Assembly: GCA_025358025.1 (NCBI GenBank)
Contig: JANYKW010000008.1
Span: 1-64,000, forward strand
Direction of reading: 5' to 3'
DNA from: Bacteroidia bacterium
Lineage (GTDB): Bacteria; Bacteroidota; Bacteroidia; Bacteroidales; Prolixibacteraceae
DNA: 64,000 nucleotides
The notes under the pieces were generated by a model. It worked only from the letters and a program-made list of their open reading frames with translations, was not told the DNA's origin and did no database searches. Made by a program: the position numbers and the translations under genes. This document shows, piece by piece, positions 1 through 64,000 of this stretch (positions within the stretch are counted from its first letter, which is position 1; every line of letters starts with the position of its first letter).

Positions 1-1713
1 TCGCGTCCAGTCGGCTTTGTATAGCATCCTTAAATCATTTACAACCTGCGATTGAACCAGGTCCGCCAGATCACGGCTGGCCCATTTGGATTGTCCATTT
101 GGGAAAGTATCTGCGCCAAAAGTGGTGTCATAGATGAGGAGTGTACCGATGATCGAACTGTCCTTTGTTGTCCCGGCATCGGTATGAAATCCCATCGACA
201 TGTCAACGGGAATTCCCATCCCTTTGGCGTGCGGCGCTTTGGTTGGTCCATTGGGATCACCCATCAGATAGTTGACAAACTCTCCCCGGCACATGTAATC
301 ATCCTTGTAATCTTCCATCTTGCTTTCACGCGATGCAAAAGCTGCTGCATCGCTTCCACGGTTCGAATAGTCGATTTTGGTCTGGTTGAGGCTGTATACA
401 AGTGAATCAGGAAAGCCGGCATACTGAAGATAGTATCTTGCTGCCTCCTGGTATCTGGGGCGCTGGCTTGAAAATGGTTTCCAAACAGCAGTGTCTGTTC
501 TCCATCCCTCTTTTTCCCTGATATCGAACAATTTTTTCAGTTGTTCCTCTTTCCCCCTGACAATATTTCCCATACCGCCGCCAAAACGTACAGCATCGGC
601 AGAGACCATCTTACCGGGTTCGGAGGATGCGTTGTCAAGTTCCACCATTCCTTTATCCGGATTTTTTCCCTTTTCAAACTTAAAGGTTCCCAGGTAGATC
701 CAGGTACCTCCGCCTATGGTCTGATTTACTGCAAATACGGTCTTTCCACCAGCATGGGTTACCGTATAGTGAGCATCTGTCACATTCTGATCGTCTTGCA
801 GATAAGACACATAAACGGCGAAATTTCCTGTTTTCGGAAATTCAGGTATATATTTAGCTACCGCATCAGCCTGGGATTTGGCAATTGTTGTTTTGGCGTG
901 ACCAAACTGGAAGGGATTTTCTCCATCAAACAGGAAGGGATACTTTAAAGCAAATCCCGATTTTGAAGACTGCTCCCATTTAGTCCCGGATTCCAGGTAT
1001 TCTGATCCATCTGATGATTTCTCTCCATCGACTATGATCTCCTTGGAACCCAGATCCCTTTCGCGTGGCAGCCAGATGGAAGCGCCTGAATTTTCGAGCA
1101 TCGGAGTCAGGTAGGGAACGACAAAACTGAGGGTCCATATATCTTCGACCGTGAGAAAATCACGCGCCCGCTGCCACTCCCAACGATCGAGTGTATTTTC
1201 GTAGTACCATCCATGACTCTGCCACAAGGTGATGTTCCGGTTATCAAGACCATTTGGAAAAAAAACATTTCTGGATTGATTTCTGACAATCTGCTTACTC
1301 CGTTCTTTTTGTACAGAAAGTCTGGATAAATCAATTTTTGCAGGTTCGGTGCGGTAGAAATTGGGAATTAGTTCGCTGATCTCCTTCCCGGCAGTACTTA
1401 TCGAAACATTGCTTTTACTGAATTTCCTGCCGAGAAGTTGTTTGTAATCGGTGTAGAACTGATGAACGTTGTCGGGGCGGAATGGAACATCCAAAAAGGT
1501 GGTTTTCATCTCCAGTTTCAGGGATGCTGCTTTGGGATCCATCTTCAGGGTATCGATTTTGAATTTAAAGGTCCTGCCTTCCGAGGTTTTCAAAGCAAAT
1601 TTTTGGGATGACTCCTTTGCCTTATTGTACAGGCGCTCGTACCTGTCAGCCCTTGTAACCTGGGTCGTCAACAGAAAAAACAGCAACAGGAATGCAAATT
1701 TTATATAACGCAT
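1..1713 (-). CDS. golvesin-domain 'xanthan lyase'/amidase-like exported protein, partial
   Basis: The frame is open from an ATG at 1711-1713 to the left edge, giving 571 codons of a longer protein (relatives are roughly 900-1000 residues as I recall). The N-terminus MRYIKFAFLLLFFLLTT is a signal peptide. Around residues 295-378 lies a golvesin/Xly CBD-like beta domain (IGGGTWIYLGTF, then SADAVRFGGG). Around residues 504-514 MSMGFHTDAG resembles the SLHAD metal-site strand of amidase_3-type N-acetylmuramoyl-L-alanine amidases, so an amidase-like peptide-stripping role is possible. Bacteroidota members are commonly labelled xanthan lyase on weak grounds. It is the last visible gene of a five-gene leftward run and starts 53 bp after its neighbour. 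The family call is fairly sure; the activity is inferred. Confidence 0.7.
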   Translation of the reverse strand, partial: MRYIKFAFLLLFFLLTTQVTRADRYERLYNKAKESSQKFALKTSEGRTFKFKIDTLKMDPKAASLKLEMKTTFLDVPFRPDNVHQFYTDYKQLLGRKFSKSNVSISTAGKEISELIPNFYRTEPAKIDLSRLSVQKERSKQIVRNQSRNVFFPNGLDNRNITLWQSHGWYYENTLDRWEWQRARDFLTVEDIWTLSFVVPYLTPMLENSGASIWLPRERDLGSKEIIVDGEKSSDGSEYLESGTKWEQSSKSGFALKYPFLFDGENPFQFGHAKTTIAKSQADAVAKYIPEFPKTGNFAVYVSYLQDDQNVTDAHYTVTHAGGKTVFAVNQTIGGGTWIYLGTFKFEKGKNPDKGMVELDNASSEPGKMVSADAVRFGGGMGNIVRGKEEQLKKLFDIREKEGWRTDTAVWKPFSSQRPRYQEAARYYLQYAGFPDSLVYSLNQTKIDYSNRGSDAAAFASRESKMEDYKDDYMCRGEFVNYLMGDPNGPTKAPHAKGMGIPVDMSMGFHTDAGTTKDSSIIGTLLIYDTTFGADTFPNGQSKWASRDLADLVQSQVVNDLRMLYKADWTR

Positions 1714-1766
1714 AGTTATTATTTTTTTTAATCCTTTAATCCAATTAATTATCCTCATAATCCAAA

Positions 1767-2885
1767 TCACACTTTGATAAATATTTTCTTTTTGAACAAA
1801 ACATAACCCAGCAACCAGAAAAGTATTACATGGGCAATAGCGTACAACAAAGACCCGTTCATCTCTCCTGCCACAGGAAGGAATAGCTCCTTGTAAATCC
1901 AGGTTGATCCACTCACAACAGTTCCGTCAGCAGCAGTAACATGGATCATACGTCCCAGAATCCTACCCCATAAACCGGAAGCGGCAAATATAAAGAGGGG
2001 ATTAACCCCAAAGACTACGAAAAAAGAGGTCCAGCGGGAACAACCTTTTATATCGATCAGCCAGATTAACCCTGCCATCCATAATGCTGCCATCCCGGCA
2101 GTAAAAAGTACATAGGAACTGGACCAAATTGGTTTGGAAATTGGAAAATAATTCCCCCAAAGCGCCCCAATGGATATCACCGCTATTCCAAAAATAACGA
2201 GCCGTAAAGGAACTTCCTTCTTTGGAATTTCTTTGATAAGAGCTCCGGAAAGATAGCCTATAAGTACCGTAACGATAGCAGGGAGGGTGCTGAACACTCC
2301 TTCAGGATCGAATGGGATGCCGAATCCTCTGTAGAGATGGTTTTCACCCAGTAGCGCAGAGTCAAAAGGAGCTGCAGGATTTCCGGAAAGTGAATAGGGG
2401 TCAGATCCTCCAAAATAGACCACCAATCCCCAGTATGCCAACAGGATGATTCCACCCAGCCAAGGCAAATATTTTCTGTTAACCGACAAAACAATCAATG
2501 CCGCGATACCATACGCCAAAGCGATACGTTGCAGTACACCCATGATTCTCAACTTTGAAAAATCGGCGCTCCACTGTGGAAATGAGTTCAGAAAGATACC
2601 GATGGCAAAGATGAGCAGGGTTCGTTTACCAATTTTCAGCAGTGATTCCCTGTTTAGGTGATTACCATATTTTGAGAAAGAGAAAAACATGGAAGCACCA
2701 ACCACAAAAAGAAAGAAGGGAAAGACCAGATCGGTAGGAGTACATCCCTGCCAGGCAGCATGCTCAAGAGGAGCATATATATGGGACCAGCTGCCAGGAT
2801 TGTTGACTAGTATCATCAGTGCAACAGTCATACCCCGAAGCACATCCAGTGCAAGGTATCTTTGGCTGCTTGTTTTTTGTTGCAT
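1767..2885 (-). CDS. MurT/NagX-like inner-membrane protein (COG4299, HGSNAT-like)
   Basis: This 372-residue polytopic protein has about ten hydrophobic segments. Its N-terminal block (ALDVLRGMTVALMILVNNPG, then HAAWQGCTPTDLVFPFFLF) is the signature of the COG4299/heparan-alpha-glucosaminide N-acetyltransferase family. Members include NagX of chitin loci and, as I recall, the MurT MurNAc transporter of Tannerella forsythia. It may therefore import MurNAc or GlcNAc, or re-acetylate glucosamine at the inner membrane. It starts 7 bp after the GHL10 gene, inside an operon of cell-wall-type hydrolases that lies divergent to a sugar kinase and murQ. That setting favours the MurT-like role. Transport versus acetyl transfer cannot be decided from sequence. 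Confidence 0.75.
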   Translation of the reverse strand: MQQKTSSQRYLALDVLRGMTVALMILVNNPGSWSHIYAPLEHAAWQGCTPTDLVFPFFLFVVGASMFFSFSKYGNHLNRESLLKIGKRTLLIFAIGIFLNSFPQWSADFSKLRIMGVLQRIALAYGIAALIVLSVNRKYLPWLGGIILLAYWGLVVYFGGSDPYSLSGNPAAPFDSALLGENHLYRGFGIPFDPEGVFSTLPAIVTVLIGYLSGALIKEIPKKEVPLRLVIFGIAVISIGALWGNYFPISKPIWSSSYVLFTAGMAALWMAGLIWLIDIKGCSRWTSFFVVFGVNPLFIFAASGLWGRILGRMIHVTAADGTVVSGSTWIYKELFLPVAGEMNGSLLYAIAHVILFWLLGYVLFKKKIFIKV

Positions 2886-2892
2886 TTATCTG

Positions 2893-4401
2893 TTATTTTT
2901 TGAATTTTACAGGATTGCTCTCTGTATGTGTCGGACTCAATGCAGTTACTACATAGCGGTATTTAGCCGGATTGTAGCCTGCTGCAGCAGGAAGGAGAAG
3001 TTTCTGCCAGGAGGTTACGGATAGGATCTTGTCAGGATTGTTAATTTTAGCCCGCTGAAGTTTCTTAAAGCAATAAATAACAAACAGGTTGTTGTTTTCA
3101 CTCTTTTGCCACGATAATACAATGTCGTTCCCCTCCTTTTGTATAATAGGTTCTCCGGGTGGCTCAGGAATTACAGGTGTTGCCATTGGATTGACAGGTG
3201 TAAGGGAAGGATAGCGGTAGTGCTCCCTCAGAAGATTATCTTTCAGCGAAAGGGGATTCTTCTTAAGAAACTTGGCACTATAATGCATACTTCCTTTAAT
3301 CTCCGGTATGGTCCGGTTCAGTGAAAGTTGCTTAATAATTTCATCTGAGGTTCTCCACGCCTGATCCTTTGATTCGGGATCGATCTGATAAAGGGCATGG
3401 CCAATGTAGATGGGACATTTATAACTGTGTTCTGCCCACCATTTCGCCAGAATCGCATAATCGGCAACCTCTTTGCCTATGAACCAGTAAAGTTGCGGTG
3501 TGACATAATCGATCCATTTTTCACTTTGCCATTTGAGAATATTGGCATATAAATCATCGTAGTTTGTGACTCCGGCCCTGGTTTCTGATCCATTTGGATC
3601 ATCTTTTTTGTTGCGCCAAACACCGAAAGGTGAAATGCCAAATTCAACAGATGGATTGATTGATTTTATACTGTCGTGCAGTTGTTTTATAATAAGATCT
3701 ACATTGTTTCTTCTCCAATCCTCTTTGTTTTGAGGATAAAAATTCTGACCAAATAATCTGAAGGAGTTGTCATCAGGAAATTCCGCCCCTCCGATTTTGT
3801 AGGGATAAAAGTAGTCGTCCATATGGATGGCATCAATGTCATATCTTCTCACGAGATCGCTCACTACATTTGCAACGTGGTTGCGCACTTCGGGGATTCC
3901 GGGATCAAAATATTTTTTCTTTCCATAGGTGAGCATCCACTCTGGATGGGTGTTTGAAACATGGTTTGGTGCTGAAGTGGCCTTGTCGATATTCTGAACT
4001 GCCCGGTAGGGGTTGAGCCAGACGTGAATGTCCAATCCTCGCTTGCGACATTCGTCGATCGTAAACTGCAAAGGGTCATACCAGGGACTGGGGGCAACAC
4101 CCTGTTTGCCGGTCAGCCATTCCGACCAGGGTTCAAGCTCGGAAGCATAAAGCGCATCAGCATCCGGTCTGATCTGAAAAACTACAGTATTCATGTTGTA
4201 TGCTTTGACCGAATCCAGCAATTCTACCATTTCTGCTTTCTGTTCTTCTGTCGACAAGAAAGGAGAAGATGGCCAGTCAATATTTTCTACTGTAGCAATC
4301 CAGACCGCCCGCATTTCCCGCTTTGGATAATTTTTGGCACTCAGAGAGACAGAAAGTCCTATAAATAATAGGAATACGATGGCATACTTCATTTTTTTCA
4401 T
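2893..4401 (-). CDS. GHL10 family glycosidase (DUF187; DigH/YngK-like)
   Basis: The protein has 502 residues with a signal peptide (MKKMKYAIVFLLFIGLSVSLSA). Residues 28 to about 370 form the GHL10 TIM barrel, shown by KREMRAVWIATVENIDWPSS, the strand VVFQIRPDADALYASELEPW, the block DIHVWLNPYRA, and IHMDDYFYPY with SPFGVWRN. The C-terminal ~100 residues look like a fibronectin III-type beta domain. The family includes E. coli DigH, which cuts peptidoglycan glycan strands already stripped of peptides, and Bacillus YngK. With an amidase-like neighbour and a MurNAc catabolic pair next door, cutting of denuded glycan is the natural hypothesis. Spacing of 18 bp from the upstream gene and 7 bp to the next supports one operon. 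The family assignment is firm; the substrate is inferred. Confidence 0.85.
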   Translation of the reverse strand: MKKMKYAIVFLLFIGLSVSLSAKNYPKREMRAVWIATVENIDWPSSPFLSTEEQKAEMVELLDSVKAYNMNTVVFQIRPDADALYASELEPWSEWLTGKQGVAPSPWYDPLQFTIDECRKRGLDIHVWLNPYRAVQNIDKATSAPNHVSNTHPEWMLTYGKKKYFDPGIPEVRNHVANVVSDLVRRYDIDAIHMDDYFYPYKIGGAEFPDDNSFRLFGQNFYPQNKEDWRRNNVDLIIKQLHDSIKSINPSVEFGISPFGVWRNKKDDPNGSETRAGVTNYDDLYANILKWQSEKWIDYVTPQLYWFIGKEVADYAILAKWWAEHSYKCPIYIGHALYQIDPESKDQAWRTSDEIIKQLSLNRTIPEIKGSMHYSAKFLKKNPLSLKDNLLREHYRYPSLTPVNPMATPVIPEPPGEPIIQKEGNDIVLSWQKSENNNLFVIYCFKKLQRAKINNPDKILSVTSWQKLLLPAAAGYNPAKYRYVVTALSPTHTESNPVKFKK

Positions 4402-4419
4402 TAGGTGATATAATTTATA

Positions 4420-5862
4420 TTATTGATAGGTAACATCCATGTGCCACTTCCATTTATCGAAAAAAAGATTTCCACCTTTCCATTCAACCTCTCCCCGCTG
4501 GAAATCGTAAGGTTCGCTTCGGAAATATTTTTTTGCTGGAGAAAGTGGTTTACTAAAATCATCATTAACAATCAGGCGATAAGCATCTATGCCGGTGATA
4601 TAGAAGTCACGAATTGCTGTATTTAAGTTATTTTGAAGTCCAAATGACTGATCCAGAGGGACCCAGCCGATACCTTCATACCAGACTTCACACCAGTCAT
4701 GCAGATTAACTTCTCCGGGGTGAAGCATCCAGCCACTTTGCCATTTAACCGGAATACCTACAGATCTGGCCAGTGTCATGAAGAGCATTGTTTGCATTCC
4801 ACAGTCTCCATGCCGCTGCTTCATCACGAACCCGGGTATATCAGGTATGATTGAGTACTCCAGGGCACTGGCCCAGGTGACAGAATCATTGATCCACTTA
4901 TATATTTTTATTACTTGAAGCAAAGGATTGGTCTCATTTCCTAAAATACTTTTGGCTAAGGATTTGATACTATCATTAAAAATAATTTGTGGAGCTCTTT
5001 CAGCAGTAAATTCCTTGTAAAGAGCGTTCTCTTTATGATAAGGAATGATCATCTCCGGTGTAAGCTGAAATGTTTGAGCATAGGAGGTAAATTCAAATTC
5101 AGTTTTGAAAATTGTTGGCTGATTTGCAACCGCAATTTTTTCGAGGTATATTGATCTTTGTAAATCAGTGGAGGGAGAGATGAGGTTTGCAGAAGGCTCA
5201 CTAGCTGTTAACTGAATATCTTTTTGCCTTAGATTGTTTTCCCTGGGGAATGGCATCCAGCAACGGATGGTATCTCCTGAAGGTATCGCGTTAGCCGATA
5301 CACTGATGGCATAGGCAAGCTTCATTCTGATGGGAATTGCCGGTTTCCCGGGTATTTCTGTTTTCTTCAGAACATCTGTGGAATGGGCTATTCTGAAAAG
5401 GGAAAGTGAATCAATCAGGGGGCCTTCCTTGTCTGCTCTTAATTTGGCATAGCCGGAGTCAAGAAGAAAAATATTTCTTACCGAATTCTTGAAATAGCAC
5501 TTTTTACCTTCGATCACCAGAAAATCAATTTTGCGTTCCTTTTCCAGACGGAGAAGTTCAATGTTGTTGGCTCTGGAATTATATTTTAACAGTCCTTGCA
5601 GGACATCATCTTCTGATAAAGTAAAATCAATTTTTATTCTGTAACAAATTTCAAGAATCGAGTCTGCTTTAGCCTGTTCTTTTGGAGAAAGACCGGATGA
5701 TTTTAAAATTTCAGCGGATATTTTCGTGGCTTTGGTCAGTTCCCCGTTTTTGAGCAGACTTTCAGCGAGAATTATGTTTGGTGGGGCTGGCTGAAATATG
5801 CACCCGGAAGTGGCTGCCAGAAGCAAAGCTGTAAGTAGGATATTTCTGATGATGACGATCAT
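4420..5862 (-). CDS. transglutaminase-like lipoprotein
   Basis: The protein has 480 residues. The N-terminus MIVIIRNILLTALLLAATSGC ends in a lipobox-like Cys, so it is probably a lipoprotein. The C-terminal part carries the papain-like transglutaminase-core triad: Cys near residue 353 in RHGDCGMQTMLFM, His near 389 in NLHDWCEVWYEG, and Asp near 404 in WVPLDQSFG. Residues 30-310 show no domain I recognise. Bacterial proteins of this fold are mostly peptidases or amidases rather than crosslinkers. Here, between a GH9-deacetylase fusion and a GHL10 glycosidase, it could trim peptide stems, which is inference. It starts 51 bp after the GH9 gene and ends 18 bp before the GHL10 start. Confidence 0.75.
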   Translation of the reverse strand: MIVIIRNILLTALLLAATSGCIFQPAPPNIILAESLLKNGELTKATKISAEILKSSGLSPKEQAKADSILEICYRIKIDFTLSEDDVLQGLLKYNSRANNIELLRLEKERKIDFLVIEGKKCYFKNSVRNIFLLDSGYAKLRADKEGPLIDSLSLFRIAHSTDVLKKTEIPGKPAIPIRMKLAYAISVSANAIPSGDTIRCWMPFPRENNLRQKDIQLTASEPSANLISPSTDLQRSIYLEKIAVANQPTIFKTEFEFTSYAQTFQLTPEMIIPYHKENALYKEFTAERAPQIIFNDSIKSLAKSILGNETNPLLQVIKIYKWINDSVTWASALEYSIIPDIPGFVMKQRHGDCGMQTMLFMTLARSVGIPVKWQSGWMLHPGEVNLHDWCEVWYEGIGWVPLDQSFGLQNNLNTAIRDFYITGIDAYRLIVNDDFSKPLSPAKKYFRSEPYDFQRGEVEWKGGNLFFDKWKWHMDVTYQ

Positions 5863-5913
5863 ACGCTAAAAATAATCAAAATTTGTTTGAACTATTTGAG
5901 GAGAACCTGGATC

Positions 5914-8400
5914 TTAGTCTCTTATTTCCTCCAGTTTGCAAAATTGGTACCCCTTATTCTTCAAAAATCCCTGCAATTCATCCAGATGATTATAAAATTT
6001 ATCAGTTCGTTGTGGAGAGGTACCAAGATGAATCAAAATGATTGCACCATTTAATCCATTGGGATCTGTGGCTTCAAAGAGTTTCAAGTCATTCATTATC
6101 TGCACTGATGACCTGTAATTTGCCATATCAGGTGTTGTATAGTCCACATTGGACCGGATGCCGGGCGTATAATTGATGGTCGTTAGACCCATCTGTCCTG
6201 CCCAGTTTACAACTTCGCTGTTGTACCATTCATAAGGAGGAAGAAAGAAACTCGCATGCCGGGATTTTATCCCAAACGCAAGCATTTCCTTGTAATTGGA
6301 TTGCAGGTCTTTTTCGAAACCGGTTCTGCTTACCAGCGTAGAGTCTCTTTTGTTCCAGTCTGCATAAAGTAGGTGATGGTCGGAATGTGCTGCCAGATAA
6401 TGTCCATCCGCAAGGAGTTGTTTAATGAGTTTTGAATTCTGTTTATTTCTGTAAAAATCACCGGTAAAAAAGAATGAACCTTTGGTGCCTGATTTCCTTA
6501 ATGAATTCGCTATTACAGAGCCTCCTTCTCCAAATTCGTGGGCAGAGAAGATCAGGTATATTTTTTTGTCGGAAGAAACCATCCTGACTATAGCTCCCTG
6601 GTTATCTATCAATGGCACCTTTGCAGTCAGCTGGTGGTCGGAAGACTCAAGCGAAGAGAGCAGGTAACTTAAACTGGCAGTTCCGTCCATGGTGGGCTCG
6701 TTGGTAGAATAATCCCCGTTGTCGTCGTGGTATACTGCGATTCCTCCCTGAAAGGGGGCATAAGTATCTGCTTTGGTAAGTTTAATACCAATCAGTGAAT
6801 TGTAAATCTGTCGATAAACAGGCCCGTCGACCAAACCTCCATAAGTAGTCTGTTTCATCCAATAAGTAATCGCTGAATGTGGATCCTCCGGATAATCACC
6901 GGTAGCCGGCAGGCCACAGATCATGGATGTGCCCCAGGGATTGCAGCCGAAGAGCCAATCTGTGAGCGACGTTTCAAGCTGTTCAAACTGGCGGTCTCCT
7001 GTGATCACCCGGTAAAGCTTTGCCTGGGTGGCAGCTGCCACAACCAGGTTGTTGGAACACCAGATAAATGGAATTCCGATCGGGAAAGGATCGTTGATGG
7101 AAGATTTTTGCAGGGAGATCAAACCTTGTTTCATGTATGACCGGAATTTTGTTGAAACAAGGCTATCCTGGGACTGGGAAAGTAAGGCATGTCCAAGATT
7201 GACAAATGGATAATATTGATAATGACGTGCACGGTGTAGTTCCATCCATGGAGTTACCTGCTCCAGTTCTCCCCATTTTGCAGCTGCTTTTTGATCTTCG
7301 TCAGAATGTGAAATTTGCGATAGCGTTACAGCTGCAAGTTCCATATCGTCAGCATAATTTTCCTCTTCATAAAAATAGGGAGAGACCACGCAGGCAGTCT
7401 GGCAAACACCCGGATCAGACTTGGCAAAGTCCCAGGCTTCTCTTGCTTTTTTCTCTAACTGAGCCGCAAAAGTAGGGTCCAACCGGTTAAATACCTCAGA
7501 TCCGAGGGCAAAAGAAGAGCTAAATTTGGCAGCTACAGAGGCAACGCCTGTTGTCCTGTTCTGATGTTTTCCACTACCCTGCGGTTTCCCGGTAGCGTAA
7601 TACACAGGCCTGTATTTCTTCCCAAGACCGTAAGAAACAGTATCCATCGTGGGGAGCCTGTAACTCCGGTGATCGCGGTCATCAGCAATTTGGTAATACA
7701 TTTCACCTTTCGTCGGATTCATTTTCAGCAACCATTCCAGTCCCCACCTTGCTTCATCCAGGATATCCGGAATCCCATTTGATCCAGGTAATCCATTTGA
7801 CATGTATTTGTCCATATATACGGATGGATTTTCTCTCCAGGAGAAAAGCATCTGATATACAGCATTGGCTGAAGTAAGTGTATATTGCAGATAGTCTGAT
7901 GCATCATGCCAGCCCCCGGTAACATCTAACCATTGACCTTCTTTTTGGGGATGATCCACAATAATCCCGTCAGAGGTATGACAGGAATCCTTCAGAAAGG
8001 GATTGTACCCGCAACGTTGCTGTCTCATATATTGAAGAATAAAGTCGGCAATCCCTTTATAAATGCCGGATGAAACCTTGAAAGAAGGAGAAATTGCATT
8101 GGAGGCCTCAAGATGGTATCCACCTGGGTGTATGACAGAAGAAAAATCAAGTTTGTATGCACTTCTCTTACCCCACTTTTCTCCTGCAGACAGAATGGGA
8201 ACTCCCTCAAAAATAATCTCTCCGGAGAGGTTGTCAACCAATTTGAATTTCTTTAATGTTACAGCTTCATCACTAAGGAATACTGCAATTTTTAGTCCTT
8301 CGGGAAGATAGCCCAGTTGATTGATCCGGATTACCTCATTCCCAAACGAGTGGAAAACCAAACAAATCATCAGCATCGATATGCTAAAAAATTTAATCAT
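5914..8400 (-). CDS. GH9 glycosidase fused to a polysaccharide deacetylase-like domain
   Basis: The 828-residue exported protein reads as signal peptide (1-20), cellulase N-terminal Ig-like domain (about 22-110; RINQLGYLPEGLKIAVFL), GH9 catalytic domain (about 118-585) and CE4/NodB-like domain (about 610-826). GH9 residues visible are the paired Asp in GGWHDASDYLQY near 165, the GCNPWGTSMICG block, and the general-acid Glu in YSTNEPTMDG near 566. The CE4 part keeps the metal-binding HSDHH near 671 and a PPY motif near 722, but its first motif reads FSAHEFGEGG where TFDDGP is usual. GH9 contains endoglucanases and also exo-beta-glucosaminidases, so an amino-sugar substrate is possible. It leads the leftward operon behind a good promoter. 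Domain calls are firm; the substrate is unknown. Confidence 0.85.
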   Translation of the reverse strand: MIKFFSISMLMICLVFHSFGNEVIRINQLGYLPEGLKIAVFLSDEAVTLKKFKLVDNLSGEIIFEGVPILSAGEKWGKRSAYKLDFSSVIHPGGYHLEASNAISPSFKVSSGIYKGIADFILQYMRQQRCGYNPFLKDSCHTSDGIIVDHPQKEGQWLDVTGGWHDASDYLQYTLTSANAVYQMLFSWRENPSVYMDKYMSNGLPGSNGIPDILDEARWGLEWLLKMNPTKGEMYYQIADDRDHRSYRLPTMDTVSYGLGKKYRPVYYATGKPQGSGKHQNRTTGVASVAAKFSSSFALGSEVFNRLDPTFAAQLEKKAREAWDFAKSDPGVCQTACVVSPYFYEEENYADDMELAAVTLSQISHSDEDQKAAAKWGELEQVTPWMELHRARHYQYYPFVNLGHALLSQSQDSLVSTKFRSYMKQGLISLQKSSINDPFPIGIPFIWCSNNLVVAAATQAKLYRVITGDRQFEQLETSLTDWLFGCNPWGTSMICGLPATGDYPEDPHSAITYWMKQTTYGGLVDGPVYRQIYNSLIGIKLTKADTYAPFQGGIAVYHDDNGDYSTNEPTMDGTASLSYLLSSLESSDHQLTAKVPLIDNQGAIVRMVSSDKKIYLIFSAHEFGEGGSVIANSLRKSGTKGSFFFTGDFYRNKQNSKLIKQLLADGHYLAAHSDHHLLYADWNKRDSTLVSRTGFEKDLQSNYKEMLAFGIKSRHASFFLPPYEWYNSEVVNWAGQMGLTTINYTPGIRSNVDYTTPDMANYRSSVQIMNDLKLFEATDPNGLNGAIILIHLGTSPQRTDKFYNHLDELQGFLKNKGYQFCKLEEIRD

Positions 8401-8441
8401 CGCTATGAGTTTAATAAAGTTGTCCTGGTTATAATTAACTT

Positions 8442-8471
8442 CAAAAATAGCCCAAATAATGAAAATCGCAA
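8442..8471 (-). promoter_or_regulatory. Bacteroidota promoter for the GH9-led operon
   Basis: Read on the minus strand, TTG at 8471-8469 is followed 19 bp later by TATTTTTG at 8449-8442, an exact TAnnTTTG -7 box at standard spacing. It lies about 40 bp before the GH9 start codon. The rest of the 297-bp divergent gap (8401-8697) is AT-rich. I see no second clear promoter for the kinase gene, although a degenerate TATCTTTA is present near 8520. Confidence 0.6.
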
Positions 8472-8697
8472 TATTGGTAATACATGTTATATAATACCTG
8501 TAATATATTGTTAAAATATTTTATCTTTACAATTAGAAAAGGAAATGCCTGGACGTTTTCCTGTGAATTTAGCTAGATTTTGGATAAGATGTTAGTGTAT
8601 TCTTTTTCTGAATCTTACAGAACCAGGATGTAACCTTCCGGAAGTATGAACCAAAGCAGAAAGTAACTGATTTACTGATATCTTAAAAGGTGTAATT

Positions 8698-9543
8698 GTG
8701 ATATTAATTGCCGACAGTGGATCTACCAAATGTGCATGGAAACTGATTTCCCATACCGGAGAGATGCAATCCTTACTTACCTCTGGAATAAATCCTTTTT
8801 TCCGTACTTCGGAATCTATTTATGAGGAATTACTTTCGGGACTATTTCCTTTTACCACCGAACCGGTTGAGAAAATCTTTTTTTACGGTACAGGAATTAT
8901 CAATGAGGAAAAGGCGGGAGTCATCCGCAGCGCTCTGCGGCAATTTTACCCATCGGCTAATATAGCGCTTCACAGTGATGTGCTGGCAGCTTCCCGTTCC
9001 CTTTTTGGCAACAAGCCTGGAATTGCATGCATCCTGGGTACAGGATCAAATGCGTGTCTTTACAACGGCACTGCCTTATCCAAAGGAATTTCACCCCTCG
9101 GGTTTATTCTTGGAGATGAGGGCAGTGGGGCAGTACTGGGAAAAAAATTGCTGGGTGATTACTTCAAGGAGGTAATGCCGGAAGCAGTCAGAAAAAAATT
9201 TGAAGCAAAATACCATCTATCCAGAGACGAGGCACTTCAAAAAGTATATAAAACAGAGAAACCAAATTTTTTCCTGGCCTCTTTTGCCCCATTTCTTTCG
9301 GAAGAATTATCTGAAAACTATTGCTTTCATCTTGTACGTAATAGCCTGATCGAATTTTTTGAACGCAATGTGACCAAGCTACCGGATTACAACTCTTATT
9401 CTATTGGATTTGTTGGATCTGTTGCCTTCCACTTCAAAGGGATTGTAGAGGAAGTTTGTTCAATTTATCAGATGAATTGTATCTCCATTCAGCAGGAGCC
9501 GATGCTGGGTCTTGTTAATTATCATCTGAATCATAACACTTAA
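8698..9543 (+). CDS. BadF/BadG-type amino-sugar kinase (MurK-like MurNAc/GlcNAc kinase)
   Basis: This 281-residue ASKHA-fold kinase has the phosphate-1 loop at its very N-terminus (ADSGSTKCAW), a second glycine-rich loop GTGSNACLYNG near residue 117 and GDEGSGAVLGKKLLG near 140. These match the BadF/BadG/BcrA/BcrD ATPase family that includes eukaryotic N-acetylglucosamine kinase and Tannerella MurK. The start is a GTG preceded by AAAAGG about 7 bp upstream; an in-frame ATG at this site is absent. The next gene is murQ, 10 bp downstream, so MurNAc phosphorylation to MurNAc-6-phosphate is the simplest role; GlcNAc is an alternative or second substrate. It is divergent from the leftward hydrolase operon. 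Confidence 0.8.
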   Translation: MILIADSGSTKCAWKLISHTGEMQSLLTSGINPFFRTSESIYEELLSGLFPFTTEPVEKIFFYGTGIINEEKAGVIRSALRQFYPSANIALHSDVLAASRSLFGNKPGIACILGTGSNACLYNGTALSKGISPLGFILGDEGSGAVLGKKLLGDYFKEVMPEAVRKKFEAKYHLSRDEALQKVYKTEKPNFFLASFAPFLSEELSENYCFHLVRNSLIEFFERNVTKLPDYNSYSIGFVGSVAFHFKGIVEEVCSIYQMNCISIQQEPMLGLVNYHLNHNT

Positions 9544-9553
9544 GAGAAACAAA

Positions 9554-10372
9554 ATGAATACCGTAAGCATTACCGAACAGGATTCGTTGTATAGTGATTT
9601 GGAAAAGATGTCGGTAAAAGAGTTACTTCAGAAGATCCACGAAGAGGATAAAAAGGTGTTGCCTGCCATTGGTGCGGTGATGCCTCAGATTGAGGCACTT
9701 GTTGAGCAGGTTTTTATCAGGATGAAAAAGGGAGGACGTCTTTTTTATATGGGAGCAGGTACCAGCGGGCGTTTGGGCATTCTGGATGCCTCAGAAATCC
9801 CGCCGACTTTTGGCGTTGGGTATGGATTGGTAATCGGAATGATTGCCGGTGGAGACAAAGCTATCCGCAAAGCAGTGGAAGCTGCAGAAGATGATGAAGA
9901 GATGGGATGGAATGAGTTAAAAAAGATGGAGATCAATGAGATGGATACGGTAGTAGGAATTGCCGCTTCCGGCAGGACACCTTATGTGGTTGGTGCAGTG
10001 AAAAGAGCGAGGGAACATAAAATCCTAACTGCGTGCATCGTCAACAATCCCGGAAGCATCCTTGCTTTGAACGTAGATATTGCCATCGAAGCAATTGTGG
10101 GTCCGGAATTCGTTACCGGCAGTACCCGCATGAAATCAGGCACTTCTCAAAAAATGATCCTAAATATGATTACGACCTCGGTGATGATTAAGCTGGGGCG
10201 GGTCAAAGGGAATAAAATGGTCAACATGCAACTGACTAATCAGAAGCTGATCCACAGGGGAACACGTATGATTGTCAGTGAATTGGGTTACAGTGAGGAT
10301 AAAGCAAAAAGATTGCTCCTGCTGCACGGTTCAGTTAATGAAGTACTCAATGCCGCCAGGACAGAAAAATGA
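9554..10372 (+). CDS. murQ: N-acetylmuramic acid 6-phosphate etherase
   Basis: MurQ removes the D-lactyl ether from cytoplasmic MurNAc-6-phosphate, giving GlcNAc-6-phosphate. The 272-residue protein carries the SIS-domain signature MGAGTSGRLGILDASE at residues 66-81, with Glu81 matching the catalytic Glu of the family. Further conserved blocks are GIAASGRTPYVVGA, the Asn-Asn-Pro region, and GSTRMKSGTSQKMILNM. Length is slightly below the usual ~300 residues because the C-terminal UBA-like helices are short. It sits 10 bp behind the MurK-like kinase and most likely shares its transcript. The gene ends at a perfect palindromic terminator shared with sucD. Confidence 0.95.
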   Translation: MNTVSITEQDSLYSDLEKMSVKELLQKIHEEDKKVLPAIGAVMPQIEALVEQVFIRMKKGGRLFYMGAGTSGRLGILDASEIPPTFGVGYGLVIGMIAGGDKAIRKAVEAAEDDEEMGWNELKKMEINEMDTVVGIAASGRTPYVVGAVKRAREHKILTACIVNNPGSILALNVDIAIEAIVGPEFVTGSTRMKSGTSQKMILNMITTSVMIKLGRVKGNKMVNMQLTNQKLIHRGTRMIVSELGYSEDKAKRLLLLHGSVNEVLNAARTEK

Positions 10373-10373
10373 T

Positions 10374-10417
10374 AGTTAACAAAAATGGGAGAATCGATTC
10401 TCCCATTTTTGTTAACT
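10374..10417. terminator. perfect 44-bp palindrome, bidirectional terminator between murQ and sucD
   Basis: The two halves from 10374 to 10417 are exact reverse complements, centred on GAATCGATTC, with A-tracts on the left and T-tracts on the right of the GC-containing stem. The structure therefore works as an intrinsic terminator in both directions. The sucD stop codon (10414-10412) lies inside the right arm, and the murQ stop ends 2 bp before the left arm. Confidence 0.85.
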
Positions 10418-11281
10418 CATTACCTGCTTAATCAGGTCAGGTATCTCACTTGGTATTTTAGCTACTTTAACGCCAACTCTTTCGAATGCTTTGATTTTCT
10501 CTTCTGCTGTACCACTTCCGCTGGAGATGATGGCACCTGCGTGTCCCATTCTTTTCCCGGGAGGAGCCGACTGTCCTGCAATAAATGCCACCACTGGTTT
10601 GGTAACATGATCCTGAATATATTGAGCCGCACGTTCCTCCGCATCTCCCCCTATCTCACCAATCAGTACAATGGCTTTGGTCTCAGGATCATCCTGAAAC
10701 ATTTGCAACAGCTCAAGGTAATAGAGTCCGGCAACCGGATCTCCGCCAATCCCAACACAAGTACTCTGACCAATGCCATTGCTTGTTAGCTGGTAGACCA
10801 TTTCATAAGTGAGTGTTCCACTGCGGCTCATCAAACCGACATTCCCTTTCAGAAAAATATTTCCAGGCAAAATTCCTACCAGTGCTGCATCAGGAGAGAT
10901 CAGTCCCGGACAATTTGGACCTATTAGTTTGGTTCCCCGTTTTGTCAGGTAAGGCATTACTTTAACCATGTCGAGTGTAGGAACCCCTTCTGAGATGGCA
11001 ATAACGAGTTCAATTCCGGCTTCAGAGGCTTCCAGTATGGCATCAGCTGCAAGATGTGCCGGTACGAAAATTATGGAAGTATTGGCTCCAGTTGCGTGAA
11101 CTGCTTGTTCAACGGTATTGAAAACAGGAATGCCATCAACGGCCGAACCCCCTTTCCCGGGTGATACACCAGCGACAACATTTGTTCCATAGGCTTTCAT
11201 TTTACCTGCATGGAAACTTCCATCCCTGCCTGTGATCCCTTGTACCAATAATTTCGTATTCTGATTGACTAAAATGCTCAT
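10412..11281 (-). CDS. sucD: succinyl-CoA synthetase alpha subunit
   Basis: SucD forms the CoA-binding half of the TCA-cycle enzyme that interconverts succinyl-CoA and succinate with nucleotide triphosphate. At 289 residues it has normal length. Visible features are the CoA-binding N-terminal Rossmann region ([16 protein letters not shown]), [11 protein letters not shown], the loop SRSGTLTYE, and the phosphorylated active-site His247 in [10 protein letters not shown]. It follows sucC by 21 bp on the minus strand, so the pair is an operon. Its stop codon is embedded in the shared palindromic terminator with murQ. Confidence 0.97.
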
Positions 11282-11302
11282 ATGTGTTTAATAAGTTGGT
11301 TC

Positions 11303-12439
11303 TTAATTTTGTGCGCACAATTCAATGGCTTTTTGAGCAGCCTGACTCATGGTCTCAACAATTGGCAGATTGGCCTGTTTAAGAATTTCGAGTCCTTCTT
11401 TTGAGTTGGTTCCGGATAGACGAACTACAATAGGAATTTCGACCTTTAACTTCTCGAGGGCAATGATTAAACCACGCGCCACGTCGTCGCACCGTGTTAT
11501 GCCACCAAAAATATTGATCATGACAACCTTAACATTTTTATCTGAAAGGATGAGATTCATCGCATCAATTACTTTTTGGGGATTTGAGCTCCCACCGATA
11601 TCAAGAAAATTGGCTGGTTCTCCACCGAAATATTTGATCAGGTCGAGTGTGGCCATTGCCAGGCCGGCGCCGTTTACCATGCAACCAATTGATCCATCCA
11701 ATCGAATGTATGTCAAACCCTTTTCGTTGGCATCAATTTCTTTCCGCTCATCTTCAGTTGGTTCATTCAAGGCTTCGACTTCAGGCTGACGGAACAGCGC
11801 ATTGTCATCAAAATTCATCTTGCCATCAAGTGCCAGAAGCTTGCCATCTTCGGTAATTACCAGAGGATTGATCTCTACCAAGGATGAATCTGTATCCATA
11901 AAAATCCGGTATAGTTTCTGGAACATATCTGCTCCCTGCTTTACTAAATTGAAATCACTGAAAAGGGCAAAAGCAATCTTTCTTGCCAGAAAAGGGGTCA
12001 TTCCCAGATCCGGATCAATAACAAATTTGTGTATGGCATCCGGATTTTCTTTGGCTACTTCCTCAATCTCGACACCTCCCTCGCTGCTAGCCATGAAAAT
12101 AACTGACTTTGAGTTACGGTCGATAGTCAGGCCAACATAAAACTCGGAAGAGAATTTTACTCCCTGTGCTATCAATATCTTTTCTACCGTATATCCCTTG
12201 ATATCCATGCCAAGGATCTTGCCAGCCATCTCCGGAACCTCTTCCGCGGTTCTTGCCAGCTTCACACCTCCAGCCTTGCCCCTCCCTCCGACAAGCACCT
12301 GAGCTTTAACTACAACCGGCAATCCAAGCTTCTCCGCAGCCGCAACTGCCTCGGCGACAGTGTAGCATACAATTTCATTGGTTACAGGGATCCGATAACG
12401 TGAAAAAATCTCTTTTGCTTGATATTCGTGAATCTTCAT
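11303..12439 (-). CDS. sucC: succinyl-CoA synthetase beta subunit (ADP-forming type)
   Basis: SucC carries the ATP-grasp nucleotide-binding domain of succinyl-CoA synthetase and pairs with the downstream SucD. The 378-residue protein starts MKIHEYQAKEIFSRY, typical of the family, followed by VVKAQVLVGGRGKAGGVKLA in the ATP-grasp domain, LVEINPLVITEDGKLLALD for metal binding, and the C-terminal GCMVNGAGLAMATLD and NIFGGITRCD blocks that contact the alpha subunit. It is first in the sucCD operon and divergent from yitT, with 153 bp between their starts. No unusual residues were noticed. Confidence 0.97.
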   Translation of the reverse strand: MKIHEYQAKEIFSRYRIPVTNEIVCYTVAEAVAAAEKLGLPVVVKAQVLVGGRGKAGGVKLARTAEEVPEMAGKILGMDIKGYTVEKILIAQGVKFSSEFYVGLTIDRNSKSVIFMASSEGGVEIEEVAKENPDAIHKFVIDPDLGMTPFLARKIAFALFSDFNLVKQGADMFQKLYRIFMDTDSSLVEINPLVITEDGKLLALDGKMNFDDNALFRQPEVEALNEPTEDERKEIDANEKGLTYIRLDGSIGCMVNGAGLAMATLDLIKYFGGEPANFLDIGGSSNPQKVIDAMNLILSDKNVKVVMINIFGGITRCDDVARGLIIALEKLKVEIPIVVRLSGTNSKEGLEILKQANLPIVETMSQAAQKAIELCAQN

Positions 12440-12592
12440 ATCTAAATAATTTGATTAAAATACGTTGGTCAGTGAAAAAATTGATATTTAGCCTATTCGA
12501 ATTTTCTGACGGAAAAGTTTAGTTTGTTAATTCGTCGTGAAATTAAGTAAATTTTTAAAAAAGATTTAATTTAGCACTTCTAAATATTCCCC

Positions 12593-13450
12593 ATGAGCAA
12601 GAAAATATTTTCCGGTATTCAAATGTATTCATTCATGATCATCGGGTTGGCTCTGTATGCTTTTGGGGTGACAGCTTTCCTTATTCCGCTGAAGATTACT
12701 GCAGGTGGTGTAACCGGTATTTCCATGCTGATATATTATGCAACCGGCATCCCCACAGGATATCCCTATTTTATCATAAACAGCTTTCTTGTAGTTTTGG
12801 CTATCCGAATTCTGGGCACCAGTTTTGGTCTGAAAACCTTTTTTAGTATGGTGGTCATCTCCATACTGCTCAATGTTATGCAGGGTTTTATTAAAGAACC
12901 ACTTGTTAAGGATATTTTTCTTTCCTCCGTATTGGGAGGGATCCTGGGTGGTGTCGGTTTGGGAATCACCTTCAACCAGGGCGGGAGCACCGGAGGCACG
13001 GACATCATTGCCATGATCATCAATAAGTATCGAAATATTAGTCCTGGCAGAATTATTATGTATTGTGATGTAATTATTATTACATCCTCTTACTTTGTAC
13101 TTGCGTCGGTAGAAAAACTGGTATACGGTTATGTTACGATGTGGATCGTGGCTTATTCAATCGATGCGTTTCTGACCGGAGCTCAGCAGTCTGTTCAACT
13201 TTTTATCTTTTCTGAGAAATATGAACAGATTGCTGACTTTATCAACACAGAATCCCGGCGAGGATTGACGGTCATTGAAGGTACAGGCTGGTACACGAAG
13301 AAACAGGTGAAGATGATTATGACAGTAGTTAAAAAGAGAGAATCTCCCATGATTTTTCAAAGAATTAAAGAGATCGACCCGGAGGCCTTTATTTCACAAG
13401 GTTCTGTGATGGGTGTTTATGGGAAGGGGTTTGATGAAATCAAGCTATAA
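12593..13450 (+). CDS. YitT family membrane protein
   Basis: The 285-residue protein has five or six hydrophobic helices in residues 1-195 followed by a soluble C-terminal DUF2179 domain of about 80 residues (GRGKGFDEIK-type end, with VIEGTGWYTKKQVKMIMTVV). The core carries the YitT hallmarks GGVTGISMLIYY and FNQGGSTGGTDIIAMIINKY. The family is widespread and proposed to be transporters, but a substrate is not established. The downstream M23 peptidase overlaps it by 17 bp in another frame, so translation of the two is probably coupled. Confidence 0.9.
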   Translation: MSKKIFSGIQMYSFMIIGLALYAFGVTAFLIPLKITAGGVTGISMLIYYATGIPTGYPYFIINSFLVVLAIRILGTSFGLKTFFSMVVISILLNVMQGFIKEPLVKDIFLSSVLGGILGGVGLGITFNQGGSTGGTDIIAMIINKYRNISPGRIIMYCDVIIITSSYFVLASVEKLVYGYVTMWIVAYSIDAFLTGAQQSVQLFIFSEKYEQIADFINTESRRGLTVIEGTGWYTKKQVKMIMTVVKKRESPMIFQRIKEIDPEAFISQGSVMGVYGKGFDEIKL

Positions 13451-14774
13451 AACGAAATGGTTTCGCCGGATTCAGAAAGCAGGAAAGGGGTCTGTTCAAA
13501 GAAAAAATCTCCCCGAATGGGTATTGGGAATTTCTCTGTTTCTCCTGCTTATTTTTAGCTTTTCCCGCATCATGTGGTATAATTACATGATACCAACCGT
13601 CGATCTTAAAGAGGACATTCTTTTGGTAGAGCCTAAATTGCTATTTGGTCTGCCAGTCGACTCCTTCCACGTGGAGGAGAACAATGTCAAGGCCAATGAG
13701 AGTCTCTCGGATATATTAACTGACCGGGGAGTTTCCTCCATGGTTATCGATCGTATTGCACATTTGCCTTCATCAGTTTTCGATCTTCGCAAGATGAAGA
13801 AAGGCAACGAATACGCGGTATTTTACTCCCGTGATTCCTTGCGTAATCCCCTCTATTTTGTTTATTCTGAAGATGATGTCAATTATTATCAATATCAGCT
13901 TTCATTCGATTCGTGCAATGTCATTCATGGCAAGAATGAAGTGACTACTGAGCGAAAAATTGTTACTGGTACCATAAATTCCTCCTTGTGGAATGCCATG
14001 AAAGAGAATAATCTTGATCCAATGTTAGCCATTCATTTGTCGGATCTTTTTGCCTGGACCATAGATTTCTTCGCGATACAAAAAGGGGATCACTTCACCG
14101 TCTTGTATAATCAGGATTATGTCAAAGGCGAAAAAATTGGAATAGGCTTGATTCATGCGGCAATCTTTAATTCTTCAGGTCAGGATTTTTATGCCATTCA
14201 TTTTGAACAGGAAGATGGTCAGAACTACTTTGATGAGCTAGGAAGGAGCATCAGAAAAGAATTCTTAAAGGCGCCTCTAAAATTCTCAAGAATCAGTTCG
14301 CGTTTTACTGCAGCCAGGATGCACCCCGTTCTGCGTATTGTGAGACCTCATTTCGGCGTGGATTACGCTGCTGCAACCGGAACACCTGTCCATACCATTG
14401 GGGAAGGTGTGGTGATAACAAGAGCTTATCAGCCAGGGGGTGGAGGTAATTTTATTAAAATCAGGCACAATTCGGTCTACACGACAACCTACATGCACCT
14501 TTCAAAATTTGCTTCCGGGATTCAGACAGGAACCCGGGTTAAACAGGGTGATGTTATTGGCTATGTTGGATCAACCGGTCTTGCCTCCGGACCTCACCTG
14601 GATTATCGTGTATTTATGAATGGATTTCCAATAGACCCCCTAAAATTGAAATCACCTCCGGCCGACCCTGTCAATGATAAGAATAAGCCTGTTTTTATGC
14701 TCCTAAGAGACAAATTGCTAAGAGAACTGAAGAATGTAAATCAGGAAGGATCTAAAAAGAATGCCACGAACTGA
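13434..14774 (+). CDS. M23 family (LytM-like) peptidase, membrane-anchored
   Basis: The start was set to ATG 13434, giving 446 residues, because GGGAAGGGG lies just upstream and the protein then begins MKSSYKTKW; earlier in-frame ATGs at 13413 and 13419 are inside yitT with no such site. A single transmembrane helix spans about residues 30-48. The N-terminal region to about 285 is the LysM/OapA-like spacer typical of Bacteroidota M23 proteins. The catalytic domain shows His306 and Asp310 (HFGVD), His355 (YMHLS) and His388 (GPHLDYR). Residue 390 is Asp where the canonical HxH motif has the last zinc-ligand His. It may be an endopeptidase with an altered metal site or a regulatory homologue. 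It converges on manC with 4 bp between stops, both within the short palindrome CTGATCAATCAG (14771-14782). Confidence 0.85.
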   Translation: MKSSYKTKWFRRIQKAGKGSVQRKNLPEWVLGISLFLLLIFSFSRIMWYNYMIPTVDLKEDILLVEPKLLFGLPVDSFHVEENNVKANESLSDILTDRGVSSMVIDRIAHLPSSVFDLRKMKKGNEYAVFYSRDSLRNPLYFVYSEDDVNYYQYQLSFDSCNVIHGKNEVTTERKIVTGTINSSLWNAMKENNLDPMLAIHLSDLFAWTIDFFAIQKGDHFTVLYNQDYVKGEKIGIGLIHAAIFNSSGQDFYAIHFEQEDGQNYFDELGRSIRKEFLKAPLKFSRISSRFTAARMHPVLRIVRPHFGVDYAAATGTPVHTIGEGVVITRAYQPGGGGNFIKIRHNSVYTTTYMHLSKFASGIQTGTRVKQGDVIGYVGSTGLASGPHLDYRVFMNGFPIDPLKLKSPPADPVNDKNKPVFMLLRDKLLRELKNVNQEGSKKNATN

Positions 14775-14778
14775 TCAA

Positions 14779-15870
14779 TCAGATTTTTTTCTCTTCCGAT
14801 AACATCACATCTGCAACAAACTGCCGGATTTGTTGTTCATCATCCTTCTTACATATGAGTAAAACCTTTCCCGACTCTACGATGATATAATCTTTTAATC
14901 CCTGTATGACAGAAATCTTTGCTTCAGGCAGGTTAATAATACAACCTTCTGTTTCATACAGAAAGACCTTGCTGCCGGAAACGGCATTACCTGCCTTGTC
15001 CAGGGGGTGATTTTCATAGAGTGATCCCCAGGTTCCCAAATCAGACCAACCAAAATCGGCAGTTAAAACATATACATTATCGGCTTTCTCCATGACTCCG
15101 TAATCAATGGAGATATTGGGGCATTCAGAGTAAGTTTTGTTGATAAAGTGGCATTCGTCTGCAGTATTGATCAATTTTTTTCCGTTCTCAAAAATGGTAT
15201 TGAGATCCGGCAGATATTTTTCAAAGGCTTTTTGGATGGCAAGTGCCGACCAGACAAAAATTCCTGAATTCCAGAAAAATTCTCCTGTATCCACAAAAAC
15301 CTGGGCCATTTCACGATCAGGTTTTTCAGTGAAGGTCTTCACTTTGAAAAGATTGTCATAGAGGTTGTAATCCATTTTCTCGTTTACCTGGATATAGCCA
15401 TAACCGGTTTCAGGTCTTGATGGTTGAATCCCCAAAGTGACCAGCACCTCCTTTTCGCCAGCAAACTGTAGTCCTTTTTCTATCTCATTAAGAAACAAAT
15501 CTTCTTTCAGGATCAGGTGATCGGAGGGTGAAACAACCATTTTAGCCGTCGGACAAACGCTGAGAATTTTGTATGTCGCATAGGCGATACAAGGAGCAGT
15601 ATTTCTTCTGAGGGGTTCAAGCAAAACCTGAGATTCACTAAGTAAAGGTAGCTGCTCCATCACCAGATCTTTGTACTTTTCGCTGGTAACGACGTAAACA
15701 TTTTCAGCAGGAATGATACGGTTGAATCGTTCGAAGGTAAGTTGAAGCAAAGTTTTGCCAATGCCCAGAATATCAATAAACTGCTTAGGCCGGTCTGCAG
15801 TACTAAGTGGCCAGAAACGGCTACCGATTCCGCCGGCCATAATAATGCAGTAGTTTTTACAATTTTCCAT
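14779..15870 (-). CDS. manC: mannose-1-phosphate guanylyltransferase
   Basis: The enzyme makes GDP-mannose from mannose-1-phosphate and GTP for glycan and O-antigen synthesis in the cytoplasm. The 363-residue protein begins with the nucleotidyltransferase signature IMAGGIGSRFWPLSTADRPK and continues with EPLRRNTAPCIAYATYKI, VSPSDHLI, the TEKPD strand and FFWNSGIFVW. It is the short form without a C-terminal phosphomannose isomerase cupin. A TAATTTTG -7-like box lies at 15895-15888, 18 bp upstream of the ATG. Convergent with the M23 gene and divergent from mlaE. Confidence 0.93.
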   Translation of the reverse strand: MENCKNYCIIMAGGIGSRFWPLSTADRPKQFIDILGIGKTLLQLTFERFNRIIPAENVYVVTSEKYKDLVMEQLPLLSESQVLLEPLRRNTAPCIAYATYKILSVCPTAKMVVSPSDHLILKEDLFLNEIEKGLQFAGEKEVLVTLGIQPSRPETGYGYIQVNEKMDYNLYDNLFKVKTFTEKPDREMAQVFVDTGEFFWNSGIFVWSALAIQKAFEKYLPDLNTIFENGKKLINTADECHFINKTYSECPNISIDYGVMEKADNVYVLTADFGWSDLGTWGSLYENHPLDKAGNAVSGSKVFLYETEGCIINLPEAKISVIQGLKDYIIVESGKVLLICKKDDEQQIRQFVADVMLSEEKKI

Positions 15871-15992
15871 GTTCAGGCTATTTTGATCAAAATTAGCTTA
15901 TTTTTTTAGAATCAGCATATATTCCAAATAAAAGCCAACCGCAAAACACATCCTGCCTTTGTTTAAATATTTGTATTTTTACAAAAAAAAGT

Positions 15993-16733
15993 ATGAAGGT
16001 TTTCAACGAAATCGGGAGTTACTTTTTGTTGATGTACCGGGTTTTCAGCAGGCCTGAAAAGAAGCAAATCTATTGGCGCCAAGTGCTTCTGGAGATTGAA
16101 AAGCTTGGGATTCACTCTTTGGGAATCGTTGCTATTATATCCGTTTTCATGGGGGGAATTATCACACTTCAGTTAACTTACAATATGACCAGTCCACTGA
16201 TGCCCATTTACCTCATTGGTCTTGGAAACCGCGATACGCTGATACTTGAATTTTCCTGTACGATATTGAGCCTGATGCTGGCAGGGAAAGTCGGATCGAA
16301 TATTGCTTCTGAAATTGGTAGTATGCGGGTGACTGAACAAATTGATTCACTTGAGCTGATGGGCGTTAATTCAGCCTCCTTCCTGATTCTTCCGAAAATT
16401 GCAGCAGTAGTTTTTATGAGCCCTATATTATTCATCCTTAGTGTATTCTGTGGAATAATCGGAGGTTTGATTGCTGGTCCGCTCTCAGGAGTTCTCACGA
16501 TTGCAGAGTATGTTGGAGGTATCAGAAGCTTTTTTGTTTCGTACTATGTTACTTTTTCCATGATCAAAACGTTGGTTTTCGGATTTTTGATTGCTACAGT
16601 TCCTGCATTTAATGGTTATTACGTACAGGGAGGTGCCCTGGAAGTTGGTAAGGCCAGTACACGATCTGTTGTAAATACCAGTATCCTGATCCTCTTTTTT
16701 GACCTGGTTCTGACACAATTACTTTTCAAATGA
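15993..16733 (+). CDS. mlaE: MlaE-type ABC transporter permease
   Basis: This 246-residue integral membrane protein is the permease of an Mla-type phospholipid transport system that keeps the outer membrane asymmetric. It shows the family blocks MGGIITLQLTYNM, AGKVGSNIASEIGSMRVTEQIDSLELMGVN and FVSYYVTFSMIKTLVFGFLIA. Its last codons overlap the mlaF start by 4 bp (ATGA), which ties the two translationally. No MlaD substrate-binding gene follows within the operon, which is common in Bacteroidota where it lies elsewhere. Confidence 0.92.
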   Translation: MKVFNEIGSYFLLMYRVFSRPEKKQIYWRQVLLEIEKLGIHSLGIVAIISVFMGGIITLQLTYNMTSPLMPIYLIGLGNRDTLILEFSCTILSLMLAGKVGSNIASEIGSMRVTEQIDSLELMGVNSASFLILPKIAAVVFMSPILFILSVFCGIIGGLIAGPLSGVLTIAEYVGGIRSFFVSYYVTFSMIKTLVFGFLIATVPAFNGYYVQGGALEVGKASTRSVVNTSILILFFDLVLTQLLFK

Positions 16734-17500
16734 TTGAAATAAAAAATATAAAGAAATCATTCGAAAACAGGCCTGTCCTGAAGGATATATCTACTCTTTT
16801 TGAAAAAGGTAAAACCAATTTGATTATTGGTCAGAGTGGATCGGGAAAGACGGTTCTGCTGAAATCAATTGTAAGGCTTCTGGAAGTTGATGAAGGAGAG
16901 ATCCTTTTTGATGGCAGGGATATAAGGAAGCTGAATTTCAGAGATCTCAAACAGCTTCGCAAGGAGATGGGAATGGTTTTCCAGGGCGGTGCTTTGTTCG
17001 ATTCGCTGAATGTAGCCGAGAATGTGCAATTCCCGATGAATATGTTCACAACCATGACGCCGGGAGAAAAGGCCAGGCATGTGGATTTCTGCCTTGATCG
17101 CGTGAATATCAAAGGTGCCCATCATCTCTCCCCTTCTGAAATATCCGGGGGTATGCGTAAGCGGGTAGCCATTGCCAGAGCCATTGCCCTTAACCCGAAA
17201 TATCTCTTCTGTGATGAGCCAAATTCGGGTCTTGATCCGGTTACTTCCATTCTAATTGATAACCTAATCAAAGAGATTACGGTGGAATTTGATATCACTA
17301 CCCTGATCAATACACACGATATGAACTCCGTAATGGAGATAGGCGATAACATTTTATTCATCTCAGAGGGTGAAAAAGGATGGGAAGGAAATAGCACCCA
17401 GGTGTTGTTTACAAATAATAAAAAACTGAACGAATTTGTATTTGCATCACCCTTGTCAAAAAGAATTCGTGATCTGAAACAAAGGGAGGACGACGAATGA
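16730..17500 (+). CDS. mlaF: MlaF-type ABC transporter ATP-binding protein
   Basis: The 256-residue ATPase energises the MlaE permease. It has Walker A GQSGSGKT near residue 34, the Q-loop at VFQGGALFDSLNV, the ABC signature as SGGMRKRVAIARAIA, Walker B as YLFCDEPNSGLDP, and the switch His in INTHDMNSV. The SGGM form of the signature and the GALFDSL block are characteristic of MlaF. It overlaps mlaE upstream and the DUF4296 lipoprotein downstream by 4 bp each (ATGA). Confidence 0.93.
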   Translation: MIEIKNIKKSFENRPVLKDISTLFEKGKTNLIIGQSGSGKTVLLKSIVRLLEVDEGEILFDGRDIRKLNFRDLKQLRKEMGMVFQGGALFDSLNVAENVQFPMNMFTTMTPGEKARHVDFCLDRVNIKGAHHLSPSEISGGMRKRVAIARAIALNPKYLFCDEPNSGLDPVTSILIDNLIKEITVEFDITTLINTHDMNSVMEIGDNILFISEGEKGWEGNSTQVLFTNNKKLNEFVFASPLSKRIRDLKQREDDE

Positions 17501-17937
17501 GATACAGTCAATATTTTATATTTTTTGTGCTGCTGGCACTTCTGGCCTGCTCGGGGAATGCTTTACCTGAAGGGGTACTGCCAAAGAAGAAGATGGTACC
17601 TATCCTTGTGGATATTCATCTTTCGGAGGCCATCAACATTCAAAAATACAGCATGTCCATGGTCAGAGACAGTCTCCCCGAGGATCTATACCTCTCCATT
17701 TGCCAAAAATACAAACTCGATCGCTCTGTTATAGAGAAGTCACTTCATTACTACGGGAAGCACACCGGAGAATATATACCTATCTATGATGAGGTTCTGA
17801 ATGTTCTCAGTGAGATGGATGTGAAGGCTAAAAGTGATTCGCTCAGGCCTGTTCAAAAGGGGAGATTTGATGCTGACACATTAAAAGGTAAGAGACCTCC
17901 GCCGCCTGCCAGGAAGAGAGATTCCCAAATCAGGTGA
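17497..17937 (+). CDS. DUF4296 lipoprotein
   Basis: The protein is 146 residues with a short hydrophobic leader ending in LLALLACSG, a lipobox with Cys at residue 18. The body VLPKKKMVPILVDIHLSEA and the following LYLSICQKYKLDRSVIEKSL match the Bacteroidota-specific DUF4296 family, whose function is not known. The C-terminus is basic and proline-rich. The 4-bp overlap with mlaF suggests it is made together with the Mla ATPase and may act with that system in the periplasm, which is inference from position only. Confidence 0.8.
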   Translation: MRYSQYFIFFVLLALLACSGNALPEGVLPKKKMVPILVDIHLSEAINIQKYSMSMVRDSLPEDLYLSICQKYKLDRSVIEKSLHYYGKHTGEYIPIYDEVLNVLSEMDVKAKSDSLRPVQKGRFDADTLKGKRPPPPARKRDSQIR

Positions 17938-17958
17938 GGAATTTTTAAGAAATGACAC

Positions 17959-19152
17959 ATGCGTAAAATTTCAGCACATCTGATCCTGGATGGCAAGGGC
18001 AATTGTTATTCCAAAGGGATCCTGACGCTTGATACCGACGGAACCATCCTGGAAATTAAGGACACCAAAGGAGAATTATACGAAGCCTCCGGGATAGAAT
18101 TTTACAGTGGTATGATCGTTCCCGGTTTTGTCAATGCGCACTGCCACCTCGAATTATCTCATCTGCATCATGCATTCCCTGAAGGTACAGGATTTGTCAG
18201 TTTTTTAAAAACAGTGGTAGACAGTAAGCTGAATACCCCGGATAATATTGCATTTGAGGCGGAAAGGGCCGATATCCTGATGACTAAAAACGGAATCGTG
18301 GCCGTCGGCGATATTTCCAATGGAACCAACTCTTTTGAGGTAAAGCATAACTCTAAGATTCATTATTTCACTTTCGTTGAAACATTGGGATTTGCGCCAG
18401 GACGGGCAGAGAAAGCCATGGAATGGGCACGGGTCTGCGTGAAGAGGGCAGCAGACCTGGGCTTGAAAGCCTCTATTGTTCCGCATGCTCCCTATTCTAT
18501 TTCCGGACAGCTTTTCGAGGCTGTTGCCACAGAAGCGATTCATGCAGGATTACCTTTGTCGATTCATAGTCAGGAGAGTATTGAAGAAGACGAGTTGTAC
18601 CAAACAGGAACGGGTGAACTGGTTAATCATCTCCGGAATAATTTGTCTATCGATACAACATTTTTTCACCCTACCGGGGAAAGTGCCATGCGAAGTACCC
18701 TTGAAAATTTGCCATCTCAAAATAGTCTGTTGCTGGTTCACAACCTTTTTACCAAGCAGCATGATCTGGACTACATCCAAAGTGTTCGCAAGTTGAGCAA
18801 TACCTGGTTTGTTCTGTGCCCGGGATCCAACCTCTTTATTCAAAACCGGCTTCCTGACATAGACCTGTTCAGGAGAAATAACCTTCAAATTTGTATAGGT
18901 ACGGATAGTCTGGCATCCAATCACCAGCTCTCCATCCTGGAAGAGATGAAGATTATACAGCTGGCATATCCCCATATATCTCTCGGGGAACTTACCAGCT
19001 GGGCCGCTTTCAATGGTTCAAAAGCCTTGAATATTGACAATTGGGCAGGTTCTATTGAGGTAGGAAAACGTCCGGGGATCAATTTGTTAACAGGACTCGA
19101 TCTCTCTGAACGAAAATTGCTGCCTGGAACATGTATAAAGAAACTTTGCTAA
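17959..19152 (+). CDS. amidohydrolase family protein (aminohydrolase/deaminase type)
   Basis: The protein has 397 residues and the metal-dependent amidohydrolase fold. Visible metal motifs are HCHLELSH (residues about 57-64, the HxH of strand 1), VPHAPYSIS, SIHSQES with its conserved His, and IGTDSLASN containing the last Asp. The pattern fits the cytosine deaminase/ATZ-TRZ subgroup, which includes S-adenosylhomocysteine and aminodeoxyfutalosine deaminases; the actual substrate cannot be chosen. It starts 21 bp after the DUF4296 gene and is followed 27 bp later by a radical SAM gene, so it probably belongs to the same rightward run. Confidence 0.82.
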   Translation: MRKISAHLILDGKGNCYSKGILTLDTDGTILEIKDTKGELYEASGIEFYSGMIVPGFVNAHCHLELSHLHHAFPEGTGFVSFLKTVVDSKLNTPDNIAFEAERADILMTKNGIVAVGDISNGTNSFEVKHNSKIHYFTFVETLGFAPGRAEKAMEWARVCVKRAADLGLKASIVPHAPYSISGQLFEAVATEAIHAGLPLSIHSQESIEEDELYQTGTGELVNHLRNNLSIDTTFFHPTGESAMRSTLENLPSQNSLLLVHNLFTKQHDLDYIQSVRKLSNTWFVLCPGSNLFIQNRLPDIDLFRRNNLQICIGTDSLASNHQLSILEEMKIIQLAYPHISLGELTSWAAFNGSKALNIDNWAGSIEVGKRPGINLLTGLDLSERKLLPGTCIKKLC

Positions 19153-19179
19153 TTTATTCTGCATATCCAATACAAAGCT

Positions 19180-19962
19180 ATGGCTACTTTCCTGTTTGAT
19201 CAGACAATTTTTGGGCCTGTAATAAGCAGGAGGCTGGGTGTTTCTCTAGGGATCAACCTGCTTCCAAATGACACAAAACTGTGCTCTTTCGATTGCATTT
19301 ATTGTGAATGTGGCTGGAATCCGGACAGAAAGGAACACCCTGTTCGCCTGCCAAAGCGAAGGGAGGTTCAGTCGTTGCTCAGACAGAAACTGATAGAGAT
19401 GAAGCGCGAGATGCGGCTTCCGGATGTAATCACTTTTGCCGGGAATGGCGAGCCAACCATGCATCCTGATTTTGCTGCCATCATTCACGATACCATCCTT
19501 ATCAGAAATGAACTCTCTCCAGAATCAAAGATTGCTGTACTCTCCAACGCTACCATGTTGCATAAGGAGTCTGTGGTTAAAGCCTTGAAATTGGTAGATG
19601 ACAATATACTCAAGCTTGATTCAGGAATTTTAGAGACCATCCTGCTGCTCAACCAACCAGTAGGAAAGTTAAATATCCATACACTGGTCAGTCATTTAAA
19701 AAAATTTGAAGGAACACTCATCCTGCAAACCATGTTTCTGAAAGGATCCTTTAAGGGTGTTGCTTTTGATAACACAACAGACCGGGAGATAGAAAGCTGG
19801 ATCGAACTGTTGAAAGAGGTCCAGCCAAGGAGCGTGATGATTTATTCCATCGCCAGGGATACACCTGCAGAAAATCTGGTTGGAATAAAATTATCCAAAC
19901 TGAAGGAAATTGGCAGAAGGGCAGAAAAAGAAACCTTAATTTCAGTTAAGGTAAGTGGCTAA
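19180..19962 (+). CDS. radical SAM protein (COG0731-like)
   Basis: The 260-residue protein has the radical SAM cluster motif CSFDCIYC (CxxxCxxC) near residues 32-39, preceded by FGPVISRRLGVSLGINLLP, which is the COG0731 Fe-S oxidoreductase signature, and followed by the GNGEPTMHP glycine-rich block. A further Cys follows the cluster at CECGW. No separate C-terminal domain is present. The reaction is unknown. It sits between the amidohydrolase and comB with 17-27 bp gaps, which suggests cotranscription. Confidence 0.85.
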   Translation: MATFLFDQTIFGPVISRRLGVSLGINLLPNDTKLCSFDCIYCECGWNPDRKEHPVRLPKRREVQSLLRQKLIEMKREMRLPDVITFAGNGEPTMHPDFAAIIHDTILIRNELSPESKIAVLSNATMLHKESVVKALKLVDDNILKLDSGILETILLLNQPVGKLNIHTLVSHLKKFEGTLILQTMFLKGSFKGVAFDNTTDREIESWIELLKEVQPRSVMIYSIARDTPAENLVGIKLSKLKEIGRRAEKETLISVKVSG

Positions 19963-19979
19963 GTTAAAAAGATCAACGA

Positions 19980-20672
19980 ATGCAGATAGAAATACTTCAA
20001 CTAACTGAAGGGGCAAAGAATGCCAAAGGAACAACGGTGGTAATAGATGTTTTCAGGGCTTTTTCCACGGCCTGTTACCTCTTTGCGGCAGGTGCTGCAA
20101 GGATCTTCCCGGTTGAACAGATCGAAGAGGCCCTGCAACTGAAAAAACAAATTCCGGATGCAATTTTGCTGGGGGAGCGGAGTGAAAAAAAAGTGGAAGG
20201 TTTTGATTTCGGGAACTCGCCTACCCATGTTGCTTCTCTTGATTTCAAAGGGGCTTCCATCATCATGACAACCAGCTCAGGGACAAAGGGATTGATGAAT
20301 GCTACCAGCGCAGATGAGATTTTGACAGGGAGTTTTGTAAATGCCGGTGCCATCATTCGTTATCTTAAAAGCAGGAATCCGGAGAATGTCAGTCTGGTCT
20401 GCATGGGCTACGAAGGGGAAAGACCAACGCAGGAAGACACCTTTCTGGCAGAATATATTAAAGCAGTATTAATGGGAAAATCTACCGATTTTCAGAGGAT
20501 GAAAGAGGTCTTGCGCACAGGCGACGGAGCCCGGCTCCTTGATCCTGCAAACCAGGCATGGTCCCCGGCACAAGATTTTGATCTTTGTTTGGATCTCGAC
20601 AGGTTCGATTTTCTTATCCGGCTAACCGAAGAAGCAGGGGTAAAAGTACTTCAAGTGACTAAAGTGAACTAA
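19980..20672 (+). CDS. comB: 2-phosphosulfolactate phosphatase family protein
   Basis: The 230-residue protein matches the ComB family (PF04029): VVIDVFRAFSTACYLFAAGA, LLGERSEKKVEGFDFGNSP, MTTSSGTKGL and GEGERPTQEDTF-like block CMGYEGERPTQEDTFLAEY. In methanogens ComB dephosphorylates 2-phosphosulfolactate in coenzyme M synthesis. Many non-methanogens carry it without the rest of the pathway, so the substrate here is open. The last six codons and stop are part of a repeat array (20653-20680), so that repeat unit encodes the QVTKVN tail. Confidence 0.88.
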   Translation: MQIEILQLTEGAKNAKGTTVVIDVFRAFSTACYLFAAGAARIFPVEQIEEALQLKKQIPDAILLGERSEKKVEGFDFGNSPTHVASLDFKGASIIMTTSSGTKGLMNATSADEILTGSFVNAGAIIRYLKSRNPENVSLVCMGYEGERPTQEDTFLAEYIKAVLMGKSTDFQRMKEVLRTGDGARLLDPANQAWSPAQDFDLCLDLDRFDFLIRLTEEAGVKVLQVTKVN

Positions 20673-20773
20673 AGTACTTCCCATACTACCAAACATTGAT
20701 CCTGACCTTTGGAGTCCATTAAATCTTTGAGTACTTTAGTCACTTTAGTTCACTTTAGCTCATTTTAGCTCAT
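20653..20773. repeat. inverted arrays of a CTAAAGTGAA-like unit between comB and patB
   Basis: The left arm (20653-20680) and the reverse complement of the right arm (20729-20773) both consist of CTAAAGTGAA-type units of 9-10 bp: CTAAAGTGAA, CTAAAGTGA, CTAAAATGAG, CTAAAGTA. The arms flank about 48 bp of unrelated sequence. The left arm covers the end of comB. A second copy of the same unit type occurs at 27858-27923. It is likely a dispersed genomic repeat or protein-binding array. Confidence 0.75.
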
Positions 20774-20780
20774 TTCCCGG

Positions 20781-21956
20781 ATGAAAAGATACAATTTTGA
20801 TGAAATAATTCCACGCAAAGGGACGGACTGTGAAAAATACGATCACCTCCAAAGCCATTTTGGCAATGGGAATGCCATCCCTTTGTGGGTGGCGGACAGT
20901 GATTTCAGGGTTCCTGATTTTATTTCGGCTGCCATACGTTTCCGTGCTGACCATGAAATATATGCTTACTCCTTCAGACCGGAAGGATATTACAATTCGA
21001 TCATCGGGTGGCAGCAAATGAGGCATGACTGGCAAATAGAGCGTGAAATGATTCTTCCAACCCAGGGTGTTGTCTCGACCCTGGCCTCACTTATCATGGC
21101 TTTTTCTGAAGAAGGCGAAAAAATAGTTATCCAACCTCCGGTATATACTCCTTTTTTCTCCTGTGTTCGTGATTGCGGCAGAACGTTGGTGGAGAATCCA
21201 CTTATAAACGTAGAGGGCCGATATACCTTTGATTTCGAGGATCTCCTCAGCAAAATCGACAAAAAAACCCGTCTGCTCATCTTATGCAATCCCCACAATC
21301 CGGTCGGAAGGGTATGGTCTAAAGAAGAACTTGAACAATTGGGTGACATCTGTCTGAAAAACAATATTTTGATTATTTCGGACGAAATTCATTCTGATTT
21401 GATTTTCACAGGTTACCAGCACATCCCTCTGCCAAAAGTTTCGGATCAGCTTGGTGCCAATTGTATTGTCTGTATGGCTCCCAGCAAGACATTTAATATT
21501 GCCGGACTCTCCACCTCTTATGTTATCATCCCGGATAAAAAAATAAGACAGAAATTTGACCATTTTTTACGTACACTGCATTTGAAGAACGGAAATCTGT
21601 TTGGCAACATAGCCCTTGAGGCAGCTTATCAATATGGCATGGACTGGGTTGACCAGCAAAATGAATACCTGGAAGCTAATCGTGATTTTATGCTAGAGTT
21701 TTTCACGATGAAGATGCCAAAGATCAGGATGACCTTCGCAGAGGCGACTTATCTTGCCTGGTTAGATCTTAAAGAATATGGTATCCGGGAGGTGGAAATG
21801 AACAGGTTACTGATCGAAAAGGCTGAGATCGTCTTGAATAAAGGATCCATTTACGGCAAAGAAGGGGATAGATTTTTCAGATTGAATTTTGCATGTCCAT
21901 TACAAGTTCTGGAGGAAGCGCTCACCCGCATGGAGAAGGTACTGGGGTGTTATTAG
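20781..21956 (+). CDS. PatB/MalY-type PLP-dependent C-S lyase or aminotransferase
   Basis: The 391-residue fold-type I PLP enzyme begins MKRYNFDEIIPRKGTDCEKYD, typical of PatB/MalY cystathionine beta-lyase-like proteins. Other blocks are PLWVADSDFRVPDFI, GVVSTLASLIMAFS, LCNPHNPVGRVW, ISDEIHSDLIF and the PLP-binding Lys in APSKTFNIAGL. The usual role is beta-elimination of cystathionine or other cysteine conjugates, giving thiol, pyruvate and ammonia. The start lies 8 bp after the right arm of the repeat array, so that array makes up the leader. It is convergent with the polyprenyl synthase, 3 bp between stops. Confidence 0.9.
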   Translation: MKRYNFDEIIPRKGTDCEKYDHLQSHFGNGNAIPLWVADSDFRVPDFISAAIRFRADHEIYAYSFRPEGYYNSIIGWQQMRHDWQIEREMILPTQGVVSTLASLIMAFSEEGEKIVIQPPVYTPFFSCVRDCGRTLVENPLINVEGRYTFDFEDLLSKIDKKTRLLILCNPHNPVGRVWSKEELEQLGDICLKNNILIISDEIHSDLIFTGYQHIPLPKVSDQLGANCIVCMAPSKTFNIAGLSTSYVIIPDKKIRQKFDHFLRTLHLKNGNLFGNIALEAAYQYGMDWVDQQNEYLEANRDFMLEFFTMKMPKIRMTFAEATYLAWLDLKEYGIREVEMNRLLIEKAEIVLNKGSIYGKEGDRFFRLNFACPLQVLEEALTRMEKVLGCY

Positions 21957-21959
21957 TTC

Positions 21960-22943
21960 TTATTTTTCCCTTGAAAGGACCTTCGCCGCAAATTCTCTTA
22001 ACTCCTTTTTAGAGGAATCCTCGATACGCAGTTGCTGCAATGATTCAAGTGCGAGATCATGATATTCCTTCATCAGGGTTCGTGTTGCTGCTGAAGCTCC
22101 TGATTCTGTAAAGATTTTTCTGACTGCTTCGATTTTTTCTTTCTGATCAAAATTCTTTCTTCCCATCCACTCCTGCAAGTGTGAACGGGTTTTCTGATCA
22201 CTCATTTCAATGGCTTTCAATAAGATATAGGTTTTTTTATTCTCGCAGATATCACCACCTATTTGTTTGCCAAAGGAATTTTCTTCTCCGTAAACATCCA
22301 GCCAATCGTCCTGAAGCTGAAATGCGATACCCGTCAGAATTCCAAAGTCGTATAGCAACCGGCAACTTTTTTCATCAGCACCTGCCAGCATTGCGCCCAT
22401 TTTAAGACTGCAGGCAATCAGAACTGCTGTCTTCAACCTGATCATTGCAAGATATTCAGTTATCGATACCTGATCTCTTTTCTCAAATTCCATGTCGTAT
22501 TGCTGACCTTCGCAGACTTCGAGTGCTGTTGTTGAAAAAAGATTAAGAAGCGGTGCAGGTTCTGAAACTTTGCAGCGGGATAAATATCGAAAAGCCATTA
22601 TGGACATGGCGTCCCCGCTCAGAATGGCACTGTTTTGGCCATATTTCAGGTGAACAGCTGGTAAGCCTCTCCTGATGCTGGCGTGATCCATGATATCATC
22701 GTGAAGCAAGGTGAAGTTGTGGAAAAGCTCAATGGCTGTTGCAGCCGGGAAGAGTGTCTCAGGATGTTCCGAAAAAAGGGAGGCTGCGTGGAGCATCAGG
22801 ACCGGTCGGATTCTTTTCCCTCCTCCTTCCAGGGAATATGCCACAGGTTCATACAATTGCAAAGGAGCTGTCACTTGCATGGATTGAATCTCTTTTTGAA
22901 ATTCTTTTTCAAAAAAATCCAGAAGATGTTGGAAACTGAGCAT
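21960..22943 (-). CDS. polyprenyl (trans-isoprenyl) diphosphate synthase
   Basis: The 327-residue protein makes a prenyl diphosphate chain for quinone or undecaprenol-type lipids by head-to-tail condensation of IPP. It has the first Asp-rich motif in LLHDDIMDHASIRRG, GGKRIRPVLMLHA upstream of it, and the second in FQLQDDWLDVYGE. The first motif is DDxxD. The residues before it suggest chain lengths of geranyl- to farnesyl- or longer, which cannot be fixed by eye. It starts 48 bp before the bactofilin stop on the minus strand. Confidence 0.92.
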   Translation of the reverse strand: MLSFQHLLDFFEKEFQKEIQSMQVTAPLQLYEPVAYSLEGGGKRIRPVLMLHAASLFSEHPETLFPAATAIELFHNFTLLHDDIMDHASIRRGLPAVHLKYGQNSAILSGDAMSIMAFRYLSRCKVSEPAPLLNLFSTTALEVCEGQQYDMEFEKRDQVSITEYLAMIRLKTAVLIACSLKMGAMLAGADEKSCRLLYDFGILTGIAFQLQDDWLDVYGEENSFGKQIGGDICENKKTYILLKAIEMSDQKTRSHLQEWMGRKNFDQKEKIEAVRKIFTESGASAATRTLMKEYHDLALESLQQLRIEDSSKKELREFAAKVLSREK

Positions 22944-22991
22944 ATTTTGTGCGTATCGGAGATCTGGACAATAGGAAGAGAATCAGGAGTG

Positions 22992-23372
22992 TTACTTTTC
23001 CTCCGGCTCTGTTTCAGAAGCATTTTTTTCATCGTTAATCATCTTGCAATGTCCAACGAAACGGGCTCCGGGTTCAACAGAAAGTTTTCCCATGGTTAGG
23101 TTGCCGGTAATGGATGCACTGCTTTTGAGGGAGAGCAGATCCTTGACAACAATTTCACCTTTCACGAATCCCATGATTTCAGCACTGGTACAGCGAATGA
23201 TTCCATTGATTTTGGAATCAGGACCAACCACTACCCTGCCTTTGCAATCGAGGTCGCCGACCAACGTACCATCGATACGAATATCTCCGTCAGATTCGAT
23301 ATTCCCTTTAATCTTTGTGTCCTGAGCAATTGTATTCAGGGCTTTCACTTCATTAATGACTGGTTTTGACAT
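22992..23372 (-). CDS. bactofilin (polymer-forming cytoskeletal protein)
   Basis: The 126-residue protein has a central right-handed beta-helix of glycine- and hydrophobic-rich repeats (KGNIESDGDIRIDGTLVGDL, then GRVVVGPDSKINGIIRCTSA), the hallmark of bactofilins (DUF583). The N- and C-terminal tails are short, polar and probably disordered. Bactofilins polymerise without nucleotide into cytoplasmic filaments that position cell-wall or division proteins. It lies upstream of the polyprenyl synthase with 48 bp between, and downstream of the rpmF terminator. Confidence 0.93.
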   Translation of the reverse strand: MSKPVINEVKALNTIAQDTKIKGNIESDGDIRIDGTLVGDLDCKGRVVVGPDSKINGIIRCTSAEIMGFVKGEIVVKDLLSLKSSASITGNLTMGKLSVEPGARFVGHCKMINDEKNASETEPEEK

Positions 23373-23446
23373 GGTCGAATTTATTGATCATTTTATAATG
23401 CCGATGAAGATAATAATTCGTAGGTATTTCCGCAAATGTCAGTAAC

Positions 23447-23472
23447 AAAAAAATCCCTTTCGGGATTTTTTA
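23447..23472 (-). terminator. intrinsic terminator after rpmF
   Basis: AAAAAATCCC at 23448-23457 pairs with GGGATTTTTT at 23462-23471 around a TTTC loop. On the minus strand the stem is followed by a T-run, as expected for a terminator ending the yceD-rpmF transcript 50 bp after the rpmF stop. Being symmetric it could also stop plus-strand transcription. Confidence 0.8.
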
Positions 23473-23520
23473 GACGAATTGTCCGAAATTTCTTAAGAAT
23501 AATTTGTCCGATTGAACAAC

Positions 23521-23706
23521 TTAGACTTTTGCGCTTTTCTCAATCGCTAATTTACCCCTGTAATAACCGCATTCTGCGCAAACGGTGTGATATTTAACCG
23601 CTGCACCGCAATTAGAGCAGGATGAAATCTGTGCTGGGATAGCTTTGTCGTGAGTCCTGCGCTTATCTCTTCTTGTACTGGAGTGTTTGTGCTTAGGATG
23701 TGCCAT
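23521..23706 (-). CDS. rpmF: 50S ribosomal protein L32
   Basis: The 61-residue protein begins MAHPKHKHSSTRRDKRRTHD, the standard L32 N-terminus after the initiator Met. It contains the CxxC pair SNCGAAVKYH and a second pair at CAECGYYRG, so it is the zinc-ribbon form of L32. It follows the DUF177 gene by 17 bp, the usual yceD-rpmF pair, and ends at an intrinsic terminator. Confidence 0.97.
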   Translation of the reverse strand: MAHPKHKHSSTRRDKRRTHDKAIPAQISSCSNCGAAVKYHTVCAECGYYRGKLAIEKSAKV

Positions 23707-23723
23707 TTTTAATAATCTTTACT

Positions 23724-24257
23724 TTAATTACCTATAAATTTTCTTAACTCATTCCATCTCGGGTCATCCGGTTCATCTAAAGTGTTGCTATGGTGTCTGA
23801 GCTCTTCCAGTTTTTTGATCATCACCGGATCGCACATACTTTCTCCATTCTTACCATTCGGATGAATTCTCCGTATGGGCAAACTTAAAATCACGAATTC
23901 ATAGATATACTGTGAAATCTCAACCTGAAAATCATTTGGATGAAGATAAATCAATTCGGCCTCATCTTCAACCTGTTTCTCGCTGAATTTTACCAACAGC
24001 TTTCTATTGCTTTCCAGAGGATAAATAAAATTTTCCAAACAACGATCGCAAACCAGCTCAACTGTTCCGCGGATAGAGAAGGATAAAGACAGATAAGTTG
24101 AACTTTTTTCAAGTTCAACCTGGATCTTTAACTCCCCTTTCACTACTTCCGATGTTTCAAACTCAGCAAAGAATCGATCATCAACAGCAAAATCAAACTG
24201 ATGCTTTCCCTCGCTCAATCCTGAAAATGGAAGGGTGTATTGCGAAAGGTAGTTCAT
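23724..24257 (-). CDS. yceD: DUF177/YceD family protein
   Basis: The start was set to ATG 24257 (177 residues, MNYLSQYTLPFSGLSEGKH) because AAGGA lies 5-6 bp upstream; an in-frame ATG at 24284 falls inside the promoter -7 box and is rejected. The protein shows the YceD core with a cysteine-containing block CDRCLENFIYPLE. YceD proteins are linked to 23S rRNA/L32 accumulation in plants and bacteria and nearly always precede rpmF, as here. The promoter is directly upstream. Confidence 0.88.
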   Translation of the reverse strand: MNYLSQYTLPFSGLSEGKHQFDFAVDDRFFAEFETSEVVKGELKIQVELEKSSTYLSLSFSIRGTVELVCDRCLENFIYPLESNRKLLVKFSEKQVEDEAELIYLHPNDFQVEISQYIYEFVILSLPIRRIHPNGKNGESMCDPVMIKKLEELRHHSNTLDEPDDPRWNELRKFIGN

Positions 24258-24281
24258 AAGTATCCTTGTTAAAAAGCTTGG

Positions 24282-24308
24282 CAAAGGTATAAAAAAATAT
24301 TATACAAA
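24282..24308 (-). promoter_or_regulatory. promoter of yceD-rpmF
   Basis: On the minus strand TTTG at 24308-24305 is followed by TACCTTTG at 24289-24282, an exact -7 box, with 15 bp between them, slightly short of the usual 17-23. The -7 box ends about 24 bp before the chosen yceD start. It lies in the gap after dxs, so yceD-rpmF need not depend on dxs readthrough. Confidence 0.55.
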
Positions 24309-24320
24309 AGAGGAGTTGAT

Positions 24321-26225
24321 TTAATTTTCACATTTCCCCGCGATAATACTCCGTGCTGCTGCACATATCCCGTTTGTATCGAATCCGCACTCGCGGTATA
24401 GCTCAGGTTGTGTTCCCTGTTCGATGAAACGATCGGGTATTCCAAGTCTGATGACTGTTTTTTTCAATCCTTCTGAGGCAAAATACTCAAGTACCGCACT
24501 GCCAAATCCGCCATGAATTACACCATCTTCCACTGTAATGATACGGTCAAAACGGGCTGCAACTTCCTGGAGAATATTTGTATCAAGGGGTTTTACGAAT
24601 CGCATGTCGAAATGCGCGACAGAGATATTTTCTGATGCAAGAATCCGGATGGCTTTGGTAACGAAATTCCCCGGATGACCAATGGAAAGGATAGCAACAT
24701 CATCGCCCTCTGCCATTTTCCGTCCTTTCCCAACCGGGATTTCTTCAAAGTCTTTTTTCCATGCAAGATGCATTCCATGTCCGCGGGGATACCGGATGGA
24801 AAATGGACCTTTGTCGGGAAGTTGCGCAGTGTACATCAAATTGCGAAGTTCAAGCTCATCCATGGGGGCCGAGACGATCATATTGGGGATACTTCGCATG
24901 AATGACAAATCGAAAACCCCGTGGTGGGTAGCGCCGTCAGCACCAACCAGACCTCCGCGATCCATGCAGAAGATAACATTGAGCTTCTGCAGGGCAACAT
25001 CGTGGATGATCTGATCATAAGAACGCTGGATGAATGAAGAGTAAATATTCACGAAGGGAATCTTTCCTGATACGGCCATTCCCGCTGCAAAAGTCACTGC
25101 ATGCGGTTCCGCGATACCCACATCAAAAGCCCTTTCAGGCATTTCATCCATCATGATATTCATGGAACAGCCACTTGGCATAGCAGGCGTTACACCAACA
25201 ATATCTTTATTTAATCTGGCCAGTTCCAGAAGTGTCTGTCCAAAGACTACCTGATACTTTGAAATCTTTGGTAAGGAGTCAGGATCGGTAAATATTTCAC
25301 CGGTTATTACATCAAATTTACCAGGTGCATGCCATTTTGTTGCATCCTTCTCTGCAGGGATATATCCTTTCCCTTTTTTTGTTAGTACATGAAGCAATTT
25401 TGGTCCGGGAATCTCCCTTAAATCATGGAAAATTCTGGTAAGTGCAACTACATCATGCCCATCGACAGGACCAAAATATCGAAATCCAAGCGCTTCAAAC
25501 AGATTGCTGTCGTTGAAAACGATCGATTTTACGGCATGCTGGTGTCTTCTCAGCAAGGACAACATCTTTCTCCCTGCTGTTTTGAAATGTTTGAGAACCT
25601 GCCAGACTCCTGACCTAAGGCGGTTGTATGCCCGGGAAGTCTGCATCCTCACAAAGTATCTGGCCAGACCTCCGACATTGGGGTCAATTGACATGTTGTT
25701 GTCGTTGAGGATGACCAGCACATCTGCATTGGCTCCTCCTGTATTGTTCAGACCTTCAAAAGCCATTCCACCGGTCATGGATCCATCCCCAATCACGGCA
25801 ATTACTTTTCGGTCTTTATCTCCGTTCAATGCAGAAGCAATTGAAATTCCGAGGGCTGCAGAAATGGAAGTAGAAGAGTGCCCAACGCCAAAAGCATCGT
25901 ATTCACTTTCCGATCTGTTCGGAAAGCCACTGATCCCTTTGTATCTTCTGTTGGTATGAAATTGTTTTCGTCTTCCGGTAAGAATTTTATGACCATATGC
26001 TTGGTGCCCAACATCCCATATCAGTTTATCGTAGGGAGTATTGTAAACATAGTGAAGGGCAACTGTCAGTTCGACTACTCCCATGCTGGCACCAAAATGA
26101 CCTGGATTGCAGGAAGCTTCCTTGATGATCAGTTCTCTTATTTCGGTACATACCTTTGGCAGATCCTTAATTTTAATCTTTTTAAGATCAGACGGATAGT
26201 CGATATTTTCCAGCAGATTTGCCAT
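24321..26225 (-). CDS. dxs: 1-deoxy-D-xylulose-5-phosphate synthase
   Basis: DXS condenses pyruvate and glyceraldehyde-3-phosphate with thiamine diphosphate, the first step of the MEP isoprenoid pathway; ispD of the same pathway is at 38303. The 634-residue protein shows DVGHQAYGHKILTGRR, the TPP motif VIGDGSMTGGMAFEGLNN followed by LNDNNMSI, and the transketolase second half with MPSGCSMNIMMDEMPERAFD and the DRGGLVGADGATHHGVFDLS block. Length and order are standard. An exact -7 box lies at 26282-26275. Confidence 0.97.
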   Translation of the reverse strand: MANLLENIDYPSDLKKIKIKDLPKVCTEIRELIIKEASCNPGHFGASMGVVELTVALHYVYNTPYDKLIWDVGHQAYGHKILTGRRKQFHTNRRYKGISGFPNRSESEYDAFGVGHSSTSISAALGISIASALNGDKDRKVIAVIGDGSMTGGMAFEGLNNTGGANADVLVILNDNNMSIDPNVGGLARYFVRMQTSRAYNRLRSGVWQVLKHFKTAGRKMLSLLRRHQHAVKSIVFNDSNLFEALGFRYFGPVDGHDVVALTRIFHDLREIPGPKLLHVLTKKGKGYIPAEKDATKWHAPGKFDVITGEIFTDPDSLPKISKYQVVFGQTLLELARLNKDIVGVTPAMPSGCSMNIMMDEMPERAFDVGIAEPHAVTFAAGMAVSGKIPFVNIYSSFIQRSYDQIIHDVALQKLNVIFCMDRGGLVGADGATHHGVFDLSFMRSIPNMIVSAPMDELELRNLMYTAQLPDKGPFSIRYPRGHGMHLAWKKDFEEIPVGKGRKMAEGDDVAILSIGHPGNFVTKAIRILASENISVAHFDMRFVKPLDTNILQEVAARFDRIITVEDGVIHGGFGSAVLEYFASEGLKKTVIRLGIPDRFIEQGTQPELYRECGFDTNGICAAARSIIAGKCEN

Positions 26226-26274
26226 TCAATCCAAACTTTTTGCGAGACCGGGATACAGGTTAATATTCAGCAAA

Positions 26275-26282
26275 CAAAGATA
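26275..26282 (-). promoter_or_regulatory. -7 box upstream of dxs
   Basis: TATCTTTG on the minus strand is an exact TAnnTTTG match 50 bp before the dxs ATG. I see no good TTG at the expected -33 distance, so only the -7 element supports it. Confidence 0.4.
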
Positions 26283-26294
26283 GACTTTATTACT

Positions 26295-27728
26295 TTATTT
26301 GTTCGACCAGGCTGTTTTTAGGTTATATGCTTCAAGTGATTCGAGATAAAGTTCCCCTCCCTGGGTATAGAGAAGCAGATCATCTTCTCCCTTAACAGGA
26401 GAGAAACAGGTGCTGATTCCAAGTTCTCCATGGTTTGCAAATATTTCAATCGAAGACCGGTCAATCAATAATTCCATTTCAATTTTCCCATCTATGGGTT
26501 CCAGAGGCATTTTAATCCCGTTTACTTCCAATATTTTTTTAGCTGTATCGTACTTGATATCAGTTCCTTCTGATTTTTTTCCTGTTCGGATGATGAATCC
26601 AAAACTGTCTGAAGTTTTGGGCAGAAATACCGCTTTAATGAAAACAGCATCGCCTTTCATTCCACCGACAAGACTTCCCTTCAGTCCCGGTATGAAATTT
26701 TTATCTTTCCTTTTTATCTCTTTATCATACAGGGAGGATATATTTTCAATCGGTTTCCTGCATAAAACAATGCCTTTTTTAGTTGTGCGCAGCGATAATT
26801 CTGTCGGAAAAGTCATCTGACCATTGAATGTCATATCAGGGAACTCGCCGCCTCTCATCCAGGCAATCTGGATTACTTTTCCATCTGGTGAATTAGAAAG
26901 GGATTGAGCAGCATAGAAATTCTTGCCTGAATCAAGTTTAAGCATGGCTGTTTCTGATTTGAACGACAAGCCATCAAAAGAACCAATCATGTAGTTGCCT
27001 TCACCGCTTAATACGACCCATTTCTTTTCAGGGGTACTTCCCTCCAATGCCGCTTCAAAAATGTCGGGACACTCTCCGAAACCTTCCAAATGACTGCTGA
27101 ATTTCCAATGCAGCAAATCTGATGAGTTGTAAAAGGAAATTCCGGGTGTTTTTGTCACATCACCAGAACTTTGGAAAAGGGCCAGAATCCATTTTTCTGA
27201 TTGGATATGATAAAATACTTTGGGATCGCGGGCATCTCCTTCAGAAACAGTAATGAGTGGGTTTTTATCATATTTGGTCCAGGTTACTCCTTTGTCGTTA
27301 CTATATGCCAGATTTTGATTCCCTTTATTGTCGGAATAAAAAATGAGCATTGGTTTCTCATCCTTTTGCTGTAATCCGGATAGATTCATCGAATCAATTA
27401 CAGCACTACCTGCGGTGGGAGGAGAAGAGATCAGACTTTTTCCCTTTTCGTCGGGTGTAAAAGCAATCGGTAAATGTTTCCAGTGAACAAGATCTTTACT
27501 GACCGCATGTCCAAGCTGGTCGCTGAATATCTTGTCGCTGACCGAAATATTGTGGTAGAAAAGATGGTACTCACTTTTGTAATAGACAAATCCATTGGGT
27601 TCAAAGAGCCAGTTCTTCTCTGGAGAAAAATGATACTGAGGCCGGTATAATTCGTCGTAATATTTTTTGTCTGACTTTGCTGACGGGAGTATAATAAGCG
27701 TTAAGAGAACAAATATTAAGTACTTCAT
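26295..27728 (-). CDS. GH32-like fructan hydrolase with Glu at the nucleophile position
   Basis: The 477-residue exported protein has a signal peptide (MKYLIFVLLTLIILPSAKS), a five-bladed GH32 propeller to about residue 330 and a C-terminal beta-sandwich. The transition-state motif RDP (167-169) and the acid/base EC motif (E219-C220 in GFGECPDIFE) are present. The first motif, normally WMNDPNG, reads NWLFEPNG, putting Glu43 where the catalytic Asp nucleophile should be (codon 27600-27602). HAVSKDLVHWKHLPIAF is also typical. It may be an inactive or altered levanase/sucrose hydrolase. It stands alone, without a fructokinase or SusCD beside it, behind its own promoter. Confidence 0.85.
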   Translation of the reverse strand: MKYLIFVLLTLIILPSAKSDKKYYDELYRPQYHFSPEKNWLFEPNGFVYYKSEYHLFYHNISVSDKIFSDQLGHAVSKDLVHWKHLPIAFTPDEKGKSLISSPPTAGSAVIDSMNLSGLQQKDEKPMLIFYSDNKGNQNLAYSNDKGVTWTKYDKNPLITVSEGDARDPKVFYHIQSEKWILALFQSSGDVTKTPGISFYNSSDLLHWKFSSHLEGFGECPDIFEAALEGSTPEKKWVVLSGEGNYMIGSFDGLSFKSETAMLKLDSGKNFYAAQSLSNSPDGKVIQIAWMRGGEFPDMTFNGQMTFPTELSLRTTKKGIVLCRKPIENISSLYDKEIKRKDKNFIPGLKGSLVGGMKGDAVFIKAVFLPKTSDSFGFIIRTGKKSEGTDIKYDTAKKILEVNGIKMPLEPIDGKIEMELLIDRSSIEIFANHGELGISTCFSPVKGEDDLLLYTQGGELYLESLEAYNLKTAWSNK

Positions 27729-27772
27729 AATTCAGGAAGTTATGATTTATTCACATTCATTAAGGAATTTTT

Positions 27773-27804
27773 CAAATATACGTTTTATACGAAAACATTA
27801 TCAA
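27773..27804 (-). promoter_or_regulatory. promoter of the GH32-like gene
   Basis: On the minus strand TTG at 27804-27802 and TATATTTG at 27780-27773 are separated by 21 bp, an exact -7 box at normal spacing, 45 bp before the start codon. Confidence 0.55.
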
Positions 27805-27857
27805 GGGGAAAGAGTAATATATAACAGCAGATAAAATCTTACTTTTGACCCCACAGG

Positions 27858-27923
27858 AAGTGAGCTAAAGTGCCTAAAGTGAACTAAAATAAAAGGCCAT
27901 GAACTTTTGTTCACTTTGGGCAC
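27858..27923. repeat. second CTAAAGTGAA-type inverted repeat, upstream of the U32 gene
   Basis: Units GAGCTAAAG, TGCCTAAAG and TGAACTAAAA run from 27858 to 27890, and the stretch 27901-27923 is their imperfect reverse complement. GTGCCTAAAGTGAACTAAAA (27870-27889) pairs with 27902-27923 at nearly every position. The unit is the same as in the array at 20653-20773. The right arm ends about 18 bp before the U32 start codon. Confidence 0.7.
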
Positions 27924-27941
27924 ATATTAATCAAAGGAAGA

Positions 27942-29195
27942 ATGACCAATAAAATCGAAATAATGGCCCCGGTGGGTTCATATGAATCATTGATGGCAGC
28001 CATCCAGGCGGGAGCCGGTTCCGTATACTTTGGGGTGGAGCACCTCAACATGCGGGCCAGATCAGCCAATAATTTCACGCTGGAAGACCTGAGGGAGATT
28101 GCCCGCAGAGCAGGAGAAGCGGGAGTTAAGACTTATCTGACCGTTAATACAGTCGTCTTCGATGAAGAAACAGAGATGCTGAAGCGGATTATTAGCGCCG
28201 CCAAAGAAGCAGGAGTCTCCGCTGTTATCGCTTCAGATCTGGCGGTTATTCAGACCTGTCGGGCCATCGGGATGGAGGTTCATATTTCCACTCAGCTGAA
28301 TATCACCAATTACGAAACTATTCAATTTTATTCCCAGTTTGCCGATGTGATGGTTCTGGCCAGAGAAATGAATATTGGAAGGGTTTGGGAGATCTCCAAT
28401 AAGATCAAAGCCAATGATCTGCGTGGTCCGGGCGGTGAGTTAATCCGGCTTGAGATGTTCGTGCATGGGGCATTATGTATGGCCACCTCCGGCAAATGCT
28501 ATCTTTCCCTGCATGAGATGAATTCATCTGCCAACCGGGGATCCTGCATGCAGAGTTGCAGACGGGCATACACAGTCACAGATAAGGAAACAGGGGCAGA
28601 ACTCGAGATTGACAACGAATATATCATGTCACCCAAAGACTTGAAAACCATACATTTTCTAAACAAGATACTGGATGCAGGCGTATCTGTATTGAAAATT
28701 GAAGGACGTGCAAGGAGTGCAGATTATGTGAAATGTGTTGTAGAATGCTACCGTGAAGCTGCAGATGCATATATTGAGGGGACTTTCACTCCGGAAAAAA
28801 TTGCCGGATGGGATAGCAGGCTTGCAACAGTTTTCAACAGGGGATTTTGGGATGGGTACTACCTTGGTCAGCGTTTGGGTGAATGGAGCGGGAATTACGG
28901 TTCACTGGCCACCAAAAGAAGGGTCTATCTTGGTAAGGTCACGAATTACTTTACCAGATTAAGTGTTGGCGAGATTAAGCTTGAAACAGGTTCTTTGAAA
29001 CCAGGGGATGAAATAATGATTACCGGACCGAGCAGCGGAGTGATGCAGACAGTAGTCGAAGAGGTGAGGGTTGAACTGCAGCCGGTCGATGAAGCTCCGA
29101 AAGGATCTTATTGCTCAGTTACAGTTCCGTTGAAAGTAAGGCGATCTGATAAAGTATATAAAATTGTTGATGCCTCACAGGTAAAATCTCAATAG
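27942..29195 (+). CDS. peptidase U32 family protein (TrhP/RlhA-like)
   Basis: The 417-residue protein opens with APVGSYESLMAAIQAGAGSV and continues with YFGVEHLNMRARS, VHISTQLNITN and the conserved cysteine cluster region HGALCMATSGKCYLS followed by NRGSCMQSCRR. These are the U32 hallmarks. Despite the peptidase name, well-studied members (TrhP, RlhA, UbiU/V) are Fe-S proteins that hydroxylate tRNA, rRNA or quinone precursors; the single-domain form with a C-terminal beta-barrel here is closest to TrhP-type proteins for tRNA U34 hydroxylation. The exact substrate is not settled. Its leader contains the second repeat array. Confidence 0.87.
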   Translation: MTNKIEIMAPVGSYESLMAAIQAGAGSVYFGVEHLNMRARSANNFTLEDLREIARRAGEAGVKTYLTVNTVVFDEETEMLKRIISAAKEAGVSAVIASDLAVIQTCRAIGMEVHISTQLNITNYETIQFYSQFADVMVLAREMNIGRVWEISNKIKANDLRGPGGELIRLEMFVHGALCMATSGKCYLSLHEMNSSANRGSCMQSCRRAYTVTDKETGAELEIDNEYIMSPKDLKTIHFLNKILDAGVSVLKIEGRARSADYVKCVVECYREAADAYIEGTFTPEKIAGWDSRLATVFNRGFWDGYYLGQRLGEWSGNYGSLATKRRVYLGKVTNYFTRLSVGEIKLETGSLKPGDEIMITGPSSGVMQTVVEEVRVELQPVDEAPKGSYCSVTVPLKVRRSDKVYKIVDASQVKSQ

Positions 29196-29286
29196 GTAGC
29201 TTCCCGGAAGTTTTGGGAATATTTGTCATAAGCCGGACTATTCCTCGTTAAAATGCTATTTTTACGATGGATATATAGGATCGATT

Positions 29287-32022
29287 ATGGCGAAACGACT
29301 GTTTATTGTAATTACTGTCCTTCTGATTGCCGGGCTTGCAGCGGGATGGTATTTCTTTGCCAAAGAATCGAGGTATTTAGGTACTTCTCCACTTAAAGCG
29401 GTACCGGTACAAACTTCTATTTTTATTAGGATCGGAAATCTGGGTGCATTTGCCGAAAAATCAGTCAAAAATAGCTGTTGGCAAAACGCACGTATTTTTA
29501 GCAAAATATCGGAATTGTATGGTGATTTAGCGTTGGTAGATTCTTTGATGCTTTGTAACAAAGAATATGAAAACGTGCTTATACACAGAGAGTTATTTGT
29601 AGTACCTACGGAAGATTCCAGACTTTATCTGCTTAAGATTGGCAGCATCACGGAAAAAAACAGCATCAATTCATTGATCAGGGACTTCTTTCTCTCCAAA
29701 AATATTGTCGCAACGACCGAAAAGTATAAAGATGCCACTTTGCAACAATATGAAATAGTAAGGAATAATGAATCCAGGAGGATTTTGATTACTTTTTACA
29801 GAGGGCTTCTGATGGTTGGTGATGCGTGGTCTCATCTGATAACAGCCATTGACCAGATGGATCAGCCTTCACTTCTTGAAGATTCAGACTATCTCCGTAT
29901 CAATAAGAATACTGCGGAAAACACGGATCTCAATATTTTCATCAACCACAAAACTCTTCCGGTATTCTTAAACCGCTTTTGTACAGATTCTCTGGCCAGA
30001 GGTATCCTTTTGCCAAATTATGCTAAATGGACTGAGATTGATGTCTCCCTGAAGGATAGTCAATTGTTGGTCAATGGTTTTTCAGTTACAGATACTACGA
30101 TTGCATGTTATCTGGATGTTTTTCGCCATCAAAAACCACTTGTGGGTTCAATTATACGGAGTATGCCGTCAACCACAACCTTTTTTATGGCTCAAAATCT
30201 TTCAAAGCCGGTTCAGTATTTTGAAGATTATGTCTCCTACCTTCGCATAAATGATAAAATTAATAGTTACAACGATCAGATTTCAACTGTTTCCAAAGAA
30301 CTGAATCTAAATATCGGTCAATATTTGAATGGCTACTGGACAGGTGAAGCAGCAACCGTCTTCACTAACCAGAATATGTCAGACAGATCAGACAATCGAT
30401 TTTTCCTTATGAAGGTGGTCTCCAAAGGCAGTGATCCGCTGGTGATGGCAATAAAAAAGTGGTCGACCGACCACAAAATGAATGAGCTGGATGATGAATT
30501 ATCTGATTCCGACAGAGACAATTTCTGGAGAGTGCCCACAGATTATTTTGGCAGGTTGATCGGAGATTTTTATTTTGGCTCAGTAGAAACTAAATGGATG
30601 ACGGTTGGTGAAGGATTTATTTTGATGGGATCAACACCCGGATCACTTAAAAGATACCTGAATTTGCTTAGAAACAGAGAACTTTTGCAGGAAAATCCAT
30701 CATACATGAAATCCTCCTCCGGATTGGCCCGATCTTCCAACTTTTATATGTGGTGTTCTCCCGGGCAGTCCTTGCCATTTTTCGAATCTTTGATCAAACC
30801 AATGCTTTATCGGCCATTAAATGAGCATATTAATGCCCTTAAAAAGTTTGAGAACTTCTCATGGCAATGGGGTTACGAAAATGGTGTTATTTACAATACA
30901 GCTTCGCTTAAAGTTAATCCGGATGCCAACCAGAATGAGATTCCATTCTGGCATTATCCGCTCAGAACGAAAATAAGAGATCATCCGGTTTTTGTTTCAT
31001 ATTCCAAAAAAAATAACCTGAGAGAGCTTGTATTTCAGGATTTTGACAATTACCTGATTGACCTCGACAAGGATGGTACAGAACGCTGGAAGATCCGCCT
31101 GGAAGGAGCAATCATGGGGCAAATTAAGGTAATTGAAACCAATAAAAGGGATGAATTTCACCTTTTATTTAATACCAGGCTTGCTATTCACCGGATAGAC
31201 AGGAATGGAGATGAAGTAAAGTCTTTTCCGGTACGCCTAAAATCTGCTGCTACCAATGAAGTCGCAGTATTTGATTACGATGGAAAGAAAGATTACAGGT
31301 ACATTGTCGCCTGCAGTGATCACAAGATTTACAATTTTGATAAATCAGGGAAGATAATTTCAGGATGGCAACCAAAAGCTGTCCAGGGTGTCGCCGGGTT
31401 TGCTGCCCATCATTACCGGATTGGAGCCAAAGATTATATTGTATTGTCTGATCAGTTGCATACCTATATTCTTGACAGGCAAGGGAAGGAGCGAATCAAA
31501 ATAAAGGATGAATTTGTTCGTTCAAGGAACGATATCAGCCTGATCAAAACAAATGAAGGTCGAAACTGGATGGTCTCAAGCGATGATCGGGGAAAAATCA
31601 GGCTTCTTGGTTTTGATGGATCGACAAAAAAAATTACAGCCGGGAATTTTTCATCTGATCACTATTTTCTTCCTGTCGACTTCTCCGGGGACGGCAACAT
31701 CAATTTCCTGTTCGTCGACAGGCAAAAGCTCAGTCTGTATGATTTTTCAGGTAAAATATTATTTTCAAATGAACTGAATATTTCTGTTGACCAGAAGCCA
31801 AAGTTGTTTCAAATAGGAGATGAAAAATTTATTGAATTGAATTCAGCAACTGAGAACCTGACGATCCTGATAAAAAAAGATGGCTCAATATTTGATAGGT
31901 TTATACCCGGAAAATTCTGTTTGCCGGCTATCGGAACTTTCGATGCCAGCAATAGTATTATAAATAAGCTGGGATGTACCCCGGATGGATTTTTATCGAA
32001 CTTTCAAATGATCATAAAATGA
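29287..32022 (+). CDS. large membrane-anchored protein of unknown function
   Basis: The protein is 911 residues with one N-terminal hydrophobic helix (about 5-24, FIVITVLLIAGLAAGWYFF), so most of it is periplasmic. I recognise no catalytic family; the N-terminal ~550 residues resemble large DUF3352-type proteins only loosely. Residues from about 570 contain repeated strand-turn units such as YLIDLDKDGTERWKI, YNFDKSGKIISGW, YILDRQGKERIKI and SLYDFSGKILFS, which look like a beta-propeller. The next gene, a lipoprotein, starts inside its stop codon (ATGA), and an outer-membrane barrel follows. The three probably form one envelope module. Confidence 0.6.
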   Translation: MAKRLFIVITVLLIAGLAAGWYFFAKESRYLGTSPLKAVPVQTSIFIRIGNLGAFAEKSVKNSCWQNARIFSKISELYGDLALVDSLMLCNKEYENVLIHRELFVVPTEDSRLYLLKIGSITEKNSINSLIRDFFLSKNIVATTEKYKDATLQQYEIVRNNESRRILITFYRGLLMVGDAWSHLITAIDQMDQPSLLEDSDYLRINKNTAENTDLNIFINHKTLPVFLNRFCTDSLARGILLPNYAKWTEIDVSLKDSQLLVNGFSVTDTTIACYLDVFRHQKPLVGSIIRSMPSTTTFFMAQNLSKPVQYFEDYVSYLRINDKINSYNDQISTVSKELNLNIGQYLNGYWTGEAATVFTNQNMSDRSDNRFFLMKVVSKGSDPLVMAIKKWSTDHKMNELDDELSDSDRDNFWRVPTDYFGRLIGDFYFGSVETKWMTVGEGFILMGSTPGSLKRYLNLLRNRELLQENPSYMKSSSGLARSSNFYMWCSPGQSLPFFESLIKPMLYRPLNEHINALKKFENFSWQWGYENGVIYNTASLKVNPDANQNEIPFWHYPLRTKIRDHPVFVSYSKKNNLRELVFQDFDNYLIDLDKDGTERWKIRLEGAIMGQIKVIETNKRDEFHLLFNTRLAIHRIDRNGDEVKSFPVRLKSAATNEVAVFDYDGKKDYRYIVACSDHKIYNFDKSGKIISGWQPKAVQGVAGFAAHHYRIGAKDYIVLSDQLHTYILDRQGKERIKIKDEFVRSRNDISLIKTNEGRNWMVSSDDRGKIRLLGFDGSTKKITAGNFSSDHYFLPVDFSGDGNINFLFVDRQKLSLYDFSGKILFSNELNISVDQKPKLFQIGDEKFIELNSATENLTILIKKDGSIFDRFIPGKFCLPAIGTFDASNSIINKLGCTPDGFLSNFQMIIK

Positions 32023-32624
32023 GCAAGTTTATATTATTCTGGTTTTTTGGGGCGCTGCTATTCTCTCTTAATTCCTGCAATTTGTCAGATTTTGAAACGA
32101 GCAGATTAACTGAACCTACTGATCTGAAACCAGTAGTCTACCTTCCTGTTGCTTACGGAACATACCCTGTAAAGGATTTTGCAACTATCCCGCAGACCGG
32201 TAATGCTGTTGTACTTCAGCCGCAAATTAATTTTGACCTGTTTCCAATTCCTTACGATCTGAAAGGGATGAATTTTAGTACCCTGGCAATTGATACCATG
32301 GTTGTCATTGTAAAAACTGTCAATGAGACTCCCATGAAACTTCAGTATAAGTTATCTTTTACGGGCACCATGATGGATTCAGGTACTTTGAAAGGTGCAA
32401 AACTCAATTCGAATGGGGATGTTCTGGAAGCAGCCAGGGATTCGCTCGAATTTGGACTGAATGCTGCTGAGATAAAGATGCTTGGTACTGCTCCAATCCT
32501 TGGCTTATCCATCTCACTTTTTCAGCCAGATACAGGTTCTGTTATTGCCAATGTTCTGAAAAGTTCGCAGGTCATTTTTAAAATTGGGTTTCGTGCACCC
32601 GTTAACCTGGTAAAGATTAAATAA
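32019..32624 (+). CDS. lipoprotein of unknown function
   Basis: The start ATG at 32019 overlaps the previous stop by 4 bp and gives 201 residues beginning MSKFILFWFFGALLFSLNSC, a lipoprotein signal with Cys at 20. An upstream in-frame start at 31974 lies within the previous gene and would hide the signal, so it is rejected. The mature part is beta-rich with no family I can name. The following gene starts on the last base of its stop codon (TAATG), so all three genes are translationally coupled. Confidence 0.7.
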   Translation: MSKFILFWFFGALLFSLNSCNLSDFETSRLTEPTDLKPVVYLPVAYGTYPVKDFATIPQTGNAVVLQPQINFDLFPIPYDLKGMNFSTLAIDTMVVIVKTVNETPMKLQYKLSFTGTMMDSGTLKGAKLNSNGDVLEAARDSLEFGLNAAEIKMLGTAPILGLSISLFQPDTGSVIANVLKSSQVIFKIGFRAPVNLVKIK

Positions 32625-34075
32625 TGAAGGGTTTATCATTTTTTCTCCTGGTGTTTTTGTATTTTCTATCAGGTACCAACCAATTATGTGCACAACCCAA
32701 CACCCTCTATTTTCTGAAAGGCGTTCCGCAGACCAAAGACCTTAATCCAGCAAGGCCTGGTATTGAAAGAGGCTTTTACATAAGCATGCCCCTTTTCTCG
32801 AAGCTGGATCTCTCGGCAAACACAAATAATTGGAGCTACAATGATCTGATCCATCAGGGTAGCGGGTCACTGTCTGACTCTCTTGTTTGGGATTTTAAAA
32901 AATACCTCTCTGTACTTGACAAGAACAATTTCTTGATGGAGTCGGCTGCCTGGACGCTTATAGAATGTGGCTGGAAAAAAGAGCGTAATTTCTTTGCTTT
33001 TTCCTGGACTGAACGTGAATTTTCCGAACCTTTTTTTACCAAAAGTCTGGCGAACCTAATTTATTATGGTAATGCCCCTTATGTTGGAACGACCTACCAT
33101 ACGGGATATTTTGGTGTTGCTGCACAGCATTACCGCGAATTTACTTTCAATTTTGCCCGGGAGATAAACAAGAAGATGAGTGTTGGTTTTGCAGGTAAAT
33201 TGCTTTTCGGAATGTCAGCAGTTAAAACATCCGGGCTGAATGTGGTTGCCGGGATGCCTGCCAGTGGAGATATGATTGATTTGGGGGCTACCGGGAAAGC
33301 ATTTATCAGTGCTCCGGTTGACATACAGATCACAAATAGCAATCGATTTAGTGCCAAAAGCTATTATGACCGGAGGAGCTATCTAACCAATTTTGGAAAT
33401 CCCGGATTTGCTGTTGATCTGGGATTTACGAACAAAATCAGCAAACAGTTGGAGCTTTCCATTAGTCTTATTGATTTTGGATTTATCTCCTGGAAAACTG
33501 ATCTCTCATCCTTTTCTGAAAATGGTAAATTTCTTTACCGTGGGATCAATCTGGATGATCCGCTCAATACCCCACCAACAACTACTAATATTCATAATCT
33601 GTTCACTTTACTGAGCGACAGCCTGGCAGTTGCTTTCCATCCGGACAGTACAACTACCTCCTTTACAACACTACTACCTGTAAAGATGTATATTGCAGGG
33701 GAATACCGGCTCAACGACGAGGTAACACTTGGTGGTGTAGCCCGTATCAGGGTGTTTAATAACATGATACATACCTCTTTCACTGCTTCTGCTAATGCTG
33801 CATTCTCCAAAAAATTCTCCCTGTCAGCCAGTTATTCTGTGATGGAATCTACTTTTGATAACCTTGGTTTGGCTGCTGCTTACCGGATTGGACCTGTTCA
33901 GCTTTATGCCGCCTCAGACAACGTATTTTCTTTCTTTCAGCCAGCTTCAGCCCGTAACATGAATTTAAGAGTAGGAATCAATCTGATATTTCAGGATGAA
34001 GCCAAGCAACGGAAAGGTGTTTACAACCGGCGTCCGGTGAGATCTGCTCCAGGATGTCCGCTTGAAAAGGATTGA
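32624..34075 (+). CDS. DUF5723 family outer-membrane beta-barrel protein
   Basis: The 483-residue protein has a signal peptide ending at LCAQ, then NTLYFLKGVPQTKDLNPARP, the conserved entry of the DUF5723/PorP-like barrel family of Bacteroidota. Alternating hydrophobic strands with aromatic girdle residues continue to the C-terminus (MNLRVGINLIFQDE). Function is unknown. The 1-bp TAATG overlap with the lipoprotein gene and the 911-residue protein before it suggest a cotranslated outer-membrane complex. The last codons end just before a promoter for the DUF4834 gene. Confidence 0.78.
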   Translation: MKGLSFFLLVFLYFLSGTNQLCAQPNTLYFLKGVPQTKDLNPARPGIERGFYISMPLFSKLDLSANTNNWSYNDLIHQGSGSLSDSLVWDFKKYLSVLDKNNFLMESAAWTLIECGWKKERNFFAFSWTEREFSEPFFTKSLANLIYYGNAPYVGTTYHTGYFGVAAQHYREFTFNFAREINKKMSVGFAGKLLFGMSAVKTSGLNVVAGMPASGDMIDLGATGKAFISAPVDIQITNSNRFSAKSYYDRRSYLTNFGNPGFAVDLGFTNKISKQLELSISLIDFGFISWKTDLSSFSENGKFLYRGINLDDPLNTPPTTTNIHNLFTLLSDSLAVAFHPDSTTTSFTTLLPVKMYIAGEYRLNDEVTLGGVARIRVFNNMIHTSFTASANAAFSKKFSLSASYSVMESTFDNLGLAAAYRIGPVQLYAASDNVFSFFQPASARNMNLRVGINLIFQDEAKQRKGVYNRRPVRSAPGCPLEKD

Positions 34076-34100
34076 CCTCAAATAAAATTTACTATTTTTG
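34072..34100 (+). promoter_or_regulatory. promoter of the DUF4834 gene
   Basis: TTG at 34072-34074 and TATTTTTG at 34093-34100, separated by 18 bp, are an exact Bacteroidota promoter pair. It lies 25 bp before the DUF4834 start and overlaps the stop codon region of the upstream gene. Confidence 0.6.
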
Positions 34101-34125
34101 TGCGCTGTTGAAATTTTGTTAAAGT

Positions 34126-34407
34126 ATGACCCTATTTATCATTTTAAATATAGTAACCTTTTTCGATACGCTTTTTATACTTCTCCTGGTATACTACGGA
34201 ATTAAATTTTTCTTTCGGTATTTTGGTCCAAGGGTTGTAGAAAAAGCAGCCGATAAAATTTACAGGGACATGAAAGCTCAGGAAGAAGCGAGGAGAAGAC
34301 CTGCATCCTCTTCGCCAGGAAAAGTAACCGTAGAGCGAACAGATCGAAAAGACAAAATTTCCCGGAGGGAGGATGGTGAATACGTCGACTTTGAAGAGAT
34401 AAAGTGA
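34126..34407 (+). CDS. DUF4834 family small membrane protein
   Basis: The 93-residue protein has one long hydrophobic segment (about residues 3-30) followed by FFRYFGPRVVEKAADKIYRD and a polar, lysine/arginine-rich tail ending YVDFEEIK. This is the layout of DUF4834 proteins, which are restricted to Bacteroidota and have no known role. It has its own promoter and lies 59 bp before glyS, so it may be cotranscribed with it. Confidence 0.75.
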   Translation: MTLFIILNIVTFFDTLFILLLVYYGIKFFFRYFGPRVVEKAADKIYRDMKAQEEARRRPASSSPGKVTVERTDRKDKISRREDGEYVDFEEIK

Positions 34408-34466
34408 TTATTCTGCTTCCCACAGATAATTTTTCAGGCTAAATATTTATTACAATAAACCACAAA

Positions 34467-36023
34467 ATGAACCAGGAAGATCTTTTTAAGAAGCTGATTG
34501 CACACAGTAAAGAATACGGATATGTTTTCCCCTCCAGCGAGATATATGATGGACTTGGTGCTGTTTACGATTATGGACAAAACGGTGTTGAACTGAAAAA
34601 TAATATCAAGAAATACTGGTGGGATTCAATGATTCTGCTCAACGAAAATGTTGTAGGCATCGATTCTGCAATTTTCATGCATCCTACTATTTGGAAAGCA
34701 TCTGGTCATGTGGATGCATTTAATGATCCTTTGATCGACAATAAAGACTCTAAAAAAAGATATCGTGCAGATGTTCTGATTGAAGAGGAACTGGCAAAAA
34801 TTGAAGGGAAAATTGACAAGGAAATCGAAAAAGCCCGGGGTCGCTTTGGTGAATCCTTCGATGAGAAAATATTTAGGGAGACCAATCCAAGGCTACTTGA
34901 GAATCTAAAGAAGTGGGATGACTTGCATAACCGCTTTGCCGAGGCACTGAATAATTCAGATCTGGTGGAGTTGAAGCAGATTATTGAAGACAACGAGATC
35001 GTTTGCCCTGTATCCGGTACCAGGAACTGGACAGAAGTGCGCCAGTTCAATCTTATGTTCTCTACGGAGATGGGTTCGACAGCTGACAGTTCACTGAAGA
35101 TCTATCTCCGACCCGAAACGGCGCAGGGTATCTTTGTCAACTACCTGAACGTGCAGAAAACCGGCCGGATGAAGATCCCTTTTGGAATAGCGCAGATTGG
35201 TAAAGCATTCAGAAATGAGATTGTTGCGCGCCAGTTTATCTTTAGGATGCGGGAATTTGAACAGATGGAGATGCAATTTTTTGTTCGCCCGGGTTCAGAG
35301 TTGGCATGGTTTGAAAAATGGAAGGAAACCCGTATTAAATGGCACAAGGCCCTGGGCTTCGGTGAATCCAATTACCGCTTTCACGAACATGAAAAATTGG
35401 CTCATTATGCCAATGCTGCTGTGGATATTGAATTTAAATTTCCATTCGGATTTAAAGAAGTTGAGGGAATTCATTCACGGACCGATTTTGACCTTTCACA
35501 ACACCAGAAATTTTCGGGCAAAAAGATTCAGTATTTTGATCCGGAGCTGAATGAATCCTATGTACCTTTTGTCGTTGAAACCTCCATCGGTGTGGATCGG
35601 ATGTTCCTGCAGGTACTTTCTGCTTCTTATTTTGAAGAAGAAATTGAAGGTGGCGATGGGAAAAAGGATATTCGGGTGGTATTGAGGCTCCCAGCCCCGC
35701 TTGCACCGGTCAAGCTTGCCGTAATGCCACTGATCAAAAAGGAGGGACTTCCCGAAAAGGCCCGTGAAATCATTGATGATCTGAAGTTTGAATTTAACTG
35801 TCAGTATGATGAAAAAGATTCAATCGGGAAACGATACAGGCGTCAGGATGCTATTGGTACCCCGTTCTGCGTAACAGTTGATCATCAAACCATGGAAGAC
35901 GATACGGTGACCATCCGATACCGGGATACGATGTTGCAGGAGAGGGTGGCGATTGATCAGGTAAAATCTATTATTGCAGACCAGGTAAATCTCAAGAGAT
36001 TGTTTGAAAAGCTAAAGCAATAA
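34467..36023 (+). CDS. glyS: glycyl-tRNA synthetase (single-chain, class II)
   Basis: The 518-residue enzyme charges tRNA-Gly. It opens with AHSKEYGYVFPSSEIYDGLG and shows LRPETAQGIFVNYLNV (class II motif), QIGKAFRNEI motif 2, MREFEQMEMQFFVRPG, and ETSIGVDRMFLQVL at motif 3, with a C-terminal anticodon-binding domain. It is the alpha2 dimer type found in Bacteroidota, archaea and eukaryotes, rather than the alpha2beta2 type. Its stop codon lies inside a palindromic terminator shared with the convergent gene at 36046. Confidence 0.97.
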   Translation: MNQEDLFKKLIAHSKEYGYVFPSSEIYDGLGAVYDYGQNGVELKNNIKKYWWDSMILLNENVVGIDSAIFMHPTIWKASGHVDAFNDPLIDNKDSKKRYRADVLIEEELAKIEGKIDKEIEKARGRFGESFDEKIFRETNPRLLENLKKWDDLHNRFAEALNNSDLVELKQIIEDNEIVCPVSGTRNWTEVRQFNLMFSTEMGSTADSSLKIYLRPETAQGIFVNYLNVQKTGRMKIPFGIAQIGKAFRNEIVARQFIFRMREFEQMEMQFFVRPGSELAWFEKWKETRIKWHKALGFGESNYRFHEHEKLAHYANAAVDIEFKFPFGFKEVEGIHSRTDFDLSQHQKFSGKKIQYFDPELNESYVPFVVETSIGVDRMFLQVLSASYFEEEIEGGDGKKDIRVVLRLPAPLAPVKLAVMPLIKKEGLPEKAREIIDDLKFEFNCQYDEKDSIGKRYRRQDAIGTPFCVTVDHQTMEDDTVTIRYRDTMLQERVAIDQVKSIIADQVNLKRLFEKLKQ

Positions 36024-36055
36024 GAAAAAGCCGGAAGGCCTTTTCTTATTGCTTT
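36014..36055. terminator. bidirectional terminator shared by glyS and the convergent gene
   Basis: AAAGCAATAAGAAAA at 36014-36028 is the exact reverse complement of 36041-36055; the loop side adds GCC/GGC pairing. Both stop codons are inside: glyS TAA at 36021-36023 and the minus-strand TAA at 36048-36046. T-tracts follow the stem in either direction. Confidence 0.85.
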
Positions 36056-36429
36056 ACTGACTTCTTCAAATAATTGCTCATCACAAACAGCGCACCAACC
36101 ATCACAAAGGGAATGTTAATAATCAAAACGATTCCCAAAGCCAGCCAAATGGATCCGGTTCGATGGAAGTTCATTAAAAAGACTGAAGGGCTTAGCCCTA
36201 ATCCAATGACCATCAGAATAATCCCTCCGGTTTTTTCCCATTTCCATGCAACCAGAAGTACAATAAGCAACAGGAAGGAGGGTGTCAGATGGATTAGGAA
36301 ACCGCCTATTTGTTCCCAGAATGTAAGACCAGGAGCAAAAGCATCCAGTGCAAACATGCTGACAAAAAGAATTGCCAGTATACAAAGGAATCTCGGTATC
36401 CAGTGGAACCAGACAACTAAGTTTTTCAT
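36046..36429 (-). CDS. small four-helix membrane protein (DUF7670-like)
   Basis: The 127-residue protein has four hydrophobic stretches (about 10-30, 42-62, 70-88 and 95-118) and a basic end SNYLKKSVKQ. The blocks HWIPRFLCILAILFVSMFAL and GIILMVIGLG are found in short Bacteroidota membrane proteins of unknown role that I associate with DUF7670, with limited certainty. Its start overlaps the stop of the isomerase-like gene by 4 bp (ATGA on the minus strand), so the two are coupled. Confidence 0.6.
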   Translation of the reverse strand: MKNLVVWFHWIPRFLCILAILFVSMFALDAFAPGLTFWEQIGGFLIHLTPSFLLLIVLLVAWKWEKTGGIILMVIGLGLSPSVFLMNFHRTGSIWLALGIVLIINIPFVMVGALFVMSNYLKKSVKQ

Positions 36430-37310
36430 TTTCCAATCATTTTGTCAAAGATTGCCTTTTGCTCAATCAGCGCTTTAACCTTATCTGCCGGATCTGTTCT
36501 GCACTCCAGTAAAATCCATCCTTCGTATTTATTCTTCAAAAAGAGGTTCATCAGATCCTGGTAGGGATAAGTCGTGTCGTTCAATTCACGAACATGGCAG
36601 ATGTCACCAAATCTTGATTTAACCATGTTGAAATTTGCTTCGAGACCATCTCCGATCAGATCCTGGGCATTACAGTTCCAGCAAACCGTTGCGTTGGGAT
36701 GGTTGGCCACATCCATGATTGCCTTGATGTTGGGGAGTTCCTGAGTTTCATTGCCATGAACTTCCAGACGTAGTGTCTGTCCCATATCGGCGCCGTATTT
36801 TGCCAGTTCATTCAATGCAAGTCCAATCTGTTCGATGGTTTTTTCATGCGGAACACCATCCCTGAACTGATTTGGTTTGACTTTAACACCTTTTCCTCCG
36901 ATATCCCGGCTCAGTTGAAAGAAAGCTTTTGTTTGTTCGATGGATTCGCGCAATTTGGCAGGCTCTATATAATCGTACTGTTGGTTTGTTCCCATACCAA
37001 CGATTTGCACCGGGCTGTCGCTGAATTTCTTTCTGACCAGGGCGCGCTCTTCTTTGTTGAGTGAAGGACTCACTTTGTGTGCATGATCAACCCGCAATTC
37101 GACACCGAGAATTCCGGAAGCTGACAGATTCCTAATGATCGTATCCTGATCCCAGTCTTTTCCCCATAAGTAGGTAACAAAACCCAGTTTCATTTCATTC
37201 TTCTTAGCTTTCCCAAAGGCGATTTGCCCTGTAGGCAAAATCATGGCACCCGTTACCATACTAAGATTTTTCAGAAAAATTCTTCTGCTCTCTCCGTGAT
37301 TTATTTCCAT
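36426..37310 (-). CDS. exported sugar phosphate isomerase/epimerase-like protein
   Basis: The 294-residue protein has a twin-arginine-type leader with ESRRIFLKNLSMVTGAM, matching the SRRxFLK Tat consensus, so it is likely exported folded. The body is a xylose isomerase-like TIM barrel: LGFVTYLWGKDWDQDTIIRN, LGVELRVDHAHK, RLEVHGNETQELPNI and WILLECRTDPADKVKALIEQ, with Glu/His/Asp residues in the places of metal ligands. Substrates of such Tat-exported barrel proteins in Bacteroidota are mostly unknown. It precedes the small membrane protein with a 4-bp overlap. Confidence 0.8.
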   Translation of the reverse strand: MEINHGESRRIFLKNLSMVTGAMILPTGQIAFGKAKKNEMKLGFVTYLWGKDWDQDTIIRNLSASGILGVELRVDHAHKVSPSLNKEERALVRKKFSDSPVQIVGMGTNQQYDYIEPAKLRESIEQTKAFFQLSRDIGGKGVKVKPNQFRDGVPHEKTIEQIGLALNELAKYGADMGQTLRLEVHGNETQELPNIKAIMDVANHPNATVCWNCNAQDLIGDGLEANFNMVKSRFGDICHVRELNDTTYPYQDLMNLFLKNKYEGWILLECRTDPADKVKALIEQKAIFDKMIGK

Positions 37311-37772
37311 TTTTTTTGATAATTGAATTATAGGATTACTTTTTTATTTGATCGTTTTAGGATCACCTGATTACAAATTTAGCTAATAAATGTTCAGTTA
37401 CTCCATAAAAGTATTTCTCAGTTTCTCATTTATTTTTTACAATACTTGTTTTTGTATTAAATATAGTTAAAAGTTAGTTAATGACAGGTTAAATAAGTAG
37501 CGCGGGTACGTAAGGATGAAAAGAATAATGAGTTAAATATTTTCATCACATAATGTATCATGTATTTAAATATCAATACTATGCAAAAATATTTATGACT
37601 CATGAACCATATTTTAGGATCAAAAATGATCTTTCTTTTTGCTTTTTCTGAATTAACAGACAGGATCAGTATCTGTAACTATCAAGAATTTCAAGCGTCT
37701 TATAGTTGACTTTCAAATTGATCAATAGTTGAAGTTCTTTAAACTTTTTTTGAATATTTAAAATTATTAGCC
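37311..37772. other. 462-bp AT-rich gap with no recognised gene
   Basis: I found no open frame of note, no repeat, and no strong promoter pair. The stretch is very AT-rich (runs such as TTTATTTTTTACAATACTTG). It should hold the promoters of the divergent isomerase-like gene and the 159-residue secreted protein; only a degenerate TTTTTTTG run near 37748-37754 precedes the latter. Confidence 0.5.
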
Positions 37773-38252
37773 ATGAAAAGAATTTTATTGACCACTGTAT
37801 TAATCCTGACGTTATGCGTTGCTACTTTTGCAACGAACATAGTTGCTCAGGGAAAATCCAATTCAGCTTTCGGAGATTACAAAATTGAAGCCCTGGACGA
37901 CCATCTGATGTTCATGAACAAAGAGTTGGATAAATACCGGATTACCTATGAAAATACTGACTTGTCGGTTATCGTAGTCATTGACAAACAAAAAAAATGC
38001 AAGAAGTACTATGTTCTTTCGGAACAGAACCCAGTCCAATATGAATGCAACGGGACTTATTTTGGAATTAAAAAACTTGATAAAACATTGGAAACCGATG
38101 GGTATATAACCATACTGGAAAATCTAAATAAGGTAGAGTTTTATCGCCAAAGAGTTCTGACCAGCGGGACGACCGCAACGGTCGATCATTTGAACCTGAT
38201 TGCTTCCTATTATCCTGGTTTATTCAAAGAACAATCAATTAAAATGATCTAA
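37773..38252 (+). CDS. small secreted protein of unknown function
   Basis: The 159-residue protein begins MKRILLTTVLILTLCVATFA, a signal peptide, followed by a mature region with no family I recognise. It contains YKIEALDDHLMFMNKELDKY, VVIDKQKKCKKYYV and a lone cysteine pair (KKCKK, YECNG) about 18 residues apart that could form a disulfide in the periplasm. It has its own long upstream region and an intrinsic terminator, so it is a stand-alone gene. The start is the first in-frame ATG. Confidence 0.65.
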   Translation: MKRILLTTVLILTLCVATFATNIVAQGKSNSAFGDYKIEALDDHLMFMNKELDKYRITYENTDLSVIVVIDKQKKCKKYYVLSEQNPVQYECNGTYFGIKKLDKTLETDGYITILENLNKVEFYRQRVLTSGTTATVDHLNLIASYYPGLFKEQSIKMI

Positions 38253-38293
38253 CCTCATTGAGTTGGGAGATAGATTGATGGTTTGAGCAGAAG

Positions 38294-38326
38294 AGAAAGG
38301 CATCACCCGATGTCTTTCTTTTTTTT
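38294..38326 (+). terminator. terminator of the secreted-protein gene
   Basis: AGAAAGGCATC at 38294-38304 pairs with GATGTCTTTCT at 38309-38319 (one G-T pair) around a 4-nt loop, followed by a T-run to 38326. The stem overlaps the last codons and stop of the convergent ispD. Confidence 0.7.
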
Positions 38327-38983
38327 CAGGTATTCGTTTGCAATAATCAGGTCTTCAGGATGGGTAATTTTCAGGTTTTCCCGGTTCCCCGGAACCATGA
38401 ATACAGGGTATCCCATGCTCTCAACAACAGATGCATCATCGGCAAAATCCGCTCTCCATGATTGGGTATAAGCATCTTTTAGGATGGACCACCTGAAAAC
38501 CTGTGGAGTCTGAACTGCAAAGAACATTTCCCTGTTAACGGTTTTGGAATGGTTCATTGTACCGGTTCTTAAAGATTCGTTCAACTGAAGGGCAGGAATC
38601 CCTGCTCCAGTTTCAGCAGCCATGTTGAAACAGTTTTCAATGGTGGCCTTTGAAACCAGCGGGCGGACTCCATCATGTACCGCCACAAGATCTGTTTCTG
38701 CCAGTGCATCCAGACCGTTTCTGACCGAGCAGAAACGTGTTTCCCCTCCTGCCACCACCTGATGAGCATGATCAAAAGAATATTTTGCACACAATGCTTG
38801 CCAATGGCTGATTTGTGACTCCGGAAGCACCACAACCACTGAGATCAGAGAATCATATTCAACGAAGCATGAAATGGTCCACATCAGAACCGGATAGTTT
38901 TGCAATACGATAAACTGCTTGGGTAGTGTACTTCCCATTCTGGAGCCACTGCCTCCTGCAACTATGATAACACTGTTTCTCAT
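38303..38983 (-). CDS. ispD: 2-C-methyl-D-erythritol 4-phosphate cytidylyltransferase
   Basis: IspD transfers CMP to methylerythritol phosphate in the MEP isoprenoid pathway. The start was set to ATG 38983 (226 residues, MRNSVIIVAGGSGSRMG) because the family starts right at this nucleotide-binding strand; an in-frame ATG 19 codons earlier adds unrelated residues. The signature GGSGSRMGSTLPKQF is intact, as are VAVHDGVRPLVSK and the AVQTPQVFRWSIL block. Convergent with the small secreted protein, whose terminator overlaps its 3' end. Confidence 0.95.
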   Translation of the reverse strand: MRNSVIIVAGGSGSRMGSTLPKQFIVLQNYPVLMWTISCFVEYDSLISVVVVLPESQISHWQALCAKYSFDHAHQVVAGGETRFCSVRNGLDALAETDLVAVHDGVRPLVSKATIENCFNMAAETGAGIPALQLNESLRTGTMNHSKTVNREMFFAVQTPQVFRWSILKDAYTQSWRADFADDASVVESMGYPVFMVPGNRENLKITHPEDLIIANEYLKKKKDIG

Positions 38984-39064
38984 GTGTGAAAATATTAACG
39001 GAAATACCTCAAAACAGGATAATAAAATTAGCTTTTTCATCTTACAAAGGATGCCTGTTTTAAT

Positions 39065-39072
39065 TATTTTTG
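39065..39072 (+). promoter_or_regulatory. -7 box upstream of the DUF2461 gene
   Basis: TATTTTTG is an exact TAnnTTTG match 25 bp before the ATG at 39098. No convincing -33 TTG is seen at standard distance. Confidence 0.4.
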
Positions 39073-39097
39073 AGGATAACTAATTTTTAGCATCCAG

Positions 39098-39763
39098 ATG
39101 GAAGAGATACTCCAATTTCTAAAAGAACTCGATGCCAACAACCAAAGAGAGTGGTTTGAAGCAAACCGAAGCCGTTATGAAAAAACGCGCAATGAATTCC
39201 TTGCAATTACGGCCTGGCTGATAGATGGTATCAGAAAATTTGATGCCGAAGTTCCTTTGCTACAGCCAAAAGACTGCATGTTCCGGATCTTCAGGGATAT
39301 CAGGTTTTCAAATGACAAGCGCCCGTTCAAAACCAATTATGGAAGTTATATCGCCAGAGGCGGCAGAAAATCGGGATATGCAGGGTATTATTTTCACATC
39401 CAGCCTGGCGAATATTTTCTTTCCGGCGGGGTATACATGCCATCTCCGGAACATCTTTCGGCCATTCGCCAGGAGATCTATTATCATCCGGATGAATATC
39501 TCCGGATCATTGACAATGAACCATTCCGGTCCAATTTTGATCTGCATTTCTTCGATCCGCTTAAAACTTCCCCAAAGGGTTTTCCCAAAGATTGGGAACA
39601 TCTTGGGCTGATTAAAAACCGATCCTTTGGTTTTGGCCAGCGTGTGACTGAGAAGGAGCTGCTTGCCGAAAATTTTACAGCGAAAAGTTTGCTGATTTAC
39701 AAAATGCTTCTGCCCCTCAATCAATTTTTAAACCGTGCAATTGATGAAAACGGTACGGAATAA
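39098..39763 (+). CDS. DUF2461 family protein
   Basis: The 221-residue protein starts MEEILQFLKELDANNQREWF and contains RIFRDIRFSNDKRPFKTNYG and YYFHIQPGEYFLSGGVYMPS, which define DUF2461, a widespread cytoplasmic family of unknown biochemical role. Length is normal. It is divergent from ispD with about 114 bp between starts and stands alone, with a 145-bp AT-rich gap before the next gene. Confidence 0.88.
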   Translation: MEEILQFLKELDANNQREWFEANRSRYEKTRNEFLAITAWLIDGIRKFDAEVPLLQPKDCMFRIFRDIRFSNDKRPFKTNYGSYIARGGRKSGYAGYYFHIQPGEYFLSGGVYMPSPEHLSAIRQEIYYHPDEYLRIIDNEPFRSNFDLHFFDPLKTSPKGFPKDWEHLGLIKNRSFGFGQRVTEKELLAENFTAKSLLIYKMLLPLNQFLNRAIDENGTE

Positions 39764-39865
39764 TTTTAAGATTTTTAACACTTTTTAACCCGGCATATCT
39801 GGTAATAATTTATAACATGCACTAAATCAATATAATACGATATGAATTTAGTAATAATTAATTTT

Positions 39866-39873
39866 TATTTTTG
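39866..39873 (+). promoter_or_regulatory. -7 box upstream of the DUF5020 gene
   Basis: TATTTTTG at 39866-39873 matches TAnnTTTG exactly and lies 35 bp before the ATG. The -33 region has TTTAG rather than TTTG, at about 15 bp. Confidence 0.45.
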
Positions 39874-39908
39874 CGTAGATTTTAATTTTCAATTTAATTT
39901 TTAGCTAC

Positions 39909-40613
39909 ATGAAAAAAGTTCTCTTGCTATTGATGGTTATTGTTGGTGCGATGGTGCTTCAGGCACAAAATATCCAGTTGCATTATGACATGGGTAAAGA
40001 TCGTGGATATCTTACCAGTACCATTGAAATGTTCAAACCCGACAAAACCGGGAATACTTTCTTTTTTGTTGATATGGATTATGGTGTTGGAAATGTTGAA
40101 GGCGTATCACTGGCCTATTTCGAAATTGCACGTTGTTTTAAATTGGGCAAGTCTCCGTTCAGCTGGCATGGTGAATATAATGGAGGTTTACTGCAGGATA
40201 ATGCTAAAAATGCATACACTATTGATGATGCCTGGCTAACAGGTTTGGATTATTCATGGAACTCCAAAGACTTTTCAAAAGGATTCTCATTGAAGGCGCT
40301 CTATAAGAATATTAACAATACAGTAGATGGCAAACCAAACAGTTTTCAGTTGACTGCCGTCTGGCATGTGAATTTTGCAAAAAACAAACTTTCGTTCACC
40401 GGGTTTGCAGATTTCTGGAAAGAAAAGACGAACTATTTTGTTAATGCTCCCATCGGAACTGAAACCGATTTTATTTTCCTGAGCGAACCTCAAATATGGT
40501 ATAATTTCAATAAAAACTTTGCTGCAGGATCGGAAGTTGAGGTCGCATCAAACTTTGCATTACATCAAGGGATGAAACTTTGTCCTACGGCCGCTATCAA
40601 GTACACATTTTAA
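39909..40613 (+). CDS. DUF5020/Tsx-like outer-membrane channel
   Basis: The 234-residue protein has a signal peptide ending at LQAQ and then beta-strands typical of the DUF5020 family, which resembles the nucleoside channel Tsx: IQLHYDMGKDRGYLTSTIEM, GNTFFFVDMDYG, SPFSWHGEYNGGLL, and a C-terminal strand LCPTAAIKYTF ending in Phe, as in outer-membrane barrels. It precedes the purine permease by 11 bp, so nucleobase or nucleoside uptake across the outer membrane is likely. Confidence 0.8.
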   Translation: MKKVLLLLMVIVGAMVLQAQNIQLHYDMGKDRGYLTSTIEMFKPDKTGNTFFFVDMDYGVGNVEGVSLAYFEIARCFKLGKSPFSWHGEYNGGLLQDNAKNAYTIDDAWLTGLDYSWNSKDFSKGFSLKALYKNINNTVDGKPNSFQLTAVWHVNFAKNKLSFTGFADFWKEKTNYFVNAPIGTETDFIFLSEPQIWYNFNKNFAAGSEVEVASNFALHQGMKLCPTAAIKYTF

Positions 40614-40624
40614 ACGGGATTATA

Positions 40625-42001
40625 ATGGATTCTATCAGTAAATTTTTTAAGTTGCAGGAGAATAAAACTACTGTACGCACCGAGATCATTGCAGGAATTA
40701 CCACCTTCATGACCATGGCTTATATTCTTTTCCTTAACCCCAATATTCTGGCCTCAACAGGTATGGATAAGAATGCCGTATTTTTTGCCACGGCTATTTC
40801 CGCCGGTTTTGTAACCATCGCCATGGGACTGGTAGCCAATTTCCCGATAGCCCTGGCACCGGGGATGGGTCTGAATGCACTTTTTGCCACTGTTGCGCTG
40901 GCAGGTATCGGAATGCCCTGGAGAGTTGCTTTGGGAGCAGTCTTCATTTCTGGTATCATCTTTATTATTTTGACTATCACCAGGATCAGACAAATATTGG
41001 TCATTGCTGTACCAAATTCGCTTAAGAGGGCTATCACGGTAGGTATTGGACTATTCATTACCATTATTGGGTTGAAACTCTCTGAGATTATGGTTGTTGG
41101 TACAAGTTTGATTCCTCCCACACTTGAAGCTGTTGGCAAATCAGGTGGTTTGGCTACCCTGAAATTCTTTGAGTGGAATATTGGCTTGGGTAGTTTTCAT
41201 AATCCTGCCATGCTGTTGTGTTTGATCGGACTCACAATTACGGCAATAATGATGGCCAGGCATATCAAGGGTTCTCTTTTAATAGGGATCGTCGTTACTA
41301 CGCTGATTGGAATTCCGATGGGTGTTACCATGGTACCTAAAGACTTTGCATTTTTCGCCCTTCCTGATTTTCATAACCTGGCTGTTGGAGAACTGGATAT
41401 CAGGGGAGCACTTAACATGGGTATATGGACAGTTGTTTTCACATTTACTTTTGTTGAGTTATTTGACACGTTTGGGACGCTGGTTGGCACAGCCAACAAG
41501 GCAGGGTTGATAGACAAGGATGGTAATTCTCCCAGGATCGGGAAGGCTATGCTGGTTGATGCCATTGGTGTTTCTTTTGGCGCATTGATGGGAACCTCTA
41601 CTGTTACCGCTTATGTTGAAAGTGCAGCAGGTATTGGAGAAGGTGGCCGTACCGGTCTGACGGCAATCACTACGGGGGTATTGTTTCTTCTTGCTTTGCT
41701 GATTGCCCCGCTTGCAACCATGATTCCCAGTGCAGCAACTGCTCCTGCTTTGATAATTGTTGGTGTTTTAATGGCCTCTTCAGTTCTGGATATTGATTTC
41801 AATGATTTCACAGAAGGTTTTCCTGCTTTTATGACTTTTGTGCTCATGCCATTTACTTATAGCATTGCAAACGGAATTGCCGGAGGCATCTTTTTTTATA
41901 CAATTCTTAAAGTTGCTTCAGGTAAAGCAAAACAGGTGCATTGGATGATGTACATTCTCTTTGCACTGGTCGTCATAAGGTACATTTTCCTGAGTGAATA
42001 G
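40625..42001 (+). CDS. NCS2 family adenine/guanine/hypoxanthine permease (AzgA-type)
   Basis: The start is ATG 40625 (458 residues, MDSISKFFKLQENKTTVRTE). The earlier in-frame start at 40580 lies in the barrel gene and is rejected. There are about 13 hydrophobic segments and the AzgA-type signature blocks ITTFMTMAYILFLNP, GMGLNALFA, FVELFDTFGTLVGTANKAGL and GTSTVTAYVESAAGIGEGG. Members take up purine bases with protons. With the Tsx-like barrel just upstream it forms an outer-plus-inner membrane uptake pair, ended by the terminator at 42015-42050. Confidence 0.93.
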   Translation: MDSISKFFKLQENKTTVRTEIIAGITTFMTMAYILFLNPNILASTGMDKNAVFFATAISAGFVTIAMGLVANFPIALAPGMGLNALFATVALAGIGMPWRVALGAVFISGIIFIILTITRIRQILVIAVPNSLKRAITVGIGLFITIIGLKLSEIMVVGTSLIPPTLEAVGKSGGLATLKFFEWNIGLGSFHNPAMLLCLIGLTITAIMMARHIKGSLLIGIVVTTLIGIPMGVTMVPKDFAFFALPDFHNLAVGELDIRGALNMGIWTVVFTFTFVELFDTFGTLVGTANKAGLIDKDGNSPRIGKAMLVDAIGVSFGALMGTSTVTAYVESAAGIGEGGRTGLTAITTGVLFLLALLIAPLATMIPSAATAPALIIVGVLMASSVLDIDFNDFTEGFPAFMTFVLMPFTYSIANGIAGGIFFYTILKVASGKAKQVHWMMYILFALVVIRYIFLSE

Positions 42002-42014
42002 AAGTGTTTTTGAT

Positions 42015-42050
42015 AAAAAATCCCACCGGGATAATCCGGAGGGATTTTTT
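42015..42050 (+). terminator. terminator of the purine permease gene
   Basis: AAAAAATCCC at 42015-42024 pairs with GGGATTTTTT at 42041-42050, extended by CGG/CCG inside, and ends in a T-run. It lies 14 bp after the permease stop and just ahead of the tRNA promoter. Confidence 0.85.
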
Positions 42051-42062
42051 CAGAAAAAAGTG

Positions 42063-42070
42063 TATTTTTG
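42063..42070 (+). promoter_or_regulatory. -7 box of the tRNA-Val gene
   Basis: TATTTTTG is an exact -7 match ending 12 bp before the tRNA 5' end, a distance fitting a short leader that RNase P removes. Confidence 0.5.
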
Positions 42071-42082
42071 CTGTACAATACC

Positions 42083-42157
42083 GGGTTGTTAGCTCAGTTG
42101 GTTTAGAGCATTACCTTGACAGGGTAGGGGTCACTGGTTCGATTCCAGTACAACCCA
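42083..42157 (+). tRNA. tRNA-Val (anticodon GAC)
   Basis: The 75-nt sequence folds into a full cloverleaf: acceptor GGGTTGT with ACAACCC (42150-42156), D-stem GCTC/GAGC, anticodon stem TTACC/GGTAG around loop TTGACAG, and T-arm ACTGG-TTCGATT-CCAGT, with discriminator A. The anticodon GAC decodes GUC/GUU valine codons. CCA is not encoded (CAA follows), so it must be added after transcription. A hairpin terminator follows. Confidence 0.93.
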
Positions 42158-42160
42158 CAA

Positions 42161-42203
42161 CAAGAAAAGGGTGTCTCAACTTTTGAGACACCCTTTCTTC
42201 TTG
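42161..42203. terminator. terminator after tRNA-Val
   Basis: AAGGGTGTCTCAA pairs exactly with TTGAGACACCCTT across an ACT-type loop (42168-42196), with further imperfect pairing of CAAGAAAA with TTTCTTCTTG. It is T-rich on both sides and can act in both directions. Confidence 0.8.
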
Positions 42204-42520
42204 TGGGGGTAAAAAATTAGAACCGGAACATTGAATCACTTCAGAAAATATCTTCCCTCCCTTACTGAAAAGATATTCATACCTGATCATCTCTCTTCCG
42301 GCCCCAACACAAAGACTTTTTTAGGGTCTTTAATTACTGCTTGATACCTTATGCAAATATAATTTACCTCTCTAAATATACATTTTACAGTTTTTTAACG
42401 TAGTGATTTTGGCATTTATCGTGGTTTAATAATTATTAACATACAGAATATCAATTTATAAGATTATTTCATCAATATTTGCAAAATGTACTAATTACAA
42501 TTTATTTATATCAACCAGGT
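42204..42520. other. 317-bp gap between the tRNA terminator and the haem lipoprotein
   Basis: No plus-strand gene is seen. On the minus strand TATATTTG (42361-42354) is an exact -7 box pointing towards the bidirectional terminator at 42161-42203, and AAAGAC/GTCTTT at about 42311-42331 could form a small hairpin. A short minus-strand RNA of about 150-180 nt is possible but lacks a -33 element. The right part is AT-rich and should contain the promoter of the next gene. Confidence 0.3.
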
Positions 42521-42859
42521 ATGAAAATGAACAGTGTAATCGGAAGATTTTTGCAGTCTGTTTTGGTCGTTGCCATTTTGGCCGTTTTATTTGCAGGTTG
42601 CAGCAAAAATCTGACAGCAAATACTGATGCGCTGTATGTACCTACAACTTCTGATGTTACTGCCAGTGCCACCTTAACTGACTTACAAGCCGGCAGAAGT
42701 ATATTCATCAATAGTTGCGGGAGATGCCACAATTTATACTCCCCGGAAAGTTACTCTGCCTCAAACTGGAAAAGTATTGTTCCGGGTATGGCTTCCATGG
42801 CAGGATTGACTACTGTACAGGCTTCCCAGGTTACAAAATATGTATCGAGGGGGAAATAA
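42521..42859 (+). CDS. mono-haem cytochrome c-like lipoprotein
   Basis: The start is ATG 42521 (112 residues) because it begins the leader MKMNSVIGRFLQSVLVVAIL that ends in the lipobox LFAGC (Cys27). The haem attachment motif CGRCH is at residues 66-70, preceded by LQAGRSIFINS and followed by VPGMASMAGL, which supplies candidate Met axial ligands. It is a minimal class I cytochrome c domain tethered to a membrane. No oxidase or partner gene is adjacent, so its electron partner is unknown. A strong terminator follows. Confidence 0.82.
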   Translation: MKMNSVIGRFLQSVLVVAILAVLFAGCSKNLTANTDALYVPTTSDVTASATLTDLQAGRSIFINSCGRCHNLYSPESYSASNWKSIVPGMASMAGLTTVQASQVTKYVSRGK

Positions 42860-42917
42860 TATTTCTAACAGATCGGATGAATTTTTGGTTCTTTTTTGAG
42901 ATTCTGTTTATCAGCTT

Positions 42918-42959
42918 AAAACAATGATTATTTTAGCCAAAAATAATCATTGTTTTTTT
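42918..42959 (+). terminator. strong terminator after the haem lipoprotein
   Basis: The 17-bp arm at 42918-42934 (AAAACAATGATTATTTT) is the exact reverse complement of 42940-42956, with a 5-nt loop and a T-run to 42959. It also rules out an in-frame ATG at 42924 as the start of the next gene. Confidence 0.85.
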
Positions 42960-42971
42960 ATTCATATCCGA

Positions 42972-44060
42972 ATGATGGCCATGTCAATATTACTCTCGCC
43001 TCTAAAAATAAATTCGCTAGCCCTAAAAAACAGAATTGCCATTTCACCCATGTGCCAATATTCGGCAGTTGATGGTTTTGCCAATGATTGGCATTTGGTC
43101 CACTTGGGAAGCAGGGCTGTCGGCGGGGCCGGTTTAATCATTCAGGAGGCTACGGCGGTTTCTCCCGAAGGTCGGATTACTGCTGCTGACCTCGGATTGT
43201 TCAAGCAAGAACATATCGTAAAACTGAAGCAAATCACGACATTCATAAATCAGCAAGGCGCTGTTGCCGGTATTCAGCTCGCGCATGCAGGAAGAAAAGC
43301 CGGATACGCTTCTCCCTGGACTGGAGGTAAACAGATGAGAGAAGAGGCAGGAGGCTGGAGAACCGTTGCACCGTCTGCTCTTCCTTTTTATTCTGATGAT
43401 GTTGTTCCGCTGGCGCTGGATGTTGAAGGAATCCATCGGGTGATTTACGATTTTGAAACAGCTGCTTCAAGAGCCCTGCAATCAGGTTATCAGGTAGTTG
43501 AAATACATGCGGCACATGGATACCTGATCCATCAGTTTCTTTCTCCCCTATCCAACAGACGGACAGACCATTATGGAGGAAGCTTTGACAACAGAATTCG
43601 TTTTTTACTGGAGATTGTACAAGCAGTTCGAAAAGTATGGCCACTTAATTTTCCATTGTTTGTCAGGATATCTGCTACCGATTGGGCCGTTGGCGGATGG
43701 AATCCGGATGAGGCAGTAGCCCTTTCTTCCATTTTAAAAACGGCGGGAGTTGATCTTATCGATTGTTCATCGGGCGGATTGGTCCCTGATGTCACTATAC
43801 CGCTTGCCCCGGGATATCATGCTGTATTCGCGGAGCGTATCAGGAAAGGAGCATCAATACTTACCAGCTCGGTAGGATTGATCACAGAAGCTCAAAAGGC
43901 AGAAGAAATTTTGGTAAAAGGAGCTGCCGATTTGATTATGATCGGGAGGGAATCTCTGAGGGAACCTTATTTTCCGCTTAAGGCAGCATTAGCCTTGAAC
44001 AGCGACATAGAGTGGCCTGTTCAATATGTAAGGGCCAAGCCGGTAACAAAGCCATCATAG
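42972..44060 (+). CDS. NADH:flavin oxidoreductase of the old yellow enzyme family (YqjM-like)
   Basis: The start was set to ATG 42972 (362 residues, MMAMSILLSPLKINSLALKN); ATG 42981 is almost as likely. The FMN-binding TIM barrel shows RIAISPMCQYSAVDGFANDW with the thermophilic-like OYE Cys, GAGLIIQEATAV, AGIQLAHAGRKAGY, the catalytic HAAHGYLIHQFLSPLSNRRTD block and MIGRESLREPYF. These enzymes reduce activated C=C bonds with NAD(P)H. The gene follows a terminator and converges on the GH27 gene, so it is separate from both neighbours. Confidence 0.92.
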   Translation: MMAMSILLSPLKINSLALKNRIAISPMCQYSAVDGFANDWHLVHLGSRAVGGAGLIIQEATAVSPEGRITAADLGLFKQEHIVKLKQITTFINQQGAVAGIQLAHAGRKAGYASPWTGGKQMREEAGGWRTVAPSALPFYSDDVVPLALDVEGIHRVIYDFETAASRALQSGYQVVEIHAAHGYLIHQFLSPLSNRRTDHYGGSFDNRIRFLLEIVQAVRKVWPLNFPLFVRISATDWAVGGWNPDEAVALSSILKTAGVDLIDCSSGGLVPDVTIPLAPGYHAVFAERIRKGASILTSSVGLITEAQKAEEILVKGAADLIMIGRESLREPYFPLKAALALNSDIEWPVQYVRAKPVTKPS

Positions 44061-44093
44061 GGCAAAAAAATCAAATGAAAGGTCCGCAATTAT

Positions 44094-44192
44094 TTGATGT
44101 TAAACACTACGGATTCCATCTATCCATATACAATCCCGGTAGAATATCCCAAAGCTGGAGAAGGTACCTCACAACCTGTTCCCCATTTTTAC
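44094..44192 (+). pseudogene. possible remnant of a dipeptidyl-peptidase (S9) gene
   Basis: In the 132-bp gap between two convergent genes, the plus strand from about 44097 reads NTTDSIYPYTIPVEYPKAGE, which resembles the YPKAGE entry of S9B dipeptidyl peptidase IV-type proteins. The similarity stops within about 25 residues and the frame then runs into the antisense of the GH27 gene. I regard it as a possible fossil only. Confidence 0.25.
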
Positions 44193-45746
44193 TTATTTTT
44201 TGGTTATTCTAACCATGACGACACCGTGAGCAGGGACATTCGCAATAAACTTCTGTCCGAAAACGCCAAGGTCTTTTTGATGCCATAAATCACGAACGAT
44301 TTGTTTGTCAGATATTTGAAGTTCTTTCCAGTCAACCGAGATTGTTACTTCATTTTTGCCGCGGTTGAACAAGCCGACTGCTTTTGATCCGTCGGCCATG
44401 TTTTTAACCATGACAAAGTTGGTGTCGGGACGTTTAATCACAAGCGCGCATTCGCCCAGCGGATCCTGATCTACCTCTATGACATCGGGATTGCACAGCA
44501 CGTTCAGGGTGAATTCATCCAGTTTGGACATATCACCACTGTAGATTAACGGAGCGGCCATGAGGCACCATAAGGACATGTAAGCGTACTGCATTGCAGC
44601 AGGCATCGGCGCAAGTTCGGGTATACCCATTTTGGAGGCATTGCCAATCCACCCTATCTGAATGTAATCCGGGTCGTTCCACTCTCCAGGTTTTGAAAAT
44701 GCCTTGTATTCACTGTTTTTCAGAGCAACTTCGAAGATTCTGTCGAGTTCGAAACCCAAATCACCGGAGGTTCGCCAGCAGTGGCCACCTACTTCCCCCC
44801 CCCATTTCCATACATCACCCATGCCATACTGACAGAGATTGAATAGCATATCGCGATCCATTGATTTCAAAATAGTTCCCATTTGCCGGAATGGTTTCTG
44901 AAAGGCTTCCAGGCTTTTGTCATTCCCCGCTATCTTTCCGTAGGAACACCAGTCGTATTTGAGAAAATCAAATCCCCATGCAGCAAACAGGCGTGCATCC
45001 TGTTCTTCATGTTGCCAGGCACCTGTGAAACCACCACAGGTCAACGTGCCGGGTGAAGTATATATTCCTGCTTTCAGGCCTTTGTCGTGTATGTAGCCGG
45101 TAAGTGCTTTCATATCCGGAAAGTAGGTATTGGGAAGGATATTTCCCTGGTCATCTCTCAGCGGACCAACCCTTTTGGGGTCATTATTTTTCGGAGCATT
45201 CATCCAGCAATCATCTATGTTTACATAATCATAGCCAACATCAGCCATGCCGCTTTTGATCATAACATCAGCAGCTTCCCGAACCATCTTATCTGTAATC
45301 CGGTCGTAGTGGGCATACCAGTGGTTCCATCCCATAGGAGGTGTCAGTGCCAGCTTGCCGGATGCAATAATTTTTAGTTCCCTGGAGTCTTTGCCCTTGG
45401 GATTTTTGGCTTTTATCGTCAGATCATAGACTCCTTTCTCAGGAGTTTTTCCAGAGATTATACCGGTGGAAGGATCAAGTTTAAGTGTTGCAGGTAATCC
45501 CTTGACAGTAAAAGTGATCGGACGATCACCCTGGCAGGGAATCCGGAAAAGAAATGGCTTTCCGGGAGTGCATCCGTACACCAGCGGTCCATTGAGACGT
45601 GGAGTGGATTTAGGAGCAGGGGTATAGATCTCCATATTCTCCGGCGAAGCGGGCTGGCTCTTGCCTGAACCCAGCGTATTAGTTGGAGTGAGAAATACTG
45701 CCATTGTAAAGATGTATACAAGGCCAAAAGAGAATGATTTTTTCAT
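44193..45746 (-). CDS. GH27 alpha-galactosidase with N-terminal Ig-like domain
   Basis: The 517-residue exported protein has a signal peptide, then a putative Ig-like He_PIG/NEW1 region (about 45-135; FRIPCQGDRPITFTVKGLPA, LKLDPSTGIISGKTP), then the GH27 barrel from LTPPMGWNHWYAHYDRITDK. The nucleophile Asp is in FLKYDWCSYG and the acid/base Asp in RTSGDLGFEL. It should release alpha-linked galactose from polysaccharide side chains. It is the last gene of a leftward operon (PQQ-like, MFS, GH2, GH27) and starts 29 bp after the GH2. Confidence 0.93.
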   Translation of the reverse strand: MKKSFSFGLVYIFTMAVFLTPTNTLGSGKSQPASPENMEIYTPAPKSTPRLNGPLVYGCTPGKPFLFRIPCQGDRPITFTVKGLPATLKLDPSTGIISGKTPEKGVYDLTIKAKNPKGKDSRELKIIASGKLALTPPMGWNHWYAHYDRITDKMVREAADVMIKSGMADVGYDYVNIDDCWMNAPKNNDPKRVGPLRDDQGNILPNTYFPDMKALTGYIHDKGLKAGIYTSPGTLTCGGFTGAWQHEEQDARLFAAWGFDFLKYDWCSYGKIAGNDKSLEAFQKPFRQMGTILKSMDRDMLFNLCQYGMGDVWKWGGEVGGHCWRTSGDLGFELDRIFEVALKNSEYKAFSKPGEWNDPDYIQIGWIGNASKMGIPELAPMPAAMQYAYMSLWCLMAAPLIYSGDMSKLDEFTLNVLCNPDVIEVDQDPLGECALVIKRPDTNFVMVKNMADGSKAVGLFNRGKNEVTISVDWKELQISDKQIVRDLWHQKDLGVFGQKFIANVPAHGVVMVRITKK

Positions 45747-45775
45747 TTTTCAGAATTAATAATTGTAAGTTGATG

Positions 45776-48616
45776 TTACATACCTGTCAGGTTTTGAATA
45801 CTTTCCGGATTTACCACATTTGCCGGGTTAAACTGGTTTCCGGTCATATATTTTTTCAGACTGAAAAGCAGTTGCCGTGCTTCCGGTCTTTGTCCCATGT
45901 TGGTTGTCAGGTCAATTCCAGAAACCAGTATTTTCCCATTTCCTGCTTTTGCCTCAAAAAGGAGTGCCAAAGGGCGGTTGGTAAACCAGTCGTCAATCAC
46001 CCTGACAATGGGATTTATAGCTGGAGGAAATGTGGTCAGGATGATGGCTCCTGAGTGGCTCATGGCATCCCACCATTGCCAGTTGCTGTGGTATTCTGTT
46101 GGGAATTCAGCAAGGGCTGGATGGTTTGGATTACATAGTATTCCCAGTGTATGCGGTGGTTGTCCTTTGGTCCAGGCCGTATTCCAGAAGATACTGGAGA
46201 ATCCAATGGCAATATTCCCGCCATATTCGGGTTTTAAGGTTCCTTTTTTCAATGTCAGCAATACAGACCCCCCCTGTTCAAGATATTGCCGGGTTGCAGG
46301 ATCCAGTAAGGAGACTATTTTTATCTTTTCCGAATCAGCAACAATATTTTTTAATGAGGGATAAACCCAGAAATCCCAGCTGTTGGAGAAGGCATTTACA
46401 GTGACTTCCAGTTTAAGTTGTTGCGCGGTATTTATGTTCGCGAGAGCCATGGAGATCATGCCCAGCGAAATACAATTTCCGAGGGTAATATCAATGGATT
46501 TCAATTTACCGGATTTTACAATTTTGCCCTGTGCATCGGTTATTTTCCATTCCGGTTTACATGAATTGATTGGAACATCCCCATAATGAGCCACTTCAAT
46601 GGAGGCTTCAAAAGTTTCGTCACTTGTAAAAATGCACTTCTTTAACCGGGCCAGTGGTACAGTCGAGTTACAGAACCTGCTGTATTCTTTGGGTGAGATG
46701 TATCCCTTTTCTTCCCAGAAGGCATCCAGGACTCCTACCAAGGCAGTACCTTGTCCGGGGAAATCGTGCAAATCAAGCAGTTGGAATCCCGAAAGGCCTG
46801 GTGTGCGGAGTGCTGCTTCTATTTCAGCCTTGTAGCATAGTGCCTGAAGTCTGCCCGAAGCTAGTAAAAAGCTGTCGGCAAGTTGTCCCATTCCATGATT
46901 CTTCAGGGTTTCCTGAAAGATCTCAAAGTTTTTGGCTCTGACAATCCCTTTGTATTTGGCTATTTCCTTGAAATTCGGATATACACACCACTGTCCGATT
47001 TCGTGACTGACTATAGGTTGCCTCAGGGATGAAATTTTGGAGGTCCAGTCGTAATCCGTTGCTGGTGCACTCCTGTTGATGATACTTTTGAGTTCTTCTC
47101 CCCATCCCTGAATCCGTGGTTTGGGGGTACTGAGAAAATCATTTTCCTCCAGGTTTGGCCATCCTGCTCCTGCGGTATATATGCGGCGGCTGTCCTTGTT
47201 TTTCCAAAAAGTCACGAATTCGGTCAGGAACCTGATGTGGTTGGGCCCTCCGGGTTCATTCCCATAAGCCATCATGCAAAAGGAAGGATGATTTCCATAG
47301 GTATCCACCATACGCTGACTCTCCTCATAGAGATATTTGTCAAAAGGGTACCCATTTCCTAGTTTTGTAGATTGATTACACCAGGAGGAGCACTCAACGT
47401 GCAGGTAGAAGCCCATTTGATCGGCTGCAGCAAATGCCGCTTCAGGTGGGCACCACGAGTGGAAGCGCATGTGGTTGAGACCGTGTGCCCGGCAGACATT
47501 AAAAATTTGGAGCCATTCTGCGGTTGAAGTGGGTGGATAACCTGTTTTTGGGAAGATGGCGCACTCGAGTGTACCGCGAAGAAATGTAGGTTGACTATTG
47601 ATCAGGATCTGCCTGCCAACCGCCTTGAATTCCCGCATTCCGAATGTTGTTTGAAGGGTATCAGTCAATTTTGAGGAGAGATCAGTTAAAACAGTCGTTA
47701 AATGATACAAATTCGGATGAAATTCATTCCAAAGTTTTGCATCGTTGCCCATTGGGTACTCCATGGTCAACAGGTTATCACCGGTTCCCAGATTGAAATG
47801 GGCGGTTTTTCCTGCCGTGACTGAGGCTCCAGAGACACTCACCCCAAGTTGGATCCCGGCAACTTTCCCGGTAGGGTTTATGACCTTTATTTTTGCTGTG
47901 ATTCTATTATTTTGAATATCAGGAAAAACCTGAATATTACCGATGTGAACTGCTGACTTTGCTTCGAGAAACAGTTGTCCGATCATGCCGTTCCAGTTGG
48001 TTTGGGTGTGATCGGAAATGCTGTGCGAGTTTACGCCCGGATCTATCTCTTTGGTACGGTTGTCAATGCAGAGGGTTAGAAGGTGTCTGCCCGGAGTAAG
48101 TTTGTCTGTCAGATCGTAGATATGTGGCGTACCCAATGAATTTCGCATGCCTGTTTCCATGTTGTCAATCCAGAGACGGCTCTCCCAGTGGCAACGCTCC
48201 AGGAATAATGAGATGTCTTGTCCTGCCCAATTTTGTGGTATGGTCACCTCTTTTTGGTACCAGGCAGCACCCTGGTAATGTTTCAGTGATTGCAGCCAAA
48301 ATGGAATTTTGATGTTTCCCGGTTCCCGGTATTTCGCGTATTCGGGATTTTTGAAATAGGAGCTGTCGATAATCTGTCCGGTCCATTTGGTGTCCAGTGC
48401 AATATTATCACCTTTCCCATTGGTCGACATTGAGCCCGGAAGTGTCACTTCGTCTGACAAAGACCGGCTGAACCATTTCCCGGAAACGCCTTTGTCGTTG
48501 GGATCAACGGCGAATTTCCAAGTTCCTGAAAGTTCAATCTTGTGCTGCCCGAATGCACAAACGGCTGAAATAATTAAAATTACGGCCAGGCGGAAAATTC
48601 GTTTTAGGCTTTTCAT
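45776..48616 (-). CDS. GH2 family glycosidase
   Basis: The 946-residue protein has a signal peptide (ending AFG), an N-terminal sugar-binding jelly roll (ELSGTWKFAVDPNDKGVSGK, with GAAWYQKEVTIP), an Ig-like domain and a GH2 TIM barrel. The acid/base Glu is in MMAYGNEPGG and the nucleophile Glu in IVSHEIGQWC. The C-terminal ~250 residues add a beta domain and a region resembling a glutamine amidotransferase-like or beta-galactosidase-trimerisation fold. The exact specificity (beta-galactosidase, glucuronidase or other) is not evident. It lies between the MFS transporter and GH27 genes. Confidence 0.88.
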   Translation of the reverse strand: MKSLKRIFRLAVILIISAVCAFGQHKIELSGTWKFAVDPNDKGVSGKWFSRSLSDEVTLPGSMSTNGKGDNIALDTKWTGQIIDSSYFKNPEYAKYREPGNIKIPFWLQSLKHYQGAAWYQKEVTIPQNWAGQDISLFLERCHWESRLWIDNMETGMRNSLGTPHIYDLTDKLTPGRHLLTLCIDNRTKEIDPGVNSHSISDHTQTNWNGMIGQLFLEAKSAVHIGNIQVFPDIQNNRITAKIKVINPTGKVAGIQLGVSVSGASVTAGKTAHFNLGTGDNLLTMEYPMGNDAKLWNEFHPNLYHLTTVLTDLSSKLTDTLQTTFGMREFKAVGRQILINSQPTFLRGTLECAIFPKTGYPPTSTAEWLQIFNVCRAHGLNHMRFHSWCPPEAAFAAADQMGFYLHVECSSWCNQSTKLGNGYPFDKYLYEESQRMVDTYGNHPSFCMMAYGNEPGGPNHIRFLTEFVTFWKNKDSRRIYTAGAGWPNLEENDFLSTPKPRIQGWGEELKSIINRSAPATDYDWTSKISSLRQPIVSHEIGQWCVYPNFKEIAKYKGIVRAKNFEIFQETLKNHGMGQLADSFLLASGRLQALCYKAEIEAALRTPGLSGFQLLDLHDFPGQGTALVGVLDAFWEEKGYISPKEYSRFCNSTVPLARLKKCIFTSDETFEASIEVAHYGDVPINSCKPEWKITDAQGKIVKSGKLKSIDITLGNCISLGMISMALANINTAQQLKLEVTVNAFSNSWDFWVYPSLKNIVADSEKIKIVSLLDPATRQYLEQGGSVLLTLKKGTLKPEYGGNIAIGFSSIFWNTAWTKGQPPHTLGILCNPNHPALAEFPTEYHSNWQWWDAMSHSGAIILTTFPPAINPIVRVIDDWFTNRPLALLFEAKAGNGKILVSGIDLTTNMGQRPEARQLLFSLKKYMTGNQFNPANVVNPESIQNLTGM

Positions 48617-48661
48617 GGGAGGGCTGATAAAATTTATAGTATCAAAGGCGTATATTTTATA

Positions 48662-50056
48662 TTAGTTTCCTGTATTCGACATTTCGATCTGTTCCAGGCT
48701 TTTACCTTTTGTTTCCGGTAGTTTTTGCAGGATAAACAGGAAACCTGTCAGACAGATCAGTGCATACAGCCAGAAGGTACCACTGGCATTTAACAGCTTG
48801 TTTAGGATGGGGAAGGTGTAAGTCAGGATGAAGCAGGCAATCCAAAGGGAAGAGGTGGCTATGGCCATGGCTGTCCCCCGGATACTGTTGGGGAATATTT
48901 CCGAAAGTATAACCCAGGTTATCGGGGCCAGAGTCATGGAGTAGGTTGCGATGGCCAACAGCACCAAAGCCAGGATGGCTAATCCTTTTAATTCGAAATA
49001 GTAAGTTGCACCCAGGGTGAAGAAGATGAGTGCCAATCCGAGGGAACCCAGTAACATTAGTTTACGGCGACCCCAGCTGTCGACCATCCTCATGGCTAAC
49101 AGGCAGAATATCAGGTTGACAGTTCCGGTGATTACAATATTGAAAAGCATGTCGTTGACCGAGTAGCCGGCAGATGAAAATATCTCCTCTGCATAATTGA
49201 AGATCACATTGATTCCGCACCATTGCTGAAATATTGCAAGAATAATTCCTAAAATCAGCAGCGGACGGACTTTCGCTGATGAGAGTGCCTTCCAGTCGAT
49301 TTTTGAGCTGTTTCCATGAAGTGTTTCCGCGATCTCCTTTTGCTCCTCAGCTGCATATTTTGTCCCTCCTATTCGTTTCAGGGTTTCAGCAGCAGCGATC
49401 CAGTTTCCTGATTTTGCAAGAAAGCGCGGACTCTCCGGGATAAAAAAGGACAAAATAAAGAATGCCATTGCAGGGAAAGTTCCTGCCCAAAACATCCAGC
49501 GCCAGCCGGTTTGACCATTCCACGAGTTAAGGATCATCAGGTCGGTAGACCCATCCGGAACCTTCTCTGCGATCAGGTAGTTGACAATTTGTGCCGCCAA
49601 AATTCCTGTGACAATGGTTAGCTGGTTGACAGAGACCAATCGTCCCCGTAAGGAAGCCGGGGATATTTCGGCAATGTACATGGGGGAAACGGCAGAGGCA
49701 AGACCGATCCCAAGTCCGCCAATCAACCTGAACAAAATAAAAAGGGCAAATGAATTGAAAGCACCTGTGCCAACTGCTGCAACCGTAAAGAGGAATGCCG
49801 CAAGGATAAGTGGCTTCTTTCGGCCAAACTTGTCTGTCAGATAACCGGATGCAAGTGCTCCGACCAAACAGCCGATGAGGGCGCAACTCATGGCCCATCC
49901 CTGCAAATGTGGTGAATTGGTTATTTCGAAATAGCGCTCGTAAAATGGTTTTGCACCACCAATCACGACATAATCGTAACCGAAAAGCAGTCCGCCCATT
50001 GCAGAGATCAGCGTAATTCCTACAATGAATTTCTTGTTGAGGTTGGCATTTTTCAA
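48662..50056 (-). CDS. sugar:H+ symporter, MFS sugar porter family (XylE-like)
   Basis: The 464-residue protein has 12 hydrophobic segments and the sugar porter signatures GLLFGYDYVVIGGAKPFYE, the loop motif GYLTDKFGRKKPLILA, FRLIGGLGIGLASAVSPMYI, AEISPASLRGRLVSVNQL and PESPRFLAKSGNW, ending with PETKGKSLEQIEM. It would import monosaccharides such as galactose, arabinose or xylose released by the neighbouring hydrolases. It is second in the operon, 17 bp after the PQQ-like gene and 45 bp before the GH2. Confidence 0.95.
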   Translation of the reverse strand: MKNANLNKKFIVGITLISAMGGLLFGYDYVVIGGAKPFYERYFEITNSPHLQGWAMSCALIGCLVGALASGYLTDKFGRKKPLILAAFLFTVAAVGTGAFNSFALFILFRLIGGLGIGLASAVSPMYIAEISPASLRGRLVSVNQLTIVTGILAAQIVNYLIAEKVPDGSTDLMILNSWNGQTGWRWMFWAGTFPAMAFFILSFFIPESPRFLAKSGNWIAAAETLKRIGGTKYAAEEQKEIAETLHGNSSKIDWKALSSAKVRPLLILGIILAIFQQWCGINVIFNYAEEIFSSAGYSVNDMLFNIVITGTVNLIFCLLAMRMVDSWGRRKLMLLGSLGLALIFFTLGATYYFELKGLAILALVLLAIATYSMTLAPITWVILSEIFPNSIRGTAMAIATSSLWIACFILTYTFPILNKLLNASGTFWLYALICLTGFLFILQKLPETKGKSLEQIEMSNTGN

Positions 50057-50073
50057 ACGAATAATATTGAATA

Positions 50074-51420
50074 TTACTTTTCAGAGATGCAATACAAGTA
50101 TTTAAATCCCCTTAGAAACAAGTCATCCCCAACGATAACAGGAGACGCGTGAAAGGTGTCTTCCAGCGTATTTTTGGCTAAAATTGAAAATTCTCCTCCA
50201 GCCTTCACGACGTTTACCACATTGGTAGCTGCTATATAGATTTTATCCCTGTTTCCGGTAGGTGAAGAAAAAATGTTGGTAATGCCATCCAGTTTTTGAT
50301 TGCTGTAAACAACCTTTCCGTGTTTGGCATCAAGGCAAGTCAACACTCCGTTGTTTCCTTTCAGAAAATAAAGTTTTCCATCCATTAAAACCGGACTTGG
50401 TGTATAGGGAGTATCCTGGTTGTATTCCCAAAGTATTGCTGCTGTTCCGGTAATGTCACCTTTTGCATTTGCGAGGTCAATGGCTTTAAGAGCATTTCCT
50501 CTGAATCCGCTCATCAGATACAATATGCCTTCAGCGTACAATGGAGTAGGAATCACGTTTTTGGTCATTCCCTTGCATTCCCAGATAATTTCACCTGTTT
50601 GTGCATCGTAACTTCTAACTTTGTTTGTTGCACTGGTAATCAGTTGAGCTTTCCCGTTTACTTCAACGATCAGTGGAGTTGCCCAGGCTGTAATTTCCTC
50701 CCTTTCTGATGTCCAGGCTTCTTTGCCGGTTTTCTTGTCCAGAGCATACAAATAAGATTTCTTCTGGTGGTCCCACTGCAGATAAATCTTATCCTTGTAG
50801 AGAGCCGGGGAGCTGCCTTCACCAAAACTGGCAACGATTTCCATCTGGCCGAAATTGCGTCCCCACTTCACATTCCCTTTAAAATCAAGACAATATAGCC
50901 CGCGAGATCCGAAAAAGGCATAGATATTTTCGCCATCAGTTACCGGGGAGTTGGAGGCCCAGCTACCCAGTTCGTGGGTCCTTTCCAGTGGCGTTTCCTC
51001 TTTTACAACTGTTTGCCAGATTATTTTACCTGAGGTTTTATCCACCGATATCACTTTAAACTGGTGAATGAGTTCGGTTTGGGTGGGTGACATAGGACTG
51101 GCAGGTGCGGCTACATCCGTTTTCTCAGCTTTCCTGTCGGTAGCCACCGCTGTTTGGACAATGATTTGGTTTCCCCAGATGATTGGTGTGGCATGACCTT
51201 TTCCAGGGATTTCAGTTTTCCATTTTACATTTTTCGTCTCGCTGAATTCCACCGGTGTGTTGCCACCGGCTACTGAACCCGTGTTGTAAAGTCCCCGCCA
51301 GGCGGGCCAGTTGGTGGTAAATGATGACAGATCCTGTGCTTTGGTCTCGATCAGAACGAGCAGTATACCAAATAAAAGAAATGATTTCCGGAGGATTGAA
51401 CGAAGAATGCAGTTTTTCAT
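50074..51420 (-). CDS. PQQ-like beta-propeller exported protein
   Basis: The start is ATG 51420 (448 residues), where a signal peptide begins (MKNCILRSILRKSFLLFGIL); an earlier in-frame ATG at 51558 adds 46 residues that cover the promoter, so it is rejected. The mature part is an eight-bladed propeller of PQQ/WD type, seen in TSGKIIWQTVV, DFKGNVKWGRN, KTGKEAWTSE, QTGEIIWECKG and KHGKVVYSNQ. No methanol-dehydrogenase catalytic residues are evident. It heads the operon PQQ-like, MFS, GH2, GH27. Its role with polysaccharide enzymes is unknown; a second such protein accompanies GH105 at 60368. Confidence 0.85.
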   Translation of the reverse strand: MKNCILRSILRKSFLLFGILLVLIETKAQDLSSFTTNWPAWRGLYNTGSVAGGNTPVEFSETKNVKWKTEIPGKGHATPIIWGNQIIVQTAVATDRKAEKTDVAAPASPMSPTQTELIHQFKVISVDKTSGKIIWQTVVKEETPLERTHELGSWASNSPVTDGENIYAFFGSRGLYCLDFKGNVKWGRNFGQMEIVASFGEGSSPALYKDKIYLQWDHQKKSYLYALDKKTGKEAWTSEREEITAWATPLIVEVNGKAQLITSATNKVRSYDAQTGEIIWECKGMTKNVIPTPLYAEGILYLMSGFRGNALKAIDLANAKGDITGTAAILWEYNQDTPYTPSPVLMDGKLYFLKGNNGVLTCLDAKHGKVVYSNQKLDGITNIFSSPTGNRDKIYIAATNVVNVVKAGGEFSILAKNTLEDTFHASPVIVGDDLFLRGFKYLYCISEK

Positions 51421-51476
51421 GGTGGTGTTTTTTGATAGTTTAAAGATAGTTTGATCCTGAGTCAACCTATAGACAC

Positions 51477-51484
51477 CAAATATA
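51477..51484 (-). promoter_or_regulatory. -7 box of the PQQ-MFS-GH2-GH27 operon
   Basis: TATATTTG on the minus strand (51484-51477) is an exact -7 match 57 bp before the first gene. The -33 partner at standard spacing is not clear. Confidence 0.4.
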
Positions 51485-51524
51485 TCAAAACGTTTAAACA
51501 TGAGGAAATTGAAGGCCAAATTTG

Positions 51525-51532
51525 TACCTTTG
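51525..51532 (+). promoter_or_regulatory. -7 box towards the double-SGNH esterase gene
   Basis: TACCTTTG at 51525-51532 is an exact -7 match on the plus strand; a TTG lies 13 bp upstream, which is short. The predicted leader of about 100 nt contains a 17-codon open frame starting at 51551 that I could not assign. Confidence 0.35.
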
Positions 51533-51638
51533 AATGGTAAAAGTGTAGAAATGGACAATAACCTGATTAAATTGGAGTCTATATGCTGGTACGCAAAGGA
51601 TTAGACAATTGTTGGGATGACTCAAAACAGTTGAAACC

Positions 51639-54118
<2,480 letters not shown>

Positions 54119-54199
54119 GATATATTCGTAAGGACCTGTTTGTCAACCAACAAAATTTTAAAAAAGAAGAAATTGGGTGCGAAACATTAACTTTTCCAG

Positions 54200-58000
<3,801 letters not shown>

Positions 58001-58163
58001 TTAAGTCCACAATATTTGATTTTTCAGGCTACAATGGTTCTCGCAAAGCATGCAATGAAAATACTTCTGTCAGGTAAAAAAAGACAAACGCACAGCTACA
58101 ATGCAGGACAAACCTATGAATCTCCTTAATGGAATGCCCGATTGGTCCGTCAATTCCCAGATG

Positions 58164-59267
58164 TTAGTATTTCCCGTGTTTTCTACAAAGTTCAATGAAG
58201 CGGATAACCCGTTCGGGTGTCACATCATTTTGCATAATATGCGCAGGAGAAATCATGTAACCTCCGTCTTTGCCCAGGATGCTTATCTTTTCGAGGATGT
58301 CGCGTTCCAGCTCCTCATCCGATCCAATCGGCAGCAATTCTTGTTGGTCTATGGCTCCCCAGAAGCTAAACATATCCCCGAACCGCTCTTTCATGTCCGG
58401 TGGAAGATGTCCCGGCACACCTGGCTGAACCGGGTTAAATACTTCAAATCCAATCTCCCTGATATCGTCAAGTAATTCAGCTACTGCTCCGTCGCAGTGC
58501 AGGATGGGGATGATATCGGGTTTGGCCTCTTTGAAGCTGTCGATCATCCGTTTGTAATGGGGTTTCAACTGCTCCCTGAAAGTTTCGGGTGGCATGATCA
58601 AACTTTGCTGGGTCCCAAAATCATCTCCGACCCATATGGCATCAACTCCTTTCTCAATCAATTTCAGGCCGATTTGAGTCTGATATGCTGCACAGGCTTC
58701 AAAAAGTGGGATTACATATTCAGTCTCCATCATCATGTCGACCAGCAGTTTTTCCATGCCGACCAGTTGATGAGCCAATGAGAAGATTGTAACTTCAATG
58801 TCGCCAAAGATCAGGTAATCATTTTTGAATTTACTGACAAGTTCCTCTGCGTCGCGAAACCGGCCCGGAGCATTTGGATCCGGGAATTGATAAGCATCTA
58901 TGTCGGCCTTGGTTTCGGCGTGAGCCAGGGGATAATTGACTACCTCCACATAAATATCACCCTGGCGCATTTTCATACGGTATTCATTAAGCCATGTACC
59001 ATCTGCCTCTTTTTCAATATGAAAGTCGTCCGATACTGATGCCCCTGTTATAACCACATCGCTGCCCATGGCGACACGAAGTTCATTGGCACTAATGCGG
59101 TATGTTACATCCTCGTAAAGATTTTCGGTGTAATTTACAGGTATCCCCAACGCTTTCCCAAAATGATCGTACAGCTGCCGGCACAGGTCGAATTGAACGG
59201 GCACCCTGTCCGGTAGCCCAGGCATTCTTTTGAATGCTTTTAAGACGCGTTCTCTTGAGTTCATCAT
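58164..59267 (-). CDS. uroporphyrinogen decarboxylase family protein (methyltransferase-like)
   Basis: The start was set to ATG 59267 (367 residues, MMNSRERVLKAFKR) since the UroD family opens with this helix; the longer frame to 59369 would overlap the neighbouring gene. It shows the UroD/MtaA barrel with DRVPVQFDLC, GDIEVTIFSLAHQL and ILHCDGAVAELLDDIREIG followed by FEVFNPVQPG. The HCDG position corresponds to the zinc-binding HxC of corrinoid methyltransferases such as MtaA, here slightly changed. It lies among GH genes, far from haem genes, so real uroporphyrinogen decarboxylation is unlikely. A paralogue begins at 63047. Confidence 0.82.
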   Translation of the reverse strand: MMNSRERVLKAFKRMPGLPDRVPVQFDLCRQLYDHFGKALGIPVNYTENLYEDVTYRISANELRVAMGSDVVITGASVSDDFHIEKEADGTWLNEYRMKMRQGDIYVEVVNYPLAHAETKADIDAYQFPDPNAPGRFRDAEELVSKFKNDYLIFGDIEVTIFSLAHQLVGMEKLLVDMMMETEYVIPLFEACAAYQTQIGLKLIEKGVDAIWVGDDFGTQQSLIMPPETFREQLKPHYKRMIDSFKEAKPDIIPILHCDGAVAELLDDIREIGFEVFNPVQPGVPGHLPPDMKERFGDMFSFWGAIDQQELLPIGSDEELERDILEKISILGKDGGYMISPAHIMQNDVTPERVIRFIELCRKHGKY

Positions 59268-59328
59268 TGACTTATTAAACCGGCCTGTCCCGGCGGATTG
59301 GACGATATTACCATTATTCCACTCATTT

Positions 59329-59859
59329 TCATGATTTTGCCCCCACGAAATAGTGTTTGGTTTCGGCAAAAAGAAGGTTGAAAGAGGTTAGTGACCCATA
59401 GATTCGGGTGATATATTGCTGCATATTCACCTTCTCCTCATCGGATAATCCGGGATGGCTGTTTATATTTTGTTCCAGTACGCGAAGCCGGTCTCTCAGC
59501 ATGACGATTTTGTGGAAAAAACCTTCGATGGGAATCTCCTTGGGTTTAAGGCTGAGATTAGCTGGTTGAAGGAGCATATTTCCTCCGATCCATTTATCTC
59601 CAAGAGGAACCAGCTCCTGCAAAACGTTTTGTTCTTCCAGAACAAAGCGGATCACTTTTTCCACCTCTGCCAGGGTTAATGAATTTTTTGGCTTTTCCGC
59701 CGGAAATTCCTTTATCTCTAAATCCTCGTTGCGCTTGGTTAGCTCAATCTTCCCTCCGTGTTCGAAAAAGATCTCGTAGGAGGTGATTTTATTTTTACTG
59801 ACGATCCCCTCTCCGTAACGTGGATGTTCGACGCGGGTACCAACTGCTAATTCTTCCAT
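59329..59859 (-). CDS. conserved hypothetical with N-terminal SH3/CarD-like barrel
   Basis: The 176-residue cytoplasmic protein starts MEELAVGTRVEHPRYGEGIV, which resembles the small beta-barrel found in CarD and at the C-terminus of UvrD/PcrA (VxHPxFGxG). The remaining ~120 residues are helical with QELVPLGDKWIGGNMLLQP and a C-terminal helix pair. I know no experimental role. It precedes the UroD-like gene by 61 bp on the same strand; the stop codon is at 59329-59331. A link to the carbohydrate locus is not obvious, and it may be a housekeeping gene. Confidence 0.65.
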   Translation of the reverse strand: MEELAVGTRVEHPRYGEGIVSKNKITSYEIFFEHGGKIELTKRNEDLEIKEFPAEKPKNSLTLAEVEKVIRFVLEEQNVLQELVPLGDKWIGGNMLLQPANLSLKPKEIPIEGFFHKIVMLRDRLRVLEQNINSHPGLSDEEKVNMQQYITRIYGSLTSFNLLFAETKHYFVGAKS

Positions 59860-59930
59860 CTTAATAGAGTTTTCGTAAAGGTAAAAACTCTTTGCTTCTC
59901 TCCAAAACGAATGGAACTTCGCGTATAAAA

Positions 59931-59994
59931 TTCACCATAATAGGCACATAGTTTACATTAGCGACGATGATGTATATGGGCCTATTGTGGTGAA
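59931..59994. repeat. 64-bp element with 15-bp inverted ends
   Basis: TTCACCATAATAGGC at 59931-59945 and the reverse complement of 59980-59994 differ at one base. The enclosed 34 bp shows little further pairing. A T-run (60001-60009) follows on the right. It could be a terminator/attenuator stem or a small insertion relic; there is no clear target duplication. Confidence 0.45.
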
Positions 59995-60037
59995 ATACCA
60001 TTTTTTTTTAGACACTTCCAGATATTGAGATTGTTAC

Positions 60038-60367
60038 CTAATCTCCTGGATATGGGCAAGGCGTCTTTGCGACCTTGTCTACAGGTAGTTGTGCGTCTAC
60101 TGACTTGAGGTAATCTCCCAGTTTTTTGGTTAATTTCATTACAATGTCTGGATGAATGGCTGCCACATCTGAATTTTCGCCAATATCGAGCGGAATGTTA
60201 TAGCGTTCATTTTTCCCATCTTTGTACCAGTGAATCAGGCTCCAGCGGGGTATGTACCGCCAAAAGCAAACAGAGGCAGGAAGACAGTCGTCAACAACCC
60301 GATTCCAACATGTTTGCATAAATATCTCCTGAGACTCATTGCTATCAGTTTGGATAAAAACAGCAAA
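60038..60367 (-). pseudogene. C-terminal fragment of a sulfatase
   Basis: The frame opens immediately after the PQQ-like stop codon and encodes about 109 residues ending in the typical sulfatase tail: WSLIHWYKDGKNERYNIPLD, then HPDIVMKLTKKLGDYLKSVD and a C-terminal PCPYPGD. The catalytic CxPSR-type formylglycine motif and the rest of the ~450-residue enzyme are absent. The first 25 residues look out of frame or unrelated. It is a decayed remnant, so the locus once carried a sulfatase. Confidence 0.7.
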
Positions 60368-61609
60368 TTATTTTTTAAGGTCGTACACAATTAAAGCTTC
60401 GTTGTGCCTAATATACAACTTCTTATCGGCGATCACAGGATGCGCCCAGTGCTGTGCTGTTCCAAGAGGCACTTTGAATCTGCTGATAATGATAAATATG
60501 CCTGGATCGGCTTCCACAAGGGCCATTTCTCCGTCCTTCTCTGCATAGCAATATAAATTTCCATCTGCATAAATCACCGGACCACCACCCAACCCTTTAG
60601 CAATGTATTTGGTTTCTCCGGTTTTCAGATCAATGCAGAACCATTTTGGTTGCAGATACACTGAACCATAAATGAAGCCATCATTTAAAATAGCACCTTC
60701 CATTAGGTTTGTAAATTCCTTGTTTCGCCATGCAATATCTGCTTTTTTGCCATCAGTTGAAAGTTGCAGCATTACCAGACCCGAACTGTCTTTTTTTGAA
60801 GCGCTGGATACAATAATTTTGCCAGCTGAAAAGAGCGGTGTGTTGGCATGAATCTTATTGTCCTGAAACTGATGAATGCGCCAGTACATTTCACCACTTT
60901 CTGCATCCAGTCCGATGATGGAACTTGCGGTAAGATTAACGAGCAAGCGAGTGCCATTTTGGTTTATTAAAATGGGGGAAGAGTAGGTTGCCGGCTCACC
61001 GAATGCGGGGCTTGACCATATTTTCTTGCCTGTGAAACGATTCAATGCCACCATGTTGTTCGTTTTCCCCCCTGGGGTACAATACAGGATATCACCATCG
61101 ATCAGCACCGATTCTGCATATCCAAACTGAACTGAGTCGGCCTGCATATCCTTAAAAAAATCGACACTCCAAACTTTATCGCCGTTCTGTGCATTGAGGC
61201 AATGAACACTTCCGTTTCCGCTTTCCACATAAACCAGATCGTCTACAACAGTTGGAGTAGAACGCGCTCCGGGAAATATTCCGGTCCAGTCCTTGCCATA
61301 GCTCTTCTTCCACAACATCTTGCCTTTTGTATCAAAAACAAAAAGAAAGCCTTCAGAAGTGAGTGTGTCAGGAATGCCCGTGACAAATACTTTTTCGTTG
61401 GATACAGCGACACTTCCATGTCCTGTTCCTAGCCCCTCGAAAGACCACAGCATTTTTGGCCCTTCTGCAGGCCATTCTTTCAGTAATCCGGTTTCGGTAT
61501 ATATGCCGTCACGGTTGGGGCCACGCCACTGCGATTGAGCCAATCCGGTTAAGGATCCTGATGCCAAGGTCAAAAAGAGAAGAAAAATCAGAAATATCTT
61601 TTGGTTCAT
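60368..61609 (-). CDS. PQQ-like beta-propeller exported protein (second copy)
   Basis: The 413-residue protein has a signal peptide (MNQKIFLIFLLFLTLASG) and propeller repeats DTKGKMLWKKSYGKDW, NAQNGDKVWSVDFF, RFTGKKIWSSPAFG, DAESGEMYWRIHQF and DLKTGETKYIAKG. The N-terminal SQWRGPNRDGIYTETGLLKE is typical of the PQQ-like family widespread in Bacteroidota and Planctomycetes glycan loci. It follows GH105 by 22 bp on the minus strand and its stop abuts the sulfatase remnant. Function unknown; not a recognisable dehydrogenase. Confidence 0.85.
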   Translation of the reverse strand: MNQKIFLIFLLFLTLASGSLTGLAQSQWRGPNRDGIYTETGLLKEWPAEGPKMLWSFEGLGTGHGSVAVSNEKVFVTGIPDTLTSEGFLFVFDTKGKMLWKKSYGKDWTGIFPGARSTPTVVDDLVYVESGNGSVHCLNAQNGDKVWSVDFFKDMQADSVQFGYAESVLIDGDILYCTPGGKTNNMVALNRFTGKKIWSSPAFGEPATYSSPILINQNGTRLLVNLTASSIIGLDAESGEMYWRIHQFQDNKIHANTPLFSAGKIIVSSASKKDSSGLVMLQLSTDGKKADIAWRNKEFTNLMEGAILNDGFIYGSVYLQPKWFCIDLKTGETKYIAKGLGGGPVIYADGNLYCYAEKDGEMALVEADPGIFIIISRFKVPLGTAQHWAHPVIADKKLYIRHNEALIVYDLKK

Positions 61610-61631
61610 CTGAATAGTATATGCAGTAAGG

Positions 61632-62732
61632 TTATCTCTTTAGCTTGATCACTTCGCTTCCGGCCAGCAGGAATGCTCCTGATCCATAGACTTCCCAGCT
61701 GTCGGCATTGAAATTTTTCTTTGGATCGGCTCCGACAGGCTGTACCCATCCTACATGGCCATCTTTTTGGACACATTTGTTCAGGGCAATCCACGCTTTT
61801 TCTACGATCGGAAGGTAGGTCGCCTTGTCGAGAATTCCGTTGTTGATTCCCCATGCCATGGCATAACAATCAAAACCAGAACCGCTTACTTCGCCTCCGG
61901 GATAAGAATCCGGATCAAGCAGGCTGGCACGCCACAGTCCGTCGGCTTGCTGCAATTCTTTCAGTCTTGAAGACATTTCCTTAAAAAGATTGATGTAAAA
62001 ATCCTTTCCGGCATTGTTGGCAGGCAGCTCCTGCAAGACTCGAACCAGTCCACCCATGACCCATCCATTGCCCCGTGACCAGAAAATCTTCTTTCCGTTG
62101 GCCTCACGGATATCACTACCGTCATTTTTAATCACATATTTCAGGTCGCGCGCAAAAAGATGCTCCTCTTTGTCGTACAAAAGTTCGTAACACTCTTTGA
62201 ATAACTGATCGCTGTAGGCAAGATAACTGTCGTTGCCTGTTGCATTACCAAGCTTCACCATGGCCGGAGGTCCCATAAAAAGAGCATCACACCACCACCA
62301 TCTGATTACCTGAATCCCTTTGATAGGGTAGGGCTTCGTCATGAAGATGGCAAGCGTATCGATAAAGGGCTGGATCATCTCCTGCTTTTTCTCCACATTG
62401 TATAGATCAACATAGGTTTGACAGATGGCGATATCATCAGCATGGTACCAGCGTTTACCGGGCTTCCAGCCATTCTTGTTTCCCATATCCATCAATGCCT
62501 GATAGATTGTCCTGGATTTCGTTGTTTCCCAGGCAGCCGTCACTCCTGCATAAAACGCTCCGTTGGTCCAGTCGGTTGGCTCATGTTTGGGATTTTTCAA
62601 CTGCCAGGCGGTGACATTTTCCATGGTTTTTTTGATATTCCGGGCAGCGAATAGTTTTTTTGTATTCTCAGTTTTTGCAAAACTTACTGAAGCGACAAGA
62701 GCTAAGACAAACACAGCAATCATTTTCTTCAT
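61632..62732 (-). CDS. GH105 unsaturated rhamnogalacturonyl hydrolase
   Basis: The 366-residue exported protein (signal peptide ending SFA) is an alpha/alpha-barrel of the GH88/GH105 type. Visible blocks are RWYHADDIAICQTYVDLY, IRWWWCDALFMGPPAMVKL with the catalytic Asp, FWSRGNGWVMGGLVRVLQEL, LWRASLLDPDSYPGGEVSGS and GFDCYAMAWGINNG. GH105 removes unsaturated uronic acid from the ends of rhamnogalacturonan oligosaccharides made by pectate or RG lyases. No lyase is in the window. It leads the leftward transcript with the second PQQ-like gene. Confidence 0.92.
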   Translation of the reverse strand: MKKMIAVFVLALVASVSFAKTENTKKLFAARNIKKTMENVTAWQLKNPKHEPTDWTNGAFYAGVTAAWETTKSRTIYQALMDMGNKNGWKPGKRWYHADDIAICQTYVDLYNVEKKQEMIQPFIDTLAIFMTKPYPIKGIQVIRWWWCDALFMGPPAMVKLGNATGNDSYLAYSDQLFKECYELLYDKEEHLFARDLKYVIKNDGSDIREANGKKIFWSRGNGWVMGGLVRVLQELPANNAGKDFYINLFKEMSSRLKELQQADGLWRASLLDPDSYPGGEVSGSGFDCYAMAWGINNGILDKATYLPIVEKAWIALNKCVQKDGHVGWVQPVGADPKKNFNADSWEVYGSGAFLLAGSEVIKLKR

Positions 62733-63046
62733 AATGCAATGGATTTATGGTTAATTAGAGCACAAATATATTAAGTTGCGCAATCGATTGTATGGACTTG
62801 TTGATATAAATTATTGGATAATCAGTATAAATTATTAAAGAGTGCAACTTGAAATTCTGAATTGAATATTATACAACACGGTTTTTCTGTGAAATTTTTA
62901 TCGGCTTTCTCTACCCTAAATTCCTTGGTTATATTACTTTTATTACTCATCTGTTGGAAAAATTAAATTTCGTTATAACGCACTAAATATAAGTATCTTA
63001 TCTAACAGATGCATCTTCCAATTTAATAATTTAGGAGAAAGCTTTT
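62733..63046. other. divergent intergenic region between GH105 and the second UroD-like gene
   Basis: On the minus strand TATATTTG at 62770-62763 is an exact -7 box 31 bp before the GH105 start. Towards the plus-strand gene, AGGAGA at 63034-63039 is a good ribosome-binding site about 7 bp before ATG 63047. The middle is AT-rich, with no repeat or gene that I can see. Confidence 0.5.
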
Positions 63047-64000
63047 ATGTCAAAAGAAACAATGACTCCACGTGAACGGGTAAACGCAGCCCTAAACCAT
63101 CAGGAATCCGATAGGGTTCCAATCGATTTAGGTGGTTTTCAAACAGGTATTCATAAGAATGCATATAAAGAATTGATTGATTATTTAGGGATCAAAGAAG
63201 ATATTGTGATGCTTGATCCGGTTCAGCAAATTGTGAAACCAAGCGAGGCCGTCCTGCAAAAATTCCACGTGGATGTCAGGTATATCACCGCTCACGGCCC
63301 AGACTGTTTCAAGGGAGAAATTGAGCAAAATGTTAGAAACGGCAGGCTCTGGCATGATTTAAAGGATGAATTTGGGGTGATATGGTCAATGCCTGATGAT
63401 CAGCAACTTTTCATGGATATTTCGCATCACCCTCTTGCAAATGCAGGAATTGAAGATATTGCCGATTATCCCTTTCCCGATGGAACTGACAACACGCGAT
63501 TCAAAGGTGTGCGGGAAGCTGCTTTGAAACTTCGCAACAATACTGATTATGCAATTTCGACCGGTATAGGTGGTGTGACTTACGAATACTGCTGGTATTT
63601 GAGAGGATTAGAGCAATGGTATTGTGATACGCTTACCAATCCCGAATTTTGTGAAGCATTAATTGATCAGACTTTAAAATTCTGGTACAATTATTATACT
63701 GGCTTTATGGAAGCCGTGGGAGATATTGTAGATATTGTGATGATAGGTGATGACCTTGCCGGGCAAGATGGGCCGCTATTTTCTCCTGAATTTTACCGGG
63801 CTGTGGTTAAACCACGCCAAAAAAAACTGGTTCAACATATTCGTTCCCTGACCAAAGCAAAGATATGGTATCACACCTGCGGTTCATGTGTGGAATATAT
63901 ACCTGATTTGATTGACAACGGTGTGGATATTCTCAATCCCGTACAAACCAGTGCCAAAAATATGGATCCTGTTAATCTGAAAGGGCAATATGGCAATCAG
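63047..64000 (+). CDS. uroporphyrinogen decarboxylase family protein, partial (methyltransferase-like)
   Basis: The frame is open from ATG 63047 to the window end (318 codons). It opens MSKETMTPRERVNAALNHQE, then DRVPIDLGGFQTGIHKN, IGGVTYEYCWYLRGLEQWYC and IGDDLAGQDGPLFSPEFYR. The block KIWYHTCGSCVEYIPDLI contains HTC, matching the HxC zinc-ligand motif of MtaA-type corrinoid methyltransferases, followed by GVDILNPVQ. It is a paralogue of the gene at 58164, which has HCDG instead. Both may move methyl groups in sugar or small-molecule catabolism; no corrinoid protein is visible here. A good ribosome-binding site supports the start. Confidence 0.82.
   Translation, partial: MSKETMTPRERVNAALNHQESDRVPIDLGGFQTGIHKNAYKELIDYLGIKEDIVMLDPVQQIVKPSEAVLQKFHVDVRYITAHGPDCFKGEIEQNVRNGRLWHDLKDEFGVIWSMPDDQQLFMDISHHPLANAGIEDIADYPFPDGTDNTRFKGVREAALKLRNNTDYAISTGIGGVTYEYCWYLRGLEQWYCDTLTNPEFCEALIDQTLKFWYNYYTGFMEAVGDIVDIVMIGDDLAGQDGPLFSPEFYRAVVKPRQKKLVQHIRSLTKAKIWYHTCGSCVEYIPDLIDNGVDILNPVQTSAKNMDPVNLKGQYGNQ

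Follow-up and report, generated by a model that had tools for sequence, protein, structure and literature searches.

We describe a protein in which a glycoside hydrolase family 9 (GH9) domain is fused to a divergent deacetylase-like domain of the CE4/NodB fold (here DAC), and which very probably acts on the glycan of peptidoglycan in the bacterial family of its host, the Prolixibacteraceae. The gene lies in a 64,000-nt stretch of contig JANYKW010000008.1, which was analysed as a whole and is referred to as the window. Its placement within a cell-wall sugar recycling operon suggests a route for dismantling peptidoglycan. Tentatively, and with slightly less than even confidence, we read the entire protein as an exported peptidoglycan-salvage enzyme that would combine a divergent NodB deacetylase with a rebuilt active site and hydrolysis by GH9.

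GH9 is mainly known as a cellulase family. If our reading is correct, GH9 has a cell-wall-active branch whose proteins now called cellulases need renaming, and a CE4-fold deacetylase can function without the Asp-Asp-Arg machinery, a case that tests the limits of active-site rebuilding. It would also account for a glucosamine-acetyltransferase-like gene inside a peptidoglycan-salvage operon. We found no report of a GH9-CE4 fusion, or of GH9 in peptidoglycan recycling, in the open-access PMC literature.

Table 1 Features of the GH9-DAC gene and its neighbours in the window.
Feature	Coordinates	Strand	Basis or conservation
Complete gene, encoding signal peptide, CelD_N Ig domain, GH9 and CE4-like domain	5914..8400	-	828 aa
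CelD_N Ig-like domain, residues 22-101	8098..8337	-	Pfam PF02927, E 8.7e-17
GH9 catalytic domain (Glyco_hydro_9), residues 114-581	6658..8061	-	Pfam PF00759, E 5.5e-72
GH9 catalytic Asp pair, D166-A-S-D169	7894..7905	-	110/110 unique relatives
GH9 segment QIADDRDHRSYRLP, residues 237-250	7651..7692	-	six invariant residues
Altered PHxR signature, PHSA, residues 507-510	6871..6882	-	110 unique relatives
GH9 catalytic acid Glu568 (TNEPTMDG)	6697..6699	-	110/110 unique relatives
CE4/NodB-fold domain (DAC), residues 598-828	5917..6609	-	structure model and fold matches
Altered motif 1, FSAHEFGEGG, residues 618-627	6520..6549	-	alignment, conservation
Motif 2, HSDHH, residues 672-676, with the predicted metal-binding pair H672/H676	6373..6387	-	both 96/96
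Motif 3, LPPYEW, residues 720-725; no Arg, new Glu724	6226..6243	-	96 sequences
Asp753, candidate motif-4 Asp	6142..6144	-	96/96; region gapped in CE4 alignment
His791, motif 5 (LIH)	6028..6030	-	96/96; L789 92/96
Transglutaminase-core protein, on the same strand and 51 bp downstream	4420..5862	-	PF01841, E 4.9e-17
GHL10 glycoside hydrolase	2893..4401	-	PF02638, E 2.4e-79
NagX/HGSNAT-like membrane N-acetyltransferase	1767..2885	-	PF07786, E 1.2e-7, above cut-off
Amidase-like protein of the Golvesin_C/Amidase_3 family, truncated at the contig end	1..1770	-	open-ended ORF
NagK/MurK-like kinase (BadF family), divergent	8698..9543	+	NF046058, E 1.2e-5; PF01869, E 7e-4; both below cut-off
MurQ, N-acetylmuramic acid 6-phosphate etherase	9554..10372	+	NF003915, E 1.9e-107, above cut-off

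The GH9-DAC fusion is widespread

The open reading frame starts with ATG and has no internal stops; the signal peptide was read from the sequence by eye. At residues 611-741, Pfam detected Polysacc_deac_1 (E 1e-9, 38.6 bits against a cut-off of 23.1). The fusion of GH9 to a CE4-like domain, which a preliminary description had proposed from this one gene, is real and common: full-length versions are present in 63 of the 140 genomes of the window's bacterial family, in 64 copies. At further loci (L024, L026, L028 and others) GH9 and DAC are separate adjoining genes, and DAC forms a separate short ORF in 22 of the 96 unique sequences of its family. This GH9 occurs without a DAC match in genomes G046 and G137, where every candidate was scored, as well as in G063 (7 of 17 candidates scored) and G098 (7 of 8 scored). 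DAC is unlinked or linked to the amidase-like protein in 14 genomes (a count of non-fused DAC that leaves out G173 and also G382, whose close GH9 is that of its fused copy). Of these, six have a close GH9 relative and eight have none; the GH9 and DAC steps are therefore not obligately coupled.

DAC keeps the NodB fold with a changed active site

The structure model of DAC (pLDDT 91.5) forms a NodB (beta/alpha) barrel. Its best fold matches include 4m1b (Z 23.8), the GlcNAc deacetylase Bc1960 (Z 22.9) and PdaA (Z 21.9), the last being also its best PDB sequence match (E 1.3e-5), which bears out the deacetylase fold assumed beforehand. We used MAFFT to align 16 family members with 21 ordinary CE4 proteins, one each from the window's genome and from 20 further genomes of the phylum, which were taken from the weaker matches. 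In this alignment, TFDDGP of CE4 is matched by IFSAHE of the family, gap-free at the Asp pair, so that the base Asp is replaced by Ser619 and the metal Asp by Ala620. The Asp pair and the motif-3 Arg are present in all 21 ordinary CE4 proteins, whereas neither motif-1 Asp occurs in any of the 96 unique family sequences (window included), where Ser (52), Thr (43) or Ala (1) stands at position 619 and Ala (53), Gly (41) or Ser (2) at position 620. The loss of the normal Asp-Asp from FSAHEFGEGG, as claimed in the preliminary description, thus holds. Its placement of His and Glu at the Asp site does not, since His621 and Glu622 align with the Gly and Pro that follow the Asp pair. An acid is present at 621 or 622 in 95 of the 96 sequences and at 621, 622 or 625 in all of them, and at least ten His/Asp switches at position 621 are seen on the family tree.

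HSDHH and PPY (residues 721-723) had correctly been listed as kept. However, a further change in motif 3 had been overlooked: the Arg of RPPYG (position 720) is replaced by L (72), M (12), I (11) or V (1) and is found in none of the 96 sequences, and the Gly of that motif is replaced by Glu724, which is invariant. Altogether, H672, H676, D698, E724, D753, Y762, H791 and R798 are polar residues found in 96/96. A plain CE4 annotation was rejected, as the defining residues are absent. Judged from these patterns of conservation, the DAC active site looks rebuilt rather than decayed, and the domain is probably catalytic. A different metal site is plausible, for which Glu724 would be at least as good a candidate ligand as His621/Glu622.

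The absence of the base Asp, the metal Asp and the motif-3 Arg in 96/96 would also be expected of a pseudoenzyme, that is, a CE4 fold binding an amino-sugar glycan on behalf of GH9 or of an amidase-like partner. Two structural matches point the same way: Ba0150 (4m1b), also among the best, is termed catalytically inert in the excerpted text of PMC10967932, and BA3943, among the best matches, carries pseudoenzyme in its structure title. We nevertheless consider this reading, the main rival, unlikely. The two His of the metal pair, the His of motif 5 and the new Glu are among the eight invariant polar residues, and the acid at 621/622 is kept even though its position moves. The separate short DAC ORFs and the eight genomes with unlinked or amidase-linked copies but no close GH9 relative likewise argue against it.

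It is distinctly unlikely that DAC hydrolyses another bond in the manner of the allantoinase PuuE, for example by O-deacetylation or at a muropeptide amide. PuuE is a metal-free NodB-fold enzyme. The excerpt of PMC10967932 describes it with both motif-1 Asp absent, as in DAC, and motifs 4 and 5 kept, and its structure 3cl6 is a fold match of DAC (Z 16.6; 195 residues at 2.5 A). However, the second metal His is lost only in PuuE, while H676 is kept here in 96/96, and PuuE scores below ordinary CE4 deacetylases in the fold matches.

The GH9 domain has intact catalytic residues

The (alpha/alpha)6 fold and the Pfam model both identify the domain as GH9, with Z 25-32 to GH9 structures. The roles of the Asp pair and of the Glu are known from GH9 enzymology, and all three residues are conserved here. 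PHxR is a GH9 signature, and this domain departs from it: His508 is found in 110/110 unique relatives and Arg at 510 in 0/110, and 3x17 and 5u2o read PHHR at the aligned site. A second conserved segment, in which Q237, D240, D241, R242, D243 and H244 are invariant (110/110), sits in a long loop after helix 212-226 that is partly of low confidence in the full-length model.

Endoglucanases are closer to this domain than GH9 glucosaminidases are. We did not adopt a placement in the GH9 exo-glucosaminidase subgroup, as those structures rank below endoglucanases. In that subgroup, long alpha1-alpha2 and alpha9-alpha10 loops close off the subsites past -1. These loops comprise about 45 and 14 residues in the GH9 model (pLDDT 78; own helix numbering), compared to 51 and 39 residues reported for VC0615 (PMC6096475, excerpted), and the alpha9-alpha10 blocking loop of GH9 exo-glucosaminidases was not seen in our model. 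PBPRA0520, VC0615 and VP2484 share with our protein the GH9 fold, an N-terminal Ig-like domain and the catalytic Asp, Asp and Glu (equivalents in VC0615 are given in the same excerpt), albeit at 15-19% identity in structural alignments, and they provide a family precedent for cleavage of GlcN glycosides. A role as plant-polysaccharide cellulase was rejected; no cellulose or xyloglucan gene was found among the seven other window proteins scanned with Pfam. In a relative outside the window's bacterial family (L010), a GH26 gene lies nearby.

The gene belongs to a peptidoglycan-salvage cluster

In genomes of the window's bacterial family, the gene is the first or another member of a cluster with MurQ, a NagK-like kinase, GHL10 and a NagX-like acetyltransferase; further members are an amidase-like protein, SpoIID and an AmpG-like transporter. 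The GHL10 protein of the window we take to belong to the same family as E. coli DigH. The NagX-like protein matches NF046061 (NagX) at E 1.1e-41, but its 143 bits stay below the cut-off of 480. The Amidase_3 assignment of the amidase-like protein is also below the model cut-off; the protein shares 43% identity (E 2e-119) with the amidase-like part of its relative in L064. Scanning positions 8200-8900 gave a single promoter-like site, a number exceeded in shuffled sequence, and a single terminator-like site, which lies within the kinase gene.

A cluster gene lies beside the GH9-DAC gene in all 29 of the best-scoring short-flank loci of the family. SpoIID was counted as one match per genome listed with one. 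In 38 of the 69 genomes that have both genes, from 8 of 11 genera, it is no more than 15 kb away from GH9, where about 0.4 genomes would be expected by chance. One or the other linkage is present in 62 of 73 genomes; none was seen in the remaining 11, part of which were examined. In one genus (g2), SpoIID is within 15 kb in 0/18 genomes, and MurQ and the kinase adjoin instead. The cluster is contiguous in L172, as MurQ-kinase / GH9-DAC-TGase-GHL10-NagX-amidase-GT2-DUF4922-SpoIID-AmpG, and L171 agrees with this order as far as its contig, which ends inside the gene. The order amidase-like, GT2, DUF4922, SpoIID, AmpG-like is common to L170-L172 and recurs in L069 and L074, of which L074 alone has the amidase-like assignment. 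The SpoIID/LytB match is above the NCBIfam cut-off; the best model for the transporter is AmpG (E 5e-50), but at 170 bits against a cut-off of 350. In one genus (L063, L064) DAC is fused to the amidase-like protein of the cluster, which it adjoins in L065 and L066.

This core order resembles the muropeptide operon of Tannerella forsythia (Tanf_08345-08385; xanthan lyase-gtf-gtf-lytB-ampG-ybbC-murTKQ), which is reported to be transcribed as a unit and to encode a functional AmpG (PMC5388701, excerpted). The likeness lies in its succession of xanthan lyase, two gtf, lytB and ampG, with murK and murQ on the same transcript; Tanf_08345 would be the putative counterpart of the amidase-like gene, and the second gtf that of the DUF4922 gene. 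The operon as given in that excerpt is without a GH9-deacetylase gene, whereas the window's bacterial family adds GH9-DAC, transglutaminase, GHL10 and NagX-like genes.

MurQ is present in 41/41 DAC-positive and 238/354 DAC-negative genomes (Fisher p 3e-7; genomes related). Within family f18, DAC occurs in 7 of 15 MurQ-positive and 0 of 10 MurQ-negative genomes (one-sided p 0.013, counted by eye). This co-occurrence lends weak support to a salvage role. Co-occurrence with NamZ was uninformative, as 379 of 395 genomes carry it. Outside the window's bacterial family, a cluster homologue was found in just 7 of 40 surrounding regions (up to 20 kb, with no random-window control), and 2 of 40 genomes, both of one genus, have MurQ or NamZ in its vicinity.

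That weak linkage outside the family would suit a different substrate, namely chitin, a chito-oligosaccharide or another amino-sugar polymer, with the peptidoglycan neighbours supplying a shared GlcNAc catabolism. A GH18 gene adjoins in L135, a relative outside the window's bacterial family, and the exo-acting GH9 glucosaminidases were proposed to serve chitin catabolism (PMC6096475, excerpted). We regard this as improbable: MurQ, SpoIID, the amidase-like protein and the AmpG-like transporter belong to muramic-acid and muropeptide metabolism and are unneeded for chitin, and DAC is itself fused to the amidase-like protein. An ordinary CE4 domain with a misaligned Asp pair, or a sequencing error, for which we found no support, can be dismissed outright, given the gap-free Asp-pair alignment against 21 CE4 proteins and the same change in 96/96 unique family sequences.

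Proposed mechanism

Returning to peptidoglycan as substrate, the metal would be held by His672 and His676 and a third ligand from His/Asp621 or Glu622. Glu724, a Gly in CE4, would serve as general base in place of the lost Asp-Arg pair, and His791/Asp753 would be retained as acid pair. DAC would then remove acetyl from an amino sugar before GH9 cuts the glycan bond. The exo-acting GH9 enzyme VC0615 is reported to accept (GlcN)2 and beta-glucosides as substrates and to leave 4MU-GlcNAc uncut (PMC6096475, excerpted); therefore, deacetylation would let the GH9 domain cut. We hold this order, deacetylation then cleavage with GlcN as intermediate, to be somewhat less likely than not. Released GlcN would regain its acetyl group through the NagX-like protein before going on to the kinase, while MurQ would take over MurNAc-6-P. 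The domains, the fold, the conserved residues and the gene cluster are observed, whereas metal site, catalysis, sequence of steps and products are inferred from them. The stepwise processing of one glycan suggested in the preliminary description fits such a scheme; the glycan was left unnamed there, and the neighbourhood points to peptidoglycan. It is a more speculative proposal, and a doubtful one, that this is the first peptidoglycan-acting GH9, and that the NodB deacetylase on the same chain has a novel catalytic site (putatively His-His plus a mobile acid, with a Glu base instead of Asp-Arg), in a deacetylate-cleave-re-acetylate route by which Bacteroidota would salvage muropeptide sugars in parallel to NagZ/NamZ.

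Comparison with known deacetylases

The CE4 enzymes PdaA, PgdA and Bc1960 share with DAC the fold (Z 20-23), the metal His pair, the motif-3 Pro-Pro and the motif-5 His; unlike them, DAC is without the motif-1 Asp pair and the motif-3 Arg and has Glu724 and the GH9 fusion. An active enzyme with a changed metal ligand has been described in Agrobacterium, where the anhydro-MurNAc deacetylase MdaA carries Cys for the metal Asp (PMC10838918, excerpted). Like DAC, for which activity is predicted, MdaA is an exported peptidoglycan deacetylase that keeps both His. It differs in the Asp to Cys exchange and in acting at chain ends, and the excerpt describes no glycosidase fusion. SddA (YibQ) of E. coli is reported as a GlcNAc deacetylase of denuded strands (PMC12440217, excerpted). 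Denuded glycan is also the substrate proposed here, and the SddA product is given as GlcN-anhMurNAc after lytic transglycosylase. According to the same excerpt, SddA differs in belonging to family PF04748, in being encoded in the envC operon and in its link to cell division.

An altered motif 1 in a CE4-like fold

GH9-DAC, in which a GH9 domain is fused to a C-terminal deacetylase-like (CE4/NodB-fold) domain (DAC), has a single match in its own genome. DAC carries FSAHEFGEGG as motif 1, HSDHH as motif 2, LPPYEW as motif 3 and LIH as motif 5. For alignment, 21 CE4 proteins were taken from 21 genomes of the phylum, the window's own among them, at one protein per genome; IFSAHE came to lie opposite TFDDGP. 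All of these proteins (21/21) have both Asp residues and the Arg of motif 3; in DAC, Ser619 occupies the base Asp position and Ala620 the metal Asp position. The preliminary description was thus right that FSAHE replaces TFDD and that the base Asp is gone; its placing of His and Glu at the site of the Asp pair did not hold, as His621 and Glu622 stand at the following Gly and Pro. In the structure prediction, the DAC model (pLDDT 91.5) best matched CE4-fold proteins, namely 4m1b (Z 23.8, 2.0 A, 195 residues), 4l1g (Z 22.9), BA3943 (Z 22.1) and PdaA (Z 21.9). As 4m1b (Ba0150) is described in passages of PMC10967932 as having no catalytic activity and as a possible descendant of MurNAc deacetylases, the model supports the CE4 fold well, but not activity.

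Features in the window and in related loci (L codes)
Feature	Position	Strand	Remarks
GH9-DAC ORF	5914-8400	-	828 aa: signal peptide (by eye), CelD_N Ig domain, GH9, Polysacc_deac_1
ADDRDH segment of GH9	7651-7692	-	residues 237-250
Transglutaminase-core protein	downstream of GH9-DAC, gap 51 bp	same	
GHL10	next downstream, gap 18 bp	same	
NagX/HGSNAT-like membrane protein	next downstream, gap 7 bp	same	
Amidase-like protein	last downstream	same	cut by contig end
NagK/MurK-like kinase, MurQ		divergent from GH9-DAC	
DAC fused to Golvesin_C/Amidase_3-like protein	L063 6004-9900; L064 2343-6197		~1040 aa
Deacetylase-like gene beside GNAT acetyltransferase (two matched stretches)	L067 5625-7561		separate gene, between DUF4922 and AmpG-like gene
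Deacetylase-like domain	L124 9113-11023		inside 637-aa frame
Calcineurin-like phosphoesterase/BamB-type propeller fusion	L121 8478-10340; L123 5657-7528		beside GH9/DAC
Same type of fusion	L024 3193-5109		between NamZ and GH9/DAC
911-aa ORF	29287-32022	+	
Sugar-use cluster	44193-51558	-	
LacZ-type GH2 beta-galactosidase	54200-57988	-	

DAC is a discrete domain family

Of 395 genomes from the phylum searched with the domain profile, 41, the window's own included, gave matches at E < 1e-80. The next matches listed scored 1.2e-11 and weaker, and the 21 fetched among these are ordinary CE4 proteins. After removal of sequences below 190 residues and merging of those alike in the first 200, 138 family ORFs yielded 96 unique sequences. 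None has Asp at 619 or 620, all have L/M/I/V at the motif-3 Arg position, and H672, H676, D698, E724, D753, Y762, H791, G793 and R798 are, among the positions counted, invariant. Residues 621/622 read HE (48), HD (17), DE (15), GD (6), DS (2) or DT (2), and once each HN, DD, DG, DH, DR and AD; in the HN sequence the acid is missing here, and Asp stands at 625. In a tree from which these columns were left out, position 621 underwent at least 10 His/Asp changes, the exchange pattern that a metal ligand would give. We do not file DAC as a CE4 member, since two of the defining features were looked for and are absent.

Because three catalytic residues are lost, a serious alternative is that DAC is a pseudoenzyme. 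Parts of PMC10838918 describe the CE4 deacetylase MdaA as still active with its metal Asp replaced by Cys. DAC may well work like a CE4 member. At locus L124, a further N-terminal part precedes the deacetylase-like domain in its frame.

The GH9 partner

The fusion itself is real, being found at full length in 63/140 genomes of the window's bacterial family. Counted by hand, DAC is fused to GH9 in 23 of the 41 DAC genomes, has a neighbouring GH9 gene in 8 and lies apart in 9 (one, G173, is outside the count). Where DAC is unlinked or amidase-linked (14 genomes; G382 excluded, its match being its own fused copy), a close relative of the GH9 (E < 1e-130) stands elsewhere in 6 and is absent from 8. 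Within the window's bacterial family, G046 and G137 have the GH9 but gave no DAC match; so did G063 and G098, where only part of the candidates was scored.

Catalytic D166, D169 and E568 are invariant in 110/110 unique GH9 relatives, as are Q237, D240, D241, R242, D243 and H244, and none retains the Arg of PHxR. The strictly conserved acidic/basic ADDRDH segment lies in a long loop and, at a guess, might receive the lactyl carboxylate of muramic acid. To our knowledge, activity on peptidoglycan has been demonstrated for no GH9 enzyme, and a literature search of open-access PMC found none among the papers listed. GH9 VC0615 hydrolyses (GlcN)2 and beta-glucosides, not 4MU-GlcNAc, according to passages of PMC6096475.

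The fusion lies in a probable peptidoglycan-salvage cluster

Amidase-like, GT2, DUF4922, SpoIID and AmpG-like genes stand at the end of another contig of the same genome. In a relative (G030), the order is contiguous: MurQ-kinase / GH9-DAC-TGase-GHL10-NagX-amidase-GT2-DUF4922-SpoIID-AmpG; G024 matches it as far as its contig end, and L069 and L074, from other genera, read GT2-DUF4922-SpoIID-GH9-DAC-AmpG. SpoIID/LytB scores 165 bits with TIGR02669, above the NCBIfam cut-off of 83. The NagX-like assignment is sub-threshold (143 bits against 480), the amidase-like protein matches Amidase_3 weakly (E 1.5e-5 to 0.07, below cut-off), and the transporter is best modelled by AmpG (TIGR00901, E 5e-50), yet at 170 bits against a cut-off of 350.

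SpoIID occurs in 112/140 genomes of the bacterial family, with one match in each listed genome having it, and its distance from the GH9(-DAC) gene is at most 15 kb in 38/69 genomes holding both (8/11 genera; about 0.4 expected at random). In genus g2 this holds for 0/18 genomes; the neighbours there are MurQ and kinase. A cluster gene adjoins GH9-DAC in 29/29 short-flank loci of the bacterial family, a set chosen by best score instead of at random. Linkage of one kind or the other, to SpoIID or to an adjoining cluster gene, was seen in 62/73 genomes; the other 11 were checked for SpoIID and are not linked to it. In genus g23, DAC is fused to the cluster's amidase-like protein (L063, L064) or adjoins it (L065, L066). 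Side observations are the adjacent deacetylase and acetyltransferase inside the same cluster at L067 and the phosphoesterase-propeller fusions (table).

Outside the bacterial family, 40 windows from 39 genomes, each 20 kb at most, included only 7 with any cluster homologue, a raw count without random-window control; the family's setting is therefore not to be assumed for all Bacteroidota. Among the genes nearby are one for an amidase-like protein (L140), one for GH18 (L135) and many of unrelated kinds.

A possible salvage route

We take lytB of Tannerella forsythia to be SpoIID, its ybbC to be NamZ, and DigH to belong to the GHL10 family. Gene order leads us to guess that in T. forsythia the xanthan lyase belongs with the amidase-like proteins and the second gtf corresponds to the DUF4922 gene. 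Passages of PMC5388701 (also PMC7670621) describe xanthan lyase, gtf, gtf, lytB, ampG, ybbC, murT, murK and murQ as one transcript, and the former reports AmpG as functional in a reporter assay. Denuded strands are the target of DigH (PMC12288456) and of the GlcNAc deacetylase SddA (excerpts of PMC12440217).

From the observed gene order, domains and conserved residues we infer the following reactions. An amidase would remove peptides, and SpoIID and GHL10 would cleave the strands. DAC would deacetylate an amino sugar, whereupon GH9 could hydrolyse a bond previously unacceptable to it. The NagX-like protein would re-acetylate free GlcN, and kinase and MurQ would feed the sugars to metabolism. 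We prefer deacetylation before cleavage because free GlcN, if it arises, would account for the presence of an acetyltransferase for GlcN in the operon. The preliminary description's observation is confirmed and extended; its interpretation, another metal site or reaction and stepwise processing of a glycan, is supported in part.

Other genes in the window

The 911-aa ORF has no Pfam match at E 1e-5 and a DUF5723 protein downstream. The sugar-use cluster comprises an alpha-galactosidase (Melibiase_2), a GH2 protein, an MFS sugar transporter and a PQQ_2 beta-propeller protein. The beta-galactosidase carries a LamG domain (Laminin_G_3, residues 644-782) between its TIM barrel and LacZ domain 4.
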